Shown here: positions 1 through 64,000 of the stretch, one piece after another
How positions within the stretch are numbered: the stretch's first letter is position 1
How the letters are laid out: each line of letters starts with the position of its first letter
Assembly (NCBI RefSeq): GCF_036226745.1
Contig: NZ_CP109013.1
Span: 620,001-684,000, forward strand
Reading direction: 5' to 3'
DNA from: Streptomyces sp. NBC_00683
GTDB lineage: Bacteria > Actinomycetota > Actinomycetes > Streptomycetales > Streptomycetaceae
Length of the DNA stretch: 64,000 nt
The notes under the pieces: model-generated
Databases searched by the model: none
Told to the model about the DNA's origin: nothing
The model's input: only the letters and a program-made list of their open reading frames with translations
Made by a program: the position numbers and the translations under genes

Positions 1-2222
1 GCGGTCGGGCCGTCGGCGCCGGTGACGAGCACTGTCCCCCGGGGGGCGAAGGTGGCGGGCTGCTCGGGATCGGCGACCGCGGACACCCGTGAGGCCCTCG
101 GGCGCAGGGGGACGCCCGAACGTACGACGACCTGGGGTTCTCCGGAGGCCAGCGCGTCGGCCAGGGCGGGCGACGGGTCGTCGTCCTCGATGTCCAGGTC
201 GATGAGGACGAGGCGGCCGGGGTGCGCGGCCTGGGCGCTGCGGACGATGCCCCACAGGGGTGCCTGGATCAGGTCGGTGACGTCGTCCTCGGCCCCGACG
301 GCGACGGCCCCTCGGGTGGCGATGACGAGGATGGAGGCGGATGTGCGGTCGTCGTCCAGCCACGCCTCCAGTTGCGCGGTGAGTGCGCGGACGGTGTCCT
401 GTACCGCTTCGGGGAGCGGGCCCGACCTGCGGACTCCTGCTCCGCAGGACAGCACGGCCACGTCCGGGACATGGGCGTCGGCGCCGGCGGTGTCGCGCAG
501 TGCGTCAAGCGTCGGGTACCGGCCGACGGTCTGTCCGAGCGCGCGCAGATGACCTGCGACGCCGAATGCGTCGGCGCCGATGACGGCCCAGGTGCGCGCG
601 GGCGACTGCGGTACGGGGACGGAGGACAGGGGTATCCAGTCGAGCCGGAAGAGCTGCTCGTAGTGACTTCCGTTGGCGGCGCGCAGCCTGGCGGGCCTTT
701 CGAGGAGCACATGGCGGGTGATCTTGCCGGATGCCGTGCGGGGAATCCGGTCGATCTCATAGAGCTCCTCCGGCACCTTGAAGTAGGAGAGCCGGTCGCG
801 GCAGGCGGTGAGGAGTGCCTCGGGGTCGAGGCCTTCGGGACCCGGTACCAGGAAGGCCACCGGTACTTCCCCGAGGACGTCGTGGGGTTTGCCCACGACG
901 GCGACGTCGGCGGTGCCGGGGACCGAGCGCAGCACCTCCTCGACCTCTCCGGGGTGGATGTTCTCGCCACCGCGGATGATGAGTTCCTTGATGCGGCCGG
1001 TGATCGTGAAGTAGCCGGCGCCGTCCCGCCGGGCCAGGTCGCCGGTGTGGTACCAGCCGTGCCGCAGGGCTTCTGCGGTTGCTTCCGGCTGGTTGTGGTA
1101 GCCGAGCATGACGCTCGGACCCCGGACCCAGACCTCCCCCTCCTCGCCCTCGGCGGCGTCGAGGCCCGTCTCCGGGTCGACGATGCGCACGCCCAGGCCC
1201 GGCACGGGCAGTCCGCAGGAGCCTTCGACCCGGGCGCCGGTGGGCCAGTTGATGGTGATGGAGCCGCACGTCTCGGTGCTGCCGTACGCGTCCAGCAGGG
1301 GTGCGGCGAACGCCTCCTCGAACGACCGGCGCAGCGCCGCGGTGGTAACGGCCCCGCCGACCAGGCACATGCGGAGGTCGGGGGCGTCGAAGTCTTCCTC
1401 CTTGGCGGCGCGCACCAGTTGGTGGTACATCGTGGGGACACCGGCCAGGAACGTCGAGGACTCCTCGCGCAGGGCGTCGAGTACGTCCGCCGCGGCGAAA
1501 CCGTCGACGATGCGCGCGGTGGCTCCCACGGCCGTGACGCCCAGTACGCAGACGATGTGGGAGAGGCTGTGGAAGAGGGGCAGGGGCCACAGGACCCGGT
1601 CGTCGGCACTGAGTGCGGGGATGGGCGCGTAGCACGCGGCCACGGACCAGAGGCAGTTGCGCTGGGTGGACAGGACTCCCTTGGGCCTGCCCGTGGTGCC
1701 GGAGGTGTAGAGCATCCAGGCGGGGTCGTCCAGGCCGAGGTCGTCCCGGGCGGGGCTCGACGGGGTGGTCGTCGCAAGTTCCTCGAACGAGTCCGTGCCG
1801 GGGGGCACGCCCCCGTCGCCGGTGACCAGGATCCGCAGGTCGGTCCGGCTGCCCAGGAGTGTGGCCAGTTGCTCCGCGTGTGCGGGGTCCGTGATCACGG
1901 CGCGTGCGCCGCTGTCGTCGAGGAGGTACGTCAGCTCGGCTTCGGTGACTCTCGGGTTGAGGGGTACGCCGATCACACCAGCCCGGGTGAGGGCCAGGTA
2001 ACTCTCCACCGTCTCCACGCTGTTGCCGAGCAGAATGGCCGCACGGTCGCCGGGGTGCAGGCGGCGTCCGGCGAGATGCCCGGCGAGGCGTCGGGTGCGC
2101 AGTTCGAGGTCGGCGTACGTCACGCTCCGCACGGAGTCGCGGAAGGCCACCTTGTCACCGAATTCACGGGCGTGTTCCGCCAGCAGTTCGGGCAGCGGTC
2201 GAATGAGCTCCGTACGCAACAT
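1..2222 (-). CDS. PKS loading protein, acyl-ligase (adenylation) plus KR-like region, 3' part outside window
   Basis: The N-terminus of a modular polyketide synthase, running leftward off the window; about 740 residues are visible from an ATG at 2222. Residues ~1-505 form an acyl-CoA ligase/adenylation domain: P-loop YTSGTTGRPKG near 170, AYGSTETCG, WYHTGDL, then a GRIKELIIRGGENIHPGEVE stretch and the PRTASGK lysine near 497. From ~520 the sequence turns into a KR structural subdomain (LFRLDW), and a Rossmann start VLVTGADGP lies at the edge. AHBA-primed synthases begin with such a ligase, which activates the aryl starter. AHBA synthase next door makes that role likely. Whether the KR part is active and whether an ACP follows cannot be seen. 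Confidence 0.9.
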   Translation of the reverse strand, partial: MLRTELIRPLPELLAEHAREFGDKVAFRDSVRSVTYADLELRTRRLAGHLAGRRLHPGDRAAILLGNSVETVESYLALTRAGVIGVPLNPRVTEAELTYLLDDSGARAVITDPAHAEQLATLLGSRTDLRILVTGDGGVPPGTDSFEELATTTPSSPARDDLGLDDPAWMLYTSGTTGRPKGVLSTQRNCLWSVAACYAPIPALSADDRVLWPLPLFHSLSHIVCVLGVTAVGATARIVDGFAAADVLDALREESSTFLAGVPTMYHQLVRAAKEEDFDAPDLRMCLVGGAVTTAALRRSFEEAFAAPLLDAYGSTETCGSITINWPTGARVEGSCGLPVPGLGVRIVDPETGLDAAEGEEGEVWVRGPSVMLGYHNQPEATAEALRHGWYHTGDLARRDGAGYFTITGRIKELIIRGGENIHPGEVEEVLRSVPGTADVAVVGKPHDVLGEVPVAFLVPGPEGLDPEALLTACRDRLSYFKVPEELYEIDRIPRTASGKITRHVLLERPARLRAANGSHYEQLFRLDWIPLSSVPVPQSPARTWAVIGADAFGVAGHLRALGQTVGRYPTLDALRDTAGADAHVPDVAVLSCGAGVRRSGPLPEAVQDTVRALTAQLEAWLDDDRTSASILVIATRGAVAVGAEDDVTDLIQAPLWGIVRSAQAAHPGRLVLIDLDIEDDDPSPALADALASGEPQVVVRSGVPLRPRASRVSAVADPEQPATFAPRGTVLVTGADGPT

Positions 2223-2534
2223 TGCCTTCACATCCCTTGATAGCGTGGAACGCCTCGACAATTACGCCGCCGTACGGCAACACATGTGGCATGCCACGGG
2301 CGGCGTAGTGCAGGGCACCGCGCGGGGCGAAAATAAATGGTGGGCAAAACTCACAGAACCGCCCGGCATAATGTCGTTCGCACTCCCAGTGTTGTCTCGC
2401 GGGAGGCCGGAGATTCCCCTAACCAACCCCCTAGGGCAGCCCTTACTGCGGAGGGGGGCCGCAAACGACGTGTGGCCCCGGCACTCGGAAGTGCCGTGGC
2501 CACAGTGGGGAAGAGAATGCCTGGCGCCGCCGGA
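2223..2534. other. intergenic region upstream of the PKS gene
   Basis: 312 bp between the stop of the HAD phosphatase gene and the start of the PKS gene, both on the minus strand. No coding frame is convincing. It holds the 20-bp motif at 2414-2433, so the PKS probably has its own promoter here. An AT-richer patch (about 2330-2345) stands out in otherwise GC-rich DNA. Confidence 0.6.
2414..2433. promoter_or_regulatory. shared 20-bp cluster motif, copy 1
   Basis: TTCCCCTAACCAACCCCCTA on the plus strand; read toward the PKS gene it is TAGGGGGTTGGTTAGGGGAA. Copy 2 in the AHBA divergent promoter matches at 18 of 20 positions. Both copies lie upstream of cluster genes, which suggests an operator for a pathway-specific regulator. 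The regulator is unknown; this is inference from sequence. Confidence 0.5.
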
Positions 2535-3227
2535 TCAGGCCGCCAGGACCTGGGGGCACAGCTGCAGAAGGTCCGCGGGGGTGCGCAGGACCGCGTCCGG
2601 CCGTTCGGCGAGCAGTGCGGGCTCGTCGGTCTCGCCCCACAGGGCGGCCACCGCGGTGACCTCGGCCCCCCGGGCGCTGGCGAGGTCGGTGACGGCGTCG
2701 CCGACCATCATCGCCTCCGCGGCGGGCACATCGAGGAGGTCCAGTGCGTGCAGAACGATGTCGGGCGCCGGTTTGGCGTGCGCCACCTCGTCGGATCCGA
2801 TGACGTGCTCGAACGACCCGAGCAGCCCCAGCCGGTCGAGCAGGGAGCGGGCGCGCGGACCGCTCTTGCCGGTGGCGACGGCGAGCCTCAGTCCGCGCCG
2901 GTTCAGCTCCGGCAGCAGCTCACGTACGCCGTCGAAGACGGTCACCTGGCCGGCGAGCCGGTAGCTCTCACGGACGAACGGCGCCTCCAGTTCGGTCGGC
3001 AGGCCCATGATGCGCATGATGTCGGGGAAGTACCGGCCCAGATGGCGGCTGTACTCCTCGAAGGGTGCCTGGCCGTCACCGACGACCTCGGCGTACGCGG
3101 TCAGGAAGGCCTGACGCATCACCGCGAAGCTGTCCACGATCACACCGTCGAGATCGAAGATCACCGCGCGGGGTACGGCCGCGCGCGTCGTGGGAGTGGC
3201 GGAGGGCGGATGGAGCGGGGCGGACAT
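2535..3227 (-). CDS. rifM: HAD-family phosphatase of AHBA pathway (RifM-like)
   Basis: 230 aa, close to the length known for RifM. The HAD nucleophile motif FDLDGVIVDS is near residue 25. The middle holds VATGKSGPRAR, the lysine is in HAKPAPDIV and the acidic motif is MVGDAVTDL. In the AHBA pathway this phosphatase is assigned to dephosphorylation giving kanosamine from its UDP precursor. ATG at 3227 is chosen because a GGAG-type ribosome site sits just upstream; the frame stays open further upstream without a good start. The gene follows the oxidoreductase gene after about 100 bp of degenerate repeats and is likely cotranscribed with rifL and rifK. Confidence 0.88.
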   Translation of the reverse strand: MSAPLHPPSATPTTRAAVPRAVIFDLDGVIVDSFAVMRQAFLTAYAEVVGDGQAPFEEYSRHLGRYFPDIMRIMGLPTELEAPFVRESYRLAGQVTVFDGVRELLPELNRRGLRLAVATGKSGPRARSLLDRLGLLGSFEHVIGSDEVAHAKPAPDIVLHALDLLDVPAAEAMMVGDAVTDLASARGAEVTAVAALWGETDEPALLAERPDAVLRTPADLLQLCPQVLAA

Positions 3228-3240
3228 GGGATCTCCGTAC

Positions 3241-3330
3241 GTTGCTCGGACGGCCTGTGGTGGAGCCGTACGTGGTCGGACGGCCTGCGGTTCGGCCGTA
3301 TCCGGTCGGACCGTGCTCGGTTCGTGCCTC
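3241..3330. repeat. degenerate 30-bp tandem repeat, about 3 units
   Basis: Units 3241-3270 and 3271-3300 agree at 23 of 30 positions, with a shared core TCGGACGGCCTG. A third, poorer unit begins at 3301. It fills the gap between the oxidoreductase and phosphatase genes. The most 3' unit reaches the stop codon of the oxidoreductase gene. Confidence 0.6.
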
Positions 3331-4471
3331 AGTGCGCGCCATGACCGGCCGGGAGCGGGCGGCGCTGTCCCGCGGTGCGGGCCGATGCGTAGAGCTGTTC
3401 GATGACGCCGATCGTCTGCCTGGCCTGAGCCACACCCGCTCCTCGGCTCCGGGGGTCGGTGAGCCTGTCGCGCAGGTCGTCGAGCTGGCGGGCGTACTCG
3501 GCGCCGATCGGCTCGGAGGCCAGGGGCACCTCGACGGTGACGCCGTCCCCGGTGCGGGTCAGCACGGAGCCCTGCCGATTGGGACTGAACCCGAAGGTGC
3601 AGGTCAGGGTGGCGGTACCGGCCCTTCCCTCGACGGTGATACGGGTGATGTCGCGCGCCTCGTGCGAGGCCCAGCTCGCGCGCAGCGCCACCGATACGCC
3701 CCCGTCCGTGACCAGGAAGCCCCGCGCCGTGTCCTCCACGTCTCCCACGTCGCCGGGGGCGGGGGCCGTACCGGAGGCCTCGGTGCCCTCCTCGCCGTCC
3801 CGGCGCCAGGACGCCCGGCGTGAGCCGCTGTTGACGAAGTCGTCGGACACCGTCCCGACGACCTGTTCGAAGTCCACCGGTCCGAGGAGCGATCCGACCG
3901 TGTCCAGGAGATGCCAGCCCAGGTCGACGAGTGCTCCGCCGCCCGACAGCCGCCGGCTGGTGAACCAGCCACCGGCGTCCGGTACGCCGCCGGCGCGCAC
4001 CCAGGCCACGTCGATGTGCCGGATCGGGCCGAGCCCGGCGGCGAGGTCGTGCAGCGCCCGCACGTCGTTGCGGTACTTGGCCGCGCTGCCGGCGAGCAGG
4101 ACGCCGCCGCCGGCCCGTTCGGCCTCGGCGAGCTGGTCCGCCTCGGCCACGCTCAGACAGACGGGCTTCTCCAGGAACACCGGGATGCCCCGGTGCAGCA
4201 GCCGGGTGGCGACCGGGGCGTGCAGGTGGTTGGGCACGGCCACGACGGCGAGGTCGGTCGTGGCCGGGTCCAGGTCCGCATCGTGGACGAGCACCCGTGG
4301 GCTGCCGTCGCCCGCGAACCGGTCGCGGATCGACCGGTCGGGTTCGACGACAGCCGTCACTTCGTACAGCGGGTGCTTGTCCAGGCGGGGCCAGAAGATC
4401 GATCTCCCTGCCCAGCCAAGTCCTACCAGGGCGACCCTGACCGGGCGTCCGCGTTCGCCGGAGGCGGTCAT
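3329..4471 (-). CDS. rifL: Gfo/Idh/MocA-type oxidoreductase of AHBA pathway (RifL-like)
   Basis: 380 aa. The N-terminus has the NAD(P)-binding loop VALVGLGWAG near residue 15 and the family motif VFLEKPVC near 130, followed by the usual C-terminal sheet domain. In the AHBA pathway RifL-type enzymes oxidise the 3-position of UDP-glucose, so that RifK can transaminate it to UDP-kanosamine. Its ATG overlaps the stop of the AHBA synthase gene as ATGA (4468-4471), implying translational coupling. The C-terminal ~20 residues are Arg/Pro-rich and may be an extension. Confidence 0.9.
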   Translation of the reverse strand: MTASGERGRPVRVALVGLGWAGRSIFWPRLDKHPLYEVTAVVEPDRSIRDRFAGDGSPRVLVHDADLDPATTDLAVVAVPNHLHAPVATRLLHRGIPVFLEKPVCLSVAEADQLAEAERAGGGVLLAGSAAKYRNDVRALHDLAAGLGPIRHIDVAWVRAGGVPDAGGWFTSRRLSGGGALVDLGWHLLDTVGSLLGPVDFEQVVGTVSDDFVNSGSRRASWRRDGEEGTEASGTAPAPGDVGDVEDTARGFLVTDGGVSVALRASWASHEARDITRITVEGRAGTATLTCTFGFSPNRQGSVLTRTGDGVTVEVPLASEPIGAEYARQLDDLRDRLTDPRSRGAGVAQARQTIGVIEQLYASARTAGQRRPLPAGHGAH

Positions 4472-5634
4472 GCCGCGGCCAGGACGTCGGAGACGATCTC
4501 TGCGATCCGGTGGATGTTCTGCTCGGTGCCCAGCAGGGTGCGGTGGTGCAGCCAGATTCCGTCCGCGGTGAGGGCCTCGGTGTTGGGGCAGCGGCGGGCC
4601 AGCTCGTCCACCGACTCCTGCGGGGCCCCGGTCTCCCAGAATCCGTCGGACCGGTAGATCGCCCGGAAGACGACGAAAGCGGGCAGTCCACGGGCGATGA
4701 GCTCGTCGACGAGCCTGTTGCGCCGTTCCTCGGTGATGCCCGGGATGCGGAACATCGCCATGTAGTGGGGTATCCGGTCGGCGCGCTCGTCACGCCCCTG
4801 CGGCACCACGCCGGGTATCTCGGACAGCAGCCGCTTCAGCAGCGGCGACCGCTGCTCCCGCGTGGCGATCTGGCTGTCCAGGCGGCGCAGCTGGGCACGC
4901 AGGACACTGGCCGAGAACTCGTTGAGCCGGAAGTTCGAGCCCGAAGTGCGGTGGAAGTACTTGCGGTCGCTGAAGGGCCGCCCGCAGCTGTGCCGCAGGA
5001 ACGCCTCCTCGTAGGACGCGTTGTCCGGGAAGGTGACCGCCCCGCCCTCCCCGGCGGTCATCAGCTTGCCGTTCTGGAAGCTGAAGGCGGCGATCGATCC
5101 CAGTTCGCCGACCTTCCGGCCGCGCCACTGCGCCCCGTGGGCGTGTGCGGCGTCCTGGACGATCGGCACGCCGCTGTCGGCCGAGAGCTTCTCCAGCGCG
5201 TCCATGTCGGCGAGGTGGCCGGCCATGTGCACCGGCATGATCGCCCTCGTGCTCTCGTTGATGGCCGCCTCGGTGGCGGCGACGTCGAGGCAGTAGGTGT
5301 CGAGGTCGACGTCGACGGGCACGGCGACTGCGCCCAGCCGCTGTGCGGCCTGGGAGGACGAGATGAAGGTGAACGCGGGCACGATGACCTCGGTCCCGGG
5401 TCCCACACCGAGCACCTGGAGCGCGAGCTCCAGTGCATGCGTTCCGTTGGTGACGGCGAGCGCCCGCTCGGCGCCGTGATAGTCGGCGAACTCCTTCTCG
5501 AACGAGTCGACCTCGCTGCCGCCCATGCGCCACCACTGGCCCTGTTCGAGCGCACGGATGAGACCTTCACGTTCTTCGGCGTCGTACTGCGGCCACTCCG
5601 GGAACTCCGGAGCCGGATACTCGATCGCGCCCAT
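4468..5634 (-). CDS. rifK: 3-amino-5-hydroxybenzoate (AHBA) synthase
   Basis: 388 aa, the same length as RifK, and recognisable along its whole length as a DegT/DnrJ/EryC1-family PLP enzyme. QDAAHAHG (Asp161) and FQNGKLMTAGEGG (Lys190, Schiff-base lysine) mark the cofactor site. AHBA synthases aromatise aminodehydroshikimate to AHBA. With RifL they also transaminate oxidised UDP-glucose to UDP-kanosamine. It is the first gene of the left arm of the divergent AHBA locus and is the diagnostic gene for an ansamycin or mitomycin-type pathway; the adjacent PKS points to an ansamycin. Confidence 0.96.
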   Translation of the reverse strand: MGAIEYPAPEFPEWPQYDAEEREGLIRALEQGQWWRMGGSEVDSFEKEFADYHGAERALAVTNGTHALELALQVLGVGPGTEVIVPAFTFISSSQAAQRLGAVAVPVDVDLDTYCLDVAATEAAINESTRAIMPVHMAGHLADMDALEKLSADSGVPIVQDAAHAHGAQWRGRKVGELGSIAAFSFQNGKLMTAGEGGAVTFPDNASYEEAFLRHSCGRPFSDRKYFHRTSGSNFRLNEFSASVLRAQLRRLDSQIATREQRSPLLKRLLSEIPGVVPQGRDERADRIPHYMAMFRIPGITEERRNRLVDELIARGLPAFVVFRAIYRSDGFWETGAPQESVDELARRCPNTEALTADGIWLHHRTLLGTEQNIHRIAEIVSDVLAAA

Positions 5635-5703
5635 AATTCCGCTGCCTTTCTTGTCGAGGATGCGGATTTCGGCACGCTAACCCACGGAATGGCGGGCCGT
5701 CAC

Positions 5704-5723
5704 TTCCCCTAACGACCCCCCTA
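5704..5723. promoter_or_regulatory. shared 20-bp cluster motif, copy 2
   Basis: TTCCCCTAACGACCCCCCTA, 18 of 20 identical to the copy at 2414-2433. It lies in the 160-bp divergent region, about 70 bp upstream of AHBA synthase and 70 bp upstream of the dehydratase gene, so it could control both arms. Confidence 0.5.
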
Positions 5724-5794
5724 TATTTCTCCAGTCCCGTGTTCATTCCGTTCGTTTTGCGTGAGCCGGTAAGTGCAGCTGTTATAACGGAGAC

Positions 5795-6229
5795 ATGACC
5801 GAGCTTCTTTTGTTGAACGGACCGAATCTGGGGATACTCGGCCGCCGCGAGCCGGAGATCTACGGCACCGACACGCTCGCGGATATCGAGGAGTCCGTTG
5901 CCCGTGAAGTCGCGGGACGCGGCTGGAAGGTCGTCTCCGTGCAACGCGAGTCCGAGGGCGAACTGATCCAGGCGGTACAGGACGCGTACGACACGGTCGG
6001 GGCGATCATCAATCCTGGCGCCCTGATGATCGCCGGCTGGAGCCTGCGGGACGCCCTGGCCTCGTACCCCCGCCCGTGGATCGAGGTCCACCTGTCGAAC
6101 GTGTGGGCCCGTGAGAGCTTCCGGCACGCGTCGGTGCTGGCACCGCTCGCCGACGGCGCGATCGTCGGCCTGGGCTCGGACGGCTACCGGCTGGCGGCCC
6201 AGGCCCTGCTGGCCAAGGTGCCGGCCTGA
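5795..6229 (+). CDS. rifJ: aminodehydroquinate dehydratase, type II dehydroquinase family (RifJ-like)
   Basis: 144 aa with the type II signature NGPNLGILGRREPEIYG (Arg18 and Tyr23 in place) and the EVHLSN motif with His99. The usual NxGxxTH segment reads INPGALMIAGWS. The canonical catalytic-base partner His, six residues after Asn73, is therefore Ile79. That change fits a paralogue tuned to the amino substrate, but could affect rate. It should convert aminodehydroquinate to aminodehydroshikimate. The ribosome site AACGGAG lies just before the ATG. It heads the right arm of the AHBA locus. Confidence 0.9.
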   Translation: MTELLLLNGPNLGILGRREPEIYGTDTLADIEESVAREVAGRGWKVVSVQRESEGELIQAVQDAYDTVGAIINPGALMIAGWSLRDALASYPRPWIEVHLSNVWARESFRHASVLAPLADGAIVGLGSDGYRLAAQALLAKVPA

Positions 6230-6279
6230 GACAGGCACTCGATCCACGGACAGAGCAATCGGGAGTCGTCATCGGGTAC

Positions 6280-7176
6280 TTGGGAATCGACGTGGGCGGC
6301 ACCAAGGTCGCCCTTCGCATAGAGGGCGACGGCGCACGGGCCGTGAGGTCGGTCTTCCGGTGGCCCCCGGCGTCGCGCTCCGCACCGCATCGGTCCGCCA
6401 CGGAACGGGACCTGGCGGCCCTGGCCCGCCACGTCGGCCTGTTGCGGGCGGAATGGGGAGGGCCCGTCAAGTCCGTCGGGGTCGCCATGCCGGCGACGGT
6501 GGACGACGAGGGCCGCGTCCTCACCTGGCCGGGCCGCCCGCACTGGGCGGGACTCGGGCTGCACGAGGAACTGCGTGGCCTGATTCCTGGGGCGGCGGTC
6601 CGGTTCGCGGACGACGGGGATCTGGCGGCCCTGGCCGAGGCGGGCCGGGCCGGTTGCCGGAATCTCGTCTATCTGGGGGTGGGTACGGGCATCGGCGGCG
6701 GAGTCGTCGTGGACGGCCGGCCCCTTCCGGGACCGGGCCGGGGGTCGTGCGAGGTCGGGCACATCGTCGTGGACCGGGCGGGCCCACGCTGCGACTGCGG
6801 GCGGCACGGCTGTGTGCAGGCGCTGGCGTCCGGCCCCGCGACGCTGCGGCGGGCGGCGACGCTGCTGGGCGGGCCGGTCGACTTCGACGCCCTGCGGAAC
6901 GGCTTCGCGGCCGGGGCCGGATGGGCGGTGTCCGCCGTGCAGGAGAGCGGCGAGGCCCTCGCGGTGGCCGCGGTCAGCCTGTGCGAGCTCACCCGCCCTG
7001 AACTCGTCCTGATCGGTGGTGGTTTCGCCTCCGGACTACCGGGGCTCGTCACCGTCGTCGCCGAGCACACCCGGCGGCTGGCGAGGCCGGGGGCGCCGCC
7101 CGTCCCGGTACGGGAAGCAGCACTGGGCGGACTCTCCTCGCTGTACGGAGCCGTGTCCCTGGCCCGCGGGCAATGA
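6280..7176 (+). CDS. rifN: ROK-family sugar kinase, kanosamine kinase (RifN-like)
   Basis: About 298 aa. GIDVGGTKVA at the N-terminus is the phosphate-binding motif. CDCGRHGCVQ near residue 170 is the ROK zinc motif, and GVGTGIGGG is the second ATP motif. RifN-type enzymes phosphorylate kanosamine to kanosamine 6-phosphate, the entry to the amino-shikimate steps. The start is unclear. The first usable codon is TTG at 6280, but the nearest ribosome site, GGGAG at 6261-6265, is about 14 bases away and no ATG or GTG lies between. A non-standard start near 6268-6271 is possible. Confidence 0.87.
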   Translation: MGIDVGGTKVALRIEGDGARAVRSVFRWPPASRSAPHRSATERDLAALARHVGLLRAEWGGPVKSVGVAMPATVDDEGRVLTWPGRPHWAGLGLHEELRGLIPGAAVRFADDGDLAALAEAGRAGCRNLVYLGVGTGIGGGVVVDGRPLPGPGRGSCEVGHIVVDRAGPRCDCGRHGCVQALASGPATLRRAATLLGGPVDFDALRNGFAAGAGWAVSAVQESGEALAVAAVSLCELTRPELVLIGGGFASGLPGLVTVVAEHTRRLARPGAPPVPVREAALGGLSSLYGAVSLARGQ

Positions 7177-7258
7177 CGGCGGGCCACCACCCTCAGCCGT
7201 CGCAGGCACGCACAACACAGTGATCTGCACTCAGGACAGACAGAGTCGGAGGAATCGT

Positions 7259-8308
7259 ATGACCACCACACCGGCCGTGGCGTCCCGGCGCATCCATGTG
7301 CCTCTGCCCGATCGCGGGTACCTCGTCCATATCGGCCCCGGGGTGCGTCATTCGCTCGCCGAGGTCGTGGCCGGGATCGGAGCGAGGCGGGTGGCCGTGG
7401 TCACGGCCAGACCGCCGGAGTGGACGCCGGACCCGGGCGTCCCGTCCCTGGTCGTACCGGCCCGGGACGGTGAACGGGACAAGTCGTTGGCCTGGGTGGA
7501 GGAACTCTGCGCCCGTTTCGCCGAGTTCGGGCTCAGCAGGTCGGATGCCGTCGTCTCGTGCGGTGGCGGCACGACCACCGACGCGGTGGGACTCGCGGCG
7601 GCGCTCTACCACCGCGGCGTGCCGGTCATCCATCTGCCCACGTCCCTGCTGGCGCAGGTCGACGCGAGTGTCGGCGGGAAGACCGCGGTGAACCTCCCCC
7701 AGGGCAAGAACCTGGTGGGCGCCTACTGGCAGCCCAGCGCCGTGCTCTGCGACACCGACTATCTTCAGACCCTGCCGCCCCGTGAACTGACCAACGGTCT
7801 CGGCGAGATCGCCCGCTGTCACTTCATAGGTGCGGGCGATCTGCGCGGACTGCCGCTGCACGAGCAGATCGCAGCGAGCGTGGCGCTGAAGGCTTCGGTC
7901 GTCGCCGCGGACGAGCGTGACGCGGGTCCCAGACATCTCCTCAACTACGGCCATACCCTGGGTCACGCGCTGGAGCGGGCCACCGATTTCGCCCTGCGCC
8001 ACGGTGAGGCGGTCGCCGTGGGCACTGTGTTCGCCGGCCGGCTGGCGGGCGCGCTCGGCCGGATCGGCACGGCGCGGGTCATGGAGCACACCGCGGTGGT
8101 CGAGGGGTACGGACTGCCGGTCCGGCTGCCTGCCGAGGTGCACACCGCCGCACTGATCTCCCTGATGCGGCTGGACAAGAAGGCCACCGACGGGCTGACG
8201 TTCGTTCTGGACGGCCCCCGGGGCGCGGAACTCGTGCGGGACGTGCCGGAGCACGTCGTGGCAGCCACTCTGGAGGCCATGCCCCGGGAACCGGGTGGCC
8301 ATGCCTGA
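7259..8308 (+). CDS. rifG: aminodehydroquinate synthase (RifG-like)
   Basis: 349 aa from the ATG at 7259, preceded by AGTCGGAGGA; the frame is open further upstream, but that part overlaps the kinase gene. It is a dehydroquinate synthase homologue: GGGTTTDAVGLAAA, then HLPTSLLAQVDASVGGKT, the zinc motif LLNYGHTLGHALE and RHGEAVAVG. In this context it should cyclise aminoDAHP to aminodehydroquinate. Its 3' end overlaps the next gene by a few codons, so the two are coupled. Confidence 0.92.
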   Translation: MTTTPAVASRRIHVPLPDRGYLVHIGPGVRHSLAEVVAGIGARRVAVVTARPPEWTPDPGVPSLVVPARDGERDKSLAWVEELCARFAEFGLSRSDAVVSCGGGTTTDAVGLAAALYHRGVPVIHLPTSLLAQVDASVGGKTAVNLPQGKNLVGAYWQPSAVLCDTDYLQTLPPRELTNGLGEIARCHFIGAGDLRGLPLHEQIAASVALKASVVAADERDAGPRHLLNYGHTLGHALERATDFALRHGEAVAVGTVFAGRLAGALGRIGTARVMEHTAVVEGYGLPVRLPAEVHTAALISLMRLDKKATDGLTFVLDGPRGAELVRDVPEHVVAATLEAMPREPGGHA

Positions 8309-9098
8309 CATCGGCGGAAGCACGAGACTGTTCGCCGTCCTCGGTGACCCCGTGGCGCAGGTGCAGGCACCGGCGCTGCTGAATCCGGTCTTCGAGCAAC
8401 TCGGACTGGACGCGGTGCTGTTCCCCGTCCACGCGCCGGCGGACCGGCTCGGGGCGATCATCGGCGGACTTCAGCGCATCAGCAATCTGGACGGTCTGCT
8501 CATCACCGTGCCCCACAAGATGGAAGCCTGCCGCTACGCGGACGAGCTGAGCCCGGCCGCCGCGCTGGTCGGGAGTACCAACGCCATGCGGCGCGAGGCC
8601 GACGGCCGCTGGTACGGCGAGAACTTCGACGGGGTCGGCTTCGTCAACGGTCTGCGGAGCGCGGGCCACGACCCGAGCGGGAGGCGCGTGTTCCTGGCGG
8701 GTGCCGGAGGTGCGGGCACGGCCATCGCGGCGGCGCTCCTCGGCGCGGGGGCCGCCCATCTGTCGGTGTACGACCCCGACCCCGACCGGTTGTCCGCACT
8801 GGTGGCCCGTCTCGACCGCAGCGCGCCCGGCCGCACGACCGGCTCGTGTACACCACGCCTCCAGGACGCGGAGGTCGCCGTGAATGCCACACCGCTCGGT
8901 CTGGACCCCGGCGATCCGCTGCCCTTCGCACCGCGCGAGCTGGCACCCGGCGCGGTCGTCGCCGACATCGTGATGCATCCCAGGGAGACCGAGCTGCTCA
9001 GGAAGGCAGCCGCACTGGGCCTTTCCGTTCATCATGGGATCCACATGCTGGACCATCAGATCGCCCTCTACCGCTCCTTCTTCCGACTCGGTATGTGA
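8295..9098 (+). CDS. rifI: shikimate/quinate dehydrogenase family protein (RifI-like, aminoquinate dehydrogenase)
   Basis: 267 aa from GTG 8295, or 265 aa from ATG 8301. It has the catalytic lysine in ITVPHK, the substrate motif GENFDGVGF and the Rossmann motif AGAGGAGTAIA near 137. The usual SxS substrate motif at the N-terminus reads GDPVAQVQAP, so it is not a housekeeping AroE. RifI-type enzymes interconvert aminodehydroquinate and aminoquinate, a side reaction not essential for AHBA. It overlaps the preceding aDHQ synthase gene and ends the right arm of AHBA genes. Confidence 0.82.
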   Translation: MAMPDIGGSTRLFAVLGDPVAQVQAPALLNPVFEQLGLDAVLFPVHAPADRLGAIIGGLQRISNLDGLLITVPHKMEACRYADELSPAAALVGSTNAMRREADGRWYGENFDGVGFVNGLRSAGHDPSGRRVFLAGAGGAGTAIAAALLGAGAAHLSVYDPDPDRLSALVARLDRSAPGRTTGSCTPRLQDAEVAVNATPLGLDPGDPLPFAPRELAPGAVVADIVMHPRETELLRKAAALGLSVHHGIHMLDHQIALYRSFFRLGM

Positions 9099-9279
9099 GG
9101 ACGCGGCCCCCGCGGAAAGACTGTGAACAGCCCATTAACCAACAAGGGCTGCAGGGGTGTTCTCTCCTATGCTGGGCAGCCGGGTCGCCTTCGACATGCC
9201 GATCGGACCGGCCCATACGGCCTCGTGCGCACGGCGGCTCGCCCGTGTGCCCGGGGACCGGCCGGAACGGGGGGCATAC

Positions 9280-12243
9280 ATGCGGTTCAATCTGCTGGGT
9301 CCGTTGGAAGCCACGAGAGACGGTGTCCCCGTCCAGCTCGGCGGGGTCAACCAGCGCGCGGCGCTGGGCTATCTCCTCCTGCACCCCAACAAGGTCGTCG
9401 CGACCAGGGAGCTCGTCCATACGCTGTGGGGCGACGGGGCACCGCCCACGGCGCGCAAGATGGTGCAGAACGCCATCGCGGGGCTGCGCCGGGCACTCTC
9501 GGAGGACGAGTCCGTCTCGCTGTCCACGTCTCCGCCCGGCTACATGCTGCGGCTCGACCCCTCGGAGATCGATCTCACGCGCTTCGAGGAACTGGTGCAG
9601 CGCGGTCGCGCCGCGCTCGCGGTCGAGGCATGGGAGACGGCGGCGCGGCTGCTGAGGGAGGCCCTCTCCCTGTGGCGGGGCCCGGTGCTGGCCGATGTGT
9701 TCGAGACCGGGGTCGCGTGGCCGGAGTCCGCAGTCATCCGGGAGGCGCGCCTGACCGCTTTCGAGGACTGCGCCGAGGCGGAGCTCGCGCTCGGCCGGCA
9801 TCGCGAACTCGTCGGGGAGCTCGCGGCCCTGGCCGACGAGGAGCCGGTCCGCGAGCGGTTGTGCGGGCTGTTGATGCTGTCGCTCTACCGTTGCGGACGG
9901 CAGCCTGAGGCGCTCGCCGTCTACCAGCGCATCCGTGACGAGCTCGTCAACGGCTTCGGTCTCGATCCGGCGCCCGAACTCCAGCTGCTGGAGCGCTCGA
10001 TACTCAACCAGCGCCCCGCTCTGGCCTGGCAGGCGGCTCCCGAGCGCCCGGCCGCCGATCGCCCTCTCGAACCTCCCGCCGCCGTTCCCGGAGCGGTGCA
10101 CGTCACCGGCCCCCTGCCTCTCCCTGAGCCGTCTGCCGAGCGGCCCACCGCCCTGTCCGGCACCCTCGCCGTGCCGGCCTCGCCCGGTCCCTGCGCACCC
10201 GATCCGGCCTCCTCGTCGGCGCAGGGTGCGGAGGTTCCGCAGCGCCGACCTGACCACACGATGACCGAACGCAAGCAGGCGAGCGTTCTGATGGTCCGCG
10301 CGCGGATGGACACGAGTGGGGACGACCCCGAGCGCATCGACGAGGCCCTTCGGGTCCTCACGGGCATCGTCGTCGAGGAGGCCGAACGCTTCGGCGGGCT
10401 GGTGCACGGCACGCTCGGCTCCGTCCGGCCGGTGATCTTCGGTGTTCCCCGCGCGTACGAGGACGACCCCCGGCGCGCCGTGCGGCTGGCACTGGCCATC
10501 CGCGAGCGGCTCGGCGCGGCGATGACCGGCCGTATGAGCGTCCAGCTGGCTGTGGCCACCGGCGAGGTCCTGGCCACCTACCACGACGCGTCCGACCGTC
10601 AGCCCGTCGAGGTGACGGGCGCGGTGCTGGACGAGTGCGAGGTCCTGCTCGCCGCCGCCGGGCCGACGGGCGTCCGCATCTCGGATGCCACCCGCCGGGC
10701 CAGTGGTTACCTCTTCGACCGTGCCGCTCCGGACGACACCGGTGCCGGCCGCCAGGTCAGCGTCGTGCTCCCTTCGCCCGCTCTGCCGCCGACCACCACA
10801 CGACTGGTCGGACGCGAACGTGAACTCGACGTCCTCACAGGTCTGTTGAGCGACGTACTGCGACGTGACCGGCCTCACCTGGCGACGGTGCTCGGCGACC
10901 CCGGCATCGGAAAGACCCGCCTCGTGGCGGAGTTCAGCCGCTCACTGCGGGGCAGGTCGCGCGCGGTTCGCGAACTCGCCGTGCGCATACCGGGCTTCGG
11001 TGGCGGTCCGGCCTTCTCGCCGCTGGCCGCCGTTGTGCGCTCGTACGCGGGTATCGCGGACGGCGAGCCCGAGGCGCTCGCCCGCCGGAAGCTCACCGAG
11101 GCCGTCCACCGGCTGGTGGGGGCCGGTGACGACGCGGACTGGATGCTGGGCCGGTTGCAGAGCGAGGTGGTCGTCCCCGCACGCGGCACGGCCGCCCTGC
11201 CCGACGAGGACGACGGGGAGGACCTGTGGTCGGCCGGGAGGCGGTTCATCGAGGAGGTCGCGGCGGAGCAGCCGACCGTGCTGCTGCTGGAGGACGTTCA
11301 TCTGGCGGACAGGGCGCTCCTGGACCAGGTGGAGGACCTCACCGAACGCCTGATCCGGGTGCCGCTGCTGATCGTCGTGACCGCGCGTCCGGAGCTGCGG
11401 CAGCGCCGCCCGCGGTGGGCCTGCGGCAAGCGTGACGCCACCACGCTGGTCCTCGACCCGCTCCCGGACGACACGGCCGCCGAACTTCTGACGGGCCTGA
11501 TGAACCGCCGGGTCGATGTCGCGACCGACGCGGAGCTCGTCTCCCTCGTCGGCGGGATACCTCTGTTCGCCGAGGAGTTCGCCCGTGTGCTGCGGGACCG
11601 CCCGCACGGCGACATTCCACCCGTTCCGCGGCGCGTCCGCAATGTCGTCGCGGCCCAGCTGGACACGCTGCCGCCCGCGGGGAAGACATTGCTGCGGGAT
11701 GCGGCGGTGCTCGACGGACAGATCCGGGCCGGGGGCGTGGCCGCGCTGTCGGAACTGGACCCGGAGGAGGCGGCGGCGGGACTGCGTCAGCTGGAGCAGA
11801 AGGACTTTCTGCTCAGGGTCCGCCACACCTCGCTGTCCCGCGACATCACGTACGTCTTCCGGCACCGTCTGGTCCGCGAGGTCGCGTACGCCCAGCTGGC
11901 CCGCCGGGACCGGGTGGTCAGACACCATCGCGCGATCAACTGGATCGCGGGCCTCCCTGCCGACCAGGGAGACCTGCTGATCCACCACTACCACCAGATC
12001 GTGTCCCTGACGGCCACCACCGGCCGGCCGACCGCTGCCCTGGTCCAGCAGATCGCCCAGTCCCTGACGGAAGCAGGCACCAGGGCAGCCGCGGCGGGCG
12101 CCCGACGGACGGCTCTTCTCTGCTACCGGAGCGCGGCGGAACTGTCACCGAACGCGGGTACGGCGCGGCGGCAGATCCTGCTGCTGCACCGGCAGAGCCT
12201 GGAGTGCACGGGTGCGGAGGGCGTGCACCAGATGTGCCGTTGA
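9280..12243 (+). CDS. large SARP regulator with cyclase-like and AAA ATPase domains (PimR-like layout)
   Basis: 987 aa from ATG 9280, behind a GGGGGG-rich ribosome site. Residues 1-95 are an OmpR-type winged helix (MRFNLLGPLE) and ~100-245 a bacterial transcriptional activation domain. After a Pro/Ala linker, ~327-490 resembles a class III nucleotide cyclase domain (HGTLGSVRPVIFGVPRAYED), but the metal-binding Asp motifs are replaced, so it is probably non-catalytic. Then come an AAA module with Walker A GDPGIGKTR (~540) and Walker B TVLLLEDVH (~667), and a helical C-terminus. SARPs of this layout activate antibiotic clusters. Being next to the AHBA genes, it is the likely pathway activator. 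Confidence 0.9.
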   Translation: MRFNLLGPLEATRDGVPVQLGGVNQRAALGYLLLHPNKVVATRELVHTLWGDGAPPTARKMVQNAIAGLRRALSEDESVSLSTSPPGYMLRLDPSEIDLTRFEELVQRGRAALAVEAWETAARLLREALSLWRGPVLADVFETGVAWPESAVIREARLTAFEDCAEAELALGRHRELVGELAALADEEPVRERLCGLLMLSLYRCGRQPEALAVYQRIRDELVNGFGLDPAPELQLLERSILNQRPALAWQAAPERPAADRPLEPPAAVPGAVHVTGPLPLPEPSAERPTALSGTLAVPASPGPCAPDPASSSAQGAEVPQRRPDHTMTERKQASVLMVRARMDTSGDDPERIDEALRVLTGIVVEEAERFGGLVHGTLGSVRPVIFGVPRAYEDDPRRAVRLALAIRERLGAAMTGRMSVQLAVATGEVLATYHDASDRQPVEVTGAVLDECEVLLAAAGPTGVRISDATRRASGYLFDRAAPDDTGAGRQVSVVLPSPALPPTTTRLVGRERELDVLTGLLSDVLRRDRPHLATVLGDPGIGKTRLVAEFSRSLRGRSRAVRELAVRIPGFGGGPAFSPLAAVVRSYAGIADGEPEALARRKLTEAVHRLVGAGDDADWMLGRLQSEVVVPARGTAALPDEDDGEDLWSAGRRFIEEVAAEQPTVLLLEDVHLADRALLDQVEDLTERLIRVPLLIVVTARPELRQRRPRWACGKRDATTLVLDPLPDDTAAELLTGLMNRRVDVATDAELVSLVGGIPLFAEEFARVLRDRPHGDIPPVPRRVRNVVAAQLDTLPPAGKTLLRDAAVLDGQIRAGGVAALSELDPEEAAAGLRQLEQKDFLLRVRHTSLSRDITYVFRHRLVREVAYAQLARRDRVVRHHRAINWIAGLPADQGDLLIHHYHQIVSLTATTGRPTAALVQQIAQSLTEAGTRAAAAGARRTALLCYRSAAELSPNAGTARRQILLLHRQSLECTGAEGVHQMCR

Positions 12244-12396
12244 CAGCGCCGCCCACCGGGCCCGCCGCACCGGCGGGACCGGTCCGGCGGCCGGTGCCGC
12301 AACGCGGCGTGCAGGGGGCGGGTTGACACGGGCGCGCCGTCATGGCGCACTGGGGTGACGTGTCAACCGCCACTCGCCCCCCGAGGAATTCGTGCC

Positions 12397-12894
12397 ATGA
12401 ACAGCACCGCAGACCACCTCTCGACGCGCGAAGACCTCGTCTGGCGCGCGTTCTTCGAGACCCAGGTGCTCTTCTGGCGACGGCTCGGCCAGCAGCTCCA
12501 GCAGGACACCGGGCTGTCCGAACCGGACTTCGCCATCCTCAGCGCCCTCGTACAGGCACCGGAACAGCGGCTGCGCGCATTCGAGCTGAGCGGTGTCACC
12601 CAGTTCGAGAAGAGCCGGTTGCATCACCACCTGAACCGGATGATCGGCCGCGGACTGCTCACCCGTGAGCAGTGCCCCGGAGCATCCCGCGGCACCGTCA
12701 TCGCCCTCAGCCCCGAGGGCGTCACGGCCATCACCACGGCCCTCCCGATCCGCGCCGCCCATATCCGCCAGTGGCTGACGGATCCGCTCAGCGACGGTCA
12801 GATCGACTCGCTGACCGAGATCTCCGAGACCTTGCTCGAACGTCTGCGCGCGGCCGACCCTCCCCAGGCGACCCCGTCGACCGGATGCGCCTGA
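12397..12894 (+). CDS. MarR-family transcriptional regulator
   Basis: 165 aa from ATG 12397 with a CGAGGAA ribosome site. The MarR winged helix is recognisable by LSEPDFAILSAL, the recognition helix FEKSRLHHHLNRM and the wing GLLTREQCPGASRGT. The ligand and targets are unknown. It follows the SARP gene after about 150 bp and may mark the edge of the ansamycin cluster, or regulate export or resistance genes elsewhere. Confidence 0.85.
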   Translation: MNSTADHLSTREDLVWRAFFETQVLFWRRLGQQLQQDTGLSEPDFAILSALVQAPEQRLRAFELSGVTQFEKSRLHHHLNRMIGRGLLTREQCPGASRGTVIALSPEGVTAITTALPIRAAHIRQWLTDPLSDGQIDSLTEISETLLERLRAADPPQATPSTGCA

Positions 12895-13141
12895 CCCCGA
12901 CGCCGAGGGAGCCTCCGACCCTGCGCAGGCTCCCGCACCGATGAGTTCCGCCCTCACCGCCGGTCCACCCTTCACAGGGCCGACGAAGGAGCGGGAAGGA
13001 TGACCAGGGTTCGAGCTGGAGTGGCCCGTCTCCACCGCGGAGGGGAAGGACGTGACACACCTTCGCCACCGCGTGCGGCACGCGTGACCTTGCAGCGCCG
13101 CCGGCCTCTGCGGGGTGAGGGTCGGGTGGTGCTGGGAGGCC

Positions 13142-13615
13142 CTAGTCCACCCGGTAGTTGACCAGGTAGACCGAACCCTCGACCGGCGACGAGGCGACCT
13201 TGGCGATGGGCCCCTCGCCGAGCTCCGCCTCCTCGATGCGGACCGAGCCCAGCAGGTCGTCGCCGGACAGGTCGTGGTCCCACAAGGAGAGGTTCTGGGC
13301 GCCCTCGACCGGCACGGCCAACCCCAGCGGCTGGGTCTGACCGGATCCCACCGATCCCGCCGAGCCGTTGCCCGGCCAGATCGCCTGGGAGAGGTCCCCC
13401 TGGGTGCTGGTGGTGATGTACAGGTCGTCGGGGTCGTCCCGGGAGGCGTCGATTGCTGCGAGGGCCTCGGGAACCGACTGCACGAGGGCCTCGAGAGTGG
13501 TCCCGCCCAAGGGGATCTTGCCGGCGAATGCGGCCACCGCGCTGTTCGCGGCAGAGTCGGTGCCGGTCGCCGCGTGGACGCAGTAGACGTCGAGAATGGT
13601 GGCGGTCGCTGACAT
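13142..13615 (-). CDS. C2-like domain protein of the wall-active block
   Basis: 157 aa, start ATG 13615 with a CTGGAGGAA ribosome site. The second half has a C2-type signature, LWDHDLSGDDLLGSVRIEE, with the spaced acidic residues that bind calcium or lipid in C2 domains. No signal peptide or membrane segment is visible. It is the last gene of the minus-strand block, 29 bp after the lysozyme-like gene. No specific function is recognised; a membrane- or surface-docking role is inference. Confidence 0.65.
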   Translation of the reverse strand: MSATATILDVYCVHAATGTDSAANSAVAAFAGKIPLGGTTLEALVQSVPEALAAIDASRDDPDDLYITTSTQGDLSQAIWPGNGSAGSVGSGQTQPLGLAVPVEGAQNLSLWDHDLSGDDLLGSVRIEEAELGEGPIAKVASSPVEGSVYLVNYRVD

Positions 13616-13644
13616 GGTCTTCCTCCAGTCGTTCGTCCGTGCGC

Positions 13645-14400
13645 TCAGCCCGGCAGTCCCATGAGCCGGCGCCACGTCTTGTTGCCGACCATGCCGTCCG
13701 CGGTCAGGCCGTTGTTCGCCTGGAACCACCGTGCGGCCTGGTCGCTGCGGGGTCCGAAGTTCCCGTCGACGACGAGGGGAGGGGTGCAGCCGAGGTCGTT
13801 CAGACGCTGTTGGAGGTTCTTGACCCCCGGTGCCACGGTTCCCCGTCGCGCGAAGGGCTGGTCCGCCGCCTCCCGTTCGGCCCGGCCGGGATGGTCGGCC
13901 AGCCACTGTGACATGTCTCCCGGCAGACTGTCGGGGCCGTGCGTCTGTCCGGGCCGCCATCCTTCGACCTGCTGGATCGCGGCGGCGAAGGTGGTGAGCT
14001 GGCCGTCGTCCAGGTCGGCGACGGCGGTTCCCGTTCCGACGCCCAGGCTGTCGGCCACCCTCTGGGCGTACGCCTGGGGATCGTTGGCGCCATGACCGGC
14101 CGGGGCGTAGGTCCGCATCATCTCAAGGATCGTCTTGTCGCCCCGGCGAGCGAGGTAGCGGCGGATGGCCTCGAAGCCCGTTTCCTCGCTGGGGAAGACG
14201 GCGAAGATGTCGTTGTGCTTGCCGGGATAGGCTCCGTAACTCTCGGCCTCGCCCTGCGCGCTCACGATGTTGCCGGGATTCTGGTTGTTCCAGGAAGCGG
14301 TGCCACCCGTGCGCATCGCTTCCTCGTAGAAGACATGGTCGACGCCGAGGATGCTGATGACATCGCCGGGTTCCATGTCGGACGCACCGGTCCAGGGCAT
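13645..14400 (-). CDS. lysozyme-like domain plus peptidoglycan-binding domain protein
   Basis: 251 aa from ATG 14400, chosen for the CGGAGG site ahead; an upstream ATG at 14451 lacks one. Residues ~30-160 resemble phage-type muramidase domains: NNQNPGNIV, then FAVFPSEETGFEAIRRYL and a closing IQQVEGW. Residues ~190-250 form a PG_binding_1 repeat (GVKNLQQRLNDLG, VDGNFGPRSDQAARWFQ, DGMVGNKTWRRLMG). It should bind and probably cleave peptidoglycan. There is no signal peptide from either start, which is odd for a wall enzyme. Confidence 0.75.
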   Translation of the reverse strand: MPWTGASDMEPGDVISILGVDHVFYEEAMRTGGTASWNNQNPGNIVSAQGEAESYGAYPGKHNDIFAVFPSEETGFEAIRRYLARRGDKTILEMMRTYAPAGHGANDPQAYAQRVADSLGVGTGTAVADLDDGQLTTFAAAIQQVEGWRPGQTHGPDSLPGDMSQWLADHPGRAEREAADQPFARRGTVAPGVKNLQQRLNDLGCTPPLVVDGNFGPRSDQAARWFQANNGLTADGMVGNKTWRRLMGLPG

Positions 14401-14678
14401 GGTGGCCTCCGAAGACGAGAGCCGTGCGGACTGGAAGTCGGGAAGGGGCATTCGGCCGCCGGTCCGTTCAGATTGACATGCATTCGGGCCGCGGTGCCGA
14501 AGCGTGGACTCCACTTCCAAGACCATCATGACGCCGATCCTGTTCCTGTGCCACACGGAGATTCTGGGGCGCAAAGCCCTGGGGAACGGCTCTCACCGGC
14601 CTCAAACCCGCCTCGGAACAGCGGTGTTCACGGACCCGCGGTCGTCACCGCCACGGTGTCCCAGGACCTCGCCGCCCC

Positions 14679-15182
14679 TCAGTCGATGAGGGTGCTGTGG
14701 TGCGCCACGGCCCCGCCGGACGGCGTCCAGGTCACGTGCCCGTGCTGGAACCGGTTCGAGCGGTTGTCCCCCGGACCCATTTCGTCGGTGGTCGGATAGC
14801 CGAGAAAGCTGCGCTCCCAACCCATGCCCGCCCACAGGTCGCGGATGGCTCCGTGCGTCTCCCGTGCCCCTGTCTGCGGGGTCCAGTAGATCGAACCGCC
14901 CTCGAAGTGGTTGAAGCGGCCGGCTCCGTCCGGGCATCCCGACTCGTCCGTGAGCGGGTAGCCCAGGAAGCCGCCGGAGCCGCCCAGTTCGGCGTAGTGG
15001 AGACGGATGTCGCCGTGGACCTCGTGCGCACCTGTCCCTTGCGTCCAGTAGATCGACCCGTTCGCGAAGTCCCGTGACGTTCCCCGCCCGTCGGGGTTCG
15101 GCCCTTCGTGGCTGCCCGCGCCCGCGTCGGACGGAGCGCCGATCCACTGAACCTGTGTCCACTTGTCGTCGATGGCTGTCAT
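14679..15182 (-). CDS. LGFP-repeat protein
   Basis: 167 aa made almost entirely of three LGFP-type repeats. Each has a GSIYWTxxTGAHxVHGxI segment followed by LGYPxTDE. LGFP repeats occur in actinobacterial surface proteins and wall hydrolases, and are thought to anchor to the envelope. No catalytic domain or signal peptide is seen. The start ATG 15182 has a CCGGAGG site. It lies 44 bp after the preceding gene in the same direction. Confidence 0.78.
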   Translation of the reverse strand: MTAIDDKWTQVQWIGAPSDAGAGSHEGPNPDGRGTSRDFANGSIYWTQGTGAHEVHGDIRLHYAELGGSGGFLGYPLTDESGCPDGAGRFNHFEGGSIYWTPQTGARETHGAIRDLWAGMGWERSFLGYPTTDEMGPGDNRSNRFQHGHVTWTPSGGAVAHHSTLID

Positions 15183-15226
15183 GTCTCTCGACCTCCGGCC
15201 GAAGCTGTACGCGGTGGGGATTCAGC

Positions 15227-15913
15227 TCATGGTTCGTCGGGACGGTTCGTCTGCAGGGGCAGCCAGTCCCAGAAGTTGTGGGTGCCCGCGGGCCGGTAGC
15301 GGACCAGCCCGGAGAAGTGCGGGACCCGGACGAGCGCATGGGAGGTCGCTGCCTTCCCGGCCTCGTCGAAGGTGTCGGAAACGTCGCCGTGCCAGTAGCC
15401 GGCATCGTGCAGGGCATCCCCCGAGAGCTCGTGCGGCGGAGAGACACAGAGCGGCAGATACAACTGTGCAGGCCCGCCCTTGTCGGCGATCACCTGGTCC
15501 AGAGCCCGGCCCGCGAGCTGGGTATGGGCCCCGGTTCCGGCCCCGGGCGCGAACTGCTGCAGGATCAGCGCCAGTGGCAGGTCCCCGACGCTCTTCCAGG
15601 CCACGGCGAACGCACCGCCCATGTCGCCGCTCTCACCGCTGCTCTCCGGCTCCGCGCCCGGCACTCTGACGACGAACCCGCTGCTGTCCGTCACGGGCCG
15701 CAGCCGCCAGCCCTCGGCCCGGCCGTCGGCGTTTCCGGCGGCCGCGCCCTCCGCCCAGGCGTCCATGAATCCGGGATGCCGGGTCGACGGCGTCTGCGGC
15801 ACGTCGGGGGGTGTGCTGACACCGGCGTCGTAGCCGGCCTGCCAGCCTCTGGCTTCGACCGAGGAGCCGAAGTCTCCGTCCTTCTCCTGGCCGTAGGGAT
15901 TGGTTCGGGGCAT
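15227..15913 (-). CDS. hypothetical protein in wall-active block
   Basis: 228 aa, not recognised. The N-terminus is polar and Gly/Asp-rich (NPYGQEKDGDFGSS). The rest looks like a soluble alpha/beta or beta-rich fold with several Trp residues (YWHGDVSD, HNFWDWLPL). No signal peptide, membrane segment or known catalytic motif is visible. It is tightly placed between the M23 peptidase gene (21 bp) and the LGFP gene (44 bp), so it belongs to the same transcription unit. It could be a structural partner or an immunity protein; neither can be shown. Confidence 0.7.
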   Translation of the reverse strand: MPRTNPYGQEKDGDFGSSVEARGWQAGYDAGVSTPPDVPQTPSTRHPGFMDAWAEGAAAGNADGRAEGWRLRPVTDSSGFVVRVPGAEPESSGESGDMGGAFAVAWKSVGDLPLALILQQFAPGAGTGAHTQLAGRALDQVIADKGGPAQLYLPLCVSPPHELSGDALHDAGYWHGDVSDTFDEAGKAATSHALVRVPHFSGLVRYRPAGTHNFWDWLPLQTNRPDEP

Positions 15914-15934
15914 GACGGCTTCGCTCCTTCGTCT

Positions 15935-16621
15935 TCACCATTGAGGCTTCGCGACGAGGCCGTAGGACCAGGAGGGGCCCTTCGACATCTCGAAGTGCAG
16001 GTGCGGGCCTGTGGAGTTGCCGGTGGAGCCGACCTTGCCGAGCTGTTGGCCCGCGCGGACGGCCTGGCCCTCCTTGACCTGCAGCGCGGAGAGGTGGCAG
16101 TACGTGTACACGTGGCCGTTGTCGGCCCGCAGGCCGATCCACTTGCCGTAGGCGCCGCCACCGCCGTTGGACCAGGCGATGGTCCCCTTGCGTACGGCCA
16201 CCACAGGGGCGCCGGCCGGAGCGGCGAAGTCCTGCCCCGTGTGGCGGCCCACCCCGTCGGGCTTCCACGCGTAGGGGCCGCGGGCGAAGAACGCGAACGA
16301 CACACGGCGCCCGGGTACCGGGGACGCCACCCGTGGCGAGCCCTTGGACGTGTTGCTCCCTTCGGGGACTCCCGTGCAGTCGACGGGAAAGCCACCGAGA
16401 CGGCCGAGTTCCGTGAGGGACTTGCAGCCCGGTACGCCGTCGGCGTCGGCTCCGCTGTATCCCTGGGCCTCCTGCTCCGCCGCGTAGGCGGCCTTGGTCT
16501 GGTCCCCGAAGAGACCGGTGGCGCCGTCCGGGATGCTTCGTCCCCGGGCGATCAGTGCCTGCTGGACGATCCGGATGTCGTCGTTCGACTCGCCGTACTG
16601 AACCTTGGCCAGCATCACCAT
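15935..16621 (-). CDS. PG-binding domain plus M23 metallopeptidase
   Basis: 228 aa from ATG 16621; the start is uncertain because the ribosome site is weak, and GTG/ATG codons follow closely. Residues 1-85 are a peptidoglycan-binding module ending in GADADGVPGCKSLTELGRL. That module is almost identical to one in the transglycosylase-like gene at 22931. Residues ~110-228 are a LytM/M23 domain with the zinc motifs HTGQDF and HLHFEM. It is expected to cut peptide cross-bridges. No signal peptide is present from any plausible start. Confidence 0.85.
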   Translation of the reverse strand: MVMLAKVQYGESNDDIRIVQQALIARGRSIPDGATGLFGDQTKAAYAAEQEAQGYSGADADGVPGCKSLTELGRLGGFPVDCTGVPEGSNTSKGSPRVASPVPGRRVSFAFFARGPYAWKPDGVGRHTGQDFAAPAGAPVVAVRKGTIAWSNGGGGAYGKWIGLRADNGHVYTYCHLSALQVKEGQAVRAGQQLGKVGSTGNSTGPHLHFEMSKGPSWSYGLVAKPQW

Positions 16622-16678
16622 GACGAACTCATCCCACTCTCTCCTTGCTCCTGACGCATGTCGTGGCACTGCAGCGCA

Positions 16679-18175
16679 TCAGCTCCACGGGGTGACGGTG
16701 AGGCGGATCCTCGCCTGTTCGCCGAGGATCGGCGTGGCGCTCTCGGGCAGCGGGATGCCGGCCACCCACACACCGGTGCTGGAGTCCTCGTCGGCAACAG
16801 GTGCGCCGCTGGGCTCGTGGTCCCTGATCGCACCGGGGATGAGGGAGTTCCAGGCAGCCCAGGTCCCCTTGCCGACGTCGATGACGAGGATGTCGTCGAA
16901 GTCGGCAGTCTGTTCGAGATGGTCGCCGAAACTCAGGAACCCGTCGCGTTCGCGCAGCGACAGGATGCGCAGGTGCAGCGCGTAGCGCATGGTTCCGCTC
17001 CCGTCCCCCGGGCGCAGGGAGCTGCACAGGAAGGTTGTCGTCAGCGGCACGGTGTCCTGCGGATCCGACGAGGACAGTTGAACCGGACACCAGTGAGCGG
17101 TCGACCGCTCGTGGATCAGCACCGGCAGACCGCGCACCGACAGCTGGGTCTCGGCCTGCCACGTGGCCGTGCGGTCCGAAGGGAGCCGGTGCCCGACCAG
17201 TTCGGCCACCACCTTCCGGTCGCCGAAGAGGAAGCGCCGCAGGTTCTGGTACCCCTCCTCCGAGTTCACGAGGCCGTAGCGGCCGCTGTGACTGCGGTGC
17301 AGGTATGCCCGGTGTGCCCCGGGGACATAGGCGTTCTCGATCTGCACCAGCCCGTCGCTGCGACTGCCCACGGCTGCGGACGAGAGGCCGAAAGCGACCT
17401 CGTAGTCCGTGGGGTTCGTCCCCACCAGGCAGAAGACCCGGTGCCGGGGAAAGGCGAGGGGTGCGTCGGTGCCGCGCTCGGGCATGTCACGGGCGCGCCA
17501 GCCTTCGGGGCGGCCGTTCGGGTCCAGCGCCGCCGTGGGGGTGAGGTACTCGTACATGCGCTGCGGTCCGAAGATGTCGGCCCCGTTGATGCCGATCGCA
17601 TCACGCACCTTCTCGAACAGACCGAAGCCCGCCTCGAAGGCGATCCCTCCGTGCGGTGTTCCGTACGTGAACAGCTTGTCGACGCACTCGGCCGGGTCAC
17701 GGCCGAGATCCGGCAGGATCTTCTGCACGAGGCACCGGCAGATGAGTCCGCCCATGGAATGGGCGACGAGGTGGACGCGGGGAGCCCCGGACTTGGCACG
17801 GATCTTGTCGACGAGCCGCAGCAGATCAGCAGCGGCGTCCTCCAGCCGGAACTCCTCGGCCGTGCCGTCCCAGGTGTTCGCGGAGACGTCGTAGAAGCGG
17901 TGCACCCAGACGCTGTCGGGCGGAACCGCCTCATGGGTGTCGAGATAGGCTTCCTGACCCCCCTCGACCAGAATGTTGTATCCCTCGTCCAGATGCAGTC
18001 GCAGAAGAGGGCTCTCGAACTGGTGGAAGCTGGGCTGATTGCCTGCTCCTACGCGCACATGGGTGGAACCCTCGTTGAATCCGTAGAACGGATCCATGAC
18101 GACGTTGTTGATTCCCGAGGTGTCGCCCGCGAATCCTCGTACATAAACGATCGGGAGCTTTTCTCTGCCAGGCAT
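16679..18175 (-). CDS. alpha/beta-hydrolase, lipase/PGAP1-like
   Basis: 498 aa. The nucleophile elbow is HLVAHSMGGLI with Ser140, preceded by helix EDAAADLLRLVDKI and followed by FTYGTPHGG, a pattern common in lipases and PGAP1-like esterases. The C-terminal ~180 residues form an extra, unrecognised beta-rich domain. No secretion signal is visible. It lies in the middle of the wall-active block, 22 bp from the M15-like gene. A lipid-cleaving role would complement the wall hydrolases; the substrate is unknown. Confidence 0.8.
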   Translation of the reverse strand: MPGREKLPIVYVRGFAGDTSGINNVVMDPFYGFNEGSTHVRVGAGNQPSFHQFESPLLRLHLDEGYNILVEGGQEAYLDTHEAVPPDSVWVHRFYDVSANTWDGTAEEFRLEDAAADLLRLVDKIRAKSGAPRVHLVAHSMGGLICRCLVQKILPDLGRDPAECVDKLFTYGTPHGGIAFEAGFGLFEKVRDAIGINGADIFGPQRMYEYLTPTAALDPNGRPEGWRARDMPERGTDAPLAFPRHRVFCLVGTNPTDYEVAFGLSSAAVGSRSDGLVQIENAYVPGAHRAYLHRSHSGRYGLVNSEEGYQNLRRFLFGDRKVVAELVGHRLPSDRTATWQAETQLSVRGLPVLIHERSTAHWCPVQLSSSDPQDTVPLTTTFLCSSLRPGDGSGTMRYALHLRILSLRERDGFLSFGDHLEQTADFDDILVIDVGKGTWAAWNSLIPGAIRDHEPSGAPVADEDSSTGVWVAGIPLPESATPILGEQARIRLTVTPWS

Positions 18176-18197
18176 GAGGACACCTCACTGCCCCCGG

Positions 18198-18893
18198 TCA
18201 GCACGAAGGGATATCCGGGAGCCAGGCACTTGGATGGTCGATGAAGATGTTGGAGACGTATCCCCCGTATTCGGGGAGGAAGGACCAGGCGTTGTTGGTG
18301 TGGCCCGCGGTGCTCACCGTCTCGCCCTCCCGCTGGCACGACACACGCACCTGGGTGGGGCCGGCAAGTACGGCGACGACCGGCGCACTCAGGAGCGGCT
18401 CCTGGCGTACGTTCACGCCGGTTCCCCACGTCATGAAAACGGTGCCGGTCTCGACGTGTTCACCCCCGCGGTCCTCCGGTGTCTCCCCGAACACGGGGAG
18501 GTTCCAGGGCCGGTCGTCGTCGCACAGCGGGCTCGCGACCACGGAGAGGTGAAAGTGCTTCTCGTGCGGGTTCGCACCGTCGTACGGGCCCCACTGCCAG
18601 CTGCGGCTGCTGCCGATGCGGCGGTTGGCGATGACGTATTTGATCCTGGGGTCCTGACTGCCCAGCAGCTGGTCACCGATCTGCTGGATGTCGAGGCCGT
18701 GGGCCGGATCGTGGGTGAAGTCCCGCGCGGTGACGATTCCGGGTCCGTACCAGGGATTGTGATCGCTCGCGCTTCCGGACTTCTGATGCGCCTCGTCCCC
18801 GATCCCGCCGTCCGAGGCGGTGGAACGACCGGGAAATCTGGCGTTCAGTTGATGCCGCAGCGTTTCGAGGCTTGTTGCGACCCGCCAATCCAT
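18198..18893 (-). CDS. M15-like peptidase domain plus SH3-type domain
   Basis: 231 aa from ATG 18893; the frame stays open upstream, but the homology begins here. Residues ~1-150 match endolysin-type D-Ala-D-Ala peptidase folds: SASDHNPWYG, TARDFTHDP, HGLD and the metal motif NPHEKHFHLSV. Residues ~165-231 are a bacterial SH3 domain (GVNVRQEP, NAWSFLPEYGGYVSNIFI). SH3 domains bind wall or peptides. The layout is that of a phage-type endolysin. No signal peptide is seen. Confidence 0.75.
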   Translation of the reverse strand: MDWRVATSLETLRHQLNARFPGRSTASDGGIGDEAHQKSGSASDHNPWYGPGIVTARDFTHDPAHGLDIQQIGDQLLGSQDPRIKYVIANRRIGSSRSWQWGPYDGANPHEKHFHLSVVASPLCDDDRPWNLPVFGETPEDRGGEHVETGTVFMTWGTGVNVRQEPLLSAPVVAVLAGPTQVRVSCQREGETVSTAGHTNNAWSFLPEYGGYVSNIFIDHPSAWLPDIPSC

Positions 18894-19006
18894 CGTCACC
18901 ACTTCCCCACAGAGGCCGAATAACTCAACTCTAGTCCTCATCAACCCGTCCGGCCACAGGAGTTGAGGTGTACCGGGCGCGAATTCCACACCGCCGCGGA
19001 AAGCCC

Positions 19007-20536
19007 TCAGCGCGGTACTCGCAAGGCCTTCCAGGAGGCGGGTCCAGGAATTCCGTCCGCGTCCGTTCCGCGGTATCCGAGTTTCCGCTGCCACAGGGTG
19101 AAGGACGCACGGTCGGCCTGCGTCCATTGAGGCCCGGGGGCCTCCTTGTAGGCGGAGCACCCCTCCTGCACGAGCCGCTTGCCCATGGCGTGGATCACCG
19201 GGCTCCTGGGGGCGCCCTTGAACCACTTGGCGCCCGGGAACGGCTCGTACTCCGGCGCCGGCGGCCGCCCAGGATCATCGGTGGGCGGCAACGCCGGCAG
19301 AGGAGTACCGAGCACGCCGATGACCTGTGTGCCGAGGCCGAGGACCGTCGTCGTCCGGGCGACGGTGCCGTCGCCGCCCACCGACGCGGCCGCGTCCGAC
19401 CGGAGCAGGAACGGGCCGAACGCCGGCATCGACGTGCCCAGCGCGGCGCGCGCGCCGTCGGTCCACTGCCCGGTGATGCGGACATCTCTGACCAGCAGCA
19501 GGGCCTGGGGCAGACAGTGTGCGGTGCCGTCCTCGGGCGGACTGGGCACGAGCTGCCCACGCCGCATTCCGGGCAGGTACCAGCCCGCGTCCGCTATCAG
19601 TTCGCCGTGCCACCAGGACCGGCCACCGATCCGCCGGACGATCCGGACCAGGCAGTGTTCGAAGTGCACGTGCAGGTCGCTGCCCGGATCTGTCGCGCTC
19701 GTGGGCGGCTCAGGCGCGGGGACGTCGTCCACGACCGCCTCCGCCCCGACTGCCGTGATCATCCTGGGCCGCAGAGACGGCATCAGGCGGACGGCCGAGT
19801 TCGAGAGGGCAGCGTGCTCCTGCGCGGTGGCGACCTCGGGCGGCAGGAGGGCGGCGGCCGTGCCCGGATCGCCCCCCGGGCTCTCCTCCGTCACGGACTC
19901 CATCGCGACCCTCAATGCGGACGCCCGGTCGGCGTTCAGTCCCAGCATGGTGTCTCGGGGTGCCGCTGCCACCCCCTCCTCGACCTGTCCGCGCAGCCGC
20001 CACAGCAAAGGGTTCGCCACGACACCGGACGTCCCCTGCCCCGCGGCGGGGGCGTCCGACGGTGTTTCCGCGATGGTGGTGTCGAACGACTGCCAGTGGG
20101 CGGCCCCGCTGGGGGCCGCCCAGTCGTCCGGCTCGACGCTCAGCGGCAGCGCCTCGGGGTTGGGGCCCAGATCCTTGCGTGCGAGGTTCAGCAGATCGCG
20201 GACCCTCGCTGCGGACTCCGATCCATCGGCACCGGCGGGGCGGCCGTACCCGGCAATCGCCGCGTACAAGGACGAGGCCGTGATGCCACTGCCGATTGCC
20301 GCCGGAATGGGAGTGCAGTCACTCAGCCGAAGGAGCAAGGGATAGTCGTACTCGGCGCGCAGCCACTCGGAGACAACGAGCGGATTGACGACACCGTTCT
20401 GCACGAGGTCGTTGTCGACGGCCTGCCCCGGCAGGACCGCCAACGCGAACCCTGGGCCGCCACCTGCGTAGATCTCGACCAGTCGGTCGAGGACCTGCTG
20501 ACCGAACGCAGATGACGGGCCCTTGTCGGCTGCCAT
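19007..20536 (-). CDS. large unknown protein B with C-terminal PG-binding domain
   Basis: 509 aa from ATG 20536 (GTCAGGAAA upstream). The N-terminal ~250 residues are not recognised. Residues ~265-400 contain a block shared with the next gene upstream: a FExxL segment, then GGRSWWHGELIADAGWYLPG, a LVRDVRITGQW strand and TQVIGVLG. The C-terminal ~75 residues (KWFKGAPRSPVIHAMGKRLV, ADGIPGPASWKALRVP) are a peptidoglycan-binding domain typical of endolysins. No signal peptide. Its stop is 113 bp from the M15-like gene. Function unknown. Confidence 0.72.
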   Translation of the reverse strand: MAADKGPSSAFGQQVLDRLVEIYAGGGPGFALAVLPGQAVDNDLVQNGVVNPLVVSEWLRAEYDYPLLLRLSDCTPIPAAIGSGITASSLYAAIAGYGRPAGADGSESAARVRDLLNLARKDLGPNPEALPLSVEPDDWAAPSGAAHWQSFDTTIAETPSDAPAAGQGTSGVVANPLLWRLRGQVEEGVAAAPRDTMLGLNADRASALRVAMESVTEESPGGDPGTAAALLPPEVATAQEHAALSNSAVRLMPSLRPRMITAVGAEAVVDDVPAPEPPTSATDPGSDLHVHFEHCLVRIVRRIGGRSWWHGELIADAGWYLPGMRRGQLVPSPPEDGTAHCLPQALLLVRDVRITGQWTDGARAALGTSMPAFGPFLLRSDAAASVGGDGTVARTTTVLGLGTQVIGVLGTPLPALPPTDDPGRPPAPEYEPFPGAKWFKGAPRSPVIHAMGKRLVQEGCSAYKEAPGPQWTQADRASFTLWQRKLGYRGTDADGIPGPASWKALRVPR

Positions 20537-20551
20537 TTTCCTGACACCCTG

Positions 20552-22606
20552 TCAGGGACTGGGCGTGGAAGGAGGAGTTGCGTCGGCACTCGGCTGTCCG
20601 ACCGGAGGTGTGGCCGGTGCAGGGGCCGCAGGAGCAGCCGGTGCTACAGGTGCTGCCGGAGCGGCCGGTGTGATGGGAGCGGTCGGCGCGGCGGGAGCAG
20701 GGGCTGCCGGAGCGGCGGGTGCAGGGGCTGCCGGAGCCGCGGGTGCAGGGGCTGCCGGAGCAGGGGCCGCCGGAGCAGCCGCAGGGGCCGCAGGGGCCGC
20801 CGGGGCCGCCGGAGCAGCAGCTCCCTCAGTCGCAGCCGGAGCAGCGGGAGCAGCAGGAGCAGCCGCGTCCTTCGCGGCGTCCGGCTTGGGGGCCTCACCC
20901 GCGTCCTTCTCCGCAGTCTCGGGGGCGTCCACCTTCGGCGCCTTCGCCTGGATCTCCCCGACCCAGCCCACGATCTGACCGCCGAGAATCTCCAGGGTTC
21001 CGGCTTGCCCGTCACGGTGGAACGACCACCCGTAGTCGCTGCTCGCCTTCGTCTCGAACACACCGTGAGACTCGGAAGAGCTGCGCTGCACGTTGCCGCC
21101 GATCCCGAAGTAGCCGACGTTGCCGCCGTAACTCGTCGATTCGGCGCTGGTGTTGCTGGTGCTGTCGGAGACGGCCTTCTGGAAGGCGTCGCCCGCGTTC
21201 CCCCAGTTGTCGGCCGTGATCTTGACGTTGCGCATGACGATGAAGCCCTTGGGCACCATCGGGAGCAGCTTGTCGTCCCCGCCGGGCGGGATCTGCCCCT
21301 CCACCGTGCCGTCGCTGATGCAGCCCGCCTTCTGGCCGACGATGTACCAGCCGTTCATGTGGAAGAGGTCGCCGAGCAGCCAGGGACGCTCGATGCTGGC
21401 CAGGAACCACTCGAAGTCCACAGTCGCCGAGGAACTGACGTCCGCGAACTTGGAGTGGGACCCACTGTCCGCGTGCGCTCCCGAGGTACTGCTGCTGTCC
21501 GAGTGCGCGGCGTTGGCTCCGATGCTGAAGAGTCCGGCGCTGAAGCCCACGCCTCCCGAGGTGGAGGACGCGTAGTTGTCGTAGTAGGAGCGGCTGAACT
21601 GGTTGGTCCCACCCGAACCGGACGAGTTGAAGGATGTGGACGAGGCAACGACGTGATTCACACCGAAGCTCTTGTTCGTGTGGTCCCACCACGAGACCGG
21701 GTCGATGTAGGACCACGGAACCTTCGCCGCCACGGCACCGGAGAGCCCGAGCGAGTACGCCTCGAAGAGCTTGCGCGCCTGGGCGATGAACGTCGCGGCG
21801 GCGCTGCCTCCGATCGACTGCGTCGTCGCGATGGCGTCCTCGATCTCCTTGGCGCCCATGGCGTGCAGGTCGTTCCACGCCCTGTCGACCGCGCCCTGGA
21901 ACTTCGCGCTGGTCACGGGCCAGACCTGGCCCTGGGCCGGGTCCGTCATCGCCGCAGCGTGCGCGTTGGCGAAGGCGCCCACTGCGTCTTCCCACGTCTT
22001 CCTGTTGTGGTTGTAGATCTCGTACTTTCGCGTGTAGCCGGTCATGTTGCCGTCGGCGTCGAAGACGAAGAGCATCTTCTTGGCGGCATCGATGCGCGCC
22101 TGGACCTCCGGCGTGGGAGGGGGCACGGGTTCCGCCTGCATTCCCGCCAGCGCGGTCTGGTACGCGAAGCTGACCTTGCGGTCGGCCCAGGAGGAGGCGA
22201 CGCCGTTCTTGGTGACCATCAGCATGTTGTCGACACGCTGTGAGGTGTTGAACGCCGACTGGATCGCGTGCTGGAGCTGGGCATCCGGTTGAGGAGGCGT
22301 CGCTGCCAGAGCAGCCGCGGGCGTGACGCCCTCGGGCGTGGCCGGTGTGGCAGGGGCAGCGGGGGCGAACCGGCTGTCCGTGCTCGCGCCAGGGGCCGAC
22401 GAGCCGCCGGCGGGGGTCCACGGGTAGGAGTACATCGAGGGGTCGATGGGGTGTCCGACGGGCAGGTGCATGTAGACCGCGGTGCCGGACGGCTTGCCGT
22501 CCGGGCCCACCATCCTGGCCGTGATCGCGGAGTGGACCTGGTCGAGCGCGGCGAGCAGGGCTTGCGTTACACCCCCGGTCACCTGGAGTTGCTGGTCCAC
22601 GGGCAT
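20552..22606 (-). CDS. large unknown protein A with Pro/Ala-rich tail
   Basis: 684 aa from ATG 22606, with a strong AAAGGAGAA site. A Pro/Ala-rich linker around 75-115 follows an N-terminal segment. The middle is helical, and residues ~345-420 are Ser/Gly-rich. A domain at ~420-545 is shared with protein B (DFEWFLASIERPWLLGDLF, NGWYIVGQKAG, MRNVKITADNW, ILGGQIVGWVG). The last ~130 residues are nearly pure Ala-Pro repeats. No signal peptide or known family. It is the first gene of the minus-strand block and lies 15 bp before gene B. Confidence 0.72.
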   Translation of the reverse strand: MPVDQQLQVTGGVTQALLAALDQVHSAITARMVGPDGKPSGTAVYMHLPVGHPIDPSMYSYPWTPAGGSSAPGASTDSRFAPAAPATPATPEGVTPAAALAATPPQPDAQLQHAIQSAFNTSQRVDNMLMVTKNGVASSWADRKVSFAYQTALAGMQAEPVPPPTPEVQARIDAAKKMLFVFDADGNMTGYTRKYEIYNHNRKTWEDAVGAFANAHAAAMTDPAQGQVWPVTSAKFQGAVDRAWNDLHAMGAKEIEDAIATTQSIGGSAAATFIAQARKLFEAYSLGLSGAVAAKVPWSYIDPVSWWDHTNKSFGVNHVVASSTSFNSSGSGGTNQFSRSYYDNYASSTSGGVGFSAGLFSIGANAAHSDSSSTSGAHADSGSHSKFADVSSSATVDFEWFLASIERPWLLGDLFHMNGWYIVGQKAGCISDGTVEGQIPPGGDDKLLPMVPKGFIVMRNVKITADNWGNAGDAFQKAVSDSTSNTSAESTSYGGNVGYFGIGGNVQRSSSESHGVFETKASSDYGWSFHRDGQAGTLEILGGQIVGWVGEIQAKAPKVDAPETAEKDAGEAPKPDAAKDAAAPAAPAAPAATEGAAAPAAPAAPAAPAAAPAAPAPAAPAPAAPAAPAPAAPAAPAPAAPTAPITPAAPAAPVAPAAPAAPAPATPPVGQPSADATPPSTPSP
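20590..20870 (-). repeat. Ala/Pro-coding low-complexity repeat
   Basis: Short GC-rich repeats built from GCAGGGGCTGCCGGAGC-like units, coding for the AAP/APAAP tail of protein A. Such tracts change length by slippage and can differ between strains or be misassembled. Confidence 0.75.
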
Positions 22607-22930
22607 GGCCTTCTCCTTTCGCTCGGTACTGTGCGAGTCCATTTCGGGAAGAGCGGGAGAGCGATCGGAGAAGCAGCACGCGAAGGGGGGACGACCGGAC
22701 CTCATCGAGTCCGGTCGGCAAAGGCACATTGGCGGACCGATTCACGCGACCGCGCGTGAGCACTTGATGCCCGATTAGGACGGTTCCCAGTATTCAGCAT
22801 TCGGGTGAAACATGCACCTCAGCCCGGAACTTCGCCCGCTTGCATCTGTCTTCCTCAACGTCAGAATGGAGACAGGAGTTGACAGTGCGTCTACTCAATG
22901 CTCCTTTCCCGGGACGAGGAGGCGACACGC
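22607..22930. other. divergent intergenic region of wall-active block
   Basis: 324 bp between protein A (minus) and the transglycosylase-like gene (plus). No gene is seen. A TTGACA hexamer at 22879-22884 is a possible -35 element for the plus-strand gene, but no convincing -10 follows. Both transcription directions of the block must start here. Confidence 0.4.
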
Positions 22931-23653
22931 ATGGTGCTGCTCGGAAACACTCAATTCGGCAAGTCCCACGAAGATGTCCGTACCGTCCAGCGCGCCCTCA
23001 TCGACCGGGGACGTGACATTCCGGACGGCGTCACCGGATTCTTCGGGGAGCAGACCAGGGCCGCCTATGCGGAGGAGCAGCGCGCCCAGGGCTATGCCGG
23101 GGCCGACGCGGACGGAATCCCCGGCTGCACATCCCTGACCGAGCTCGGGCGCCTCACAGGCTTCTCGGTGGACTGTCGCGGCGCCGTGGCGGCTCCCGCG
23201 CCTGCGGGAAAGCTGGGCTTGACGCAGGTCACGTACAACGACCCGCACGACGACGCCGGGCCGGCCGCGATGGAGAACTACGCCCGGAAGGCCTGCGCCC
23301 TGACCGGCATGGACCCGCGCTTCGGAGTCCCGGCGCTGGTCACCATCGCCAAGCGGGAATCCGCCTGCAACGACCGGCGCTGGCGGGTCAACACTGTGGA
23401 CTCGAACGCGCGCGGCCGGATCATGGCCGACGGGCATCCGCAGAACTGTTCGCGGGGCGCCACTCAGTGCATTCCCACCACATTCGCCGCCTACCACCAG
23501 GCGGAGACCGCCACGACCCCGTACGACGTGGTCGCCTGCATGTCCGCCACCATCAATTATGTACGTGATCGCTATGGCGTGAACCGGGCGGGTTCCAATT
23601 TCTCCTCACGTGTTCAGCAGGCCGATCCGAAGCGGCCTGCCCGCGGATACTGA
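22931..23653 (+). CDS. PG-binding domain plus transglycosylase/lysozyme-like protein
   Basis: 240 aa from ATG 22931 (GAGGAGG upstream). Residues 1-85 are a peptidoglycan-binding module, a close paralogue of that in the M23 gene (GADADGIPGCTSLTELGRL). Residues ~115-240 look like a lytic transglycosylase/lysozyme fold: candidate catalytic Glu in TIAKRESACND, then GATQCIPTTFAAYH and CMSATINYVRDRYG. It probably cleaves glycan strands. No signal peptide. It runs divergently from the nine-gene block. Confidence 0.8.
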   Translation: MVLLGNTQFGKSHEDVRTVQRALIDRGRDIPDGVTGFFGEQTRAAYAEEQRAQGYAGADADGIPGCTSLTELGRLTGFSVDCRGAVAAPAPAGKLGLTQVTYNDPHDDAGPAAMENYARKACALTGMDPRFGVPALVTIAKRESACNDRRWRVNTVDSNARGRIMADGHPQNCSRGATQCIPTTFAAYHQAETATTPYDVVACMSATINYVRDRYGVNRAGSNFSSRVQQADPKRPARGY

Positions 23654-23833
23654 GAGCCGCTGCGGGCTTTCCGGAGCAAGGTGGTTGCCTGGTCAATTGC
23701 CTCGTCCTGGAAGCCATATGGGGCCCGGCCGGGCAACCGCACGGGCCGCGAAGCAGTTCATTTCCCGTCGACTTGCCAGGCCTCGGAATCGTAGAACACT
23801 TGGCTGTGAAGGCACGCGCGATCAGAGGCGGTC

Positions 23834-26509
23834 ATGTCCTCTCGTTCCGAGCACCAATCCCCTGCCGATGTGTCTTCGCTACGAGCGCCTCATGTGATGC
23901 GTTCAGCAGCAATGACAGCCCTTGTCTTCGTCGCCCTGTTCGTCGTGATCCGCGCTGTCGGCGGTGAGGGACCCACCTGGCAGGCGACGGGCTGGATGAA
24001 GGTCATCGAGGTTCCGGCCGAGTGGTTCATGCAATTCGTCGACGGTGCGGCCCGTCTGGTGAAGGGGGGCAGTGACGGGGCCTCGTTGAGCGCCCGGCTC
24101 GGTTGTCTGCTGCTGCTCATCATCCTGTTCATGGCGCTTCGGCGCTGGATGCTCATGTACTACGCCCACAAGCCCGGGGCCGTGGACGTGAAGAAGCTCG
24201 TCGCCTCGGCACCGGGTATCGAACAGCAACTGGAGGGACTCACCGCGCAGTTGCGCAAACAACTGTCGGAGACGAACCTCTATCCGCCGACGGCCCTGCC
24301 CGCGGAGGCACCGGCTGACAACTTCCTCGATCTGCTCGGTGACGTCGACCTCGAACCCAAGAAACTGGGCACGAGCCTTCTCCGCCTCTTCAGCCGCTTG
24401 CGTCCGAAGATCGCCTACACGGTTCGCGGAGTCCTCCGGGTACGGGATCAGGAGCCCGGTTTCGGTATCACCGTCACTGTCACCTCCTACGCGATCCGGG
24501 GCAGCCGCACGGAATCGATCTGGAGTCCGACATGGGAGGAAGCCATTCAGGAGGCGGGCTACTGGGTGATGGCGACCCTGGTGCCCGTCACCCGGGCCGG
24601 CCGGCGCCCCCCTTGGCAGGGATGGCGCGGCCAGGACCTGCCGCCGGACCTCTTCGCCGCCTACCAGCAGGCTCGGGAGCTCAGCCAGGAGCGGAAGTTC
24701 GACGACGCCCTGGACCGCTACTACGAGGCGTTGCGACTCGATCCGACCAACCTCTACCTCCGCACGCAGATCGCGGGGATCCAGGAGCAGCTCTGGCTTC
24801 ACCTCGACGCCCTGGAGACGTACTACGGGGCCATCCTCCTGGACGGCCAGAACAGCGCGCAGCGCAACGCACGTACAGGAATGCGCTCCTGGGACCCTCG
24901 CCGGATCCTCCGCCGCCGCTACGGATGGTGGCAAAGCGGTCTCCTGGAGGCGCGCTTCCGCTACGCCGTCGTCCTCGGGGTGGCGGAGCGGACCGCCTAC
25001 CAGTGGTGCAAGAGCGACCGTCCGCCGTGCCCGCGGCGCGCGCACGCCCGGAAGGAGATCCGGCAGGCCCTCGCACCCGCTCTCGCCGCCCGGCACTGGC
25101 GTGCCTTCATGGGGCTCATTCCCCCGGGCGGCGCGGAGCCGTTCGCGTGGGATCAGGAAAGGCGCGCCAAGGAGTGGCTCGAGACGGAACTGGGAGAGGA
25201 GCGGCGCCGGTATCCGATCGTCCGTGAGATCTTTCAGCTCGCCTGCAGGGAGGAGATGCAGCAACTCGCCGCGGACTACCCCCGCATGATTCGCCTCCGG
25301 CACCCGTTCGTCCGTGCTCACGGAACGCTCACCCGGACCTCCCTGCGGCTCAACCGGGATGTGTGGGCACCCCTGCGCCTGGCCTGGGCCCACGAGGACG
25401 CGGAGCGCGACGGGATGGGCCTTCTGGAGAACCCCCTTTCCTGGCCCTCCTCCGCCGAGACGCTCGCGCACAGGACCAAGAGGATCAGAGGCCCGTTCCG
25501 CGCCGCGCGCCGGTGGTTGTCCCGCGGCTGGCGCCTGTGGCAGGACAACTACAACGCCGCATGCGTGTACGCAGTGGCGATGAACGGGACCGAGGGGCAG
25601 CCGGAAGATCAGGAACGCAGAGCCCTCGCGGATCTGGCCGTGGACGAACTGGAGGGCGCGGCGCACGCCGATGTGAGCGGCGTCCATCCGGTCACGCGTT
25701 CGTGGCTGCTCATCGAGGACCCGGATCTGGAGAAGCTGCGCCAGGAGAACCGCTTCATCCGCTTCGAGCGGGAGACGTTCCCGCATGCCGCGCCGGACCG
25801 TCATCGGCCCGAGCGTCCACTGCGGCCGGAGATGAAGGCTTACGACAAACGATTGCTGAGCGGATGCGCGGCGGTCATGGAACACACGTGGCGCGTCCGA
25901 CGCAGGCAGCTTCCCGCCGACGGGCACGTCCTCGCCCAATGGTTCGTCGGTGAGGCCGAGCTCTGGCGGTGCGTCGACCGCATCGCCTCGGACCAGGGGC
26001 GCAACTGGCGTGACCGGGAACGGCTCCTGCAGCGGGTCAGGGAGATCGCCGACAACGGGCTGCTGATCAGGTGCGGGCTGCCGTCGCGCCTGCCCGAGTT
26101 GGACGAGCTGCTGGACGACGCGACCTGGGACGCTCTCGACGACGTGCAGGAGCGGATCACGAGTTTCGAGGAGACGTTCACGGATCGGCTCTCGGCGGTG
26201 AGCCTTGCCGTGGCGGCGAGGTCGGACGGCTCGGCCAACCACCACTCCCCCATCCGTCTCAGCGGGCAGTGGCTGGCCTCGGTGCGGCAGAACGGCTCAT
26301 CGCCGGACTTCGTCAAGCAAGCCGCTGTCCATCAGGTGTGCTCGGACTACGAGATGGCCTGGCGGGCGCTGCGTGAGCTCCTCGACCCCGAGGAGAGCGC
26401 CACGGCGCTGTCCGACGCGCTGCTGCACTTCCACACCCCGCACGGCCCGTGGCGTGCGCTTGCTGTGATCAGAACGGGCGGGCCGCACGGTCTCCGGCGA
26501 GCCGGCTGA
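23834..26509 (+). CDS. large membrane-anchored protein with TPR-like region
   Basis: 891 aa. Two hydrophobic helices lie near residues 25-43 and 90-105, the second followed by RRWMLMYY. The long remainder is expected to be cytosolic. A TPR-like pair occurs at about 275-340 (ARELSQERKFDDALDRYYEA and a second helix pair). The rest is Arg/Trp-rich, helical and unrecognised. It follows the transglycosylase-like gene by 180 bp in the same direction. It could anchor or export the signal-less proteins of this block, but that is inference. No ATPase motif was found. Confidence 0.75.
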   Translation: MSSRSEHQSPADVSSLRAPHVMRSAAMTALVFVALFVVIRAVGGEGPTWQATGWMKVIEVPAEWFMQFVDGAARLVKGGSDGASLSARLGCLLLLIILFMALRRWMLMYYAHKPGAVDVKKLVASAPGIEQQLEGLTAQLRKQLSETNLYPPTALPAEAPADNFLDLLGDVDLEPKKLGTSLLRLFSRLRPKIAYTVRGVLRVRDQEPGFGITVTVTSYAIRGSRTESIWSPTWEEAIQEAGYWVMATLVPVTRAGRRPPWQGWRGQDLPPDLFAAYQQARELSQERKFDDALDRYYEALRLDPTNLYLRTQIAGIQEQLWLHLDALETYYGAILLDGQNSAQRNARTGMRSWDPRRILRRRYGWWQSGLLEARFRYAVVLGVAERTAYQWCKSDRPPCPRRAHARKEIRQALAPALAARHWRAFMGLIPPGGAEPFAWDQERRAKEWLETELGEERRRYPIVREIFQLACREEMQQLAADYPRMIRLRHPFVRAHGTLTRTSLRLNRDVWAPLRLAWAHEDAERDGMGLLENPLSWPSSAETLAHRTKRIRGPFRAARRWLSRGWRLWQDNYNAACVYAVAMNGTEGQPEDQERRALADLAVDELEGAAHADVSGVHPVTRSWLLIEDPDLEKLRQENRFIRFERETFPHAAPDRHRPERPLRPEMKAYDKRLLSGCAAVMEHTWRVRRRQLPADGHVLAQWFVGEAELWRCVDRIASDQGRNWRDRERLLQRVREIADNGLLIRCGLPSRLPELDELLDDATWDALDDVQERITSFEETFTDRLSAVSLAVAARSDGSANHHSPIRLSGQWLASVRQNGSSPDFVKQAAVHQVCSDYEMAWRALRELLDPEESATALSDALLHFHTPHGPWRALAVIRTGGPHGLRRAG

Positions 26510-26543
26510 GCTACCGCAAGGGTGCGATCCCCGAGGCCGACGG

Positions 26544-27134
26544 TCACAGCGGCCGGCGCAGCCCCGCGACGAGGAGTCCGACCAGCCGGCGGGCGTCGTA
26601 GCGGGGATCACGGTCGGCACCGATGCAGAGGTTCCCGACGCCGCGCATGAGCGCGTAGGCCTCCAGGTCGGACCGAACCTCTCCGGAAGCGGCCGCGGCG
26701 TCGAGCAGCTGGGTGCACACGGGCACGAGGCGGTCGAGGAAGTAGGCGTGCAGCGTCTCGAAACCGGCGTCGTCGGACTGCAGTACGGCGGCGAGCCCGT
26801 GCTTCGTCACCAGGAAGTCGACGAAGAGGTCGATCCATTGCCCCAGTGCGGCGTTCGGACTCCCGGCGGCCTCCAGCAGGGCCGGACCGGCCTCGGCGCA
26901 GGCCGCGACCTGGTGTCGGTAGACGGCGATGATGAGGTCCGCCCGGGTCGGGAAGTGGCGGTAGATCGTGCCCATCCCGACGCCGGCCCTGGCCGCGATA
27001 TCGCGTACCGGCGCCTCCACGCCCGACGTGACGAAGACCGCGGCGGCCGCGTCGAGCAGGGTCTCCTCGTTCCGCCGGGCGTCCGCCCGCTTGGACCGGG
27101 CCGCGCGCCCGGTCCCCTCGTCGCTGTCGTTCAC
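26544..27134 (-). CDS. TetR-family repressor
   Basis: 196 aa from GTG 27134. The N-terminal HTH is typical of TetR (DIAARAGVGMGTIYRHFPTRADLI); the C-terminal ligand domain is variable. It is divergent from an aldo/keto reductase gene, with two palindromes in between. It probably represses itself and the reductase, with release by a small ligand. Confidence 0.92.
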   Translation of the reverse strand: MNDSDEGTGRAARSKRADARRNEETLLDAAAAVFVTSGVEAPVRDIAARAGVGMGTIYRHFPTRADLIIAVYRHQVAACAEAGPALLEAAGSPNAALGQWIDLFVDFLVTKHGLAAVLQSDDAGFETLHAYFLDRLVPVCTQLLDAAAASGEVRSDLEAYALMRGVGNLCIGADRDPRYDARRLVGLLVAGLRRPL

Positions 27135-27168
27135 CGCGCCACTCCGTCCGCTGTCGGGCTTGCCAAAG

Positions 27169-27183
27169 CGGAACGCCGTTCCG
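27169..27183. promoter_or_regulatory. palindrome, candidate TetR operator 1
   Basis: CGGAACGCCGTTCCG is a perfect 6-3-6 palindrome in the TetR/reductase divergent region. It shares half-site letters GGAAC/GTTCC with the second site. Confidence 0.55.
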
Positions 27184-27190
27184 TATCGTT

Positions 27191-27209
27191 AACGGAGCAA
27201 GGTTCCGTT
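27191..27209. promoter_or_regulatory. palindrome, candidate TetR operator 2
   Basis: AACGGA-N7-TCCGTT, an inverted repeat 7 bp downstream of operator 1. The close pair suggests cooperative binding of the TetR dimer. Confidence 0.55.
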
Positions 27210-27286
27210 TACTCATCATGCCAGAGCAGCGGCCCGGCAACCAGTCCGCGCTGCCGCCGCACCCCCCGCAACGGAGGAAAACGATC

Positions 27287-28306
27287 ATGCAATACCGCAC
27301 CTTGGGCCGCACCGGCGTGCAGGTCAGCACCCTCACGCTCGGCGCGATGAACTTCGGCAGGATCGGGCGCACCACCCAGGACGAGGCCACCGCCGTGGTC
27401 GACGCCGCCCTCGAGGGCGGGATCAACGTCATCGACACCGCCGACATGTACAGCGACGGCGAGTCGGAGGAGATGGTCGGCAAAGCCATCGCAGGCCGCC
27501 GCGACGACATCGTGCTGGCCACGAAGGCGAACATGCCGATGGGCGACGAGCGCAATCACCAGGGCAGTTCGCGCCGCTGGCTGGTCACCGAGCTGGACAA
27601 CAGCCTGCGCCGCCTCGGTGTCGACCACGTCGATCTCTACCAGATCCACCGGTGGGACCCGCGCACCAGTGACGAGGAGACGCTGTCGGCGTTGACCGAC
27701 CTGCAGCGCGCGGGAAAGATCCGCTACTTCGGCTCCTCGACCTTCCCCGCGTACCGGCTCGTGCAGGCCCAGTGGGCAGCCCGCGAGTTCCACCTGGGCC
27801 GTTACGTCACCGAACAGCCCAGCTACTCGATCCTGCAGCGCGGGATCGAGACCCACGTGCTGCCCGTGACCGAGCAGTACGGGCTCGGTGTGCTGGCGTG
27901 GAGCCCGTTGGCCTCCGGCTGGCTGTCGGGAGCGGTCCGCGAGGGCCGGGAGATCACCACCAGCCGCTCGACGGTCATGCCGGAACGCTTCGACACCACC
28001 ATCCCCTCCAACCGGGCCAGGCTCGATGCCGTCGAGCAGTTGGCCGGGGTCGCCGAGGAGGCCGGCCTGACCATGATTCAGCTCGCCCTCGGATTCGTGA
28101 CCGCGCATCCCGCGGTGACCAGCGCGATCATCGGTCCCCGCACGCTGAACCACCTGCAGTCGCAACTCGCTGCCGCTGACACCGTCCTGTCCGCAGACGT
28201 CCTCGATGCGATCGACGCGATCGTCGCTCCCGGTGTCGATCTCGCCGCACACGAGAAGTTCGACACCCCGCCCGCGCTCCTCGACCCGTCGCTGCGGCGC
28301 CGCTGA
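27287..28306 (+). CDS. aldo/keto reductase
   Basis: 339 aa from ATG 27287, with ACGGAGGAAA upstream; the longer open frame has no better start. NADPH-dependent (beta/alpha)8 barrel: MQYRTLGRTG at the start, Asp/Tyr in VIDTADMYSDGESE, Lys in LATKANM and His in LYQIHRWD form the catalytic tetrad. The C-terminal IIGPRTLNHLQ is the cofactor motif. The substrate is unknown. It is divergent from a TetR gene and probably controlled by it. Confidence 0.93.
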   Translation: MQYRTLGRTGVQVSTLTLGAMNFGRIGRTTQDEATAVVDAALEGGINVIDTADMYSDGESEEMVGKAIAGRRDDIVLATKANMPMGDERNHQGSSRRWLVTELDNSLRRLGVDHVDLYQIHRWDPRTSDEETLSALTDLQRAGKIRYFGSSTFPAYRLVQAQWAAREFHLGRYVTEQPSYSILQRGIETHVLPVTEQYGLGVLAWSPLASGWLSGAVREGREITTSRSTVMPERFDTTIPSNRARLDAVEQLAGVAEEAGLTMIQLALGFVTAHPAVTSAIIGPRTLNHLQSQLAAADTVLSADVLDAIDAIVAPGVDLAAHEKFDTPPALLDPSLRRR

Positions 28307-28376
28307 TCGTCCGGAGGTCTTCCACCCATTCGCCGGGCGCCGCTCGGGAGCGGGCGTACATCGCTAGCCTGCTCCC

Positions 28377-29216
28377 ATGCCCGACAACACCGACCGTCCA
28401 CCACGCGACGACAGACCCGAGGAGTCCCGGCGGGCGCACCTGGGCGGGATCTTCGACGAGGACGCGGAGCTGTACGACCGGGCCAGGCCCGGATATCCCC
28501 CGGAACTGTACGACGACCTCGCGGAGCTCGCGGGTGCCCGCCCCGGCAGCCGTGTACTGGAGGTGGGTTGCGGGACCGGCCAGGCAACGGTGCCACTGGC
28601 CGGGCGCGGCTGCCGGATCACGGCGGTCGAGGCGGGAGCGCGCATGGCCGCGGTCGCCCGGCGCAACCTGGCCGGGGCAGCGTCGGCCGAGGTGGTGACG
28701 GCGCGGTTCGAGAGCTGGCCGCTCCCGCAGGAGCCGTTCGACGCGGTCGTCTCGGCGACGGCGTTCCACTGGATCGACCCGGCGGTACGGGTGGCCAAGG
28801 CCGCTGACGCGCTGCGTCCGGGCGGCGCTCTCGCCGTGGTGCGCACCCAGCATGTGCGGGGCGGCACCGAGGAGTTCTTCGCCGAGGTCCAGCACTGCTA
28901 CGAGCGCTTCGACCCGCGGACGCCGCCCGGGCTGACACCTCCCGCGGCCGCCGACGTCGACGGCTCGGACCACGCGAGGGAGGTGGCGCGAAGCGGCCGG
29001 TTCGGCCCCACGGCCTTCCGCCGGTACGAGCAGGACCTCACCTACACCACGTCGGACTATCTGGAGGTGCTGCGGACCTACTCCGGCCACCGGGATCTTC
29101 CGGAGGCAGCCAGGAACGGGCTGCTCGGGTGCATCGCGGACCTGATCGAGGGACGGTACGACGGCCGGGTGACGAAGCGTTACCTCAACGAGTTGGGGGT
29201 GTCCCACAGACGATGA
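28377..29216 (+). CDS. SAM-dependent class I methyltransferase
   Basis: 279 aa. FDEDAELYDRARPGYP at the N-terminus and VLEVGCGTGQATVPLA (SAM motif I, near residue 60) identify it. VVSATAFHWIDP is motif II and LRPGGALAVV motif III. This subgroup is common in Streptomyces as small-molecule methyltransferases; the substrate is unknown. It follows the reductase by 70 bp and precedes a P450 in the same direction, so the three may form a tailoring set. Confidence 0.9.
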   Translation: MPDNTDRPPRDDRPEESRRAHLGGIFDEDAELYDRARPGYPPELYDDLAELAGARPGSRVLEVGCGTGQATVPLAGRGCRITAVEAGARMAAVARRNLAGAASAEVVTARFESWPLPQEPFDAVVSATAFHWIDPAVRVAKAADALRPGGALAVVRTQHVRGGTEEFFAEVQHCYERFDPRTPPGLTPPAAADVDGSDHAREVARSGRFGPTAFRRYEQDLTYTTSDYLEVLRTYSGHRDLPEAARNGLLGCIADLIEGRYDGRVTKRYLNELGVSHRR

Positions 29217-29287
29217 CGGCCCCGGTCACCACTCGCCGCCCACCGCGGTGCTCCGAACCCACTCATTCCTCAGTCTGGAGAGCCCTG

Positions 29288-30538
29288 TTGAACACGTCAC
29301 CGGTGAACCCCGCAGTGGACCAGCCGCACCGCATGGACCCGGCAGGCGGCTGCCCGCACGCGGCCAACGCCCGACTCCTGGCCCAGGGTGCCGTCACGCC
29401 GGTGATCCTCCCGGGCGAGGTGGAGGGCATGGCGGTACTGGGTCACGACGCGCTCAAGGAGTTCCTGTCGCACCCCGACGTCGCCAAGAACGCCCAGCAC
29501 TTCGCGGAACTCCAGGCCGGTGGGATCGCCGACGGCTGGCCGCTGAAGACGTTCGCCACGGTGCAGGGGATGACCACCGCCGACGGCGCCGATCACCGGC
29601 GCCTGCGGTCCTTGGTGAGCAAGGCGTTCACCACCCGCCGGGTCGAGGAGATGCGCCCGCGCATCGAGGCGTTGACGGCTTCCCTCCTGGACGGCCTCGA
29701 AGAGGCGGCCGCCGCCGGTGACGGCGTCGCCGATCTGCGTACGCACTTCGCGTTGCCGTTGCCGATGGGTGTCATCTGCGAACTGCTGGGCGTGGACGCC
29801 CGACACCATGACCGGCTGCACCACCTGTCCAACCAGGTTGTCGCCACGGACATCGGCCCCGCGGAGGCGATAGCGGCCAACCGGGAGATGGTCGAGGTGC
29901 TGGGAGCGGTGGCCGCCGCCCGGACGGAGAGTCCGGGGGACGATCTCACCAGCGCGCTGATCGCGGCCCGCGAGGAGAACGGCGACCGGCTCGGCCCGCA
30001 CGAGCTGATCGGCACGCTGATGCTCACGATCATCGCCGGGCACGAGACGACGCTCAATCTGATCACCAACGCCGTACGGGCTCTGTGCACCCACCGGGAC
30101 CAGCTCGCCCTGGTCCGGTCGGGCCGGGCGACGTGGTCGGACGTGGTCGAGGAGACGCTGCGCTGGGACAGCCCGGTCAGCTACTTCCCGTTCCGCTACC
30201 CGACACGCGACCTGTCCATCGGCGGGACCGTGATCCCCAAGGGGACCCCGGTGCTGGCCGGTTACTCCGCGGCGGGCCGCGACACGAAGGCCCACGGGCC
30301 CGACGCCGACCGCTTCGACGTCACCCGCAACGGCGAGTCCCGGCACCTCTCGCTGGGCCATGGCGCGCACTACTGCATGGGCGCGCCCCTGGCCAGGATG
30401 GAAGGCACGGCCGCGCTCGAGCAGTTGTTCACCCGCTTCCCCGACCTCGATCTCGCCGTCCCCGAGCCCGAACTGCCGCGGCACGCGTCCTTCGTGGGCA
30501 ACAGCGTGCGAACCCTGCCGGTGCGGCTGCACGGCTGA
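29288..30538 (+). CDS. cytochrome P450
   Basis: 416 aa from TTG 29288, with a CTGGAGAG ribosome site; earlier in-frame starts overlap the methyltransferase. The I-helix is AGHETT (250-255), the K-helix ETLR (289-292) and the heme loop LGHGAHYCMGAPLAR with Cys363. A soluble bacterial class I enzyme that needs ferredoxin; no ferredoxin gene is adjacent. The substrate is unknown. Confidence 0.95.
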   Translation: MNTSPVNPAVDQPHRMDPAGGCPHAANARLLAQGAVTPVILPGEVEGMAVLGHDALKEFLSHPDVAKNAQHFAELQAGGIADGWPLKTFATVQGMTTADGADHRRLRSLVSKAFTTRRVEEMRPRIEALTASLLDGLEEAAAAGDGVADLRTHFALPLPMGVICELLGVDARHHDRLHHLSNQVVATDIGPAEAIAANREMVEVLGAVAAARTESPGDDLTSALIAAREENGDRLGPHELIGTLMLTIIAGHETTLNLITNAVRALCTHRDQLALVRSGRATWSDVVEETLRWDSPVSYFPFRYPTRDLSIGGTVIPKGTPVLAGYSAAGRDTKAHGPDADRFDVTRNGESRHLSLGHGAHYCMGAPLARMEGTAALEQLFTRFPDLDLAVPEPELPRHASFVGNSVRTLPVRLHG

Positions 30539-30572
30539 GGACGGGCTGTCCGGCGGCGTCACGGGCGGCAGT

Positions 30573-31286
30573 TCAGGAGTGGGAGGCACCCCGGCAGTGG
30601 CGGGCGTGGGCGAGCAGCGCTTCCACCTGGACCCCGACCTCCGCGGCGTCGCGCACCGGGGCCGGGAAGAGGAGACGGGCGTCGCGGTGGCCCTGGGCGT
30701 ACTCGTAGCGGAGGGTGAAGCCGTACCGGTCCATGGCGTACGGGCGGACGTCGACCACTCCGCGGCGCACCTCGGGGGCGGCGAGGCGGGCGAGCCGGGC
30801 GACCACGTCGCGGTGGTCGTCGTCCAGATGGCCCAGCATGGCCGCTTCCTGGAGCGCGAGGGCGTCCGGTTCCGCGCGGAACACCTCGTCGAGGCCCACG
30901 TGTTCGACGCGCCCGTGCCACTGGATGCTGACGCGCGCCGGGTCCAGGCCCAGGACGATGGTGTTCCCGTGCCCCCGCCCGGACTGTGTCAGCCAGCCGG
31001 ACAGCGTGGCTCGGGCGCGGATCCGGTCCCTTGCGCGGACGGGTGCGACGTCGGTGAACTCCACAAGAGCGCCCAGCGCGCCGTGCGGAGCGCACACCAT
31101 CTCCGCGGCGAGCGGCGTGTCTTCGGGCACACGCAGCGTGAGCCGCCCGTTCTCGACCGTGTGCATGGCGATGAGGTCGTAGGACGCGCCGGCGGTGGTC
31201 AGGCTGAGCGAGCCCGCGGCGGCGACGACAGAGCGGATCCGCTCCGCGTGGGACAGCTCGGCGGTGCGGGCAGGGGCGACTGCCAT
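30573..31286 (-). CDS. DUF2470-type protein, heme/iron-associated
   Basis: 237 aa. The C-terminal ~85 residues (EAAMLGHLDDDHRDVV, DVRPYAMDRYGFTLRY) match the DUF2470 fold found in heme-iron utilisation proteins; the N-terminal part resembles the split-barrel FMN/heme-binding region. It sits downstream of the siderophore genes but has its own iron box just upstream of its ATG, so it is iron-repressed. A direct heme or iron role is plausible but unproven. Confidence 0.75.
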   Translation of the reverse strand: MAVAPARTAELSHAERIRSVVAAAGSLSLTTAGASYDLIAMHTVENGRLTLRVPEDTPLAAEMVCAPHGALGALVEFTDVAPVRARDRIRARATLSGWLTQSGRGHGNTIVLGLDPARVSIQWHGRVEHVGLDEVFRAEPDALALQEAAMLGHLDDDHRDVVARLARLAAPEVRRGVVDVRPYAMDRYGFTLRYEYAQGHRDARLLFPAPVRDAAEVGVQVEALLAHARHCRGASHS

Positions 31287-31295
31287 ATCGTCTCC

Positions 31296-31314
31296 TTAGG
31301 TTAGGCTTGCCTAA
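31296..31314. promoter_or_regulatory. iron box (IdeR/DmdR-type operator)
   Basis: TTAGGTTAGGCTTGCCTAA matches the actinobacterial iron-box consensus almost perfectly. It lies 10 bp upstream of the DUF2470-type gene and next to the decarboxylase stop codon. Confidence 0.88.
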
Positions 31315-31315
31315 G

Positions 31316-32560
31316 TTAGCACTCTCCGGGGCTCCGTGTCCCCGACCCGCCGAGAAATCGGAAGCCCGGCGCCGGGTGCATCAGGAAGTCGCGGTGGGAG
31401 ATGTTCCAGGCGTACGCGCCGGCCAGGGCGAAGACCACCCGGTCCCCCGCCCTGAGCCCGGCCGCCTCCAGCCCCCGGGCGAGTACGTCCTTCGGCGTGC
31501 AGAGCTGACCGGCGACCGTCACCCGGCCACCCACCGCCGCCGGGCGCGGCCACGGGTGCGGCCACGGCTCGACGGGCACGACCTCCGCCGGCTGGTCGTG
31601 CCCCTTGGCGGCCGGTGTCCGCAGGTGGTGGGTGCCGCCGCGGACCACGGCCACGTCCTCCCCGTGGCTGCGTTTCACATCCAGTACGTCGGTCACGTAC
31701 CAGCCGCAGTAGGCGGTCAGGGCACGGCCGGGCTCGACGCGCAGGCGCACGCCGGGGTGACGCCGGGCCAGGGCGTCCAGGCCCGCACCGTACGTTGCCC
31801 AGTCGAAGCGGTCGGCGGGTCGGGTGTAGTCCACGGCCATGCCGCCGCCCACGACGACTTCCGGCAGGGCCGTCCCGTGGCGGCGGGCCAGGCCGGCCGC
31901 CGCGTCCACGATCGCCTCGGCCACCCGCAGCAGTGCCTCGGCGGGCAGACCGCTGGCCAGGTGCGCGTGGACGCCGGCTGCTTCGAGCCCGGGGCAGTCG
32001 TCGCCGGTGAGCAGGCGGAGTGCTTCGGATGCCTCCTCGGTCCCCATGCCGAAGGGAGTGGGGCGGCCTCCCATCGTGAGGGCGCTGCCTGTCAGCGTCC
32101 CTTCGGGAACGTCCGGGTTGACGCGGAGCAGGACCCGGGTGGGAGGGCGGCCCGGCACGGAGGAGCGGTCGGCGAGCGCCCGGAGCATCCTCACCTCGTG
32201 GAGGCTTTCGGCGTGCACCCGCTCCACCCCGGCCGCCAGTGCGGCAGCGAGCTCGTCAGGGGTCTTGCCCGGGCCGGAGAAGGCGAGGGGCTGCCCCGGC
32301 ACGGCAGTGCGGACATGGGCGAGTTCGCCGCCGGAGGACACCTCGAAGCCGTCGGTCCACGGGGCGAGGGTGGCGAGGACCTCCGGTTCGGGGTTGGCCT
32401 TCGCCGCGTAGTACAGCTCCACTGTGCGCGGGAGGGATGCGCGCACCGCCGCCGCGTGGAGGTCCAAGGCCGTCAGGTCGTACACGTAGCAGGGCAGTTC
32501 ACTCGTCCTGAGGGCACGGGCCTCGGCCCGCACGGCAGGGTTGAGGAGGGATGGGGGCAC
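31316..32560 (-). CDS. PLP-dependent decarboxylase of siderophore pathway
   Basis: About 414 aa from GTG 32560; upstream in-frame starts would enter the preceding gene, and the ribosome site is weak. It is a fold-III (alanine-racemase barrel) decarboxylase: PLP lysine in LYYAAKANPEPEVL, then VNPD, FGMGTEEASE, HAHLASG, VVGGGMAVDY and EPGRALTAYCGWY. In vibrioferrin and staphyloferrin B loci such enzymes decarboxylate an amino-acid unit of the siderophore. It is the last biosynthetic gene of the operon. Confidence 0.85.
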   Translation of the reverse strand: MPPSLLNPAVRAEARALRTSELPCYVYDLTALDLHAAAVRASLPRTVELYYAAKANPEPEVLATLAPWTDGFEVSSGGELAHVRTAVPGQPLAFSGPGKTPDELAAALAAGVERVHAESLHEVRMLRALADRSSVPGRPPTRVLLRVNPDVPEGTLTGSALTMGGRPTPFGMGTEEASEALRLLTGDDCPGLEAAGVHAHLASGLPAEALLRVAEAIVDAAAGLARRHGTALPEVVVGGGMAVDYTRPADRFDWATYGAGLDALARRHPGVRLRVEPGRALTAYCGWYVTDVLDVKRSHGEDVAVVRGGTHHLRTPAAKGHDQPAEVVPVEPWPHPWPRPAAVGGRVTVAGQLCTPKDVLARGLEAAGLRAGDRVVFALAGAYAWNISHRDFLMHPAPGFRFLGGSGTRSPGEC

Positions 32561-32618
32561 CGGTGATCCGTTCGTCGTTGGCGGGCAGGACTGCTGGCCG
32601 GCGGTGAGCGGCGCAGGG

Positions 32619-34370
32619 TCAGGGGGCGTGCTCCCCCTCGGCAGAAGGTCGCGGGGCCAGCGGGGACGGCAGGCGGACGTACCCGGCGTCGCGGTCCGCC
32701 GAGCGGCGCCAGCGGGTGAGCAGATTAGCCTTGGCCGGCAGCGGTGCCCCCGCAAGCAGTGCGCTCAGCTGGGGCGGTCGGCCGAGGGAGTCGGCGCTCT
32801 GTTCCAGCGTGGTGCGCACCTGCTGCCAGAGGACGGGTTCGGTCTCGGGGTGCAGGTCGGCGACGGCGGCGAGGAGTTCGGCGAGGTGGTTGACGATCAG
32901 GCAGTAGACGACCCGGTCCCAGCCGCGCCTCCGGTCGTACGTGAGGGGCCCGGCGACCTCGCGGGGGAGCCTGCGCAGCGCCGCGGCGTGGTGGCCGTGC
33001 AGGAGCTTGGTGCCTTCGAGGTCGCGGAAGAGGACCCGCTCCGGGAAGCCGTCGCGGCCGACGCAGACGACGACGTTCTGGAGGTGCGGTTCGAGGACCA
33101 CGCCGTGGCGGAAGTACGCGGTCAGGACGGGCGGGACGAGCAGGGCGGTGTAGCGGCGCCACCACTCGGCGGCCTCATCGGGTCCGGCGTCGGCCAGGAG
33201 TTCGGAGACCCGGCCGGGGCCGAGCGGGTACTCGTCGGCAACGGCCGCGGCCAGCAGGGGGGTTGTGCCCGCGGGAGTGTGACGGGCGAGGCCCTCCCGG
33301 ACGATCACACCGAAGCCTTCGAGCAGGGTGCGGTCGGGGCGACCGTCGGCGCCGGGGAGGGCGAGCGAGCGGTAGGCGGGCTCGCGGAGCACGGCGGCCG
33401 AGGGGTGGCGCCGGGCGAGGTCGGCGAGGACGGGGGCGAGCAGCCGGGTCAGCGCGACGGCACCGGTGAGCTCGTACGAGGCGTTCTTCCGCAGGCAGTT
33501 GGTGATGCGCACGTCCAGGCTGAACTTCAGAAAGGCGTGCCCGTCGTGGACCGTACGCACGGAGGCGGTAGGGGTGACGGGTGCCCCTGCCGGACCGAGG
33601 TCGAGCACGTCCCGACGGGCAAGGGCGGCCAGCAGAGCGGGGTGGCCGCCCAGCAGTCGGTACTGCCAGGGGTGCGCGGGCAGCAGCCGGTACCCGGGCG
33701 GTGCCTCTCCGGCCCGGTCGAGTGCCGCCGCTCCCCCGGGCTCGGCGGTCTCCTCGACGAGAAGCCCCTCCCGGACGGCGAGCAGCCGCAGCGGGAAGCG
33801 GGCGCCTTCCTCCGGCGCGTACGCGGTCCAGGCTTCGGGGTCGCCGCCGTGCGTCTTGGGCGTGGGGTGGAAGCGGTGGCCGAGGAGCAGGGACTGCTCG
33901 GAGGCGAGGTAGACGGCGAGCGGATCCGGCCGGGCCACCGGGTCCCCGGGGGCGGAGGCGGTGACCCGGCGGGCGAGGGCGCCGGCGACCGCACGGTGGC
34001 TGGCGGCCACTTGGGCCAGGAACTCGTCGTTCTCCGTGCCGGTGCGCAGGGAGAGTTCGGCGTGCACCAGTTCGGCGAGCCGCTGCCATCCGATCGTCGT
34101 CCACGCGCCGCCCGGCAGGCTCTCCCGGATGCTCACGGGGCCGGTGAAGCGGTGCGCGCCCAGGAGGGAGGCGCGGCGCACTCCGACCCGCAGAAGCGTG
34201 TCGTGGTGTGGCAGGCGCAGGACCAGTCGGCCGTCGGCGAGGGTGCGGTCCTGCGGCGCGGTCGCCTCACGCAGCAGGCAGTTGAGGAGGGTGTGGCCGA
34301 CCGCTTCGTCGGCGGTGGGCGGGTGTACCGGTGTGTGGGCCGGGGTGCGGGGCGTGGTGGTGCTGGGCAT
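32619..34370 (-). CDS. NIS siderophore synthetase, IucA/IucC family (copy 1)
   Basis: 583 aa. NIS family motifs in order: EQSLLLGHRFHPTPKTHGG (ATP and carboxylate binding), LPAHPWQY, SVRTV, KFSLDVRITNCLRKN, LEPHLQN with metal-binding residues, and LFRDLEGT. It condenses a carboxylic acid, probably citrate or a citryl intermediate, with an amine or alcohol through an acyl adenylate. It lies 6 bp after the second synthetase gene, so both come from one transcript. Confidence 0.93.
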   Translation of the reverse strand: MPSTTTPRTPAHTPVHPPTADEAVGHTLLNCLLREATAPQDRTLADGRLVLRLPHHDTLLRVGVRRASLLGAHRFTGPVSIRESLPGGAWTTIGWQRLAELVHAELSLRTGTENDEFLAQVAASHRAVAGALARRVTASAPGDPVARPDPLAVYLASEQSLLLGHRFHPTPKTHGGDPEAWTAYAPEEGARFPLRLLAVREGLLVEETAEPGGAAALDRAGEAPPGYRLLPAHPWQYRLLGGHPALLAALARRDVLDLGPAGAPVTPTASVRTVHDGHAFLKFSLDVRITNCLRKNASYELTGAVALTRLLAPVLADLARRHPSAAVLREPAYRSLALPGADGRPDRTLLEGFGVIVREGLARHTPAGTTPLLAAAVADEYPLGPGRVSELLADAGPDEAAEWWRRYTALLVPPVLTAYFRHGVVLEPHLQNVVVCVGRDGFPERVLFRDLEGTKLLHGHHAAALRRLPREVAGPLTYDRRRGWDRVVYCLIVNHLAELLAAVADLHPETEPVLWQQVRTTLEQSADSLGRPPQLSALLAGAPLPAKANLLTRWRRSADRDAGYVRLPSPLAPRPSAEGEHAP

Positions 34371-34376
34371 CGGCGT

Positions 34377-36248
34377 TCATGCCTTCCGCAAAAGGTAGTT
34401 GGGGCCGGTGGTGTAGTGCTTGTTGATGTCCGCGGCGCCGGACCGGGCCTTGGTGAGCAGGGTGCCGGCCGTCACCATGGCCTTCACGGGCAGCTCGGGT
34501 GCGTCGAGCACGCGGGCGCGCAGCACGGCCGCGGCGTCGGGCCGGGTGGCGGCGGTCCGGTCGATCGCCTCCGCGAGCCGGTCGCGTACCAGCCCGAGCA
34601 GCCGGTCGAGGGGCGCGGTGCCGTGTGCGGCGAGGCCGAAGGCCAGGGAGCCCGCGCACAGATGGACGGTGATGGTGGTGAACAGGTCGGCGACAGGCGC
34701 GTCCTGCGTGCCGCAGATCCGCCCGTCGGCGAAGCCGAGGCTGTCACCGGTGGGCTCCGCGCACCCCCATGCCTCGGCGAGCCGCCGGGTGTGGACGCGC
34801 GGACCGTCGTTGTCCTTGAGGAGCAGCCGGGGCCCGTCCGTTGCGCCGCCGAGCACGAGGGAGATGTTCTGCTGGTGGGACTCCAGGGCGACTCCGTGGC
34901 CGAAGAGGGTCGTCTGCCAGTCCAGCAGCAGGGTCAGAACGGCGTCGGCGAGGGCGACCGGGTCGCCACCGTGGAAGCGGTCGGCCAGGTGCTCGATGAC
35001 CGGGCGCCCGTCGGGGGCGGGAGCCGGCAGTGCGGCGAGCGGCAGGACGGCGGCGTCGTCGAGTCCGGCCGGCTGGGTGCGGCGGAGTACGGCGAGAAGT
35101 TCGTGTCCGGCGTGGGCGTAGCGGGTCTCGTCGGCGAGCAGGACGCGCCCCGCGAAGCGGGGTTCGCGGCGCAGGACGCCCTCCAGGAGGCGCTGCCCGG
35201 CGGCACCGTCGCGCAGTGAACCGGGGGTGACCGTACGGCGGTTGAGCAGCCCCAGGGTGGCAGTGGCGAGGGGGAGTTTGAGGTGGGTGTCGGGCCGGCC
35301 CGCGAGCGCGACGGTCCGCATGGAAAGGGTCGGTACGACGTCGAGCAGAGGCCCCTCGGCGAGGACCGCGTGCCCGGCGAGACCGGTCTCGGCCAGGGCA
35401 TCGCGGAGTCGGCCGGCGGCGGTGAGGGGGTGGACGGGCAGCAGGACGTGCCCCTCGTGGTGGCTGCCGGGCAGTCCCAGCTCGGCGGGCGTGGGCCAGC
35501 CGTCGTGCAGGGGTTCCGCTCCGGTTTCCGAGGCGCTGTACGCGGCCGGGATCACTCCGGAGGCGGTGCCGGGTGCCAGGGTGACCCGCCCGGCGGGCAA
35601 CGACAGCCAACGGAGCGGGAACCGGGGGTGGAACTCGGGTGCGTACGCGCGCAGTTCCCGTTCCCCCATGCCCTTCCGGCCGCGGGACACGGGGTGCACG
35701 GGGTGGTCGGTCCGGGCGGCGAGGGTGTCGTGGGCGAGGGCTCCGGTGTGGCCGCGCCAGTGGGCCGGGCGGTTCCCGTGACTGTCCGACAGGCGGGCGA
35801 GGACCGGGGCCCGGGTCGCGGCGTGCAGTCGGCGGGCCGCGAGGTCGCTGCGGCACTCCTCGGCGAAGGCCGCGTAACCGGGCGCGTCCCCGGGTGCGGC
35901 GAGCCGGGCCAGGGCGGCGAGCACCTCGTCGGTGGTGGTCAGGTCGGTGCCGTCCGGTTCCTGGTGCAGGAGGGGCAGCCGGGCGCCCCAGGTCCCCTGG
36001 AATCCGTCCTGGCGCACGGCGAGGAGCAGGGCGCGGCCGGGACCGGTGGCGAGCCGCAGCCAGGGGCCGTCGGCCCGGTGGTGGAGGGTGGTGCGGGTGC
36101 GCAGCCCTCCCACGTCCTCGCGCAGCAGGGCACTGAGAACGCGCAGCAGTTGGTGGGCCGCGTCGGGGTCCGCGACGGCCGGGAGTTCGGCGGTGCCGGG
36201 CCTGGCCTCTCCCGATTCGTCCGGGGTGAGGGTCCGGTCGGCGGTCAC
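34377..36248 (-). CDS. NIS siderophore synthetase, IucA/IucC family (copy 2)
   Basis: About 623 aa from GTG 36248, which overlaps the preceding stop as GTGA and has GGGAG eight bases upstream; GTG 36263 is an alternative. Motifs: TDHPVHPVSRGRKGM, LLPVHPLT, PTLSMRTVAL, THLKLPL, LESHQQNISLVL, LLKDNDGP, and near the C-terminus VKAMVTAGTLLTKAR. It differs clearly from copy 1, so the two should act on successive condensations. Confidence 0.92.
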   Translation of the reverse strand: MTADRTLTPDESGEARPGTAELPAVADPDAAHQLLRVLSALLREDVGGLRTRTTLHHRADGPWLRLATGPGRALLLAVRQDGFQGTWGARLPLLHQEPDGTDLTTTDEVLAALARLAAPGDAPGYAAFAEECRSDLAARRLHAATRAPVLARLSDSHGNRPAHWRGHTGALAHDTLAARTDHPVHPVSRGRKGMGERELRAYAPEFHPRFPLRWLSLPAGRVTLAPGTASGVIPAAYSASETGAEPLHDGWPTPAELGLPGSHHEGHVLLPVHPLTAAGRLRDALAETGLAGHAVLAEGPLLDVVPTLSMRTVALAGRPDTHLKLPLATATLGLLNRRTVTPGSLRDGAAGQRLLEGVLRREPRFAGRVLLADETRYAHAGHELLAVLRRTQPAGLDDAAVLPLAALPAPAPDGRPVIEHLADRFHGGDPVALADAVLTLLLDWQTTLFGHGVALESHQQNISLVLGGATDGPRLLLKDNDGPRVHTRRLAEAWGCAEPTGDSLGFADGRICGTQDAPVADLFTTITVHLCAGSLAFGLAAHGTAPLDRLLGLVRDRLAEAIDRTAATRPDAAAVLRARVLDAPELPVKAMVTAGTLLTKARSGAADINKHYTTGPNYLLRKA

Positions 36249-37459
36249 GGGGTGATCTCCCACCGCTGGGCGGCGAGGAACGCGTCGGCGGCGCGGTCCA
36301 CGGAGTCCTGGTCGGGGCCGATGGTCCGCAGGATGCCCAGGTAGTCGCGGTTGGTGCGGTGCAGCGGGTGGCGCTCACCGGTCGGGCGCATGGGCCGGTA
36401 GGTGAGGCGCACGTCTCCCTCGGCCCGGTCGACCGCGCCGGGCGCGGAGGCGAGCACGCCTGCCCGGTCGGCGCACGGGGAGTCGATCCGGGCGGCCCGG
36501 TCCGTGCGGGCACCGAGGCTCTCCGGCAGGCCCTCGCCCAGATGGGTGGCAAGGATGTGGTCGAAGAGCGGGATGTCGAGCAGTTCGGCGAGAAGCAGGT
36601 CGCCGTGGTCGCCGATGGCGCGGTAGTTCACCTCGATGATGCGCGCCCGGCCCTCGTGGACGACGAACTCGGTGTGACAGGCACCGAAACCCACGCCGAG
36701 CAGCGCGAGCTGTTCGAGGATCTGCTCGCGTACGGGGGCGGGGTGGTCGGGGACGTAGGTCAGCCGCTGTTCGATGAAGTGGGGCGGAGGCGAGAGACGG
36801 GTGTGGAATCCGCCGAGTACGTGCAGGCGCCCGCCGTCGCCCAGGGTCTCCAGGGTGTACAGCTCGCCGGGCAGGAACTCCTCGACGACCAGGGCGGCGT
36901 CCGGTCGGCGTGCACGGATCTCCTCGCACAGCCTCAGCAGTTCGGCGGGGCCTTCGGCGCGTACGACGTCTTCGCTGGCGACGCCGTCGCGCGGTTTCAC
37001 GACGCAGGGATAGACCACTCCCCCGACCTCTCCCCCGGCATCGACGCACCCGGCCGGCGGCTGTCCGGGGAGGATCTCGACGGCACGGACGGGTTCCGCC
37101 CCGGCGGCTGCGAGGTGGCGGCGCATCAGGGCCTTGTCCTTGGTGCGCAGCGCGGCCCGCCAGTCCTTGCCGGGCAGGCCGAAGAACTCGGCTGCGAGCG
37201 CGCCCTGCGTCTGGAGGTGGTCGCTGTTGGTGAGGACGGCGGCGGGCTGCCCGCGCCGGGAGATGTGTGTGATCACGGCGCGGTGGTCACGGACGTCGCA
37301 GGCGGCGACCTCCACGTCCGGCCCGAGGTCACCGGGTGGCCCGTACGCCCCTGGCTGGTCGGTGAGCAGTGTCACGGACAGGCCGAGCCGCCCGGCAGCC
37401 GGGAGGAAGCCGCTGATGACCGAGTCGGTCGGATTGAGGGCAAGCAGGTACGTCTGCAT
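36245..37459 (-). CDS. ATP-grasp ligase of siderophore pathway
   Basis: 404 aa. ATP-grasp features: TKDKALMRRHLAAAG, the lysine in YPCVVKPRDGVASEDVV, EEFLPGELYTLE, and the metal site in ARIIEVNYRAIGDHGD. Ligases of this kind (PvsA in vibrioferrin) join an amino acid to a carboxylic acid. It is the first gene of the minus-strand siderophore operon, with an iron box 43 bp upstream. Its stop overlaps the next gene. Confidence 0.88.
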   Translation of the reverse strand: MQTYLLALNPTDSVISGFLPAAGRLGLSVTLLTDQPGAYGPPGDLGPDVEVAACDVRDHRAVITHISRRGQPAAVLTNSDHLQTQGALAAEFFGLPGKDWRAALRTKDKALMRRHLAAAGAEPVRAVEILPGQPPAGCVDAGGEVGGVVYPCVVKPRDGVASEDVVRAEGPAELLRLCEEIRARRPDAALVVEEFLPGELYTLETLGDGGRLHVLGGFHTRLSPPPHFIEQRLTYVPDHPAPVREQILEQLALLGVGFGACHTEFVVHEGRARIIEVNYRAIGDHGDLLLAELLDIPLFDHILATHLGEGLPESLGARTDRAARIDSPCADRAGVLASAPGAVDRAEGDVRLTYRPMRPTGERHPLHRTNRDYLGILRTIGPDQDSVDRAADAFLAAQRWEITP

Positions 37460-37501
37460 GGGCGGTCACTTCCGGCGCGCTGATACGACGAGAAACGGAG
37501 C

Positions 37502-37520
37502 TTAGGTTAGGCAAACCTAC
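37502..37520. promoter_or_regulatory. iron box upstream of siderophore operon
   Basis: TTAGGTTAGGCAAACCTAC, a good iron-box match between the divergent ATP-grasp and FhuF-like genes, nearer the ATP-grasp gene. Confidence 0.85.
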
Positions 37521-37577
37521 TTTTACCAACTGGTCGACACGCACGGGGGGTTCGTCGAACCGATGCCTGATCAGTAG

Positions 37578-37596
37578 TAAGGTGAGCCTCCCCTAA
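37578..37596. promoter_or_regulatory. second iron box, FhuF side
   Basis: TAAGGTGAGCCTCCCCTAA matches 16 of 19 positions of the reverse iron-box consensus. It lies 79 bp upstream of the FhuF-like GTG, so the two divergent promoters each appear to have an operator. Confidence 0.72.
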
Positions 37597-37674
37597 GTCA
37601 CTCCTTCCGCCGGGGCTGCCGCCCTTACCGCGGATCGCGCCCTTCGAACGTGTGCACCCCTCTAGGAGCCTTTC

Positions 37675-38547
37675 GTGATCCTCGCCCCGGCACCGGCGTC
37701 CCTCCGGCCCGCCGAGAGCTCCTCCGCCCTCCTCGCCTCCACCTACCGCCGCCTCACCGATCTCTGCCCGGGTCTGGACGCAGAGGTCGCCGAGCCGGGT
37801 GCACCGGCAGGTCAGAGTTGGGTCGACGTCGCCGAACTGGCGCTCCGGCCCGGGTTGCTGGACGCCTTCCTCGAAACGGAGGCCGCCCGGATCGCGGAGC
37901 GCTACGACCACCGGGCCCGCCCCGACGTGGTGGCCTCCCGACTGTTGCACGACTGCCTCTGGTCGCTGTGCCTGCTGCTCAGCGGGCCCTGGTACCTGGA
38001 CCGCCGGGTTCCGCTGCCCCGCCCGGAGGATGTGCGGATCGGCCGGTGCGAGGACCGGTACCAGGTGGTTCCGGGTACGTTCGCCTGTCTGCCGGGCGAC
38101 CCCGCGGAAGGACTCCCAGGGGTGCGCCGGGTGTCCGACGAAGCCGCGCTCGGCGACGCGTTGCGGACGGCCGTCGCCGATCTGGTGCGCCCGCTGTGCG
38201 CGGCACTCGGCCCCCGGGTGCGGCGCGGGCCCCGGGCGCTGTGGGGCATGGTCGAGGACGACCTCGTCTCGGGCATCTGGTACGTGGGCCGCATGCTCGG
38301 CGAGGAGGAACGGGCGGTCGCCGCGGCCGGACGGCTGCTGCCGGGACCGGTCCCGCCGTTCCCCGCCGGCGCCGGCTTCCGGCACCTGACGGACACGGAC
38401 GGAAGGTCGCACCCGACCCGGGACCGGGCGGGCTGCTGCCTCTACTACACGATCCGCCCCGCGGAGGCGTGCGACACCTGCCCCCGCACCTGCGACGCCG
38501 AACGGCTGAACCGCATCGAAGCGGAAGGGACCCCGGCCGCCGGGTGA
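37675..38547 (+). CDS. FhuF-like [2Fe-2S] ferric-siderophore reductase
   Basis: 290 aa from GTG 37675 with a CTAGGAG site. The C-terminus carries the FhuF cysteine pattern: AGCCLYYTIR, then CDTCPRTC, giving C-C-x10-C-x2-C. This binds a 2Fe-2S cluster in siderophore reductases that release iron in the cytoplasm. Divergent from the siderophore operon and sharing its iron boxes, so it probably reduces the complex this locus makes. Confidence 0.88.
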   Translation: MILAPAPASLRPAESSSALLASTYRRLTDLCPGLDAEVAEPGAPAGQSWVDVAELALRPGLLDAFLETEAARIAERYDHRARPDVVASRLLHDCLWSLCLLLSGPWYLDRRVPLPRPEDVRIGRCEDRYQVVPGTFACLPGDPAEGLPGVRRVSDEAALGDALRTAVADLVRPLCAALGPRVRRGPRALWGMVEDDLVSGIWYVGRMLGEEERAVAAAGRLLPGPVPPFPAGAGFRHLTDTDGRSHPTRDRAGCCLYYTIRPAEACDTCPRTCDAERLNRIEAEGTPAAG

Positions 38548-38557
38548 CACCGCCCGC

Positions 38558-38606
38558 ATGACGGAAGGCCGGCCCGGGAACCTCGCCCGGGCCGGCCTTC
38601 CGTCAT
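38558..38606. terminator. bidirectional terminator, 21-bp perfect stem
   Basis: Arms 38558-38578 and 38586-38606 are perfect inverted repeats around a 7-nt loop. It lies between the convergent FhuF-like and pyruvate carboxylase genes. No U-run follows, as is common in Streptomyces. Confidence 0.9.
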
Positions 38607-38619
38607 GACGAAGCCGGCG

Positions 38620-41600
38620 TCAGCCGATCTCGATGAGCAGATCGCCCGCCTCCACCTGCTGGATCTTCCCGATCGCGAGACGCGCGACCGTGCCCGCACG
38701 CTGGGCGGTGATGGAGGCCTCCATCTTCATCGCCTCGATGGTGGCGACCGTCTGACCCGCCGACACCGAATCGCCCTCCGCCACCTGGAGCGTCACGACG
38801 CCCGCGAACGGTGCGGGGACATGCCCGTCGTTGCCCCGCTCGGCCTTCTCCGCGGCCTTGACCTCGGTGGCTACGGACGTGTCCCGCACCGCGACCGGGC
38901 GCAACTGGCCGTTGAGCGTGGCCATCACCGTACGGAAGCCACGTTCGTCGGCCTCCGAGATCGCCTCCAGCTCGATCAGCAGCGTGACACCGGCGCCCAG
39001 GGTGACCGTGTGCTCGGTGTCCGGCTCCAGACCGTAGAAGAAGTCCTGCGTGGGCAGTACGGACGTGTCGCCGTAGGCCTCGCGGTGGGCGTCGAACTCC
39101 TTGGTCGGGCCGGGGAACAGCAGCCGGTTCAGCGTCGCCTGCCGGTTCCGGCCGAGTCCCTCGCGGTCCTCCTCCGACAGGGTCGCGGCCTCGGACTGCG
39201 CGGGGCGGCCCTGGAGTGCGCGCGTACGGAACGGCTCGGGCCAGCCACCGGCAGGGTCGCCCAGCTCGCCGCGCAGGAAGCCGACCACCGAGTCCGGCAC
39301 GTCGAACTTGCCGGGGTCGGACTCGAAGTCGGCCGCACTGACCCCGGCCCCGACCAGGTGCAGGGCGAGGTCGCCCACCACCTTCGACGAGGGGGTCACT
39401 TTGACCAGCCGGCCCAGCATCCGGTCGGCCGCCGCGTAGCAGTCCTCGATCAGCTCGAAGCGGTCGCCGAGGCCGAGCGCGATGGCCTGCTGACGCAGGT
39501 TCGACAGCTGACCACCGGGAATCTCGTGGTGGTAGACACGCCCGGTGGGCGAGGCCAGTCCCGACTCGAAGGGTGCGTAGACCTTGCGCACGGCCTCCCA
39601 GTACGGCTCGAGTCCGCCGACCGCGTCGAGCGACAGCCCGGTCGCGCGCTCGGTGTGGTCGGTGGCCGCGACGAGCGCGGACAGCGACGGCTGGCTGGTG
39701 GTGCCCGCCATCGAGGCGACGGCGGCGTCGACGGCGTCCACGCCCGCGTCGATCGCGGCGATCAGCGTGGCGAGCTGGCCGCCGGCGGTGTCGTGGGTGT
39801 GCAGATGCACCGGAAGGTCGAAGCGCTCGCGCAGCGCGGTCACCAGGGTGCGTGCGGCGGGCGGGCGCAGCAGGCCGGCCATGTCCTTGATGGCCAGGAC
39901 GTGCGCGCCGGCCTCGACGATCTCTTCCGCGAGGCGCAGGTAGTAGTCGAGCGTGTAGAGCTGTTCGGCCGGGTTCGACAGGTCCGCGGTGTAGCAGAGG
40001 GCGACCTCGGCGAGCGCCGTGCCGGTGGACCGTACGGCGTCGATGGCGGGACGCATCTGCGAGACGTCGTTGAGCGCGTCGAAGATCCGGAAGATGTCCA
40101 TGCCGGTCGACGCGGCCTCGGCGACGAAGGCTTCGGTCACCTCGACGGGGTACGGCGTGTAGCCGACGGTGTTGCGCCCGCGCAGCAGCATCTGCGTACA
40201 GATGTTGGGCACCGCCTCCCGCAGGGCCGCGAGCCGCTCCCAGGGATCCTCGGCGAGGAAGCGCAGGGCCACGTCGTAGGTGGCGCCGCCCCAGCACTCC
40301 AGGCTGAGGAGCTCCGGTGCGGTGTGGGCGACGTGCGGGGCGACGGCCAGCAGGTCGCGCGTCCTCACCCGGGTGGCCAACAGGGACTGGTGTGCGTCGC
40401 GGAAGGTCGTGTCCGTCACCGCGACGGCCCGCTGCGCACGCAGCTCCGCCGCGAACGCCTCCGGCCCGAGTGCCGCGAGGCGCTGCCGCGATCCTTCGCG
40501 GAAGGGTGTGCCCGGGGAGACGGAAGGGAGTTTGAGGGCCGGGTCGATGACCTGGGGACGCGGGCCGTGGGGACGGTTGACCGTCGTCTCGGCGAGGTAC
40601 GTGAGCATGCGGCTTCCGCGGTCCGCCGAGGGGCGCGCCCGGATCAGTTCGGGGTGCTCGGCGATGAAGCTGGTCGTGATGCGGCCCTCGCGGAAGCCGG
40701 GGTGGTCGAGCACCGCGCCCAGGAAGGGCAGGTTGGTGGCGACCCCGCGGATACGGAACTCGGCGATCGCCCGACGTGCGCGGCGGGCGGCGTTGGCGAA
40801 GTCGTGTCCGTGGCAGGTCAGTTTGACCAGCATCGAGTCGAAGTGGGCGGACACTTCGGCGCCGGTGTGGACGGTGCCGCCGTCCAGCCGTACCCCGGGG
40901 CCGCCCGGGGAACGGTACGCGGAGATGGTGCCGGTGTCGGGACGGAAGCCGTTGGCAGGGTCCTCGGTGGTGATACGGCACTGCATGGCGGTGCCGTTGA
41001 GCACGATGTCGTCCTGCGTCAGGCGCAGTTCCGGAAGCGACTTCCCCGCGGCGATCCGCAGCTGCCCGATCACCAGGTCCCGTCCGGTGACCTGCTCGGT
41101 GACGGTGTGCTCCACCTGGATGCGGGGGTTCATCTCGATGAAGACGTGGTTGCCGCGCTCGTCGACCAGGAACTCCACGGTGCCCGCGTTGACGTACCCG
41201 ATGTGCTTGGCGAACGCCACGGCGTCGGCGCAGATGCGCGCGCGCAGCTCGGGGTCGAGGTTCGGCGCGGGCGCGATCTCGACCACCTTCTGGTGGCGCC
41301 GCTGCAGCGAACAGTCCCGCTCGTACAGGTGGACGACGTTGCCCTGGTTGTCGGCGAGGATCTGCACCTCGATGTGGCGCGGGTTGATGACGGCCTGCTC
41401 GAGGAAGACGGTGGCGTCACCGAACGCCGACTCCGCCTCGCGCATCGCCGCGTCGATCGACTCCCGCAGCTCGGCGGGCTCGGCGACACGCCGCATTCCC
41501 CGCCCGCCGCCACCGGCGACGGCCTTGACGAACACCGGGAACCCGATGGAGTCGGCCGCGTCGACCAGCGTGTCCACGTCGGTGGACGGCTCCGACGACT

Positions 41601-41997
41601 TCAGTACGGGAACACCGGCCTCGCGGGCGGCCGCCACGGCGCGGGACTTGTTGCCGGTCAGGTGCAGCACGGAAGCGGGCGGTCCGACGAAGGTGATCCC
41701 GGCCTCGGCGCACGCGGCGGCGAGGTCGGGGTTCTCCGACAGGAAGCCGTATCCGGGATAGACGGCGTCGGCACCCGCCTTGCGTGCGGCCTTGATGACC
41801 TCGTCGACCGAGAGGTAGGCCCGCACCGGGTGGCCCTTTTCGCCGATCTGGTAGGCCTCGTCGGCTTTGGCACGGTGGAGCGAATTGCGGTCCTCGTGGG
41901 GGAACACGGCCACGGTGGAGATGCCGAGCTCGAACGCCGCACGGAACGCGCGGATCGCGATCTCGCCCCGGTTGGCGACCAATACCTTGCGGAACAT
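38620..41997 (-). CDS. pyc: pyruvate carboxylase
   Basis: 1125 aa, the normal full length, from ATG 41997 with an AGGGGAC site. Biotin carboxylase (1-~450) has MFRKVLVANRGEIAIRAF and the ATP loop GGGGRGMRRV. Carboxyltransferase (~520-820) has TDTTFRDAHQSLLATR and HTHDTAGG. The biotinyl domain ends the protein with EAMKMEAS, the lysine being biotinylated. It makes oxaloacetate from pyruvate to refill the TCA cycle. An unusual 20-bp direct repeat lies in its leader. Confidence 0.97.
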   Translation of the reverse strand: MFRKVLVANRGEIAIRAFRAAFELGISTVAVFPHEDRNSLHRAKADEAYQIGEKGHPVRAYLSVDEVIKAARKAGADAVYPGYGFLSENPDLAAACAEAGITFVGPPASVLHLTGNKSRAVAAAREAGVPVLKSSEPSTDVDTLVDAADSIGFPVFVKAVAGGGGRGMRRVAEPAELRESIDAAMREAESAFGDATVFLEQAVINPRHIEVQILADNQGNVVHLYERDCSLQRRHQKVVEIAPAPNLDPELRARICADAVAFAKHIGYVNAGTVEFLVDERGNHVFIEMNPRIQVEHTVTEQVTGRDLVIGQLRIAAGKSLPELRLTQDDIVLNGTAMQCRITTEDPANGFRPDTGTISAYRSPGGPGVRLDGGTVHTGAEVSAHFDSMLVKLTCHGHDFANAARRARRAIAEFRIRGVATNLPFLGAVLDHPGFREGRITTSFIAEHPELIRARPSADRGSRMLTYLAETTVNRPHGPRPQVIDPALKLPSVSPGTPFREGSRQRLAALGPEAFAAELRAQRAVAVTDTTFRDAHQSLLATRVRTRDLLAVAPHVAHTAPELLSLECWGGATYDVALRFLAEDPWERLAALREAVPNICTQMLLRGRNTVGYTPYPVEVTEAFVAEAASTGMDIFRIFDALNDVSQMRPAIDAVRSTGTALAEVALCYTADLSNPAEQLYTLDYYLRLAEEIVEAGAHVLAIKDMAGLLRPPAARTLVTALRERFDLPVHLHTHDTAGGQLATLIAAIDAGVDAVDAAVASMAGTTSQPSLSALVAATDHTERATGLSLDAVGGLEPYWEAVRKVYAPFESGLASPTGRVYHHEIPGGQLSNLRQQAIALGLGDRFELIEDCYAAADRMLGRLVKVTPSSKVVGDLALHLVGAGVSAADFESDPGKFDVPDSVVGFLRGELGDPAGGWPEPFRTRALQGRPAQSEAATLSEEDREGLGRNRQATLNRLLFPGPTKEFDAHREAYGDTSVLPTQDFFYGLEPDTEHTVTLGAGVTLLIELEAISEADERGFRTVMATLNGQLRPVAVRDTSVATEVKAAEKAERGNDGHVPAPFAGVVTLQVAEGDSVSAGQTVATIEAMKMEASITAQRAGTVARLAIGKIQQVEAGDLLIEIG

Positions 41998-42344
41998 CAA
42001 TGTCCCCTGTCGTGTTGCGGGCACAGCGGCCCCAGGTGGCGATGTCATTCCGGCTGCCGGGATCGGCATCCGCTGTCCCCGTGGACGGTACCGATCAGTA
42101 GCGGTGGCGTCGATCTCCCACCAGCGGGAGATAGCTCACGCCGGTAGGAGATACCTCACGCCGGCGGAATCAGGCGCCGGCACCGTTGACGCGGCGTTCC
42201 GGCCGGGAGTTTCCCGGACGGTTCCGGAAAACGTGAGCCCACGGGCGGCCCGGAGCCGTGAGGGGCGGTCGAACGCCGACGCGCCGTCAGGGCCGAACTG
42301 CGGTCCAGGGCCCAGGAGGTACGGCCGGGCCTGTCACCTGCGGA
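41998..42344. other. pyc leader and upstream region
   Basis: 347 bp between pyc and fur, both transcribed leftward. No coding frame is convincing. The notable element is a direct repeat at 42127-42164, about 130 bp upstream of pyc. Confidence 0.55.
42127..42164. repeat. 20-bp-spaced direct repeat upstream of pyc
   Basis: GGAGATAGCTCACGCCGG at 42127-42144 and GGAGATACCTCACGCCGG at 42147-42164 differ at one base. Repeats two helical turns apart suit a dimeric regulator bound on one face of the DNA. Confidence 0.6.
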
Positions 42345-42764
42345 TCAGGACGCCTGGACGCAGGACGGGCACAGACCGCGGTAGGTGACCGCGGCTTCGG
42401 ACACCGTGAAGCCGAACCGCTCGTCGACCGGGAGGTCGGCCAGCGGATCGCCGGTCGGGTGAACATCCCGGACGGTGCCGCATTCGGAGCACACCAGGTG
42501 CTGGTGCGGGCGGTGTGCGTTGGGGTCGAAGCGCTTGGCACGGCCGTCGGTGGAGACCTCGATGACCTCACCGAGGGCGACCAGCTCGCCGAGGGCGTTG
42601 TACACGGTCGCGCGGGAGATCTCGGGCAGCCGCTGTACCGCACGTGCGTGCACCTCGTCGGCGGTGAGGTGCACGTGGTCGCCGTCGAGCACCTCCGCGA
42701 CGACACGCCGCTGGGAGGTCATACGCCAGCCACGTCCTCGCAGTCGCTCCAGCAGGTCACTCAT
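42345..42764 (-). CDS. Fur-family repressor (CatR/FurA-like)
   Basis: 139 aa. The winged helix contains ISRATVYNALGEL. Metal residues include HRPHQH (84-89) and two CxxC pairs, Cys92/95 and Cys132/135, for structural zinc. It is divergent from katG. Streptomyces keeps Fur-type regulators next to catalase genes (CatR/CatA, FurA/CatC, FurS/CpeB) as peroxide-sensing repressors, so control of katG and of itself is likely. Confidence 0.92.
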   Translation of the reverse strand: MSDLLERLRGRGWRMTSQRRVVAEVLDGDHVHLTADEVHARAVQRLPEISRATVYNALGELVALGEVIEVSTDGRAKRFDPNAHRPHQHLVCSECGTVRDVHPTGDPLADLPVDERFGFTVSEAAVTYRGLCPSCVQAS

Positions 42765-45434
<2,670 letters not shown>

Positions 45435-45441
45435 TCCTGCT

Positions 45442-45473
45442 GTCCGGGCCGGCTGTCACCGGCCGGCCCGGAC
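45442..45473 (+). terminator. katG terminator hairpin
   Basis: GTCCGGGCCGGC (45442-45453) pairs with GCCGGCCCGGAC (45462-45473) across an 8-nt loop, 8 bp after the katG stop. Confidence 0.8.
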
Positions 45474-45571
45474 GGCACGTCCGCGGCCCCGCCCGAACGT
45501 GCTGTCCGGCGGGGATCCCTGCCGGCAGTGAGTGATTGACGGAAGCATTTGGGCGATGTGACGATACGCCG

Positions 45572-46684
45572 ATGCCTGCTCTGCACGCACGGATGGCTGT
45601 CCGCCGCGGTGACTTCACCGGCGCCGTCGTCGCTCGCTGTGCGGCGGAGGTGCCGTTCTACGGGGAACTGCCGCGCCGGACGCTCGAAGGTGAAGTGACG
45701 CGGTCGATCACCGCGGTGCACGATCTGCTGCTGCGGGCGCTGCGTGAGGACGGCGTGATGGGCCCGGGTGACCTGACCCGCCTCATCGAGTGGTCGGGGC
45801 GCCGGGCCGAGGAACGCGTTCCCCTGGAGGCGGTGATCGCCGCCTATCTCATCGGTGCCGAGGTGTGGTGGCAGGTCCTGGCCGAGACGGCGGAGCCCGA
45901 GGAGCTGACCGGCGCGGGAGCGAAGTTGCTGGCCTGCCTGCACGCGGCCATGCCTGCTGTCGTGCTCGCTCACCGGAATGCCCAGGAGGACATCCACAGC
46001 GAGGACAAGCGGGTACGGCGGGCGCTGCTGACCGCTCTGCTGGCCGGACGGCCGTACGAAGACCTGGCGGAGGCGGCACAGGTCACCGTGGTCGGCGGGC
46101 ATGAGGTTGTCGCCCTGGCCTTCGAGTCGAGTCCGCCGTCCAGGCTGGTGCAGTCGTCGCTCGAGGCCCTCGCGGGCGTCCCGGTGCTGATGGATCACGT
46201 CGCCGGGATCGCGCTGCTGCCCGGCAGTTGCGACCTGTCCGGGCTGCCCGATTCCCTCGGGAAGGACGTGGGGCAGTCCGTGTTCGCGGCTGCTGCCCCG
46301 GCCGTGGAGCCGACGGCCGTTCCTGCCGCGGCGGCGGAGGCGGGGCGCGTGCTCGACCTCGTACAGCGCTTGGGACGACCGCCCGGGTTGTACCGGCTCG
46401 ATGACGTGCTGCTGGAGTACCAGCTCGCGCGTCCCGGAGACGCGTTGCTGCGGCTGGCGGCCAAGCTCGACCCGCTGGCGGACCATCCGTACCTGCTGGA
46501 GACACTGCGTGTGTTCGTCGACCACGGGCACAACCGCCGCCGGAGCGCGTCCGAGCTCTGCATCCACCGCAACACGCTGGACTACAGATTGCACCGGGTG
46601 AGCACGCTGACCGGGTTGGACCTCACGGTCCCGGCCGAGGCGCGGCTGCTCCAGGCGGCACTCGTCGCCGCGGACCTCACCTGA
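45572..46684 (+). CDS. PucR-type helix-turn-helix regulator
   Basis: 370 aa from ATG 45572; TTG 45536 is an alternative, and neither has a strong ribosome site. The C-terminus has the PucR HTH: LLETLRVFVDHGHNRRRSA, then HRNTLDYRLHRVSTLTGLDL. The middle is the GGDEF-like region of CdaR-type regulators, and the N-terminus is a helical sensor-like domain. Targets are unknown. It is convergent with the carboxylesterase gene. Confidence 0.85.
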   Translation: MPALHARMAVRRGDFTGAVVARCAAEVPFYGELPRRTLEGEVTRSITAVHDLLLRALREDGVMGPGDLTRLIEWSGRRAEERVPLEAVIAAYLIGAEVWWQVLAETAEPEELTGAGAKLLACLHAAMPAVVLAHRNAQEDIHSEDKRVRRALLTALLAGRPYEDLAEAAQVTVVGGHEVVALAFESSPPSRLVQSSLEALAGVPVLMDHVAGIALLPGSCDLSGLPDSLGKDVGQSVFAAAAPAVEPTAVPAAAAEAGRVLDLVQRLGRPPGLYRLDDVLLEYQLARPGDALLRLAAKLDPLADHPYLLETLRVFVDHGHNRRRSASELCIHRNTLDYRLHRVSTLTGLDLTVPAEARLLQAALVAADLT

Positions 46685-46728
46685 CCGGGAGGCGGCCCGC
46701 GGGACCTGACAGCACGGCCGGGCCGGCG

Positions 46729-48141
46729 CTACAGCCAAGCCCGCAGCTCCTCCTGCCGCGGTGCCAGGACCGTACCCGTGCCCGGATGGTCGAAGACCAT
46801 GACCGGCCGGCGTGCGTCCCACGCGGACCAGCCGGGGTCCCCGGAGGTGGCGAAGTCGACCCACGCCCGGTGCATGGCGTCGGCCAGCGGCTGAGGGGCG
46901 TCCGGCCCCGTCAGTGACTCGCCGTGGCGGAGGTTGTCGAAGACGAAGCCGATCTCCAGGGCGTGGCACGCACCCAGTCCCAGAATCGGCGAGCGCCAGG
47001 CGAACTCGTAGAGGAACGTGCGGGCCGGCCGGGAGTCGGCAAGCCGGTTGAGGGGCCCGCGCAGCAGGAGGTCCGTGGCCATCTCTCCGAGGATCACCCC
47101 CGGCTTCGCGCCCCGACGGGAAGCCCGGTAGAGCCGTGCCACCCGGCCCGGGATCCGGAACTTCAGCAGTGCCAGCCGCAGCGTGAGCCGGCTGGTGCGG
47201 TCCACCGCCCCACCGGGCACGAACCACAGGCGGTACTCCTCCCGGTTGCAGCCCAGCAGCAGGTCGACCGACGGAAGCGGTGGATCGGCCGGCACCACGT
47301 CGTCGTCGACCACGATATGGAAGCCCGGCCCGCCGCTGATCGGATCGGCCCTGCCGACCACGGCGTCCTGCACATCGAGCAGCCGCTCGCGGTCCACCGC
47401 GGCGAACTCCTCCGCCGTGGCGGGCACACGCAGCTCCTTCGCCATCGCCCTCACGGTCTTCGAGCCCTGACCGCGCGTCACGGTCTGCGGGGGGCCGCTC
47501 TGCAGGATCGCCCGGTGGAACAGGCCGGCCGCGCGGGGGCTGGTCATCAGGGCGGCGATGCTGACGGCTCCTGCGGACTCGCCGCACACGGTGACGCGTG
47601 CGGGGTCTCCGCCGAAGGCCGCGATGTTCTCCTTCACCCAGGTCAGAGCGGCGATCTGGTCCAGCAGCCCGCGGTTGTCGGGCGCGTCGGGGAAGACACC
47701 GAACCCTTCGACCCCGAGCCGGTAGTTGATCGAGACGAGGACCACTCCGTCGCGTGCGAAGGCGCGGCCGTCGTACAGCGGCATGGCGGCCGAACCGTTC
47801 CGCAGGGACCCCCCGTGGATCCACACGATCACCGGCAGCGGTGCCCCACCTGCATCGCCACCGGTATCAGGAGTCCAGATGTTGAGGTGGAGACAGTCCT
47901 CCCCCGCGATGTCCACCTCGGGGATCAGCTGGTCGAGGGGCGGCCGGTAGGGGCGTTGCGGAGCGATCGGCCCGTACTCCAGCGCGTCACGAACCCCTTC
48001 CCACGGTTCGACGGGCGCGGGGGCACGGAACCGGTGGACGCCGAAGGGCGCGGCGGCGTAGGGGATCGCGAGGAAGGTGGCGACTCCTCCGCGGACGCGG
48101 CCTCGGACCTTCCCTCGGCAGGTGGTCGCGATGATGTCCAT
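46729..48141 (-). CDS. type B carboxylesterase
   Basis: 470 aa from ATG 48141 with an AAAGGAC site. Motifs: EDCLHLNIWTP, the oxyanion loop VWIHGGSL and the nucleophile elbow CGESAGAVS with Ser189. No signal peptide, so probably cytoplasmic. Substrate unknown; related enzymes cleave para-nitrobenzyl and other esters. Confidence 0.93.
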   Translation of the reverse strand: MDIIATTCRGKVRGRVRGGVATFLAIPYAAAPFGVHRFRAPAPVEPWEGVRDALEYGPIAPQRPYRPPLDQLIPEVDIAGEDCLHLNIWTPDTGGDAGGAPLPVIVWIHGGSLRNGSAAMPLYDGRAFARDGVVLVSINYRLGVEGFGVFPDAPDNRGLLDQIAALTWVKENIAAFGGDPARVTVCGESAGAVSIAALMTSPRAAGLFHRAILQSGPPQTVTRGQGSKTVRAMAKELRVPATAEEFAAVDRERLLDVQDAVVGRADPISGGPGFHIVVDDDVVPADPPLPSVDLLLGCNREEYRLWFVPGGAVDRTSRLTLRLALLKFRIPGRVARLYRASRRGAKPGVILGEMATDLLLRGPLNRLADSRPARTFLYEFAWRSPILGLGACHALEIGFVFDNLRHGESLTGPDAPQPLADAMHRAWVDFATSGDPGWSAWDARRPVMVFDHPGTGTVLAPRQEELRAWL

Positions 48142-48164
48142 GTCCGTCCTTTCACGAGCGATGC

Positions 48165-48199
48165 CCGCCTTCCCTGTCGGGGGGCGACAGGGAAGGCGG
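48165..48199. terminator. hairpin between esterase and secreted hydrolase genes
   Basis: A 15-bp perfect stem (48165-48179 with 48185-48199) and a GGGGG loop, just past the stop of the minus-strand hydrolase gene at 48220. Confidence 0.75.
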
Positions 48200-48219
48200 T
48201 GACGAGGTGGATCCGAGGG

Positions 48220-49089
48220 TTACGGGGCGGTGGCCGGGACGCTCAGGGCCAGGCTGTTCCGCCGGACGTCGGACCAGGTGGTGGTGTCGGTGCAGATGCC
48301 GCAGCCGGGGCCGAAGAACTGGGCACGGGCCGTCCCGTCGCCCATGAGATGGGCACGGAACCACGCGGTGGTCGGAGCGGCGAACGGACCGGGGTCGCCG
48401 ACGACCGTGAAGTGATCGGCCCCGCGCAGCTCGCCGTAGAGGGCCGGGATGTGGTCGGCGGCGTCGTAGAAGGCCTTGACGAGGAAGGGGAAGACGATGC
48501 TGTCCTTCTCACCCGCCAGGAGGAGCGCGGGTACGTGCACCGCGTCGATGTCGGCCAGCGGACCGGGCTGGATCGGCAGGATGGTGTCGATGCGGGGGTC
48601 CGCTCCGACGACGATGGCGGCCGCACCGCCCTGAGAGTGACCCGATGCGCCGATGTGTTCGAGGTCGACATGGTTGAGGAAGATGCTGGCCGGGTCGGCA
48701 TTCCTGCGGGTGAGCATGTCGATGCCCGCCCGCATGGAGATGCCGAGGTTGGACTGCGGGGTGTTCGCCGCGGCGACGATGAAGCCCTGACTGGCCCAGT
48801 GGAGCAGCAGGTCCCGGTAGACGAGGGGAATGCCGTTGGTGCCGTTGCCCCACACGATCACGGGGTGGCGGCGATCGCTGCTCGCGATGTCGCGCGGGTA
48901 GTACAGGGTGGTGATCGCTCCGACTTCCACAGTGGTGGCGTAAGGGCCTGGGGCACCGAAGTCACCGGTGGCCGCGGCCGTCGGGGCGCCCACGGGGGTG
49001 GATGCCGACGCTGCGCCCGCGCCGACCGATGCGGACAGGACGAGCGTGAGTGCGGCCAACGGGACGAGCAGATTCCTTCTCCACAGCAC
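48220..49089 (-). CDS. secreted alpha/beta-hydrolase, chlorophyllase/cutinase-like
   Basis: 289 aa from GTG 49089, with AGGAG upstream. Residues 1-30 are a Sec signal ending ASASTP. The fold shows VIVWGNGTNG (oxyanion side) and the elbow GASGHSQGGAA. Cysteines near the C-terminus (GPGCGIC) may form a disulfide. The group includes polyester- and lipid-cleaving enzymes; the substrate is not predictable here. Confidence 0.85.
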   Translation of the reverse strand: MLWRRNLLVPLAALTLVLSASVGAGAASASTPVGAPTAAATGDFGAPGPYATTVEVGAITTLYYPRDIASSDRRHPVIVWGNGTNGIPLVYRDLLLHWASQGFIVAAANTPQSNLGISMRAGIDMLTRRNADPASIFLNHVDLEHIGASGHSQGGAAAIVVGADPRIDTILPIQPGPLADIDAVHVPALLLAGEKDSIVFPFLVKAFYDAADHIPALYGELRGADHFTVVGDPGPFAAPTTAWFRAHLMGDGTARAQFFGPGCGICTDTTTWSDVRRNSLALSVPATAP

Positions 49090-49342
49090 GGCGACTCCTG
49101 ACGTCAGGGGTTCACCGAGTGATTCATCCGGATCACTTCGGTGTCTGACCGCACATCCTGTGGGAGTCGTCGGGCACCGTCTCTGCGCAATCGCGGCAAT
49201 CACCGGCGTCAGAGTTCGTGCAACATGCCGAGAGTCGCCGGCCCGGCGGTGGTGCCATGCTAAGGGCTGTCCCGGACGTGACATCGCGGCCCGCCGGCGA
49301 GGCCCGAGCGCGCCGGCGGCCCGTCGTACGGAGTACTCCTCG

Positions 49343-49975
49343 TCAGCCGCCTGTCGCCGTGGTGGTGAAGCGGTCGCCACAGATACGGAGTTGGGGGGCG
49401 CGCAGGGTGAGTGCCTCCGTGGAACCGGGCGGATAGACCCTCAGGTAGTCGGGCCGGTCCCAGCAGCCCGAGTCCTCGATTCCCTGATTCAGTGTGTGCA
49501 GGGTGACGCCCGCGGTCCTACCGGGTCCGATCACGGTCTGGTCCCGCATTCCGCCCTCGCGCCCGGCCGGAACCCCGATCACGCTGCCGTCACGCTTGAT
49601 CAGTGAGACACCGGGGAAGCCACGCAGCGTGCATGAGGCCTGGGACTTGTTCTCGAACGTGAGCCGGTAGTAGACCTGCCCCGCTCCCGCGTCGGCACGG
49701 CCCAGACTCATGCCCAGACCTTCGGCCCTGCAGCGCCGGGAACCCGGCCCGGCCGCCGCAGGCTCCGAACCGGCTGAGTCGTCGGGGGCGACCGCGGCCG
49801 CTGCGGGGAGGGAGGAGGACACGTCGGAGGGGCGTTCCTTGCCCGGTGCGGTACTGCCGGGCGCGGCAGACGTCGCCCCGATCGGTTCGGACGTGCCCGA
49901 GGCACCGGCGCAGCCGGCCGCCACGAGGGTGATCGAAACGATGGCGATCGGGGCGAGGACATGCCGACGGAGCAT
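49343..49975 (-). CDS. lipoprotein, DUF4232-like
   Basis: 210 aa from ATG 49975. The lipobox LVAAGC puts the lipidated Cys at residue 22. A Ser/Ala/Pro-rich spacer follows. The C-terminal ~130 residues resemble the DUF4232 beta-sandwich common in Streptomyces (YYRLTFENKSQASCTLRGFP, GVSLI, LRVYPPGSTE, then paired cysteines). Function unknown. Confidence 0.85.
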   Translation of the reverse strand: MLRRHVLAPIAIVSITLVAAGCAGASGTSEPIGATSAAPGSTAPGKERPSDVSSSLPAAAAVAPDDSAGSEPAAAGPGSRRCRAEGLGMSLGRADAGAGQVYYRLTFENKSQASCTLRGFPGVSLIKRDGSVIGVPAGREGGMRDQTVIGPGRTAGVTLHTLNQGIEDSGCWDRPDYLRVYPPGSTEALTLRAPQLRICGDRFTTTATGG

Positions 49976-50183
49976 CCGAGCCCTCCGGTCGGTCCTCCGG
50001 CTCCGCGGCCGGAACAATCGCTGGGACTGCGACGGGGTGGTGCGCGCGTGTGAGCCCATACCTGTCGCCTGCTCAGTTTCGCGCCGCCCGAACCTGTCCG
50101 TGCGAAAAGACGCATAGCCCCGTACCGCGCAGAACGGCGCCTCGGCCGAGCCGCGCCCGCGGGACTCGTCGTTCACGTTCCGC

Positions 50184-50223
50184 ACGTGCACTCGCGCCCC
50201 GTACGCCGGGCGCGAGTGCACGT
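50184..50223. terminator. terminator of the TauD-family gene
   Basis: A 16-bp perfect stem (50184-50199 with 50208-50223) and 8-nt loop, 15 bp past the stop of the minus-strand gene. On the minus strand no U-run is seen. Confidence 0.85.
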
Positions 50224-50237
50224 CTTTCGGCAGGCTG

Positions 50238-51059
50238 TCAGACGGCGGTCCCGGTCTCCTGACGTTCCACGCCGATGACCTTGCGGTACACGCGGGCGCC
50301 GTCGCCGTAGTCGTCCACGGCGTAGTGCCAGGTCGCCTGGTTGTCCCACAGCACGAAGTCCCCGGGGTTCCAGCCGAGCCGGATGGTGTAGTTCGGCGAG
50401 GAGGCGTGCCTGAGCAGATGGTCGAGCAGCGCCTTGCCCTCCTCGGGCGTGACGCCTGTGAGGCCGAGTGCCGAGGTGCTGATGAACAGGCCCTTCCGCC
50501 CGGTGTCGGGGTGTTCGAGGACGACGGGATGCTCGACGGTCTCCGTGACGGCGGTCCGCGTGCTGCCCTGTGCATAGTTCTGCGGGTCGGCGTCGTAGAC
50601 GGCGCTCACCGATGCGAGCAGCACCTTGAACGGCTCCGACAGGTCGTCGTACGCCGTCTGGAGATCGGCCCACAGGGTGTGCCCGCCGAGTTCGGGCACC
50701 TCCTCGTAGGTGAGTGACTCGATGGCGAACACGGGGCTCCGCCACAGCCCGCCGATGTGCCAGGTGCTCGCCTTGCCCGTCTGCCGGACGTTGTAGGGGT
50801 AGACCAGCGGGTTGGCGGCGTCCTTCGCGGCGGTGGGGTGGTCGAACGGTTCCGCGAAGATGTCCACGGCCCTGACGTGCTGATCGGGCGTCAGGTTCTG
50901 GTTCCGGAACACCAGCACCTTGTGTTCCCGGAAGGCATGGCGCAGGAGGTCCGCGGTCTCGGCGTCGACGGTGTCCGTGAGGTCGACCCCGATGACCTCG
51001 GCTCCGAACCTCGGTCCTACGCGCCGTATTTCATGACTGGTGACAGTGGTCATGCCCAT
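50238..51059 (-). CDS. TauD/TfdA-family Fe(II)/2-oxoglutarate enzyme with HxG instead of HxD
   Basis: 273 aa from ATG 51059 (CGGAGAG upstream). The TauD fold is clear: FGAEVIGVDL, VLVFRNQNL, ELGGHTLWAD, GDFVLWDNQATWHYAVDDYG, RVYRKVIG. The distal His245 and the 2-oxoglutarate Arg256 are present. The HxD iron motif (WHTDVTF in TauD) reads WHIGGLW: His101 is kept, but the carboxylate position is Gly103. Fe/2OG halogenases carry Ala or Gly here. So this is a halogenase candidate, or an enzyme with altered or lost activity. Nothing adjacent indicates a substrate. Confidence 0.85.
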   Translation of the reverse strand: MGMTTVTSHEIRRVGPRFGAEVIGVDLTDTVDAETADLLRHAFREHKVLVFRNQNLTPDQHVRAVDIFAEPFDHPTAAKDAANPLVYPYNVRQTGKASTWHIGGLWRSPVFAIESLTYEEVPELGGHTLWADLQTAYDDLSEPFKVLLASVSAVYDADPQNYAQGSTRTAVTETVEHPVVLEHPDTGRKGLFISTSALGLTGVTPEEGKALLDHLLRHASSPNYTIRLGWNPGDFVLWDNQATWHYAVDDYGDGARVYRKVIGVERQETGTAV

Positions 51060-51680
51060 CTCTCTCCGTTGTCGTGCGGGACGACGCACACCCCCGCAGC
51101 GGGGGCGTGCGAACGGTGAGGTCCTGCCCTGTCCGATCTCTGGACCGGATCAGAACGGTGCCTGGGTTCGTCGACAGAGGGACGCGTCGGTACGCGCCAG
51201 ATCCACATGCAATCTGCGGTACAGGGCCGGGGAGGTCACCCGACCACGGTAGTCGGACCGGTTCGCTGCGGGCGAGGGAGCGTAGGCGCTCCGGGCCTGT
51301 TGGCAGCCCGCTTCGGGGGGCCGGACATCCCTTGGGCGCAGGTCGGGCGGCATCGTTGCACTCTTATGAACATCGACGGTCGAGTGCCACCGCCTTCATC
51401 GTGCGTGCGCTGCTGGTCGGCGTGGTGATGACGGGCGGGATGCTCCGGTGATCGCCGGCCTCGTGAGCCCCACTGACGAGAACGACGGCGCCTCCGATGG
51501 CAACGAGGATCCAGCCGAAGACGCCGCTCCCCTGCGGTCGACAGCCGACCCGGGAGGATTGTGCGCCTTGGGCAGCTGGACTACGTTTACAAGCCGCCCT
51601 TCGGCCTGACCCGCCCGGCCGAAGTCGTTCCCCTCAGCGGACTCTCGCACTCCTCGAACCGAAAGGCGTAAGTCACACCT
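51060..51680. other. gene-poor intergenic region
   Basis: 621 bp with no supported gene. Minus-strand frame 51364-51530 contains a hydrophobic stretch (VFGWILVAIGGAVVLVSG) without a start codon, perhaps a decayed small membrane gene. GC is slightly lower than in neighbours. Confidence 0.4.
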
Positions 51681-51995
51681 ATGACGCCCGCTGTCTATGC
51701 GCGCACGAAGAAGATTGTCCAGGTTCTGATCTGGATCGGCCTTGGACTCATGCTGTGGGGAGGCGCCGCGTGGTGGACGAACCACGATGAAGTCGGGAAA
51801 TGCGGTGATGACGTGATGAGGTCTGGCGATGTGTGCAACTCCATCAGTTCTCATGGCGGGAGTTCGGCGACGTACGAAGAAGCCATCCAGGACAAGCAGG
51901 ACCTTCTTCTTCTCGACAAGGCGCTCGTCGGGGGCGGTGCTGCCGTGTTCGTCCTGTCCGCGGCCGGCCTGATCGCGCTCAACCGAAGGGAGTAG
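51681..51995 (+). CDS. small two-helix membrane protein
   Basis: 104 aa. Transmembrane helices at ~12-31 (VLIWIGLGLMLWGGAAWW) and ~81-98 (LVGGGAAVFVLSAAGLIAL) flank a polar loop with two cysteines. Family not recognised. The ribosome site is weak, so expression is less certain than for neighbours. Confidence 0.5.
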   Translation: MTPAVYARTKKIVQVLIWIGLGLMLWGGAAWWTNHDEVGKCGDDVMRSGDVCNSISSHGGSSATYEEAIQDKQDLLLLDKALVGGGAAVFVLSAAGLIALNRRE

Positions 51996-52169
51996 GGGCT
52001 GCCTGACACCGGGGGCGTGGGTGGACGCGAGCTGCCGTCCAACCCAACGTCGTGGGTGCAACTGACCGATGTGGAGTCGGAGTTCATCGGCCCATGCTGC
52101 CGTCGGTGAGTAAGGTCCGTATCCCGAGCGACTGCGGCAGCAGTTCGAAGGGGGATCCGGCCGTTCAGG

Positions 52170-52463
52170 ACAGGTGGGCAGTGGCGGGAGATGCCGGCGG
52201 ACCTCGGCGCCTGGTCGACCGTCCACAACCGCTTCTGACAGTGGCGTGACGCCGGGGGCTTCGAGGCGTTGCTGGACGGGCTGATCGCGATACCGTCACG
52301 CCCTGGAGAAAGCCGCCGCCGAGGAGGAGAAGGCCAGGTCAAAGGGGGCGTTCCCGAAGGACGACCCCCGACAGCTACCTCGGCGGCCTCGACCTGCGAG
52401 CCTCAATGATCCGGGTCAAAGACCTCACCCGAACCACCTCATGATCCCGACTCGAAACCCGCC
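52170..52463 (+). pseudogene. transposase remnants (IS5-type)
   Basis: Frame from 52176 reads GQWREMPADLGAWSTVHNRF, then a stop, then QWRDAGGFEALLDGLI, the N-terminal domain of IS5-family transposases. A second piece at 52382-52444 (LRASMIRVKDLTRTTS, stop) resembles a transposase C-terminus. Catalytic DDE residues are missing; no inverted repeats were found. Confidence 0.6.
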
Positions 52464-53612
52464 CTAGGAACTGGTCCGGCACAGTTGCCGGTCCACGAGT
52501 GTGGTCATGGCCCGCTGGGTGTCCCGGTTGCCGTCGCTGGTGCCGTACACCACGGCGGTCCGGGTCCCGTGCCGGGTGGTGCCGGCCCAGGTGACGTAGC
52601 CGAGCAGTTCGCCCCGGTGACCGAAGTAGCTGCCGCCACAGGACAACGGGATCTCGGCCAGACCGAGTCCGTAGTTCACACCCAGCTCGGGCGCGGGCTC
52701 GGTGGCCGTCATCTCGTCGAGTTGCGCCGGAGCCAGCAGCCGGCCGCCGAGCAGCGCGGCGTAGAACCGGTTGAGGTCGTGCGTGGTGCTGATGATCGAG
52801 CCGGCGCCGACGGCCATACTCGAATCGAGTGCCGTGACGTCGGTGCCTGTGTCGGTGCCGAACGTGGCGTAGGCATGAGCGTGCGGGCCCAGGATGAACG
52901 GGAAGGTGCCGGGCGTACTCGTGTCCCTCAAGCCCAGCGGTCGGATGACCCGGTCCCTCACCTCCTGAGCCCAACTCCGGCCGCTGACCTTGTGAATGAT
53001 CATCGCGGCGAGAACGTAGTTGGTGTTGGAGTAGGACCAGCCCTTGCCCGGGGAGAACTTGGGCGTGTGCCGCATCGCCGTCCTCACCAACTCCTCGGGG
53101 GTGTAGGTGCGGAACCGCTCGGCCCGGTAGCCGTCCGCGCTGTTCAGCGCGGCTATCTCCGGCCCGACATCACGGATGCCGCTGGTGTGCTGCAGCAGCT
53201 GCCGCACAGTGATCCGGCTGCCGTCGTTGCCGTTGCCCCGGACCACTCCGGGCAGCCACTGCTCGACGGTGTCCTCCAGGGACATCCGTCCCTCGCCGAC
53301 GAGTTGCAGCACGACTGCGGCGGTGAAGGTCTTGGTGGCGCTGCCGATCCGGAACCTGCCGTTGCGTGGCATCGGCCTCCTGGTGCCCGTCCCGGCCGTC
53401 CCCGCACGCGCGGTGTCATGTGTGCCCGGTGACGTCACCTCGGCGGACACACCGACGGTCCCGGTGTCGTGGATCGCGTCCACCTGCTGTTGGAGCGGAT
53501 CGGTCCGCTGGGGTTTCGCGACCGCCGGCATCCCGGTCGATGCGGCGATGAGGACCGCGGCCAGACCGCTCAGGGCGAGCAGGTCCCGCCGACGCCTTGC
53601 TAACACGTGCAT
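52464..53612 (-). CDS. serine beta-lactamase-like / D-alanyl-D-alanine carboxypeptidase
   Basis: 382 aa from ATG 53612, with GGAAGAGG upstream. A signal peptide lies at 1-32. Class C/DD-peptidase motifs: SATK (Ser91, Lys94), YSN (194-196) and HRG near the C-terminus. Secreted or periplasm-like; it may trim wall peptides or hydrolyse esters. It is next to the transposase remnants, but its codon use matches the rest of the window. Confidence 0.9.
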   Translation of the reverse strand: MHVLARRRRDLLALSGLAAVLIAASTGMPAVAKPQRTDPLQQQVDAIHDTGTVGVSAEVTSPGTHDTARAGTAGTGTRRPMPRNGRFRIGSATKTFTAAVVLQLVGEGRMSLEDTVEQWLPGVVRGNGNDGSRITVRQLLQHTSGIRDVGPEIAALNSADGYRAERFRTYTPEELVRTAMRHTPKFSPGKGWSYSNTNYVLAAMIIHKVSGRSWAQEVRDRVIRPLGLRDTSTPGTFPFILGPHAHAYATFGTDTGTDVTALDSSMAVGAGSIISTTHDLNRFYAALLGGRLLAPAQLDEMTATEPAPELGVNYGLGLAEIPLSCGGSYFGHRGELLGYVTWAGTTRHGTRTAVVYGTSDGNRDTQRAMTTLVDRQLCRTSS

Positions 53613-53760
53613 GATGATCCTCTTCCGTTCGGGTTGCCTGCGTGATCGGTGTCCATCCCACCAGCGGAAGGCCGTCGGTCCCATCCGGCTCTCCCCCTGA
53701 CGTGCCCACACGCTGGCCTCAGGACGGTGCCGGGGGTTGCCCCCCGTAGGGACCGCCGAA

Positions 53761-53802
53761 GCAGAGGGGCCCGGAGTCCTCTCGGACTCCGGGCCCCTCT
53801 GC
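53761..53802. terminator. terminator between subtilase and DD-peptidase genes
   Basis: A 19-bp perfect stem (53761-53779 with 53784-53802) and TCTC loop, 45 bp past the subtilase stop on the minus strand. Confidence 0.88.
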
Positions 53803-53847
53803 CGACCTCTCTACAGCCGGTCAGTGGCTGTCCTGTGGTTCAGGTCC

Positions 53848-56800
53848 TCACTTGAGGGCGTAGGCCCGGGTGATGGTCTGGACGGTGCGGCTGCCCGCGG
53901 AGTCCCAGGCCTCGGTCTTGAGCGTCACGAAGCCGTTGGTGTCCGCCAGCTTGGGGTGCCACAGGAGTGCCTGGAAGGAGTTGTCGTCCTTGCGCAGCAT
54001 CGCGGCGGACTTCCAGGTGGCGCCGTCGTCGTAGGAGACGGAGACCTTGGCACCTGCCATCTTGGTGGAGCCGGCCCAGCCCTTGGGACGCCCCCCGTCC
54101 ACGGTGAAGGTGTACGGCAGGCCGGCCCGTGCCTGGTTGAGCACGTTCAGCGGCAGGTCGTAGTCGAGCATGATCACGGGCATGGACTCACAGAGCTTGG
54201 GCGCAGGGATGAAATCTGTGTCGCAGCCCTTGATGGCCATGGTGGTCGGTGCCGCCTGGCTGAAGTTCCACTCGGTGCGTACCTGGCGGCCCAGAGTGAC
54301 GCCCGGGACGTCGGTGGCCGGCTTCTGGTCGAGGACGTACCGGTAGTCCGCCTTCTCCTGCGCCAGCTCGCCGAAACCGGTGATCGGCTCGCCGTTGCGG
54401 TAGTAGCTCCAGGTGCCGGTCAGGCCCGACAGGGTGTGGGTGGGATCGTTGTCGGCACCGTTCCAGCCGGGGAGTTTCTGCCAGACGTCGGAGCGGCAGA
54501 ACAGACACGGCCCGAACTCGTACGGGGACACGCGCATCGGTGCGTCGAACCAGCTCCGAGTGTAGGACTTGCCCGGGGTGAGGTAGCTGCTGCGGAGGTC
54601 GTTCATCCTCCAGGTCGAGGAGTTGAAGTTGGCCGTCACGCTCGACTGGTACGTCACCCCGGTACCTGCGAGGAAGTAGTCGTCGCGGGTGGTGCCCTGG
54701 TAGAGCGGCTGGCCGACGGATCCCGTGCTCACTTGCAGGGGACCCCAGACGTTGATGTTCTCGGCACCCAGGCGCCGGGCTCCGTCCGAGTGGAACGTAG
54801 TGGCGACCTTGGCGAAGTCCTTGACGTCGACGGTCTTGGCCAGGTCGGCGGGGATCCGGTCGTCGGTGAAGTGCGGGTTGTACGTGTAGCCCGACTCCAA
54901 GACGCCCTTCAGGGCGATCCGGACCTTGTCCTTGGCCAGCAGAGCCTTGAGGGCTGCGGCGTTGTCGTACGTGGCATGGGCGACCGGGATGGTCTGTCCG
55001 GCAGGGACGCCGCTTCCGCTCGGCCCGGGGGTTGCAGGGGCCACGATCATCGCGACGGCTCCGGCAGCCGCGGCCCTGGTGGCCTGGTCGTCGGCCTTGG
55101 TGACGTCGGCCACGGAGACCAGGACGGTCTTGCCCTTGACGTCGGCACCGGCGAAGTCCTGCTCGGTGCCTCCACCCAGGTCGACCAGCTCGGTGCGCTT
55201 GGTGCCCTCGAAGCGCTTCGCGTTCACCGAGGACTTCAGCGGAATGGTCGCGTGCCCGGGGGCCGTCACCTCCAGCTGGACCAGCGGTTCACGCCGGGCC
55301 AGACCGGTCTCCAGGCGCAGCGCGCCGGTGGTGGCGGCGTCACTGGGGATGGCGCCTTGCCTCAGGTCGGCAAGGTTGAGCAAGTTTCCGATGCCGGAGA
55401 AGCTCGAGTAACCGCCTGCGGTGCCGGGGTCACGGACGATGAACGTGCTCACCTGGCCGTTCTCCAGCGGCCGCTTCTCGCCCTTGATGTTCACGCTGAG
55501 GTCGGTGGCGGTGGTGCCGTCGACGGTGAGGGTCTGGTCCCGGTCACTCACCTCGATGTTCGGCACGGCGAACAGGTCGCCGGCGTAGGAGACCGCGCCG
55601 CCGGTGGGTGCCGCAGAGTAGACCGAGCCCTCGATGGAGTACTTGCCGAGCGGCACCGACAAGGTGGCGGTGCCGTTGGCGTACAGGGTCTGACTCTCCC
55701 AGACGGTGTTGTCCACGCCGTGCAGGGTGAACCTGACCGCACTGGGGGTTTTCCCGAAGCGGTCCGTGACCTTCAGCGTGACCTCGTGCTGCTCGACGGA
55801 GGTGACGAATCCGAGCGCGGCGTGGACCGACTCACCGCCGGCGGCGGTGGCGGTGACGGATCCGCTGTACTTGCTGGTCTTCAGTCCGTTCGGGTCGAGG
55901 GTGACAGTGACCTCTGCGGTGGATCCGGCCGGGACGGTGACCCGGCCGTCGGACAGGCCCGCGCCCGCGAGGGCCAGCGTGCCGGCGGGAACCTCGGTGC
56001 CGCTCGCGTCCTTGACGGACGCGGCCAGGGTCACGACGGTGTCGCTCGTGGTGTTGTTGCGGAGCGTGAGGGTGCGGGTCCGCTTCTCGTACGTGCCCTT
56101 CTGCCACGGGATCACGCGGAAGTCGGCCGTACCGGAAAGTTCCAGCGACGGGTCGAGCGCGGCGGGGATGTCGACCCGGCCGTAGCCCTGCTGGTAGACG
56201 GTCTGGTCGACGGCCGACTTGGCGTGCGTGGTCAGGGCCTCCTTGATGTGCTGCCCGGTCCAGTCGGGGTGGTGCTGCTTGAGGATCGCTGCGGCGCCGG
56301 CCACGTGCGGGGTGGCCATCGAGGTGCCGTTGGCCGAGGTGTAGTCGGCGTCCACGGGGGTGCCCATGGTGGTACCGGCCGCGCGGGCGGCGACGATGTT
56401 TACACCCGGGGCGGTGATCTCGGGCTTCATCGCCATGTCGCCGAGCCGCGGGCCGCGGCTGGAGAAGTCGGCGAGCGCGTCGGACTTGTCGACGGCGCCG
56501 ACGGTGAGGGCCGCGTCGGCGGCACCGGGGGTGCCGAGCGTCGACTCGCCCTTCCTGCCGTCGTTGCCCGCAGCGATGACGAACAGGGCGTTCGAGGAGG
56601 CGCTGAGCGAGTTGACCGCCCTCGTCATGACGTCCTCGCCTGGGGCGTCGGCGCCGCCGAGGCTCATGCTGATGACGTCGGCGCCCTGCGCGACCGCCCA
56701 CTCCATGCCGGCCAGGATGCTGGAGTCCGGGCCCTGCCCGCTGTTGCTGAGCACCTTGCCGATCAGCAGGTCGGCGCCGGGGGCCACGCCCTTGTTCGCG

Positions 56801-57708
56801 CCGCCGGAGTTGGCGCCGCTGCCCGCGACGGTGGCTGCGACGTGGGTGCCGTGGCCGTGGCCGTCCTGGACCGTCTGACCGTCGATGAAGCTCTGGCCGG
56901 CAACGATGTCCGACTTGATGTCGGCGTTGTTCAGGTCGGCGCCGGTGTCCAGGACGGCGACCTTCACGCCCTTGCCGTCGTACCCCTTGGCCCATGCCTC
57001 CGGGGCACCGATCTGCGGCACGCTCTTGTCCAGCAGGACCTTCGCCCGGCCGTCGTACCAGACCTTGGCCACTCCGGCGGTGCCGGGAACGACGCTGCTG
57101 TCGCCACTACGGGTGAGCGAGGTGGTGGGCCTGACCGCCCGCCAGAATCCCTTCGCGCCGCCCTTGTCGACCTGGACGGCGGACAGGCCCAGCTTCGGCA
57201 GAACGCGCTGGGTGTCACTGCTCGGCAGATCTTCGGCCTTCTGCTTCAGGGCGGCGGCGGCAGGCGTGCCCTTGAAGTCGACGATGGCCGGGACCTCGTC
57301 GGTCTTCGCGTCGCCGTAGCCGTCCCGGATCATCCGGCTGACGTTGAACAGTTCGCGGTCCACCGTGTCCGAGGCGATCGCGGCCGTCGTGTCGTCCGGG
57401 TAGACGTACAGGTCACCGTTCTGCCCACTGACGGTCTCGAACGTCTTGGACGTCCCGGCCGCCGACAGGATGTTGACCGCCTGCCGGCCGTCCGCCTCGG
57501 TGGTCAGCGCCACCGTGTCCCCGGTGATCAGGGTCAGCGTCGACGTGGTCGCTGTCTTCTTCTCGGTCGTGGGCTGCACGAGCGAGCCGCTCTGCGGGGT
57601 CGCCGCAGCAGCTGCTACCGGTAGCTGACTCGTGAGTGACAGGGCGACCGCCACTGCCACTCCGCCGACGGCAGCGGTTCGCAGCCGTCTTTCGCGGAAT
57701 ATGTACAT
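53848..57708 (-). CDS. secreted subtilisin-like serine peptidase (S8), multidomain
   Basis: 1286 aa from ATG 57708, with GAAAGGAA upstream. Signal peptide 1-~36. An inhibitor-type propeptide region precedes the catalytic domain ~230-510: Asp254 in VAVLDTGAD, His286 in GHGTHVAATVAG, Ser463 in NGTSMATPHVAG. A PA-like insertion seems to lie near 880-960, and the C-terminal ~600 residues are beta-rich. Length and layout match large Streptomyces subtilases. It degrades extracellular protein. Confidence 0.95.
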   Translation of the reverse strand: MYIFRERRLRTAAVGGVAVAVALSLTSQLPVAAAAATPQSGSLVQPTTEKKTATTSTLTLITGDTVALTTEADGRQAVNILSAAGTSKTFETVSGQNGDLYVYPDDTTAAIASDTVDRELFNVSRMIRDGYGDAKTDEVPAIVDFKGTPAAAALKQKAEDLPSSDTQRVLPKLGLSAVQVDKGGAKGFWRAVRPTTSLTRSGDSSVVPGTAGVAKVWYDGRAKVLLDKSVPQIGAPEAWAKGYDGKGVKVAVLDTGADLNNADIKSDIVAGQSFIDGQTVQDGHGHGTHVAATVAGSGANSGGANKGVAPGADLLIGKVLSNSGQGPDSSILAGMEWAVAQGADVISMSLGGADAPGEDVMTRAVNSLSASSNALFVIAAGNDGRKGESTLGTPGAADAALTVGAVDKSDALADFSSRGPRLGDMAMKPEITAPGVNIVAARAAGTTMGTPVDADYTSANGTSMATPHVAGAAAILKQHHPDWTGQHIKEALTTHAKSAVDQTVYQQGYGRVDIPAALDPSLELSGTADFRVIPWQKGTYEKRTRTLTLRNNTTSDTVVTLAASVKDASGTEVPAGTLALAGAGLSDGRVTVPAGSTAEVTVTLDPNGLKTSKYSGSVTATAAGGESVHAALGFVTSVEQHEVTLKVTDRFGKTPSAVRFTLHGVDNTVWESQTLYANGTATLSVPLGKYSIEGSVYSAAPTGGAVSYAGDLFAVPNIEVSDRDQTLTVDGTTATDLSVNIKGEKRPLENGQVSTFIVRDPGTAGGYSSFSGIGNLLNLADLRQGAIPSDAATTGALRLETGLARREPLVQLEVTAPGHATIPLKSSVNAKRFEGTKRTELVDLGGGTEQDFAGADVKGKTVLVSVADVTKADDQATRAAAAGAVAMIVAPATPGPSGSGVPAGQTIPVAHATYDNAAALKALLAKDKVRIALKGVLESGYTYNPHFTDDRIPADLAKTVDVKDFAKVATTFHSDGARRLGAENINVWGPLQVSTGSVGQPLYQGTTRDDYFLAGTGVTYQSSVTANFNSSTWRMNDLRSSYLTPGKSYTRSWFDAPMRVSPYEFGPCLFCRSDVWQKLPGWNGADNDPTHTLSGLTGTWSYYRNGEPITGFGELAQEKADYRYVLDQKPATDVPGVTLGRQVRTEWNFSQAAPTTMAIKGCDTDFIPAPKLCESMPVIMLDYDLPLNVLNQARAGLPYTFTVDGGRPKGWAGSTKMAGAKVSVSYDDGATWKSAAMLRKDDNSFQALLWHPKLADTNGFVTLKTEAWDSAGSRTVQTITRAYALK

Positions 57709-57939
57709 CGGGTTCCTTTCGCACGCACAACAGGCAGGCGCGCCAAAGAAAGCGATCCGTGGACCGGCATGGAGATGACCAGCCGAAGCGTCCGTACGAT
57801 GCCGCGCCGCCCGGAACCTAACCGGCAGGTCACGGGCGGATCCAGGGGCGCCGTGGCGCATCTGCGCCACATGGCGCTTTGTTGCCACGGGTGTCGCGCG
57901 GAGGGCCGGACCCCTGGAACCGTCCGTTGCTTTCGTACG

Positions 57940-60147
57940 TCAGTCGACGCGGACGTGGGCCACGGCCCACGACGTGTGGTCGAAGGACGTGCTGTCGTTG
58001 GCGTTCCGCACCACCAGGCGGAGCAGCCTCACGCCGGTGACGTCCACGTCGACGGGGCGTGGACCGCCTGCGGCTGTGAGCAGGCCGCTTTCGTAGAGCC
58101 GCACGCCGTCGCCCCAGACTTCGGCACTGGTCCCGCCGGCTGCGCTCTGCCGGGCGGAGAAGTCGTCGATTCCCACGACCGAGGTGAGCCGGGAGGCGTT
58201 CCCGCCGAGGTGGTAGACGATCTCCGAGTGGGCGTGGACGCCGAGGCCCTTGGTGTAGGTGACTCCGCCGAAACTGATCGGAGTTCCGTCGCCTGCCGGC
58301 TTCTTGCCGTTGCTGGTGTCGCGCTCGACCGGTCCCCAGCCGTTGGTCGCCGCGACCCAGGGGATGTCACTGAGGTAGGTGTCGGTGGTGGGTGCCGGTG
58401 GCGGTGTGGCGATGGCGCGCCGGGATTCGTAGCGGACTTGGTGCCGCCCGTGACGGGCGGTGGCCTCGGCCCGCAGTGACCAGGTTCCGGCCGGGATCCC
58501 CTCGACCGGCGGGGTGATCGCCCAGGTGGTCTCCAGGGCCGAGCCCGGGGCGAGGCCGTCCGCAGGCCGGCCGGAGACGGGCTCGACCCGCCAGCCGTCG
58601 GGGACCGTGAGCCTGAGCCGGGGGCGCGTCCAGGCGCGGGCCGAGGCGTTGGTGAACACCGCGGTCGCCGTGAACGCCTCACCGGGGAGGACGAGTTCGG
58701 GAGCGGTGAGCCGCACGCCGAACCCTTCGCGGTGGTAGGCGTCCGCCCAGGACGCCCGGAGCAGTGCGGTGAGTTCCGCCGAGACCTCGGGGTTGCCGGC
58801 GTGCACGTCCGTGGTCTCGCCCGGGTCGGCTTCCAGGTCGTAGAGCTCGAACTGCCACAGCTCGTCGGGGACGCCCCGATCCCGGGCGGGCGCGAATCGG
58901 ACGGCCTTCCACCGGTCGCGGCGCACCGCTTCGGCGAGGACGTTGATGCGGCCCTTGTCGACCGCCTTGGCCCGCGAGGTCGAGCCGGGGTCGTTGCGGT
59001 ACCAGTAGAGGTGGTCGTGCAGCGGCGCGGCGCCGGGCCCGGGGGTGAGCAGGGCGGCTGCCGAGAGGCCGTCCACGTCGCGCGGCGCCGGGGCGTCGGC
59101 GAGTTCGGCAAGGGTCGGGAGCACGTCGATCAGCGGGGTGACGCGGTCCGTGACGGCCGGACCGACGGTGCCGGGCCACCACGCGATGAGCGGGACCCGT
59201 ATGCCTCCCTCGTAGAGGTTGCGCTTGTAGCCCTTGAGCGGCCCGTTGGCGTCGAAGAGGTCCGGGTTGACACCGCCTTCCTCGTGGGGGCCGTTGTCGC
59301 TGGTCACGAGCACCAGGGTGTGCCGGTCGATTCCGAGGCGCCGCAACGTGTCCACGACCGAGCCCGCGAGTGAGTCCAGCCGGGTCACCTGCGTCGCGTG
59401 GCCCTTGTCGGACGCGCCCCACGGCCGGTCGGCGTACTCTCCGGTGTCCGGGATGTCGCTCGGCGCGTGCGGAAGGTTCGGGGTCAGGTACAGCAGGAAC
59501 GGTTCGTCCGCGTGCTCGGTGATGAACGCGTCGGCGTGCCGCTCGATCAGGTCGGTGACGTACGTGCCCTTGTTGTCGCCCGCGTTCTCCGGCAGCTCGA
59601 CCCGCTCGCCGTTGTGCCAGAGGTAGTCGGGAAAGTACTCGTGGGCGTGCCCGTGGGTGATGTATCCGTAGAACTCCTCGAAGCCGCGCCGGTTGGGGTG
59701 GCTGGGCTGATCGGCCTCCTCCGGCCCGAAGCCCCACTTGCCGATGCAGGCCGTACGGTAACCGCGCGCCCGCAACACCTCGGCGAAGGTCGTGTCGTCG
59801 TCCCCGAGCGAGCCCTGCGGACCACCGAAGGGGTTCTCCCGTACCGGTGCGTGGCCACCGTGCAGTCCGGTCAGCAGCGAGGCCCGCGACGGCGCGCAGA
59901 CAGCGGCCGCTGAGTACGCCTGGGTGAACCGGGTCCCCTCCACGGCCAGTTGGTCCAGACGCGGGGTGTGGATCAGTTGCTGGCCGTACGCTCCGAGGTC
60001 GCCGTAGCCGAGGTCGTCGGCCAGAAGCACCACTATGTTCGGGCGTCTGCCGCCCGTGTGGCCGGCGGCTGCTGCCGGGGTGGCGGACAGAGCGGCCATA
60101 CCGAGGGCGGCTGCCGATCCGGCGAGGAACTGTCGGCGGCTGGGCAC
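57940..60147 (-). CDS. sulfatase with C-terminal NPCBM/NEW3-type domains
   Basis: 735 aa from GTG 60147 (AAGGAG upstream). Tat-type signal SRRQFLAG at the N-terminus. The sulfatase core has NIVVLLADDLGYGDLG and CAPSRASLLTG, where Cys84 is the formylglycine precursor. IGKWGFGP and DNGPHEEGG follow. The last ~250 residues are beta-rich and look like NEW3 and NPCBM sugar-binding domains, suggesting a sulfated polysaccharide substrate. Folded in the cytoplasm and exported by Tat. Confidence 0.92.
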   Translation of the reverse strand: MPSRRQFLAGSAAALGMAALSATPAAAAGHTGGRRPNIVVLLADDLGYGDLGAYGQQLIHTPRLDQLAVEGTRFTQAYSAAAVCAPSRASLLTGLHGGHAPVRENPFGGPQGSLGDDDTTFAEVLRARGYRTACIGKWGFGPEEADQPSHPNRRGFEEFYGYITHGHAHEYFPDYLWHNGERVELPENAGDNKGTYVTDLIERHADAFITEHADEPFLLYLTPNLPHAPSDIPDTGEYADRPWGASDKGHATQVTRLDSLAGSVVDTLRRLGIDRHTLVLVTSDNGPHEEGGVNPDLFDANGPLKGYKRNLYEGGIRVPLIAWWPGTVGPAVTDRVTPLIDVLPTLAELADAPAPRDVDGLSAAALLTPGPGAAPLHDHLYWYRNDPGSTSRAKAVDKGRINVLAEAVRRDRWKAVRFAPARDRGVPDELWQFELYDLEADPGETTDVHAGNPEVSAELTALLRASWADAYHREGFGVRLTAPELVLPGEAFTATAVFTNASARAWTRPRLRLTVPDGWRVEPVSGRPADGLAPGSALETTWAITPPVEGIPAGTWSLRAEATARHGRHQVRYESRRAIATPPPAPTTDTYLSDIPWVAATNGWGPVERDTSNGKKPAGDGTPISFGGVTYTKGLGVHAHSEIVYHLGGNASRLTSVVGIDDFSARQSAAGGTSAEVWGDGVRLYESGLLTAAGGPRPVDVDVTGVRLLRLVVRNANDSTSFDHTSWAVAHVRVD

Positions 60148-60205
60148 GTAGGACTCCTTCTGCGTGGGGTGGGGCGGGGGGCGTCGGCGGTCGGCGCGGG
60201 TGTCT

Positions 60206-61936
60206 CTACCGGGCCGCGGGACCGGTGAGCACCACCGGCACCTCCTCGCCGGGTTCGACGACCAGGGTTTCGTTCCGGTGGTGGGAGGTGTGGCCGTCGG
60301 CGTAGACGTCGCCGGAGACAGTGAAGGACAGCGGGGCGTGGCCGTCGCGGAGGGTTGCCAGGGGGGCGTCGAGCTTGTCGAGCCAGCGGATCAGCTTGTG
60401 TCCCAGACGGTGAACGACCTGAGGTTCCCGCGCGGCCCGGTTGTCGCTCTCGCCGATGTCGGCGACCAGGTCGTACAGCTCCCAGGTGCGGTCCTCGTAG
60501 TTGTACAGCAGCTTCCAGCGGCCGGACCGGATCACCGACTGCGGGTGCTGGTCGCGGGAGGCGTCGATGAGGTAGCCGGGGAGGTGCCAGTAGAGAGCGT
60601 CCCGGTCGAGCTGCTTCGAGGCGTCGGCGAACAGGCCGCTCAGGTCGACGCCGTCGAGAGGCTGGCCGGCCGGTGTCCTGGCGCCCGCGAGGGAGGCGAA
60701 GGTGGTGTGGAGGTCCGCGCTGTACACGGGGGTGTGGTTGACGGTGTTGCCGTCCACCAGTGCGGGGTTGGCACTCCAGGCGATGAGCGGCACGCGCAAC
60801 CCGCCTTCGCGCAGCTCGCCCTTTTCCCCGCGAAGCGGCCCGTTGTCGGTGAACTGGCCGACCCCGCCGTTGTCCCCGGTGAAGACGACAATGGTGTTGT
60901 CGGCCAGTTTGCGGCCCGGGCGACGTGGGTCGGCGGTGGTCTCCAGGTGCTCGATCACGCGGGCCACGCTCTGGTCGAGTCCCTCGACCAGAGCGCCGTA
61001 GGCGGGGTTGGAGGGACCCGTTCCCGGCGTCTTCGCCCGGTACTTGGCGAGGAGGTCCGCGCGTGCCTGTTTGGCTCCGACCGGTGTGTGGACGGCATAG
61101 GTGCTCAGGAACGCGAAGAACGGATCGTCCTTGTTGCGGTCCACGAAGTCGATCGTGGCGTCCGCCAGCGCGTCCGATACATGCTTGTCGGTGCCGACGA
61201 GGGCATCGAGTGCGGCAGGGTCGGTGGTGTGGGCGTAGGGCTTGATGTTGTCGTCGACGTACTGCTGGGTGTAGTCGGCGGCGAAGGCGTCCAGCTCCGG
61301 GCCGATCTGCGACACGAAGGTGCCGTTCTGCGCGTGGTATGCGCCGGGAGCGCCGGCGTGCGTACCGCCGATGTTCTCGTCGAAGCCGTGCACCGTGGTG
61401 ATGTCGGTCGGCGTCGCCGCCACGTGGAACTTGCCGAGGTATCCCGTGGTGTAGCCGGCGCCCTGCAGCCGCTCGCCGACCGTGACCGCCTCCGCGGGCA
61501 GCGCGACGTCTTGGTCGGGCAGTCCCTGTGGGGGCCCGACCAGGAGGGTGTCGTCACCACCGCGGTTGAGGTCGTCGACCAGGTAGATGTTGTTGGTGGG
61601 CCGCGGGGCGTACAGCCCGGTGAGCAGGGCGGCCCGCGTCGGCGCGCAGTTGGGGGACGCGTACGCGTTGTCGAACGCCGTCCCCTCCCGGGCGATCCGC
61701 TCCAGGGTCGGCGTCTCGTAGAAGTCGTTCGCGTTGCCCTGGTTGGTCAGCGGACTGCTGAGGTCCGTCCACCCGAAGTCGTCGCCCAGCACGAAAACGA
61801 TGTTCGGACGCGCGGTGTCGGAACGGGCGGGTCCGGCCGGCCTCTCCTGGGCGGCGGACGGAACGCCGACGGATGTGAGGGCGAGTACCGCCGGGAGCGC
61901 GAGCAGGCCCAGTCGCCTGAGCTGTCTGTTTCTCAC
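60206..61936 (-). CDS. sulfatase
   Basis: 576 aa from GTG 61936, with AGAAGGA upstream. Signal peptide 1-~30 (LGLLALPAVLAL). NIVFVLGDDFGWTDLS is the metal site and CAPTRAALLTG carries Cys97, the formylglycine precursor. FTGDNGGVGQFTDNGPLRGEKG is the second metal region (broken here as two motifs, GDNGG and GPLRGEKG). Exported, probably acting on sulfated glycans. 58 bp from the next sulfatase gene. Confidence 0.93.
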   Translation of the reverse strand: MRNRQLRRLGLLALPAVLALTSVGVPSAAQERPAGPARSDTARPNIVFVLGDDFGWTDLSSPLTNQGNANDFYETPTLERIAREGTAFDNAYASPNCAPTRAALLTGLYAPRPTNNIYLVDDLNRGGDDTLLVGPPQGLPDQDVALPAEAVTVGERLQGAGYTTGYLGKFHVAATPTDITTVHGFDENIGGTHAGAPGAYHAQNGTFVSQIGPELDAFAADYTQQYVDDNIKPYAHTTDPAALDALVGTDKHVSDALADATIDFVDRNKDDPFFAFLSTYAVHTPVGAKQARADLLAKYRAKTPGTGPSNPAYGALVEGLDQSVARVIEHLETTADPRRPGRKLADNTIVVFTGDNGGVGQFTDNGPLRGEKGELREGGLRVPLIAWSANPALVDGNTVNHTPVYSADLHTTFASLAGARTPAGQPLDGVDLSGLFADASKQLDRDALYWHLPGYLIDASRDQHPQSVIRSGRWKLLYNYEDRTWELYDLVADIGESDNRAAREPQVVHRLGHKLIRWLDKLDAPLATLRDGHAPLSFTVSGDVYADGHTSHHRNETLVVEPGEEVPVVLTGPAAR

Positions 61937-61983
61937 GGGGTTCCTTCTGCTCGGTTCGGGTGGGACGGGGGGACGTGCAGGTG

Positions 61984-62994
61984 TCAGCCGGCGTCGTTGG
62001 CGCAGCGGAAACCGATGTTCGCCGCGGCCGAGTCGGCGGTGTTGCCGGACCGTGCCGCGACCCGGTAGCGGTAGCAGTACGAGTCGTGGCACAGGTAGGA
62101 GCCGCCCCGCATGACGCGGGGAGCGGACCGGTTCGTGTCGTGCCAGGGACCCCGCGGGTCGTGCACGGGAGCCTGCCCGGCCCGTGCCGCGTAGGCGTCG
62201 GCCGCGAAGGTGTCGCCGCACCACTCCCAGACGTTGCCGACCATGTTCCACAGACCGAAGCCGTTTGGACGGAAGGACTTCACCGGCGCGGTCGCGACAT
62301 GGCCGTCCTCGGCGGTGTTGTGGGTGGGGAACGTGCCTTGCCAGACGTTGCACATCCACCGGCCGCGCGGGGTGAGTTCGTCGCCCCACGGAAAGCGGCC
62401 GGCCGCCAGCCCACCGCGGGCGGCGTACTCCCACTCGGCCTCCGTGGGAAGCCGCTTCCCGGCCCACCCGCAGTACGCCTGTGCGTCGTTCCAACTCACC
62501 TGCACCACTGGGTGGTTCGGCCGGTCCCCGATGGACGACAGTGGGCCGTGCGGGTGGCGCCAGGAGGCCCCCCGCACGATCAGCCACCACGGTGTGCCCG
62601 TCGCCCGCCCGAGAACGTCGCCCTTGTCGGCTCGCACCGTCAGGTGGAACACCGCGGAGACGCCGAGGTGTTCGGCATCGGTGACGTACGCGGTGTCCTT
62701 GACGAAGGCGGCGAACGCTGCGTTGGTGACCGTGGTCGCGTCGATCAGGAACTGGTCCAGCCGCACGTCGTGGACCGGCCCTTCCCCGTCGGCGGGGTAG
62801 CCCTCGCCGTGGGCGTCGCCCATCGCGAAGGTCCCCCCGGGAACACGCACCTGCCCGCGGGTGCCGCGGTCGGCCGCTGCGGGACGGAACGGGCCTGGGG
62901 GCCCCATCGTGATGGCGCCGATCAGCGTGCCGTCGCCGGCCGGGGAGGTGCGGCAGAATTCGTGGCTCTCGGCCGAAGGGGTGCAGCAGCCCAC
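61984..62994 (-). CDS. formylglycine-generating enzyme (FGE/SUMF1 family)
   Basis: 336 aa from GTG 62994, with GGGAGAG upstream. VPGGTFAMGD, NHPVVQVSWNDAQAYCGWAG, LPTEAEWEYAARGG and NVWEWCGD identify the family. The copper-binding active pair is Cys302 and Cys307 in GGSYLCHDSYCYRYR. It oxidises the CxPxR cysteine of sulfatases before export. It lies between sulfatase genes and starts 3 bp after one of them, so expression is coupled. Confidence 0.95.
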   Translation of the reverse strand: MGCCTPSAESHEFCRTSPAGDGTLIGAITMGPPGPFRPAAADRGTRGQVRVPGGTFAMGDAHGEGYPADGEGPVHDVRLDQFLIDATTVTNAAFAAFVKDTAYVTDAEHLGVSAVFHLTVRADKGDVLGRATGTPWWLIVRGASWRHPHGPLSSIGDRPNHPVVQVSWNDAQAYCGWAGKRLPTEAEWEYAARGGLAAGRFPWGDELTPRGRWMCNVWQGTFPTHNTAEDGHVATAPVKSFRPNGFGLWNMVGNVWEWCGDTFAADAYAARAGQAPVHDPRGPWHDTNRSAPRVMRGGSYLCHDSYCYRYRVAARSGNTADSAAANIGFRCANDAG

Positions 62995-62997
62995 GCG

Positions 62998-64000
62998 TCA
63001 GCTCTCCCGCACGGCGCCGGCGAGCAGTCGCTCGACCTTGCGGACGAGCGCCGGGTGTCGAGCGGCGAGGTCGTCGCGCTCGCCGACGTCCTGGTTCAGG
63101 TGGTACAGCTCGACGGGGCGGTTCTCCAGGCGCACGCCCTTCCAGTTGCCGAAACGCACCGCCTGGTCCTTGCCTTCCTGCTCCCAGTAGAGGTACTCGT
63201 GCTCCGGCTGCTCGCCACCGGTCAGCGCGGGAACGAAGGACACACCGTCGAGTCCGGGCGGTGTACGCGCGCCGGCGGCCTCGGCGAACGTCGGGAGGAA
63301 GTCCCAGACCGCCACCGGGTCGTGCACCTCGGAGCCGGGTGCGATCCCGCCGGCGGCCCGCAGGCTCTCCGGCAGCCGGACGATCAGCGGCACCCGGATG
63401 CCTCCCTCGTACACGGTGAACTTGATGTCCCGCAGGGAACCGTTGCTGTCGAAGAACTCCGGGTCGTGCGGCAGGGTGCTGCCGACGTGCTCGAAGTTCT
63501 TCCCCGCCTTGTGCGGCCCGTTGTCGCTGGCCACCAGGACCAGGGTGTCGTCCCGCAGGCCGAGTTCGTCGAGCCGGGACAGGACACGGCCGATCTCGGC
63601 GTCGACGCGGGTGATCTGCGCGGCGTGGTTGCGCTCGCCCTGGGGCCAGTCCTCGTCGCTGTACGGCGCGTCGCTCGGGATCTCGTTCGGGGCGTGCGGG
63701 GTGGTGTAGCCCAGATAGAGGAAGAACGGATCGTTCCGGCTGCGGTCGATGAAGTCGAGCGCTTCCTGGGTGAACAGGTCGGTCGCGTAGGTGACGTCGG
63801 CTGTCTTGTTCTCCGGGTAGCGCACCTTCTCACCGTCGCGCCACAGGTACGTCGGCCAGTAGTCGTGCGCGTGGGTCTGGTTGATGTAGCCGAAGAAGTA
63901 GTCGAAGCCCTGCCGGTTGGGGTGGCTCGGGTTGTCGCCGGTGTCGGGTCCCAGTCCCCACTTGCCGATGTGCCCCGTGGTGTAGCCGGCGTCGCGGAGC
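62998..64000 (-). CDS. sulfatase, 5' part outside window
   Basis: About 334 residues of the C-terminal part are visible, and the frame is open to the right edge. GYTTGHIGKWGLGPDTGDNP and ASDNGPHKAGKNFEH are sulfatase motifs; the CxPxR cysteine lies beyond the edge. It is closest in pattern to the sulfatase at 57940 (HPNRxGFxxFxGYIxxxHAHxYxPxxLW). It heads the visible operon with FGE and two other sulfatases. Confidence 0.9.
   Translation of the reverse strand, partial: LRDAGYTTGHIGKWGLGPDTGDNPSHPNRQGFDYFFGYINQTHAHDYWPTYLWRDGEKVRYPENKTADVTYATDLFTQEALDFIDRSRNDPFFLYLGYTTPHAPNEIPSDAPYSDEDWPQGERNHAAQITRVDAEIGRVLSRLDELGLRDDTLVLVASDNGPHKAGKNFEHVGSTLPHDPEFFDSNGSLRDIKFTVYEGGIRVPLIVRLPESLRAAGGIAPGSEVHDPVAVWDFLPTFAEAAGARTPPGLDGVSFVPALTGGEQPEHEYLYWEQEGKDQAVRFGNWKGVRLENRPVELYHLNQDVGERDDLAARHPALVRKVERLLAGAVRES

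Follow-up and report, generated by a model that had tools for sequence, protein, structure and literature searches.

Among the closest described systems is YenLC of Yersinia entomophaga, a T10SS/phage lysis cassette of holin, endolysin and spanin genes in which a bacterium has kept a signal-less phage-type wall hydrolase and lysis serves as the release route (PMC10847048). In Streptomyces davawensis, the wall-binding protein BN159_7588, encoded at the end of a Tme-type contractile injection system (CIS) cluster, is reported to attach to mycelia and to a CIS protein, and loading or docking on CIS particles was proposed for it (PMC11126660). The eCIS-associated toxins, encoded inside eCIS loci, include wall hydrolases such as EAT10 as possible injected antibacterial effectors (PMC8213781). 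By their description, the S. coelicolor CIS effectors Sco4256-4258 are envelope-directed and connected with lysis of the producer's own hyphae (PMC10066040).

We analyzed a block of genes for wall- and membrane-directed proteins in the genome of Streptomyces sp. NBC_00683. The block is located in a window of 64,000 nucleotides, that is, the whole stretch of DNA that was analyzed, and consists of nine co-oriented minus-strand genes, G1 to G9 (13142-22606), and two divergent plus-strand genes, G10 and G11 (22898-26509). The features are as follows:

9157..12243, plus strand: AfsR/SARP-type regulator (BTAD, AAA)
13142..13615, minus strand: G9, protein with a C2-like motif; marks related clusters
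13645..14400, minus strand: G8, PG_binding_1 and phage-type lysozyme-like part; the least certain start
14679..15182, minus strand: G7, wall-binding LGFP repeats
15227..15913, minus strand: G6, protein without a family
15935..16621, minus strand: G5, M23 peptidase with PG-binding domain
16679..18175, minus strand: G4, lipase-like alpha/beta hydrolase
18198..18893, minus strand: G3, putative peptidase with an M15-like motif and a weak SH3-like domain
19007..20536, minus strand: G2, 509 aa, pairs with G1; has the domain shared by both and a C-terminal NF038080 wall-binding domain
20552..22606, minus strand: G1, 684 aa, conserved protein of no known family, first gene of the operon
22607..22897, no strand: divergent G1/G10 intergenic region with probable promoters, judged by position only
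22898..23653, plus strand: G10, transglycosylase-like part and PG-binding domain
23834..26509, plus strand: G11, two-helix membrane protein with a large soluble part

All reading frames of the block are intact and the operon is tight, with intergenic gaps of 15-113 bases among the minus-strand genes and one exception of 278 (the G3 start was shifted by three bases for these figures). Positions 12900-13141 hold no gene of the block, and no RNA family was found at the gathering score between 8 and 31 kb.

The block shares with YenLC and other T10SS/phage lysis cassettes a signal-less phage-type wall hydrolase kept by a bacterium and, as we propose, lysis as the release route. In contrast to YenLC, no holin was found, many hydrolases take the place of one endolysin, and the G1-G2 pair has no counterpart there. 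By description, the likeness to the BN159_7588 system is that the CIS of NBC_00683 itself ends in an amidase with the wall-binding domain of G2, and that relatives of G3 and G5 adjoin other CIS operons; unlike the S. davawensis cluster, the block contains no gene for a sheath, tube or baseplate; it is separated from the strain's CIS by 1.35 Mb and has G1-G2 at its center. The eCIS-associated toxins likewise include wall hydrolases, but they lie in eCIS loci and the block does not. Sco4256-4258 resemble it, by description, as envelope-directed proteins connected with producer lysis, but they have a transmembrane segment and are located in a CIS cluster.

The preliminary description had listed lysozyme-like, LGFP, M23, M15-like, transglycosylase-like, lipase-like, C2-like and PG-binding domains. 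Profile searches bore out LGFP in G7 (Pfam, E 7e-49), M23 together with PG_binding_1 in G5 (E 3e-29), PG_binding_1 in G8 (E 1e-15) and G10 (E 1e-6), the lipase-like alpha/beta hydrolase in G4 (E 5e-7), and the likeness of G8 to lysozyme-like parts of phage families (phrog_873, E 3e-15). In contrast, G3 is presumed to be M15 and G9 to be C2 from motifs without profile support, and the PHROG matches of the transglycosylase-like part of G10 were weak. G3 matched phrog_32486, a family of unknown function (E 4e-16), and SH3 weakly. A sequence search against solved structures gave weak SH3 matches for G3, PG-binding matches for G8 and a single, insignificant match for G9 (E 1.6). Nothing was matched by the G1 profile (E 1), by G6 or by a neighbor of the pair at locus L003 (E 10), and the antibody structures listed for G10 are probably chance matches. 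G1, G6 and G9 matched no family in Pfam or NCBIfam. Two membrane segments were found in G11, in line with its earlier description as a two-helix membrane protein, along with a weak Pfam match to TPR; plasmid records contained no relatives of it.

It had also been claimed that none of the first ten proteins has a signal peptide at any plausible start. This held for 10 out of 10 (G1-G10), corrected starts included, as judged by a home-made hydropathy score on ATG, GTG and TTG codons before, at and after the called start. The margin of this heuristic is narrow: the best score for a Sec/Tat-like start in the block was 1.45, and five exported proteins scored 1.65-2.95. A signal or membrane segment was detected for 9 of the 11 other M23 hits of the genome (scores 1.68-3.35), while one of the remaining two was unclear and one was left unevaluated. 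Among other PG_binding_1 ORFs, 2 of the 14 evaluated were also signal-less (two further ORFs are outside this count), so that signal-less wall-binding proteins are uncommon, but not unique. By the same heuristic, none of the ten carries the Sec or Tat signal of secreted Streptomyces autolysins.

By sequence comparison, G1 and G2 are a conserved gene pair. G1 consists of a long helical region followed by a C-terminal domain in common with G2 and an Ala/Pro-rich tail. G1 and G2 are the two large unknown proteins of the preliminary description; the domain common to them had no match in Pfam. The pair was found in Actinomycetota, Alpha- and Betaproteobacteria, one cyanobacterial bin, one myxococcal bin and on a rhizobial plasmid. 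S. calvus has G1, G2, an M15-like gene, an M23 gene and G9 in common with the block. The gene set is thus kept beyond one strain, yet G1 was absent from 40 out of 40 other genomes of the genus and from the 20 nearest relatives (overlapping sets). The exact G1 motif pattern, which is strict and may therefore undercount, occurred in 0 of 391 other genomes, and the G9 profile found 2 of 60, one of them weakly (E 3e-6). Because the block is rare in the genus, it is not needed for normal development.

Wall hydrolases of differing families are encoded within two genes of G1-G2 in 4 of 12 other loci; in the other 8 none is, and two of those contigs end near the pair. The count becomes 4/10 when L005 (a 6 kb contig) and L010 (which starts inside G1) are dropped. 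The probability of such neighbors by chance is about 0.006 at an assumed background of 8% per locus and about 0.05 at 15%. A GH25-like match at L009 was below the Pfam cut-off, and an Rv2525c-like enzyme at L007, for which an upstream codon gives an exported start, was left out of the count; a GH25-like protein at L007 scored 1.54 for a signal at an internal codon. Gene calls in all retrieved loci, CIS loci included, were made with our own codon-usage script, so that starts may err. The pair, the hydrolases near it, the wall-binding tail on G2 and the kin enzymes at CIS ends appear to be new, and no paper on the pair or the operon was found in the open-licence PMC literature, which does not prove absence.

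Structure prediction did not yield a fold. Two AlphaFold2 runs for G1 reached mean pLDDT values of 61 and 69, and Foldseek searches against the PDB and viral models, plus VIA, returned only long-helix or coiled-coil matches, such as the colicin E receptor domain, HlyD and AcrA (best PDB E 0.19, best viral E 0.053), which we do not take as a sign of a new fold. Nothing significant was found for G1 in BFVD. MACPF/CDC had no Pfam match in G1 or G2 at E 1, and fold searches were uninformative. By hydropathy, two Ser/Gly-rich segments of G1 are only suggestive of a pore. The L003 neighbor (3445-4011) was considered as a MACPF-kind pore former and dropped, as nothing was found in Pfam or the PDB.

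At the C-terminus of G2, residues 433-506 match PG_bind_siph NF038080 with 104.9 bits (cut-off 55), and this domain terminates 5 of 6 Streptomyces G2 proteins, the exception being that of L007. Its closest relatives are Streptomyces-phage endolysins (148 records, identity up to 69%). Since G2 ends in such a domain, its target is likely the Streptomyces wall, own or kin.

The absence of export signals, the G1-G2 pair and the parts resembling enzymes beside injection systems suggest that the block is probably a kit for bursting own or related cells. The best reading is that its mode of action resembles that of a phage/T10SS lysis cassette or of CIS effectors detached from their locus, and we tentatively regard it as an accessory lysis module. 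The hydrolases G3, G5, G8 and G10 and the wall-binding G7, made without signals, would stay in the cytoplasm, and the lipase-like G4 and the C2-like G9 would act on membranes. Once the cytoplasmic membrane is breached, the hydrolases could reach, bind and dissolve the Streptomyces-type wall, the producing hypha would be lysed from within, and the released mixture might attack the walls of kin. G1 and G2 would form the core, two related subunits acting at the envelope, with G2 anchored to the wall, and may help to open or bridge the membrane, a step that belongs to the holin in phages. The Sec-like signals on the G1-G2 relatives of Sinorhizobium and a Rhizobiaceae bin indicate that the pair acts at the envelope in at least some lineages. 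G1-G2 are candidates for subunits of perforation or delivery. We infer the timing, the lysis from within, the target and any membrane action of the pair.

Of the preliminary description's three readings, phage-like lysis, injection-machine cargo and a lysis-released killing system, the first two gained partial support. The endolysin-type wall-binding domain favors phage-like lysis, but a holin does not: in agreement with the preliminary description none was found, with no ORF of 30-160 aa with a strong membrane segment between 12.8 and 27.2 kb and no holin among the PHROG matches of G1-G10. Spanins are not expected in a monoderm.

An alternative, possible but rather unlikely, is that the block supplies effectors or attachment proteins, as a set detached from the CIS locus, to the strain's own CIS (1.99-2.02 Mb), on which they would be loaded or docked in trans. 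Of 7 judged CIS operons (G038:C17, G408:C512 and G409:C178 were left out), 4 have relatives of G3, G5 or the G2 tail at their 3' end or next to it. Among the four is the CIS of NBC_00683, whose terminal protein is an Amidase_2 with an NF038080 domain 64% identical to that of G2; the G2 tail is 64-68% identical to the CIS-end domains. In genome G038, a CIS is adjoined by an M15 relative (71% to G3) and by a shortened G9, and in S. olivoreticuli by an M23 relative (48% to G5 over 223 aa). BN159_7588, with its reported binding to mycelia and a CIS protein, points the same way. Against this, phage endolysins (69%) match the wall-binding domain no less closely, and no related enzyme was found at three of the seven ends (a second S. 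olivoreticuli CIS, the S. calvus CIS and one myxococcal CIS), which were judged by BLAST against our own set rather than Pfam, so that unrelated hydrolases may be missed. G1-G2 were seen at none of the CIS ends examined, and 6 of 11 genomes with the pair, several of them incomplete bins, had no sheath hit. No Pfam match to eCIS_core (DUF4157) was found in G1-G11, whereas the genome's own CIS protein has one; eCIS_core is not carried by every CIS effector. Pfam revealed no sheath, tube or baseplate gene in the block and no structural family in 20 window ORFs. The genome gave a single sheath hit, at 2.02 Mb and outside the window, confirming the earlier remark that no tail sheath is seen in the window. 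The suggested injection-machine cargo gains concrete support from the relatives of G3, G5 and the G2 tail near CIS ends; G1-G2 itself is not tied to a CIS.

It is doubtful that the block is an outward weapon, in which G1-G2 as a two-subunit toxin bind and perforate competing actinomycetes and hydrolases from a few lysed cells finish them. Exported G1-G2 relatives exist, wall, lipid and protein hydrolases are mixed beside the pair or G9 at other loci, and the distribution is patchy and includes a plasmid; however, neither an immunity gene nor a pore fold was recognized, and the signals are missing in NBC_00683. A remnant of a prophage lysis region is very improbable, despite the endolysin-type domains of G2, G7 and G8, because G1 was not matched by any of 50,697 phage records and an IMG/VR pattern scan showed no relative of it, all frames are intact, the pair is kept across phyla, and a Pfam scan of 20 window ORFs detected no phage structural or integration genes.

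The lysis module that we prefer bears on how signal-less Streptomyces wall hydrolases reach the wall, and on how cytoplasmic CIS particles or large products exit the cell or act at the envelope. The G1-G2 pair, enzymes akin to CIS-side ones and a target-predicting wall-binding domain provide a compact genetic handle. If G1-G2 opens membranes, bacteria would have a way of lysis or delivery that involves neither phage holins nor contractile systems, and it would occur in diverse soil bacteria and on rhizobial plasmids. A more far-reaching idea, to which we assign a low probability, is that G1-G2 represent a new type of device, made of two subunits, for membrane breaching or delivery, unrelated to holins and contractile machines and horizontally spread through several phyla, which lets interchangeable signal-less peptidases, glycosidases, lipases and proteases cross the membrane and is aimed at Streptomyces walls by a borrowed phage endolysin tail.

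A search for SARP-type repeats in the G1/G10 intergenic region (22607-22897) returned a single motif only. The AfsR/SARP-type regulator at 9157..12243 possibly regulates the block, or else serves the neighboring biosynthetic genes. BTAD regulators also adjoin related clusters at other loci.

Nine genes, G1 to G9, form a tight operon on the minus strand of the window (22606 down to 13142), and two further genes diverge from it on the plus strand. The window is the 620-684 kb portion of a source genome that is a single contig of 8.52 Mb. Seven of the eight intergenic gaps in the operon measure 15-113 bases and one measures 278, and all nine reading frames are intact. Searches against Pfam, NCBIfam and PHROGs led to the following assignments:

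G1, minus strand: no family matched in Pfam or NCBIfam
G2, minus strand: peptidoglycan-binding domain
G3, minus strand: presumably M15, by a motif and without profile support
G4, minus strand: alpha/beta hydrolase
G5, minus strand: M23, peptidoglycan-binding domain
G6, minus strand: no family matched in Pfam or NCBIfam
G7, minus strand: LGFP
G8, minus strand: phage-type lysozyme-like part, peptidoglycan-binding domain
G9, minus strand: taken to be C2, by a motif and without profile support
G10, plus strand: peptidoglycan-binding domain
G11, plus strand: two membrane segments, weak TPR matches

Export signals were judged by a heuristic that looks for a hydrophobic stretch behind a charged start and scores its strength; ATG, GTG and TTG codons were tried both as far as the called start and beyond it. 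None of the ten proteins G1 to G10 reached the score of five exported proteins (best 1.45 vs 1.65-2.95). The preliminary description of a signal-less, wall-attacking block was confirmed, the absence of signals by this heuristic at all starts tried. Elsewhere in the genome, nine of 11 other M23 matches had a signal or membrane segment (one unclear, one not evaluated), and 2 of 14 other evaluated PG_binding_1 ORFs resembled G1 to G10 in having neither. The enzymes of the block are of known kinds. New are the G1-G2 pair and its spread, and the tie of a stand-alone hydrolase block to enzymes beside contractile injection system (CIS) operons.

G1 had 150 relatives at E 1e-3. The 120 matches listed include proteins from Streptomyces, Mesorhizobium, Rhizobium, Cellulomonas, Luteipulveratus, Mycolicibacterium and Caulobacteraceae at 38-87% identity, the closest from Streptomyces anulatus (87%); G2 relatives in named Streptomyces were 62-66% identical. 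Judged by these closest relatives, the source is probably a Streptomyces. A pattern-based scan of 84,980 species, one genome each, found 11 G1 loci, and a Neorhizobium plasmid supplied a twelfth. Sequence search placed G2 next after G1 in 11 of these 12; in a Rhizobiaceae bin (L012) it was recognised by alignment only. A C-terminal domain is common to both proteins (hhalign probability 98.4, E 5.6e-15, 141 columns). In the models of G1 it is preceded by long helices; two Ser/Gly-rich stretches were left unresolved, and fold searches with the models were uninformative. A profile search from a myxococcal member revealed a large group that is sister to G1; its named members include proteins of Stigmatella, Sorangium, Pendulispora and Bacteroidota bins. 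It is well conserved across myxobacteria and Bacteroidota (L011 9800-12688 and P0134-P0251), any name given being 'hypothetical protein'. No G1 relative was found in phage records, IMG/VR or viral structures.

Wall-hydrolase families occur within two genes of the pair in 4 of the 12 loci, one of them below threshold.

Neighbours of G1-G2 in other loci
L002 (S. calvus): M23 and hemopexin-glucosaminidase within two genes, an M15-like gene one beyond
L006 (Caulobacteraceae bin): N-acetylmuramidase with PG_binding_1; also caspase
L007 (S. olivoreticuli): glucosaminidase, GH25-like
L009: wall-hydrolase match, below threshold
L010: C70 protease
L012: subtilase, haem peroxidase
L005: MsrA

The remaining loci had no telling neighbours. 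The counted wall enzymes scored at most 1.54 in the signal heuristic, and this value came from an internal codon. The count leaves out an Rv2525c-like enzyme of L007, which has an exported start. In L006 (1-7649), the caspase-domain protein and three large proteins without Pfam match lie upstream of the muramidase and G1-G2. The L012 cluster (1960-15779) also holds a PAP2 phosphatase and a regulator-like protein; its G1 relative carries a Sec-like signal, and two putatively exported proteins, alike by appearance only, come next. Both members of a G1/G2-like pair on a Sinorhizobium meliloti plasmid (L053 2817-14734, NZ_CP021807.1) have Sec-like signals; nearby are an ATP-binding protein and five genes annotated as encoding TIR domains. 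On an Acuticoccus plasmid (L055 10285-13530, NZ_CP133483.1), the gene directly after the G1-like one belongs to the OmpA family, and its product, which has an export signal, is again a wall-binding partner.

BTAD regulators lie nearby in the window, L002 and the plasmid of Streptomyces sp. NBC_01724; L003 and L014 have large regulators with weak domain matches. In the window, 3-dehydroquinate synthase and shikimate-dehydrogenase-like genes (7016-9098), possibly a biosynthetic cluster, stand immediately ahead of the AfsR-type regulator, which may have them, not the block, as its charge.

The last ~75 residues of G2 match the wall-binding domain NF038080. They also matched 148 phage records at up to 69% identity, 145 named Streptomyces and three Lomovskayavirus, whose members infect Streptomyces too; the best 8 of the 148 are annotated endolysin. 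Because the hosts of these phages are Streptomyces, the predicted target of the tail is the Streptomyces wall. The tail is also present in the S. calvus G2 and, judged by full-length coverage, in the relatives P0122, P0124 and P0125. The S. olivoreticuli G2 lacks it, as do those non-Streptomyces G2s that could be viewed over their whole length.

We tentatively favour, at somewhat below even confidence, a reading in which the block would lyse the cell from within and G1-G2, in a putative role, would act at the membrane step. This ranks above two alternatives, the first being that the block is CIS cargo supplied in trans. The genome carries a CIS operon of its own (1.99-2.02 Mb; sheath, tube, eCIS_core protein, DUF6519), and the last gene of this operon encodes an Amidase_2 protein with an NF038080 domain 64% identical to that of G2. 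The arrangement is like the Tme-type CIS of S. davawensis, and the eCIS_core protein (2124 aa, weak C-terminal endonuclease match; L067/L065) resembles the Tme effector. In S. davawensis the last gene product is a peptidoglycan-binding protein that reportedly attaches to mycelia as well as to the product of an adjacent CIS gene (PMC11126660).

In another Streptomyces genome (G038), one CIS has the same terminal amidase (86%). A different CIS there has a truncated G9 beside it, together with an M15-like gene (71% identity to G3), ~1 kb beyond DUF6519 with an opposite-strand ORF intervening. S. olivoreticuli has a CIS whose AAA gene is followed by an M23 gene (48% identity to G5 across 223 aa), again separated by an opposite-strand ORF. 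Related wall enzymes stood at or beside four of seven CIS ends judged, four of six in Streptomyces; none was found at the readable ends of a second S. olivoreticuli CIS, S. calvus and one myxococcal CIS.

The earlier interpretation, which included injection-machine cargo beside phage-like lysis and lysis-released killing, is partly supported and sharpened: relatives do lie beside CIS ends, but G1-G2 was at none of those examined. Five of 11 G1-holding genomes had a sheath match (one weak), the six without including several incomplete bins, and the G2 wall-binding domain is at least equally close to phage endolysins. Cargo in trans is less likely than lysis from within, and a two-subunit weapon acting outward appears slightly less probable still.

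A G9 relative in G038 adjoins a related peptidoglycan-binding gene. On the NBC_01724 plasmid (L056 1-12492, NZ_CP109170.1), which has no G1 match, a G9 relative is clustered with the BTAD regulator, a PG_binding_1 protein, a PLD-like protein, a Tle1-like phospholipase, an Ig-like protein and DUF6603, possibly a sister system of the block.
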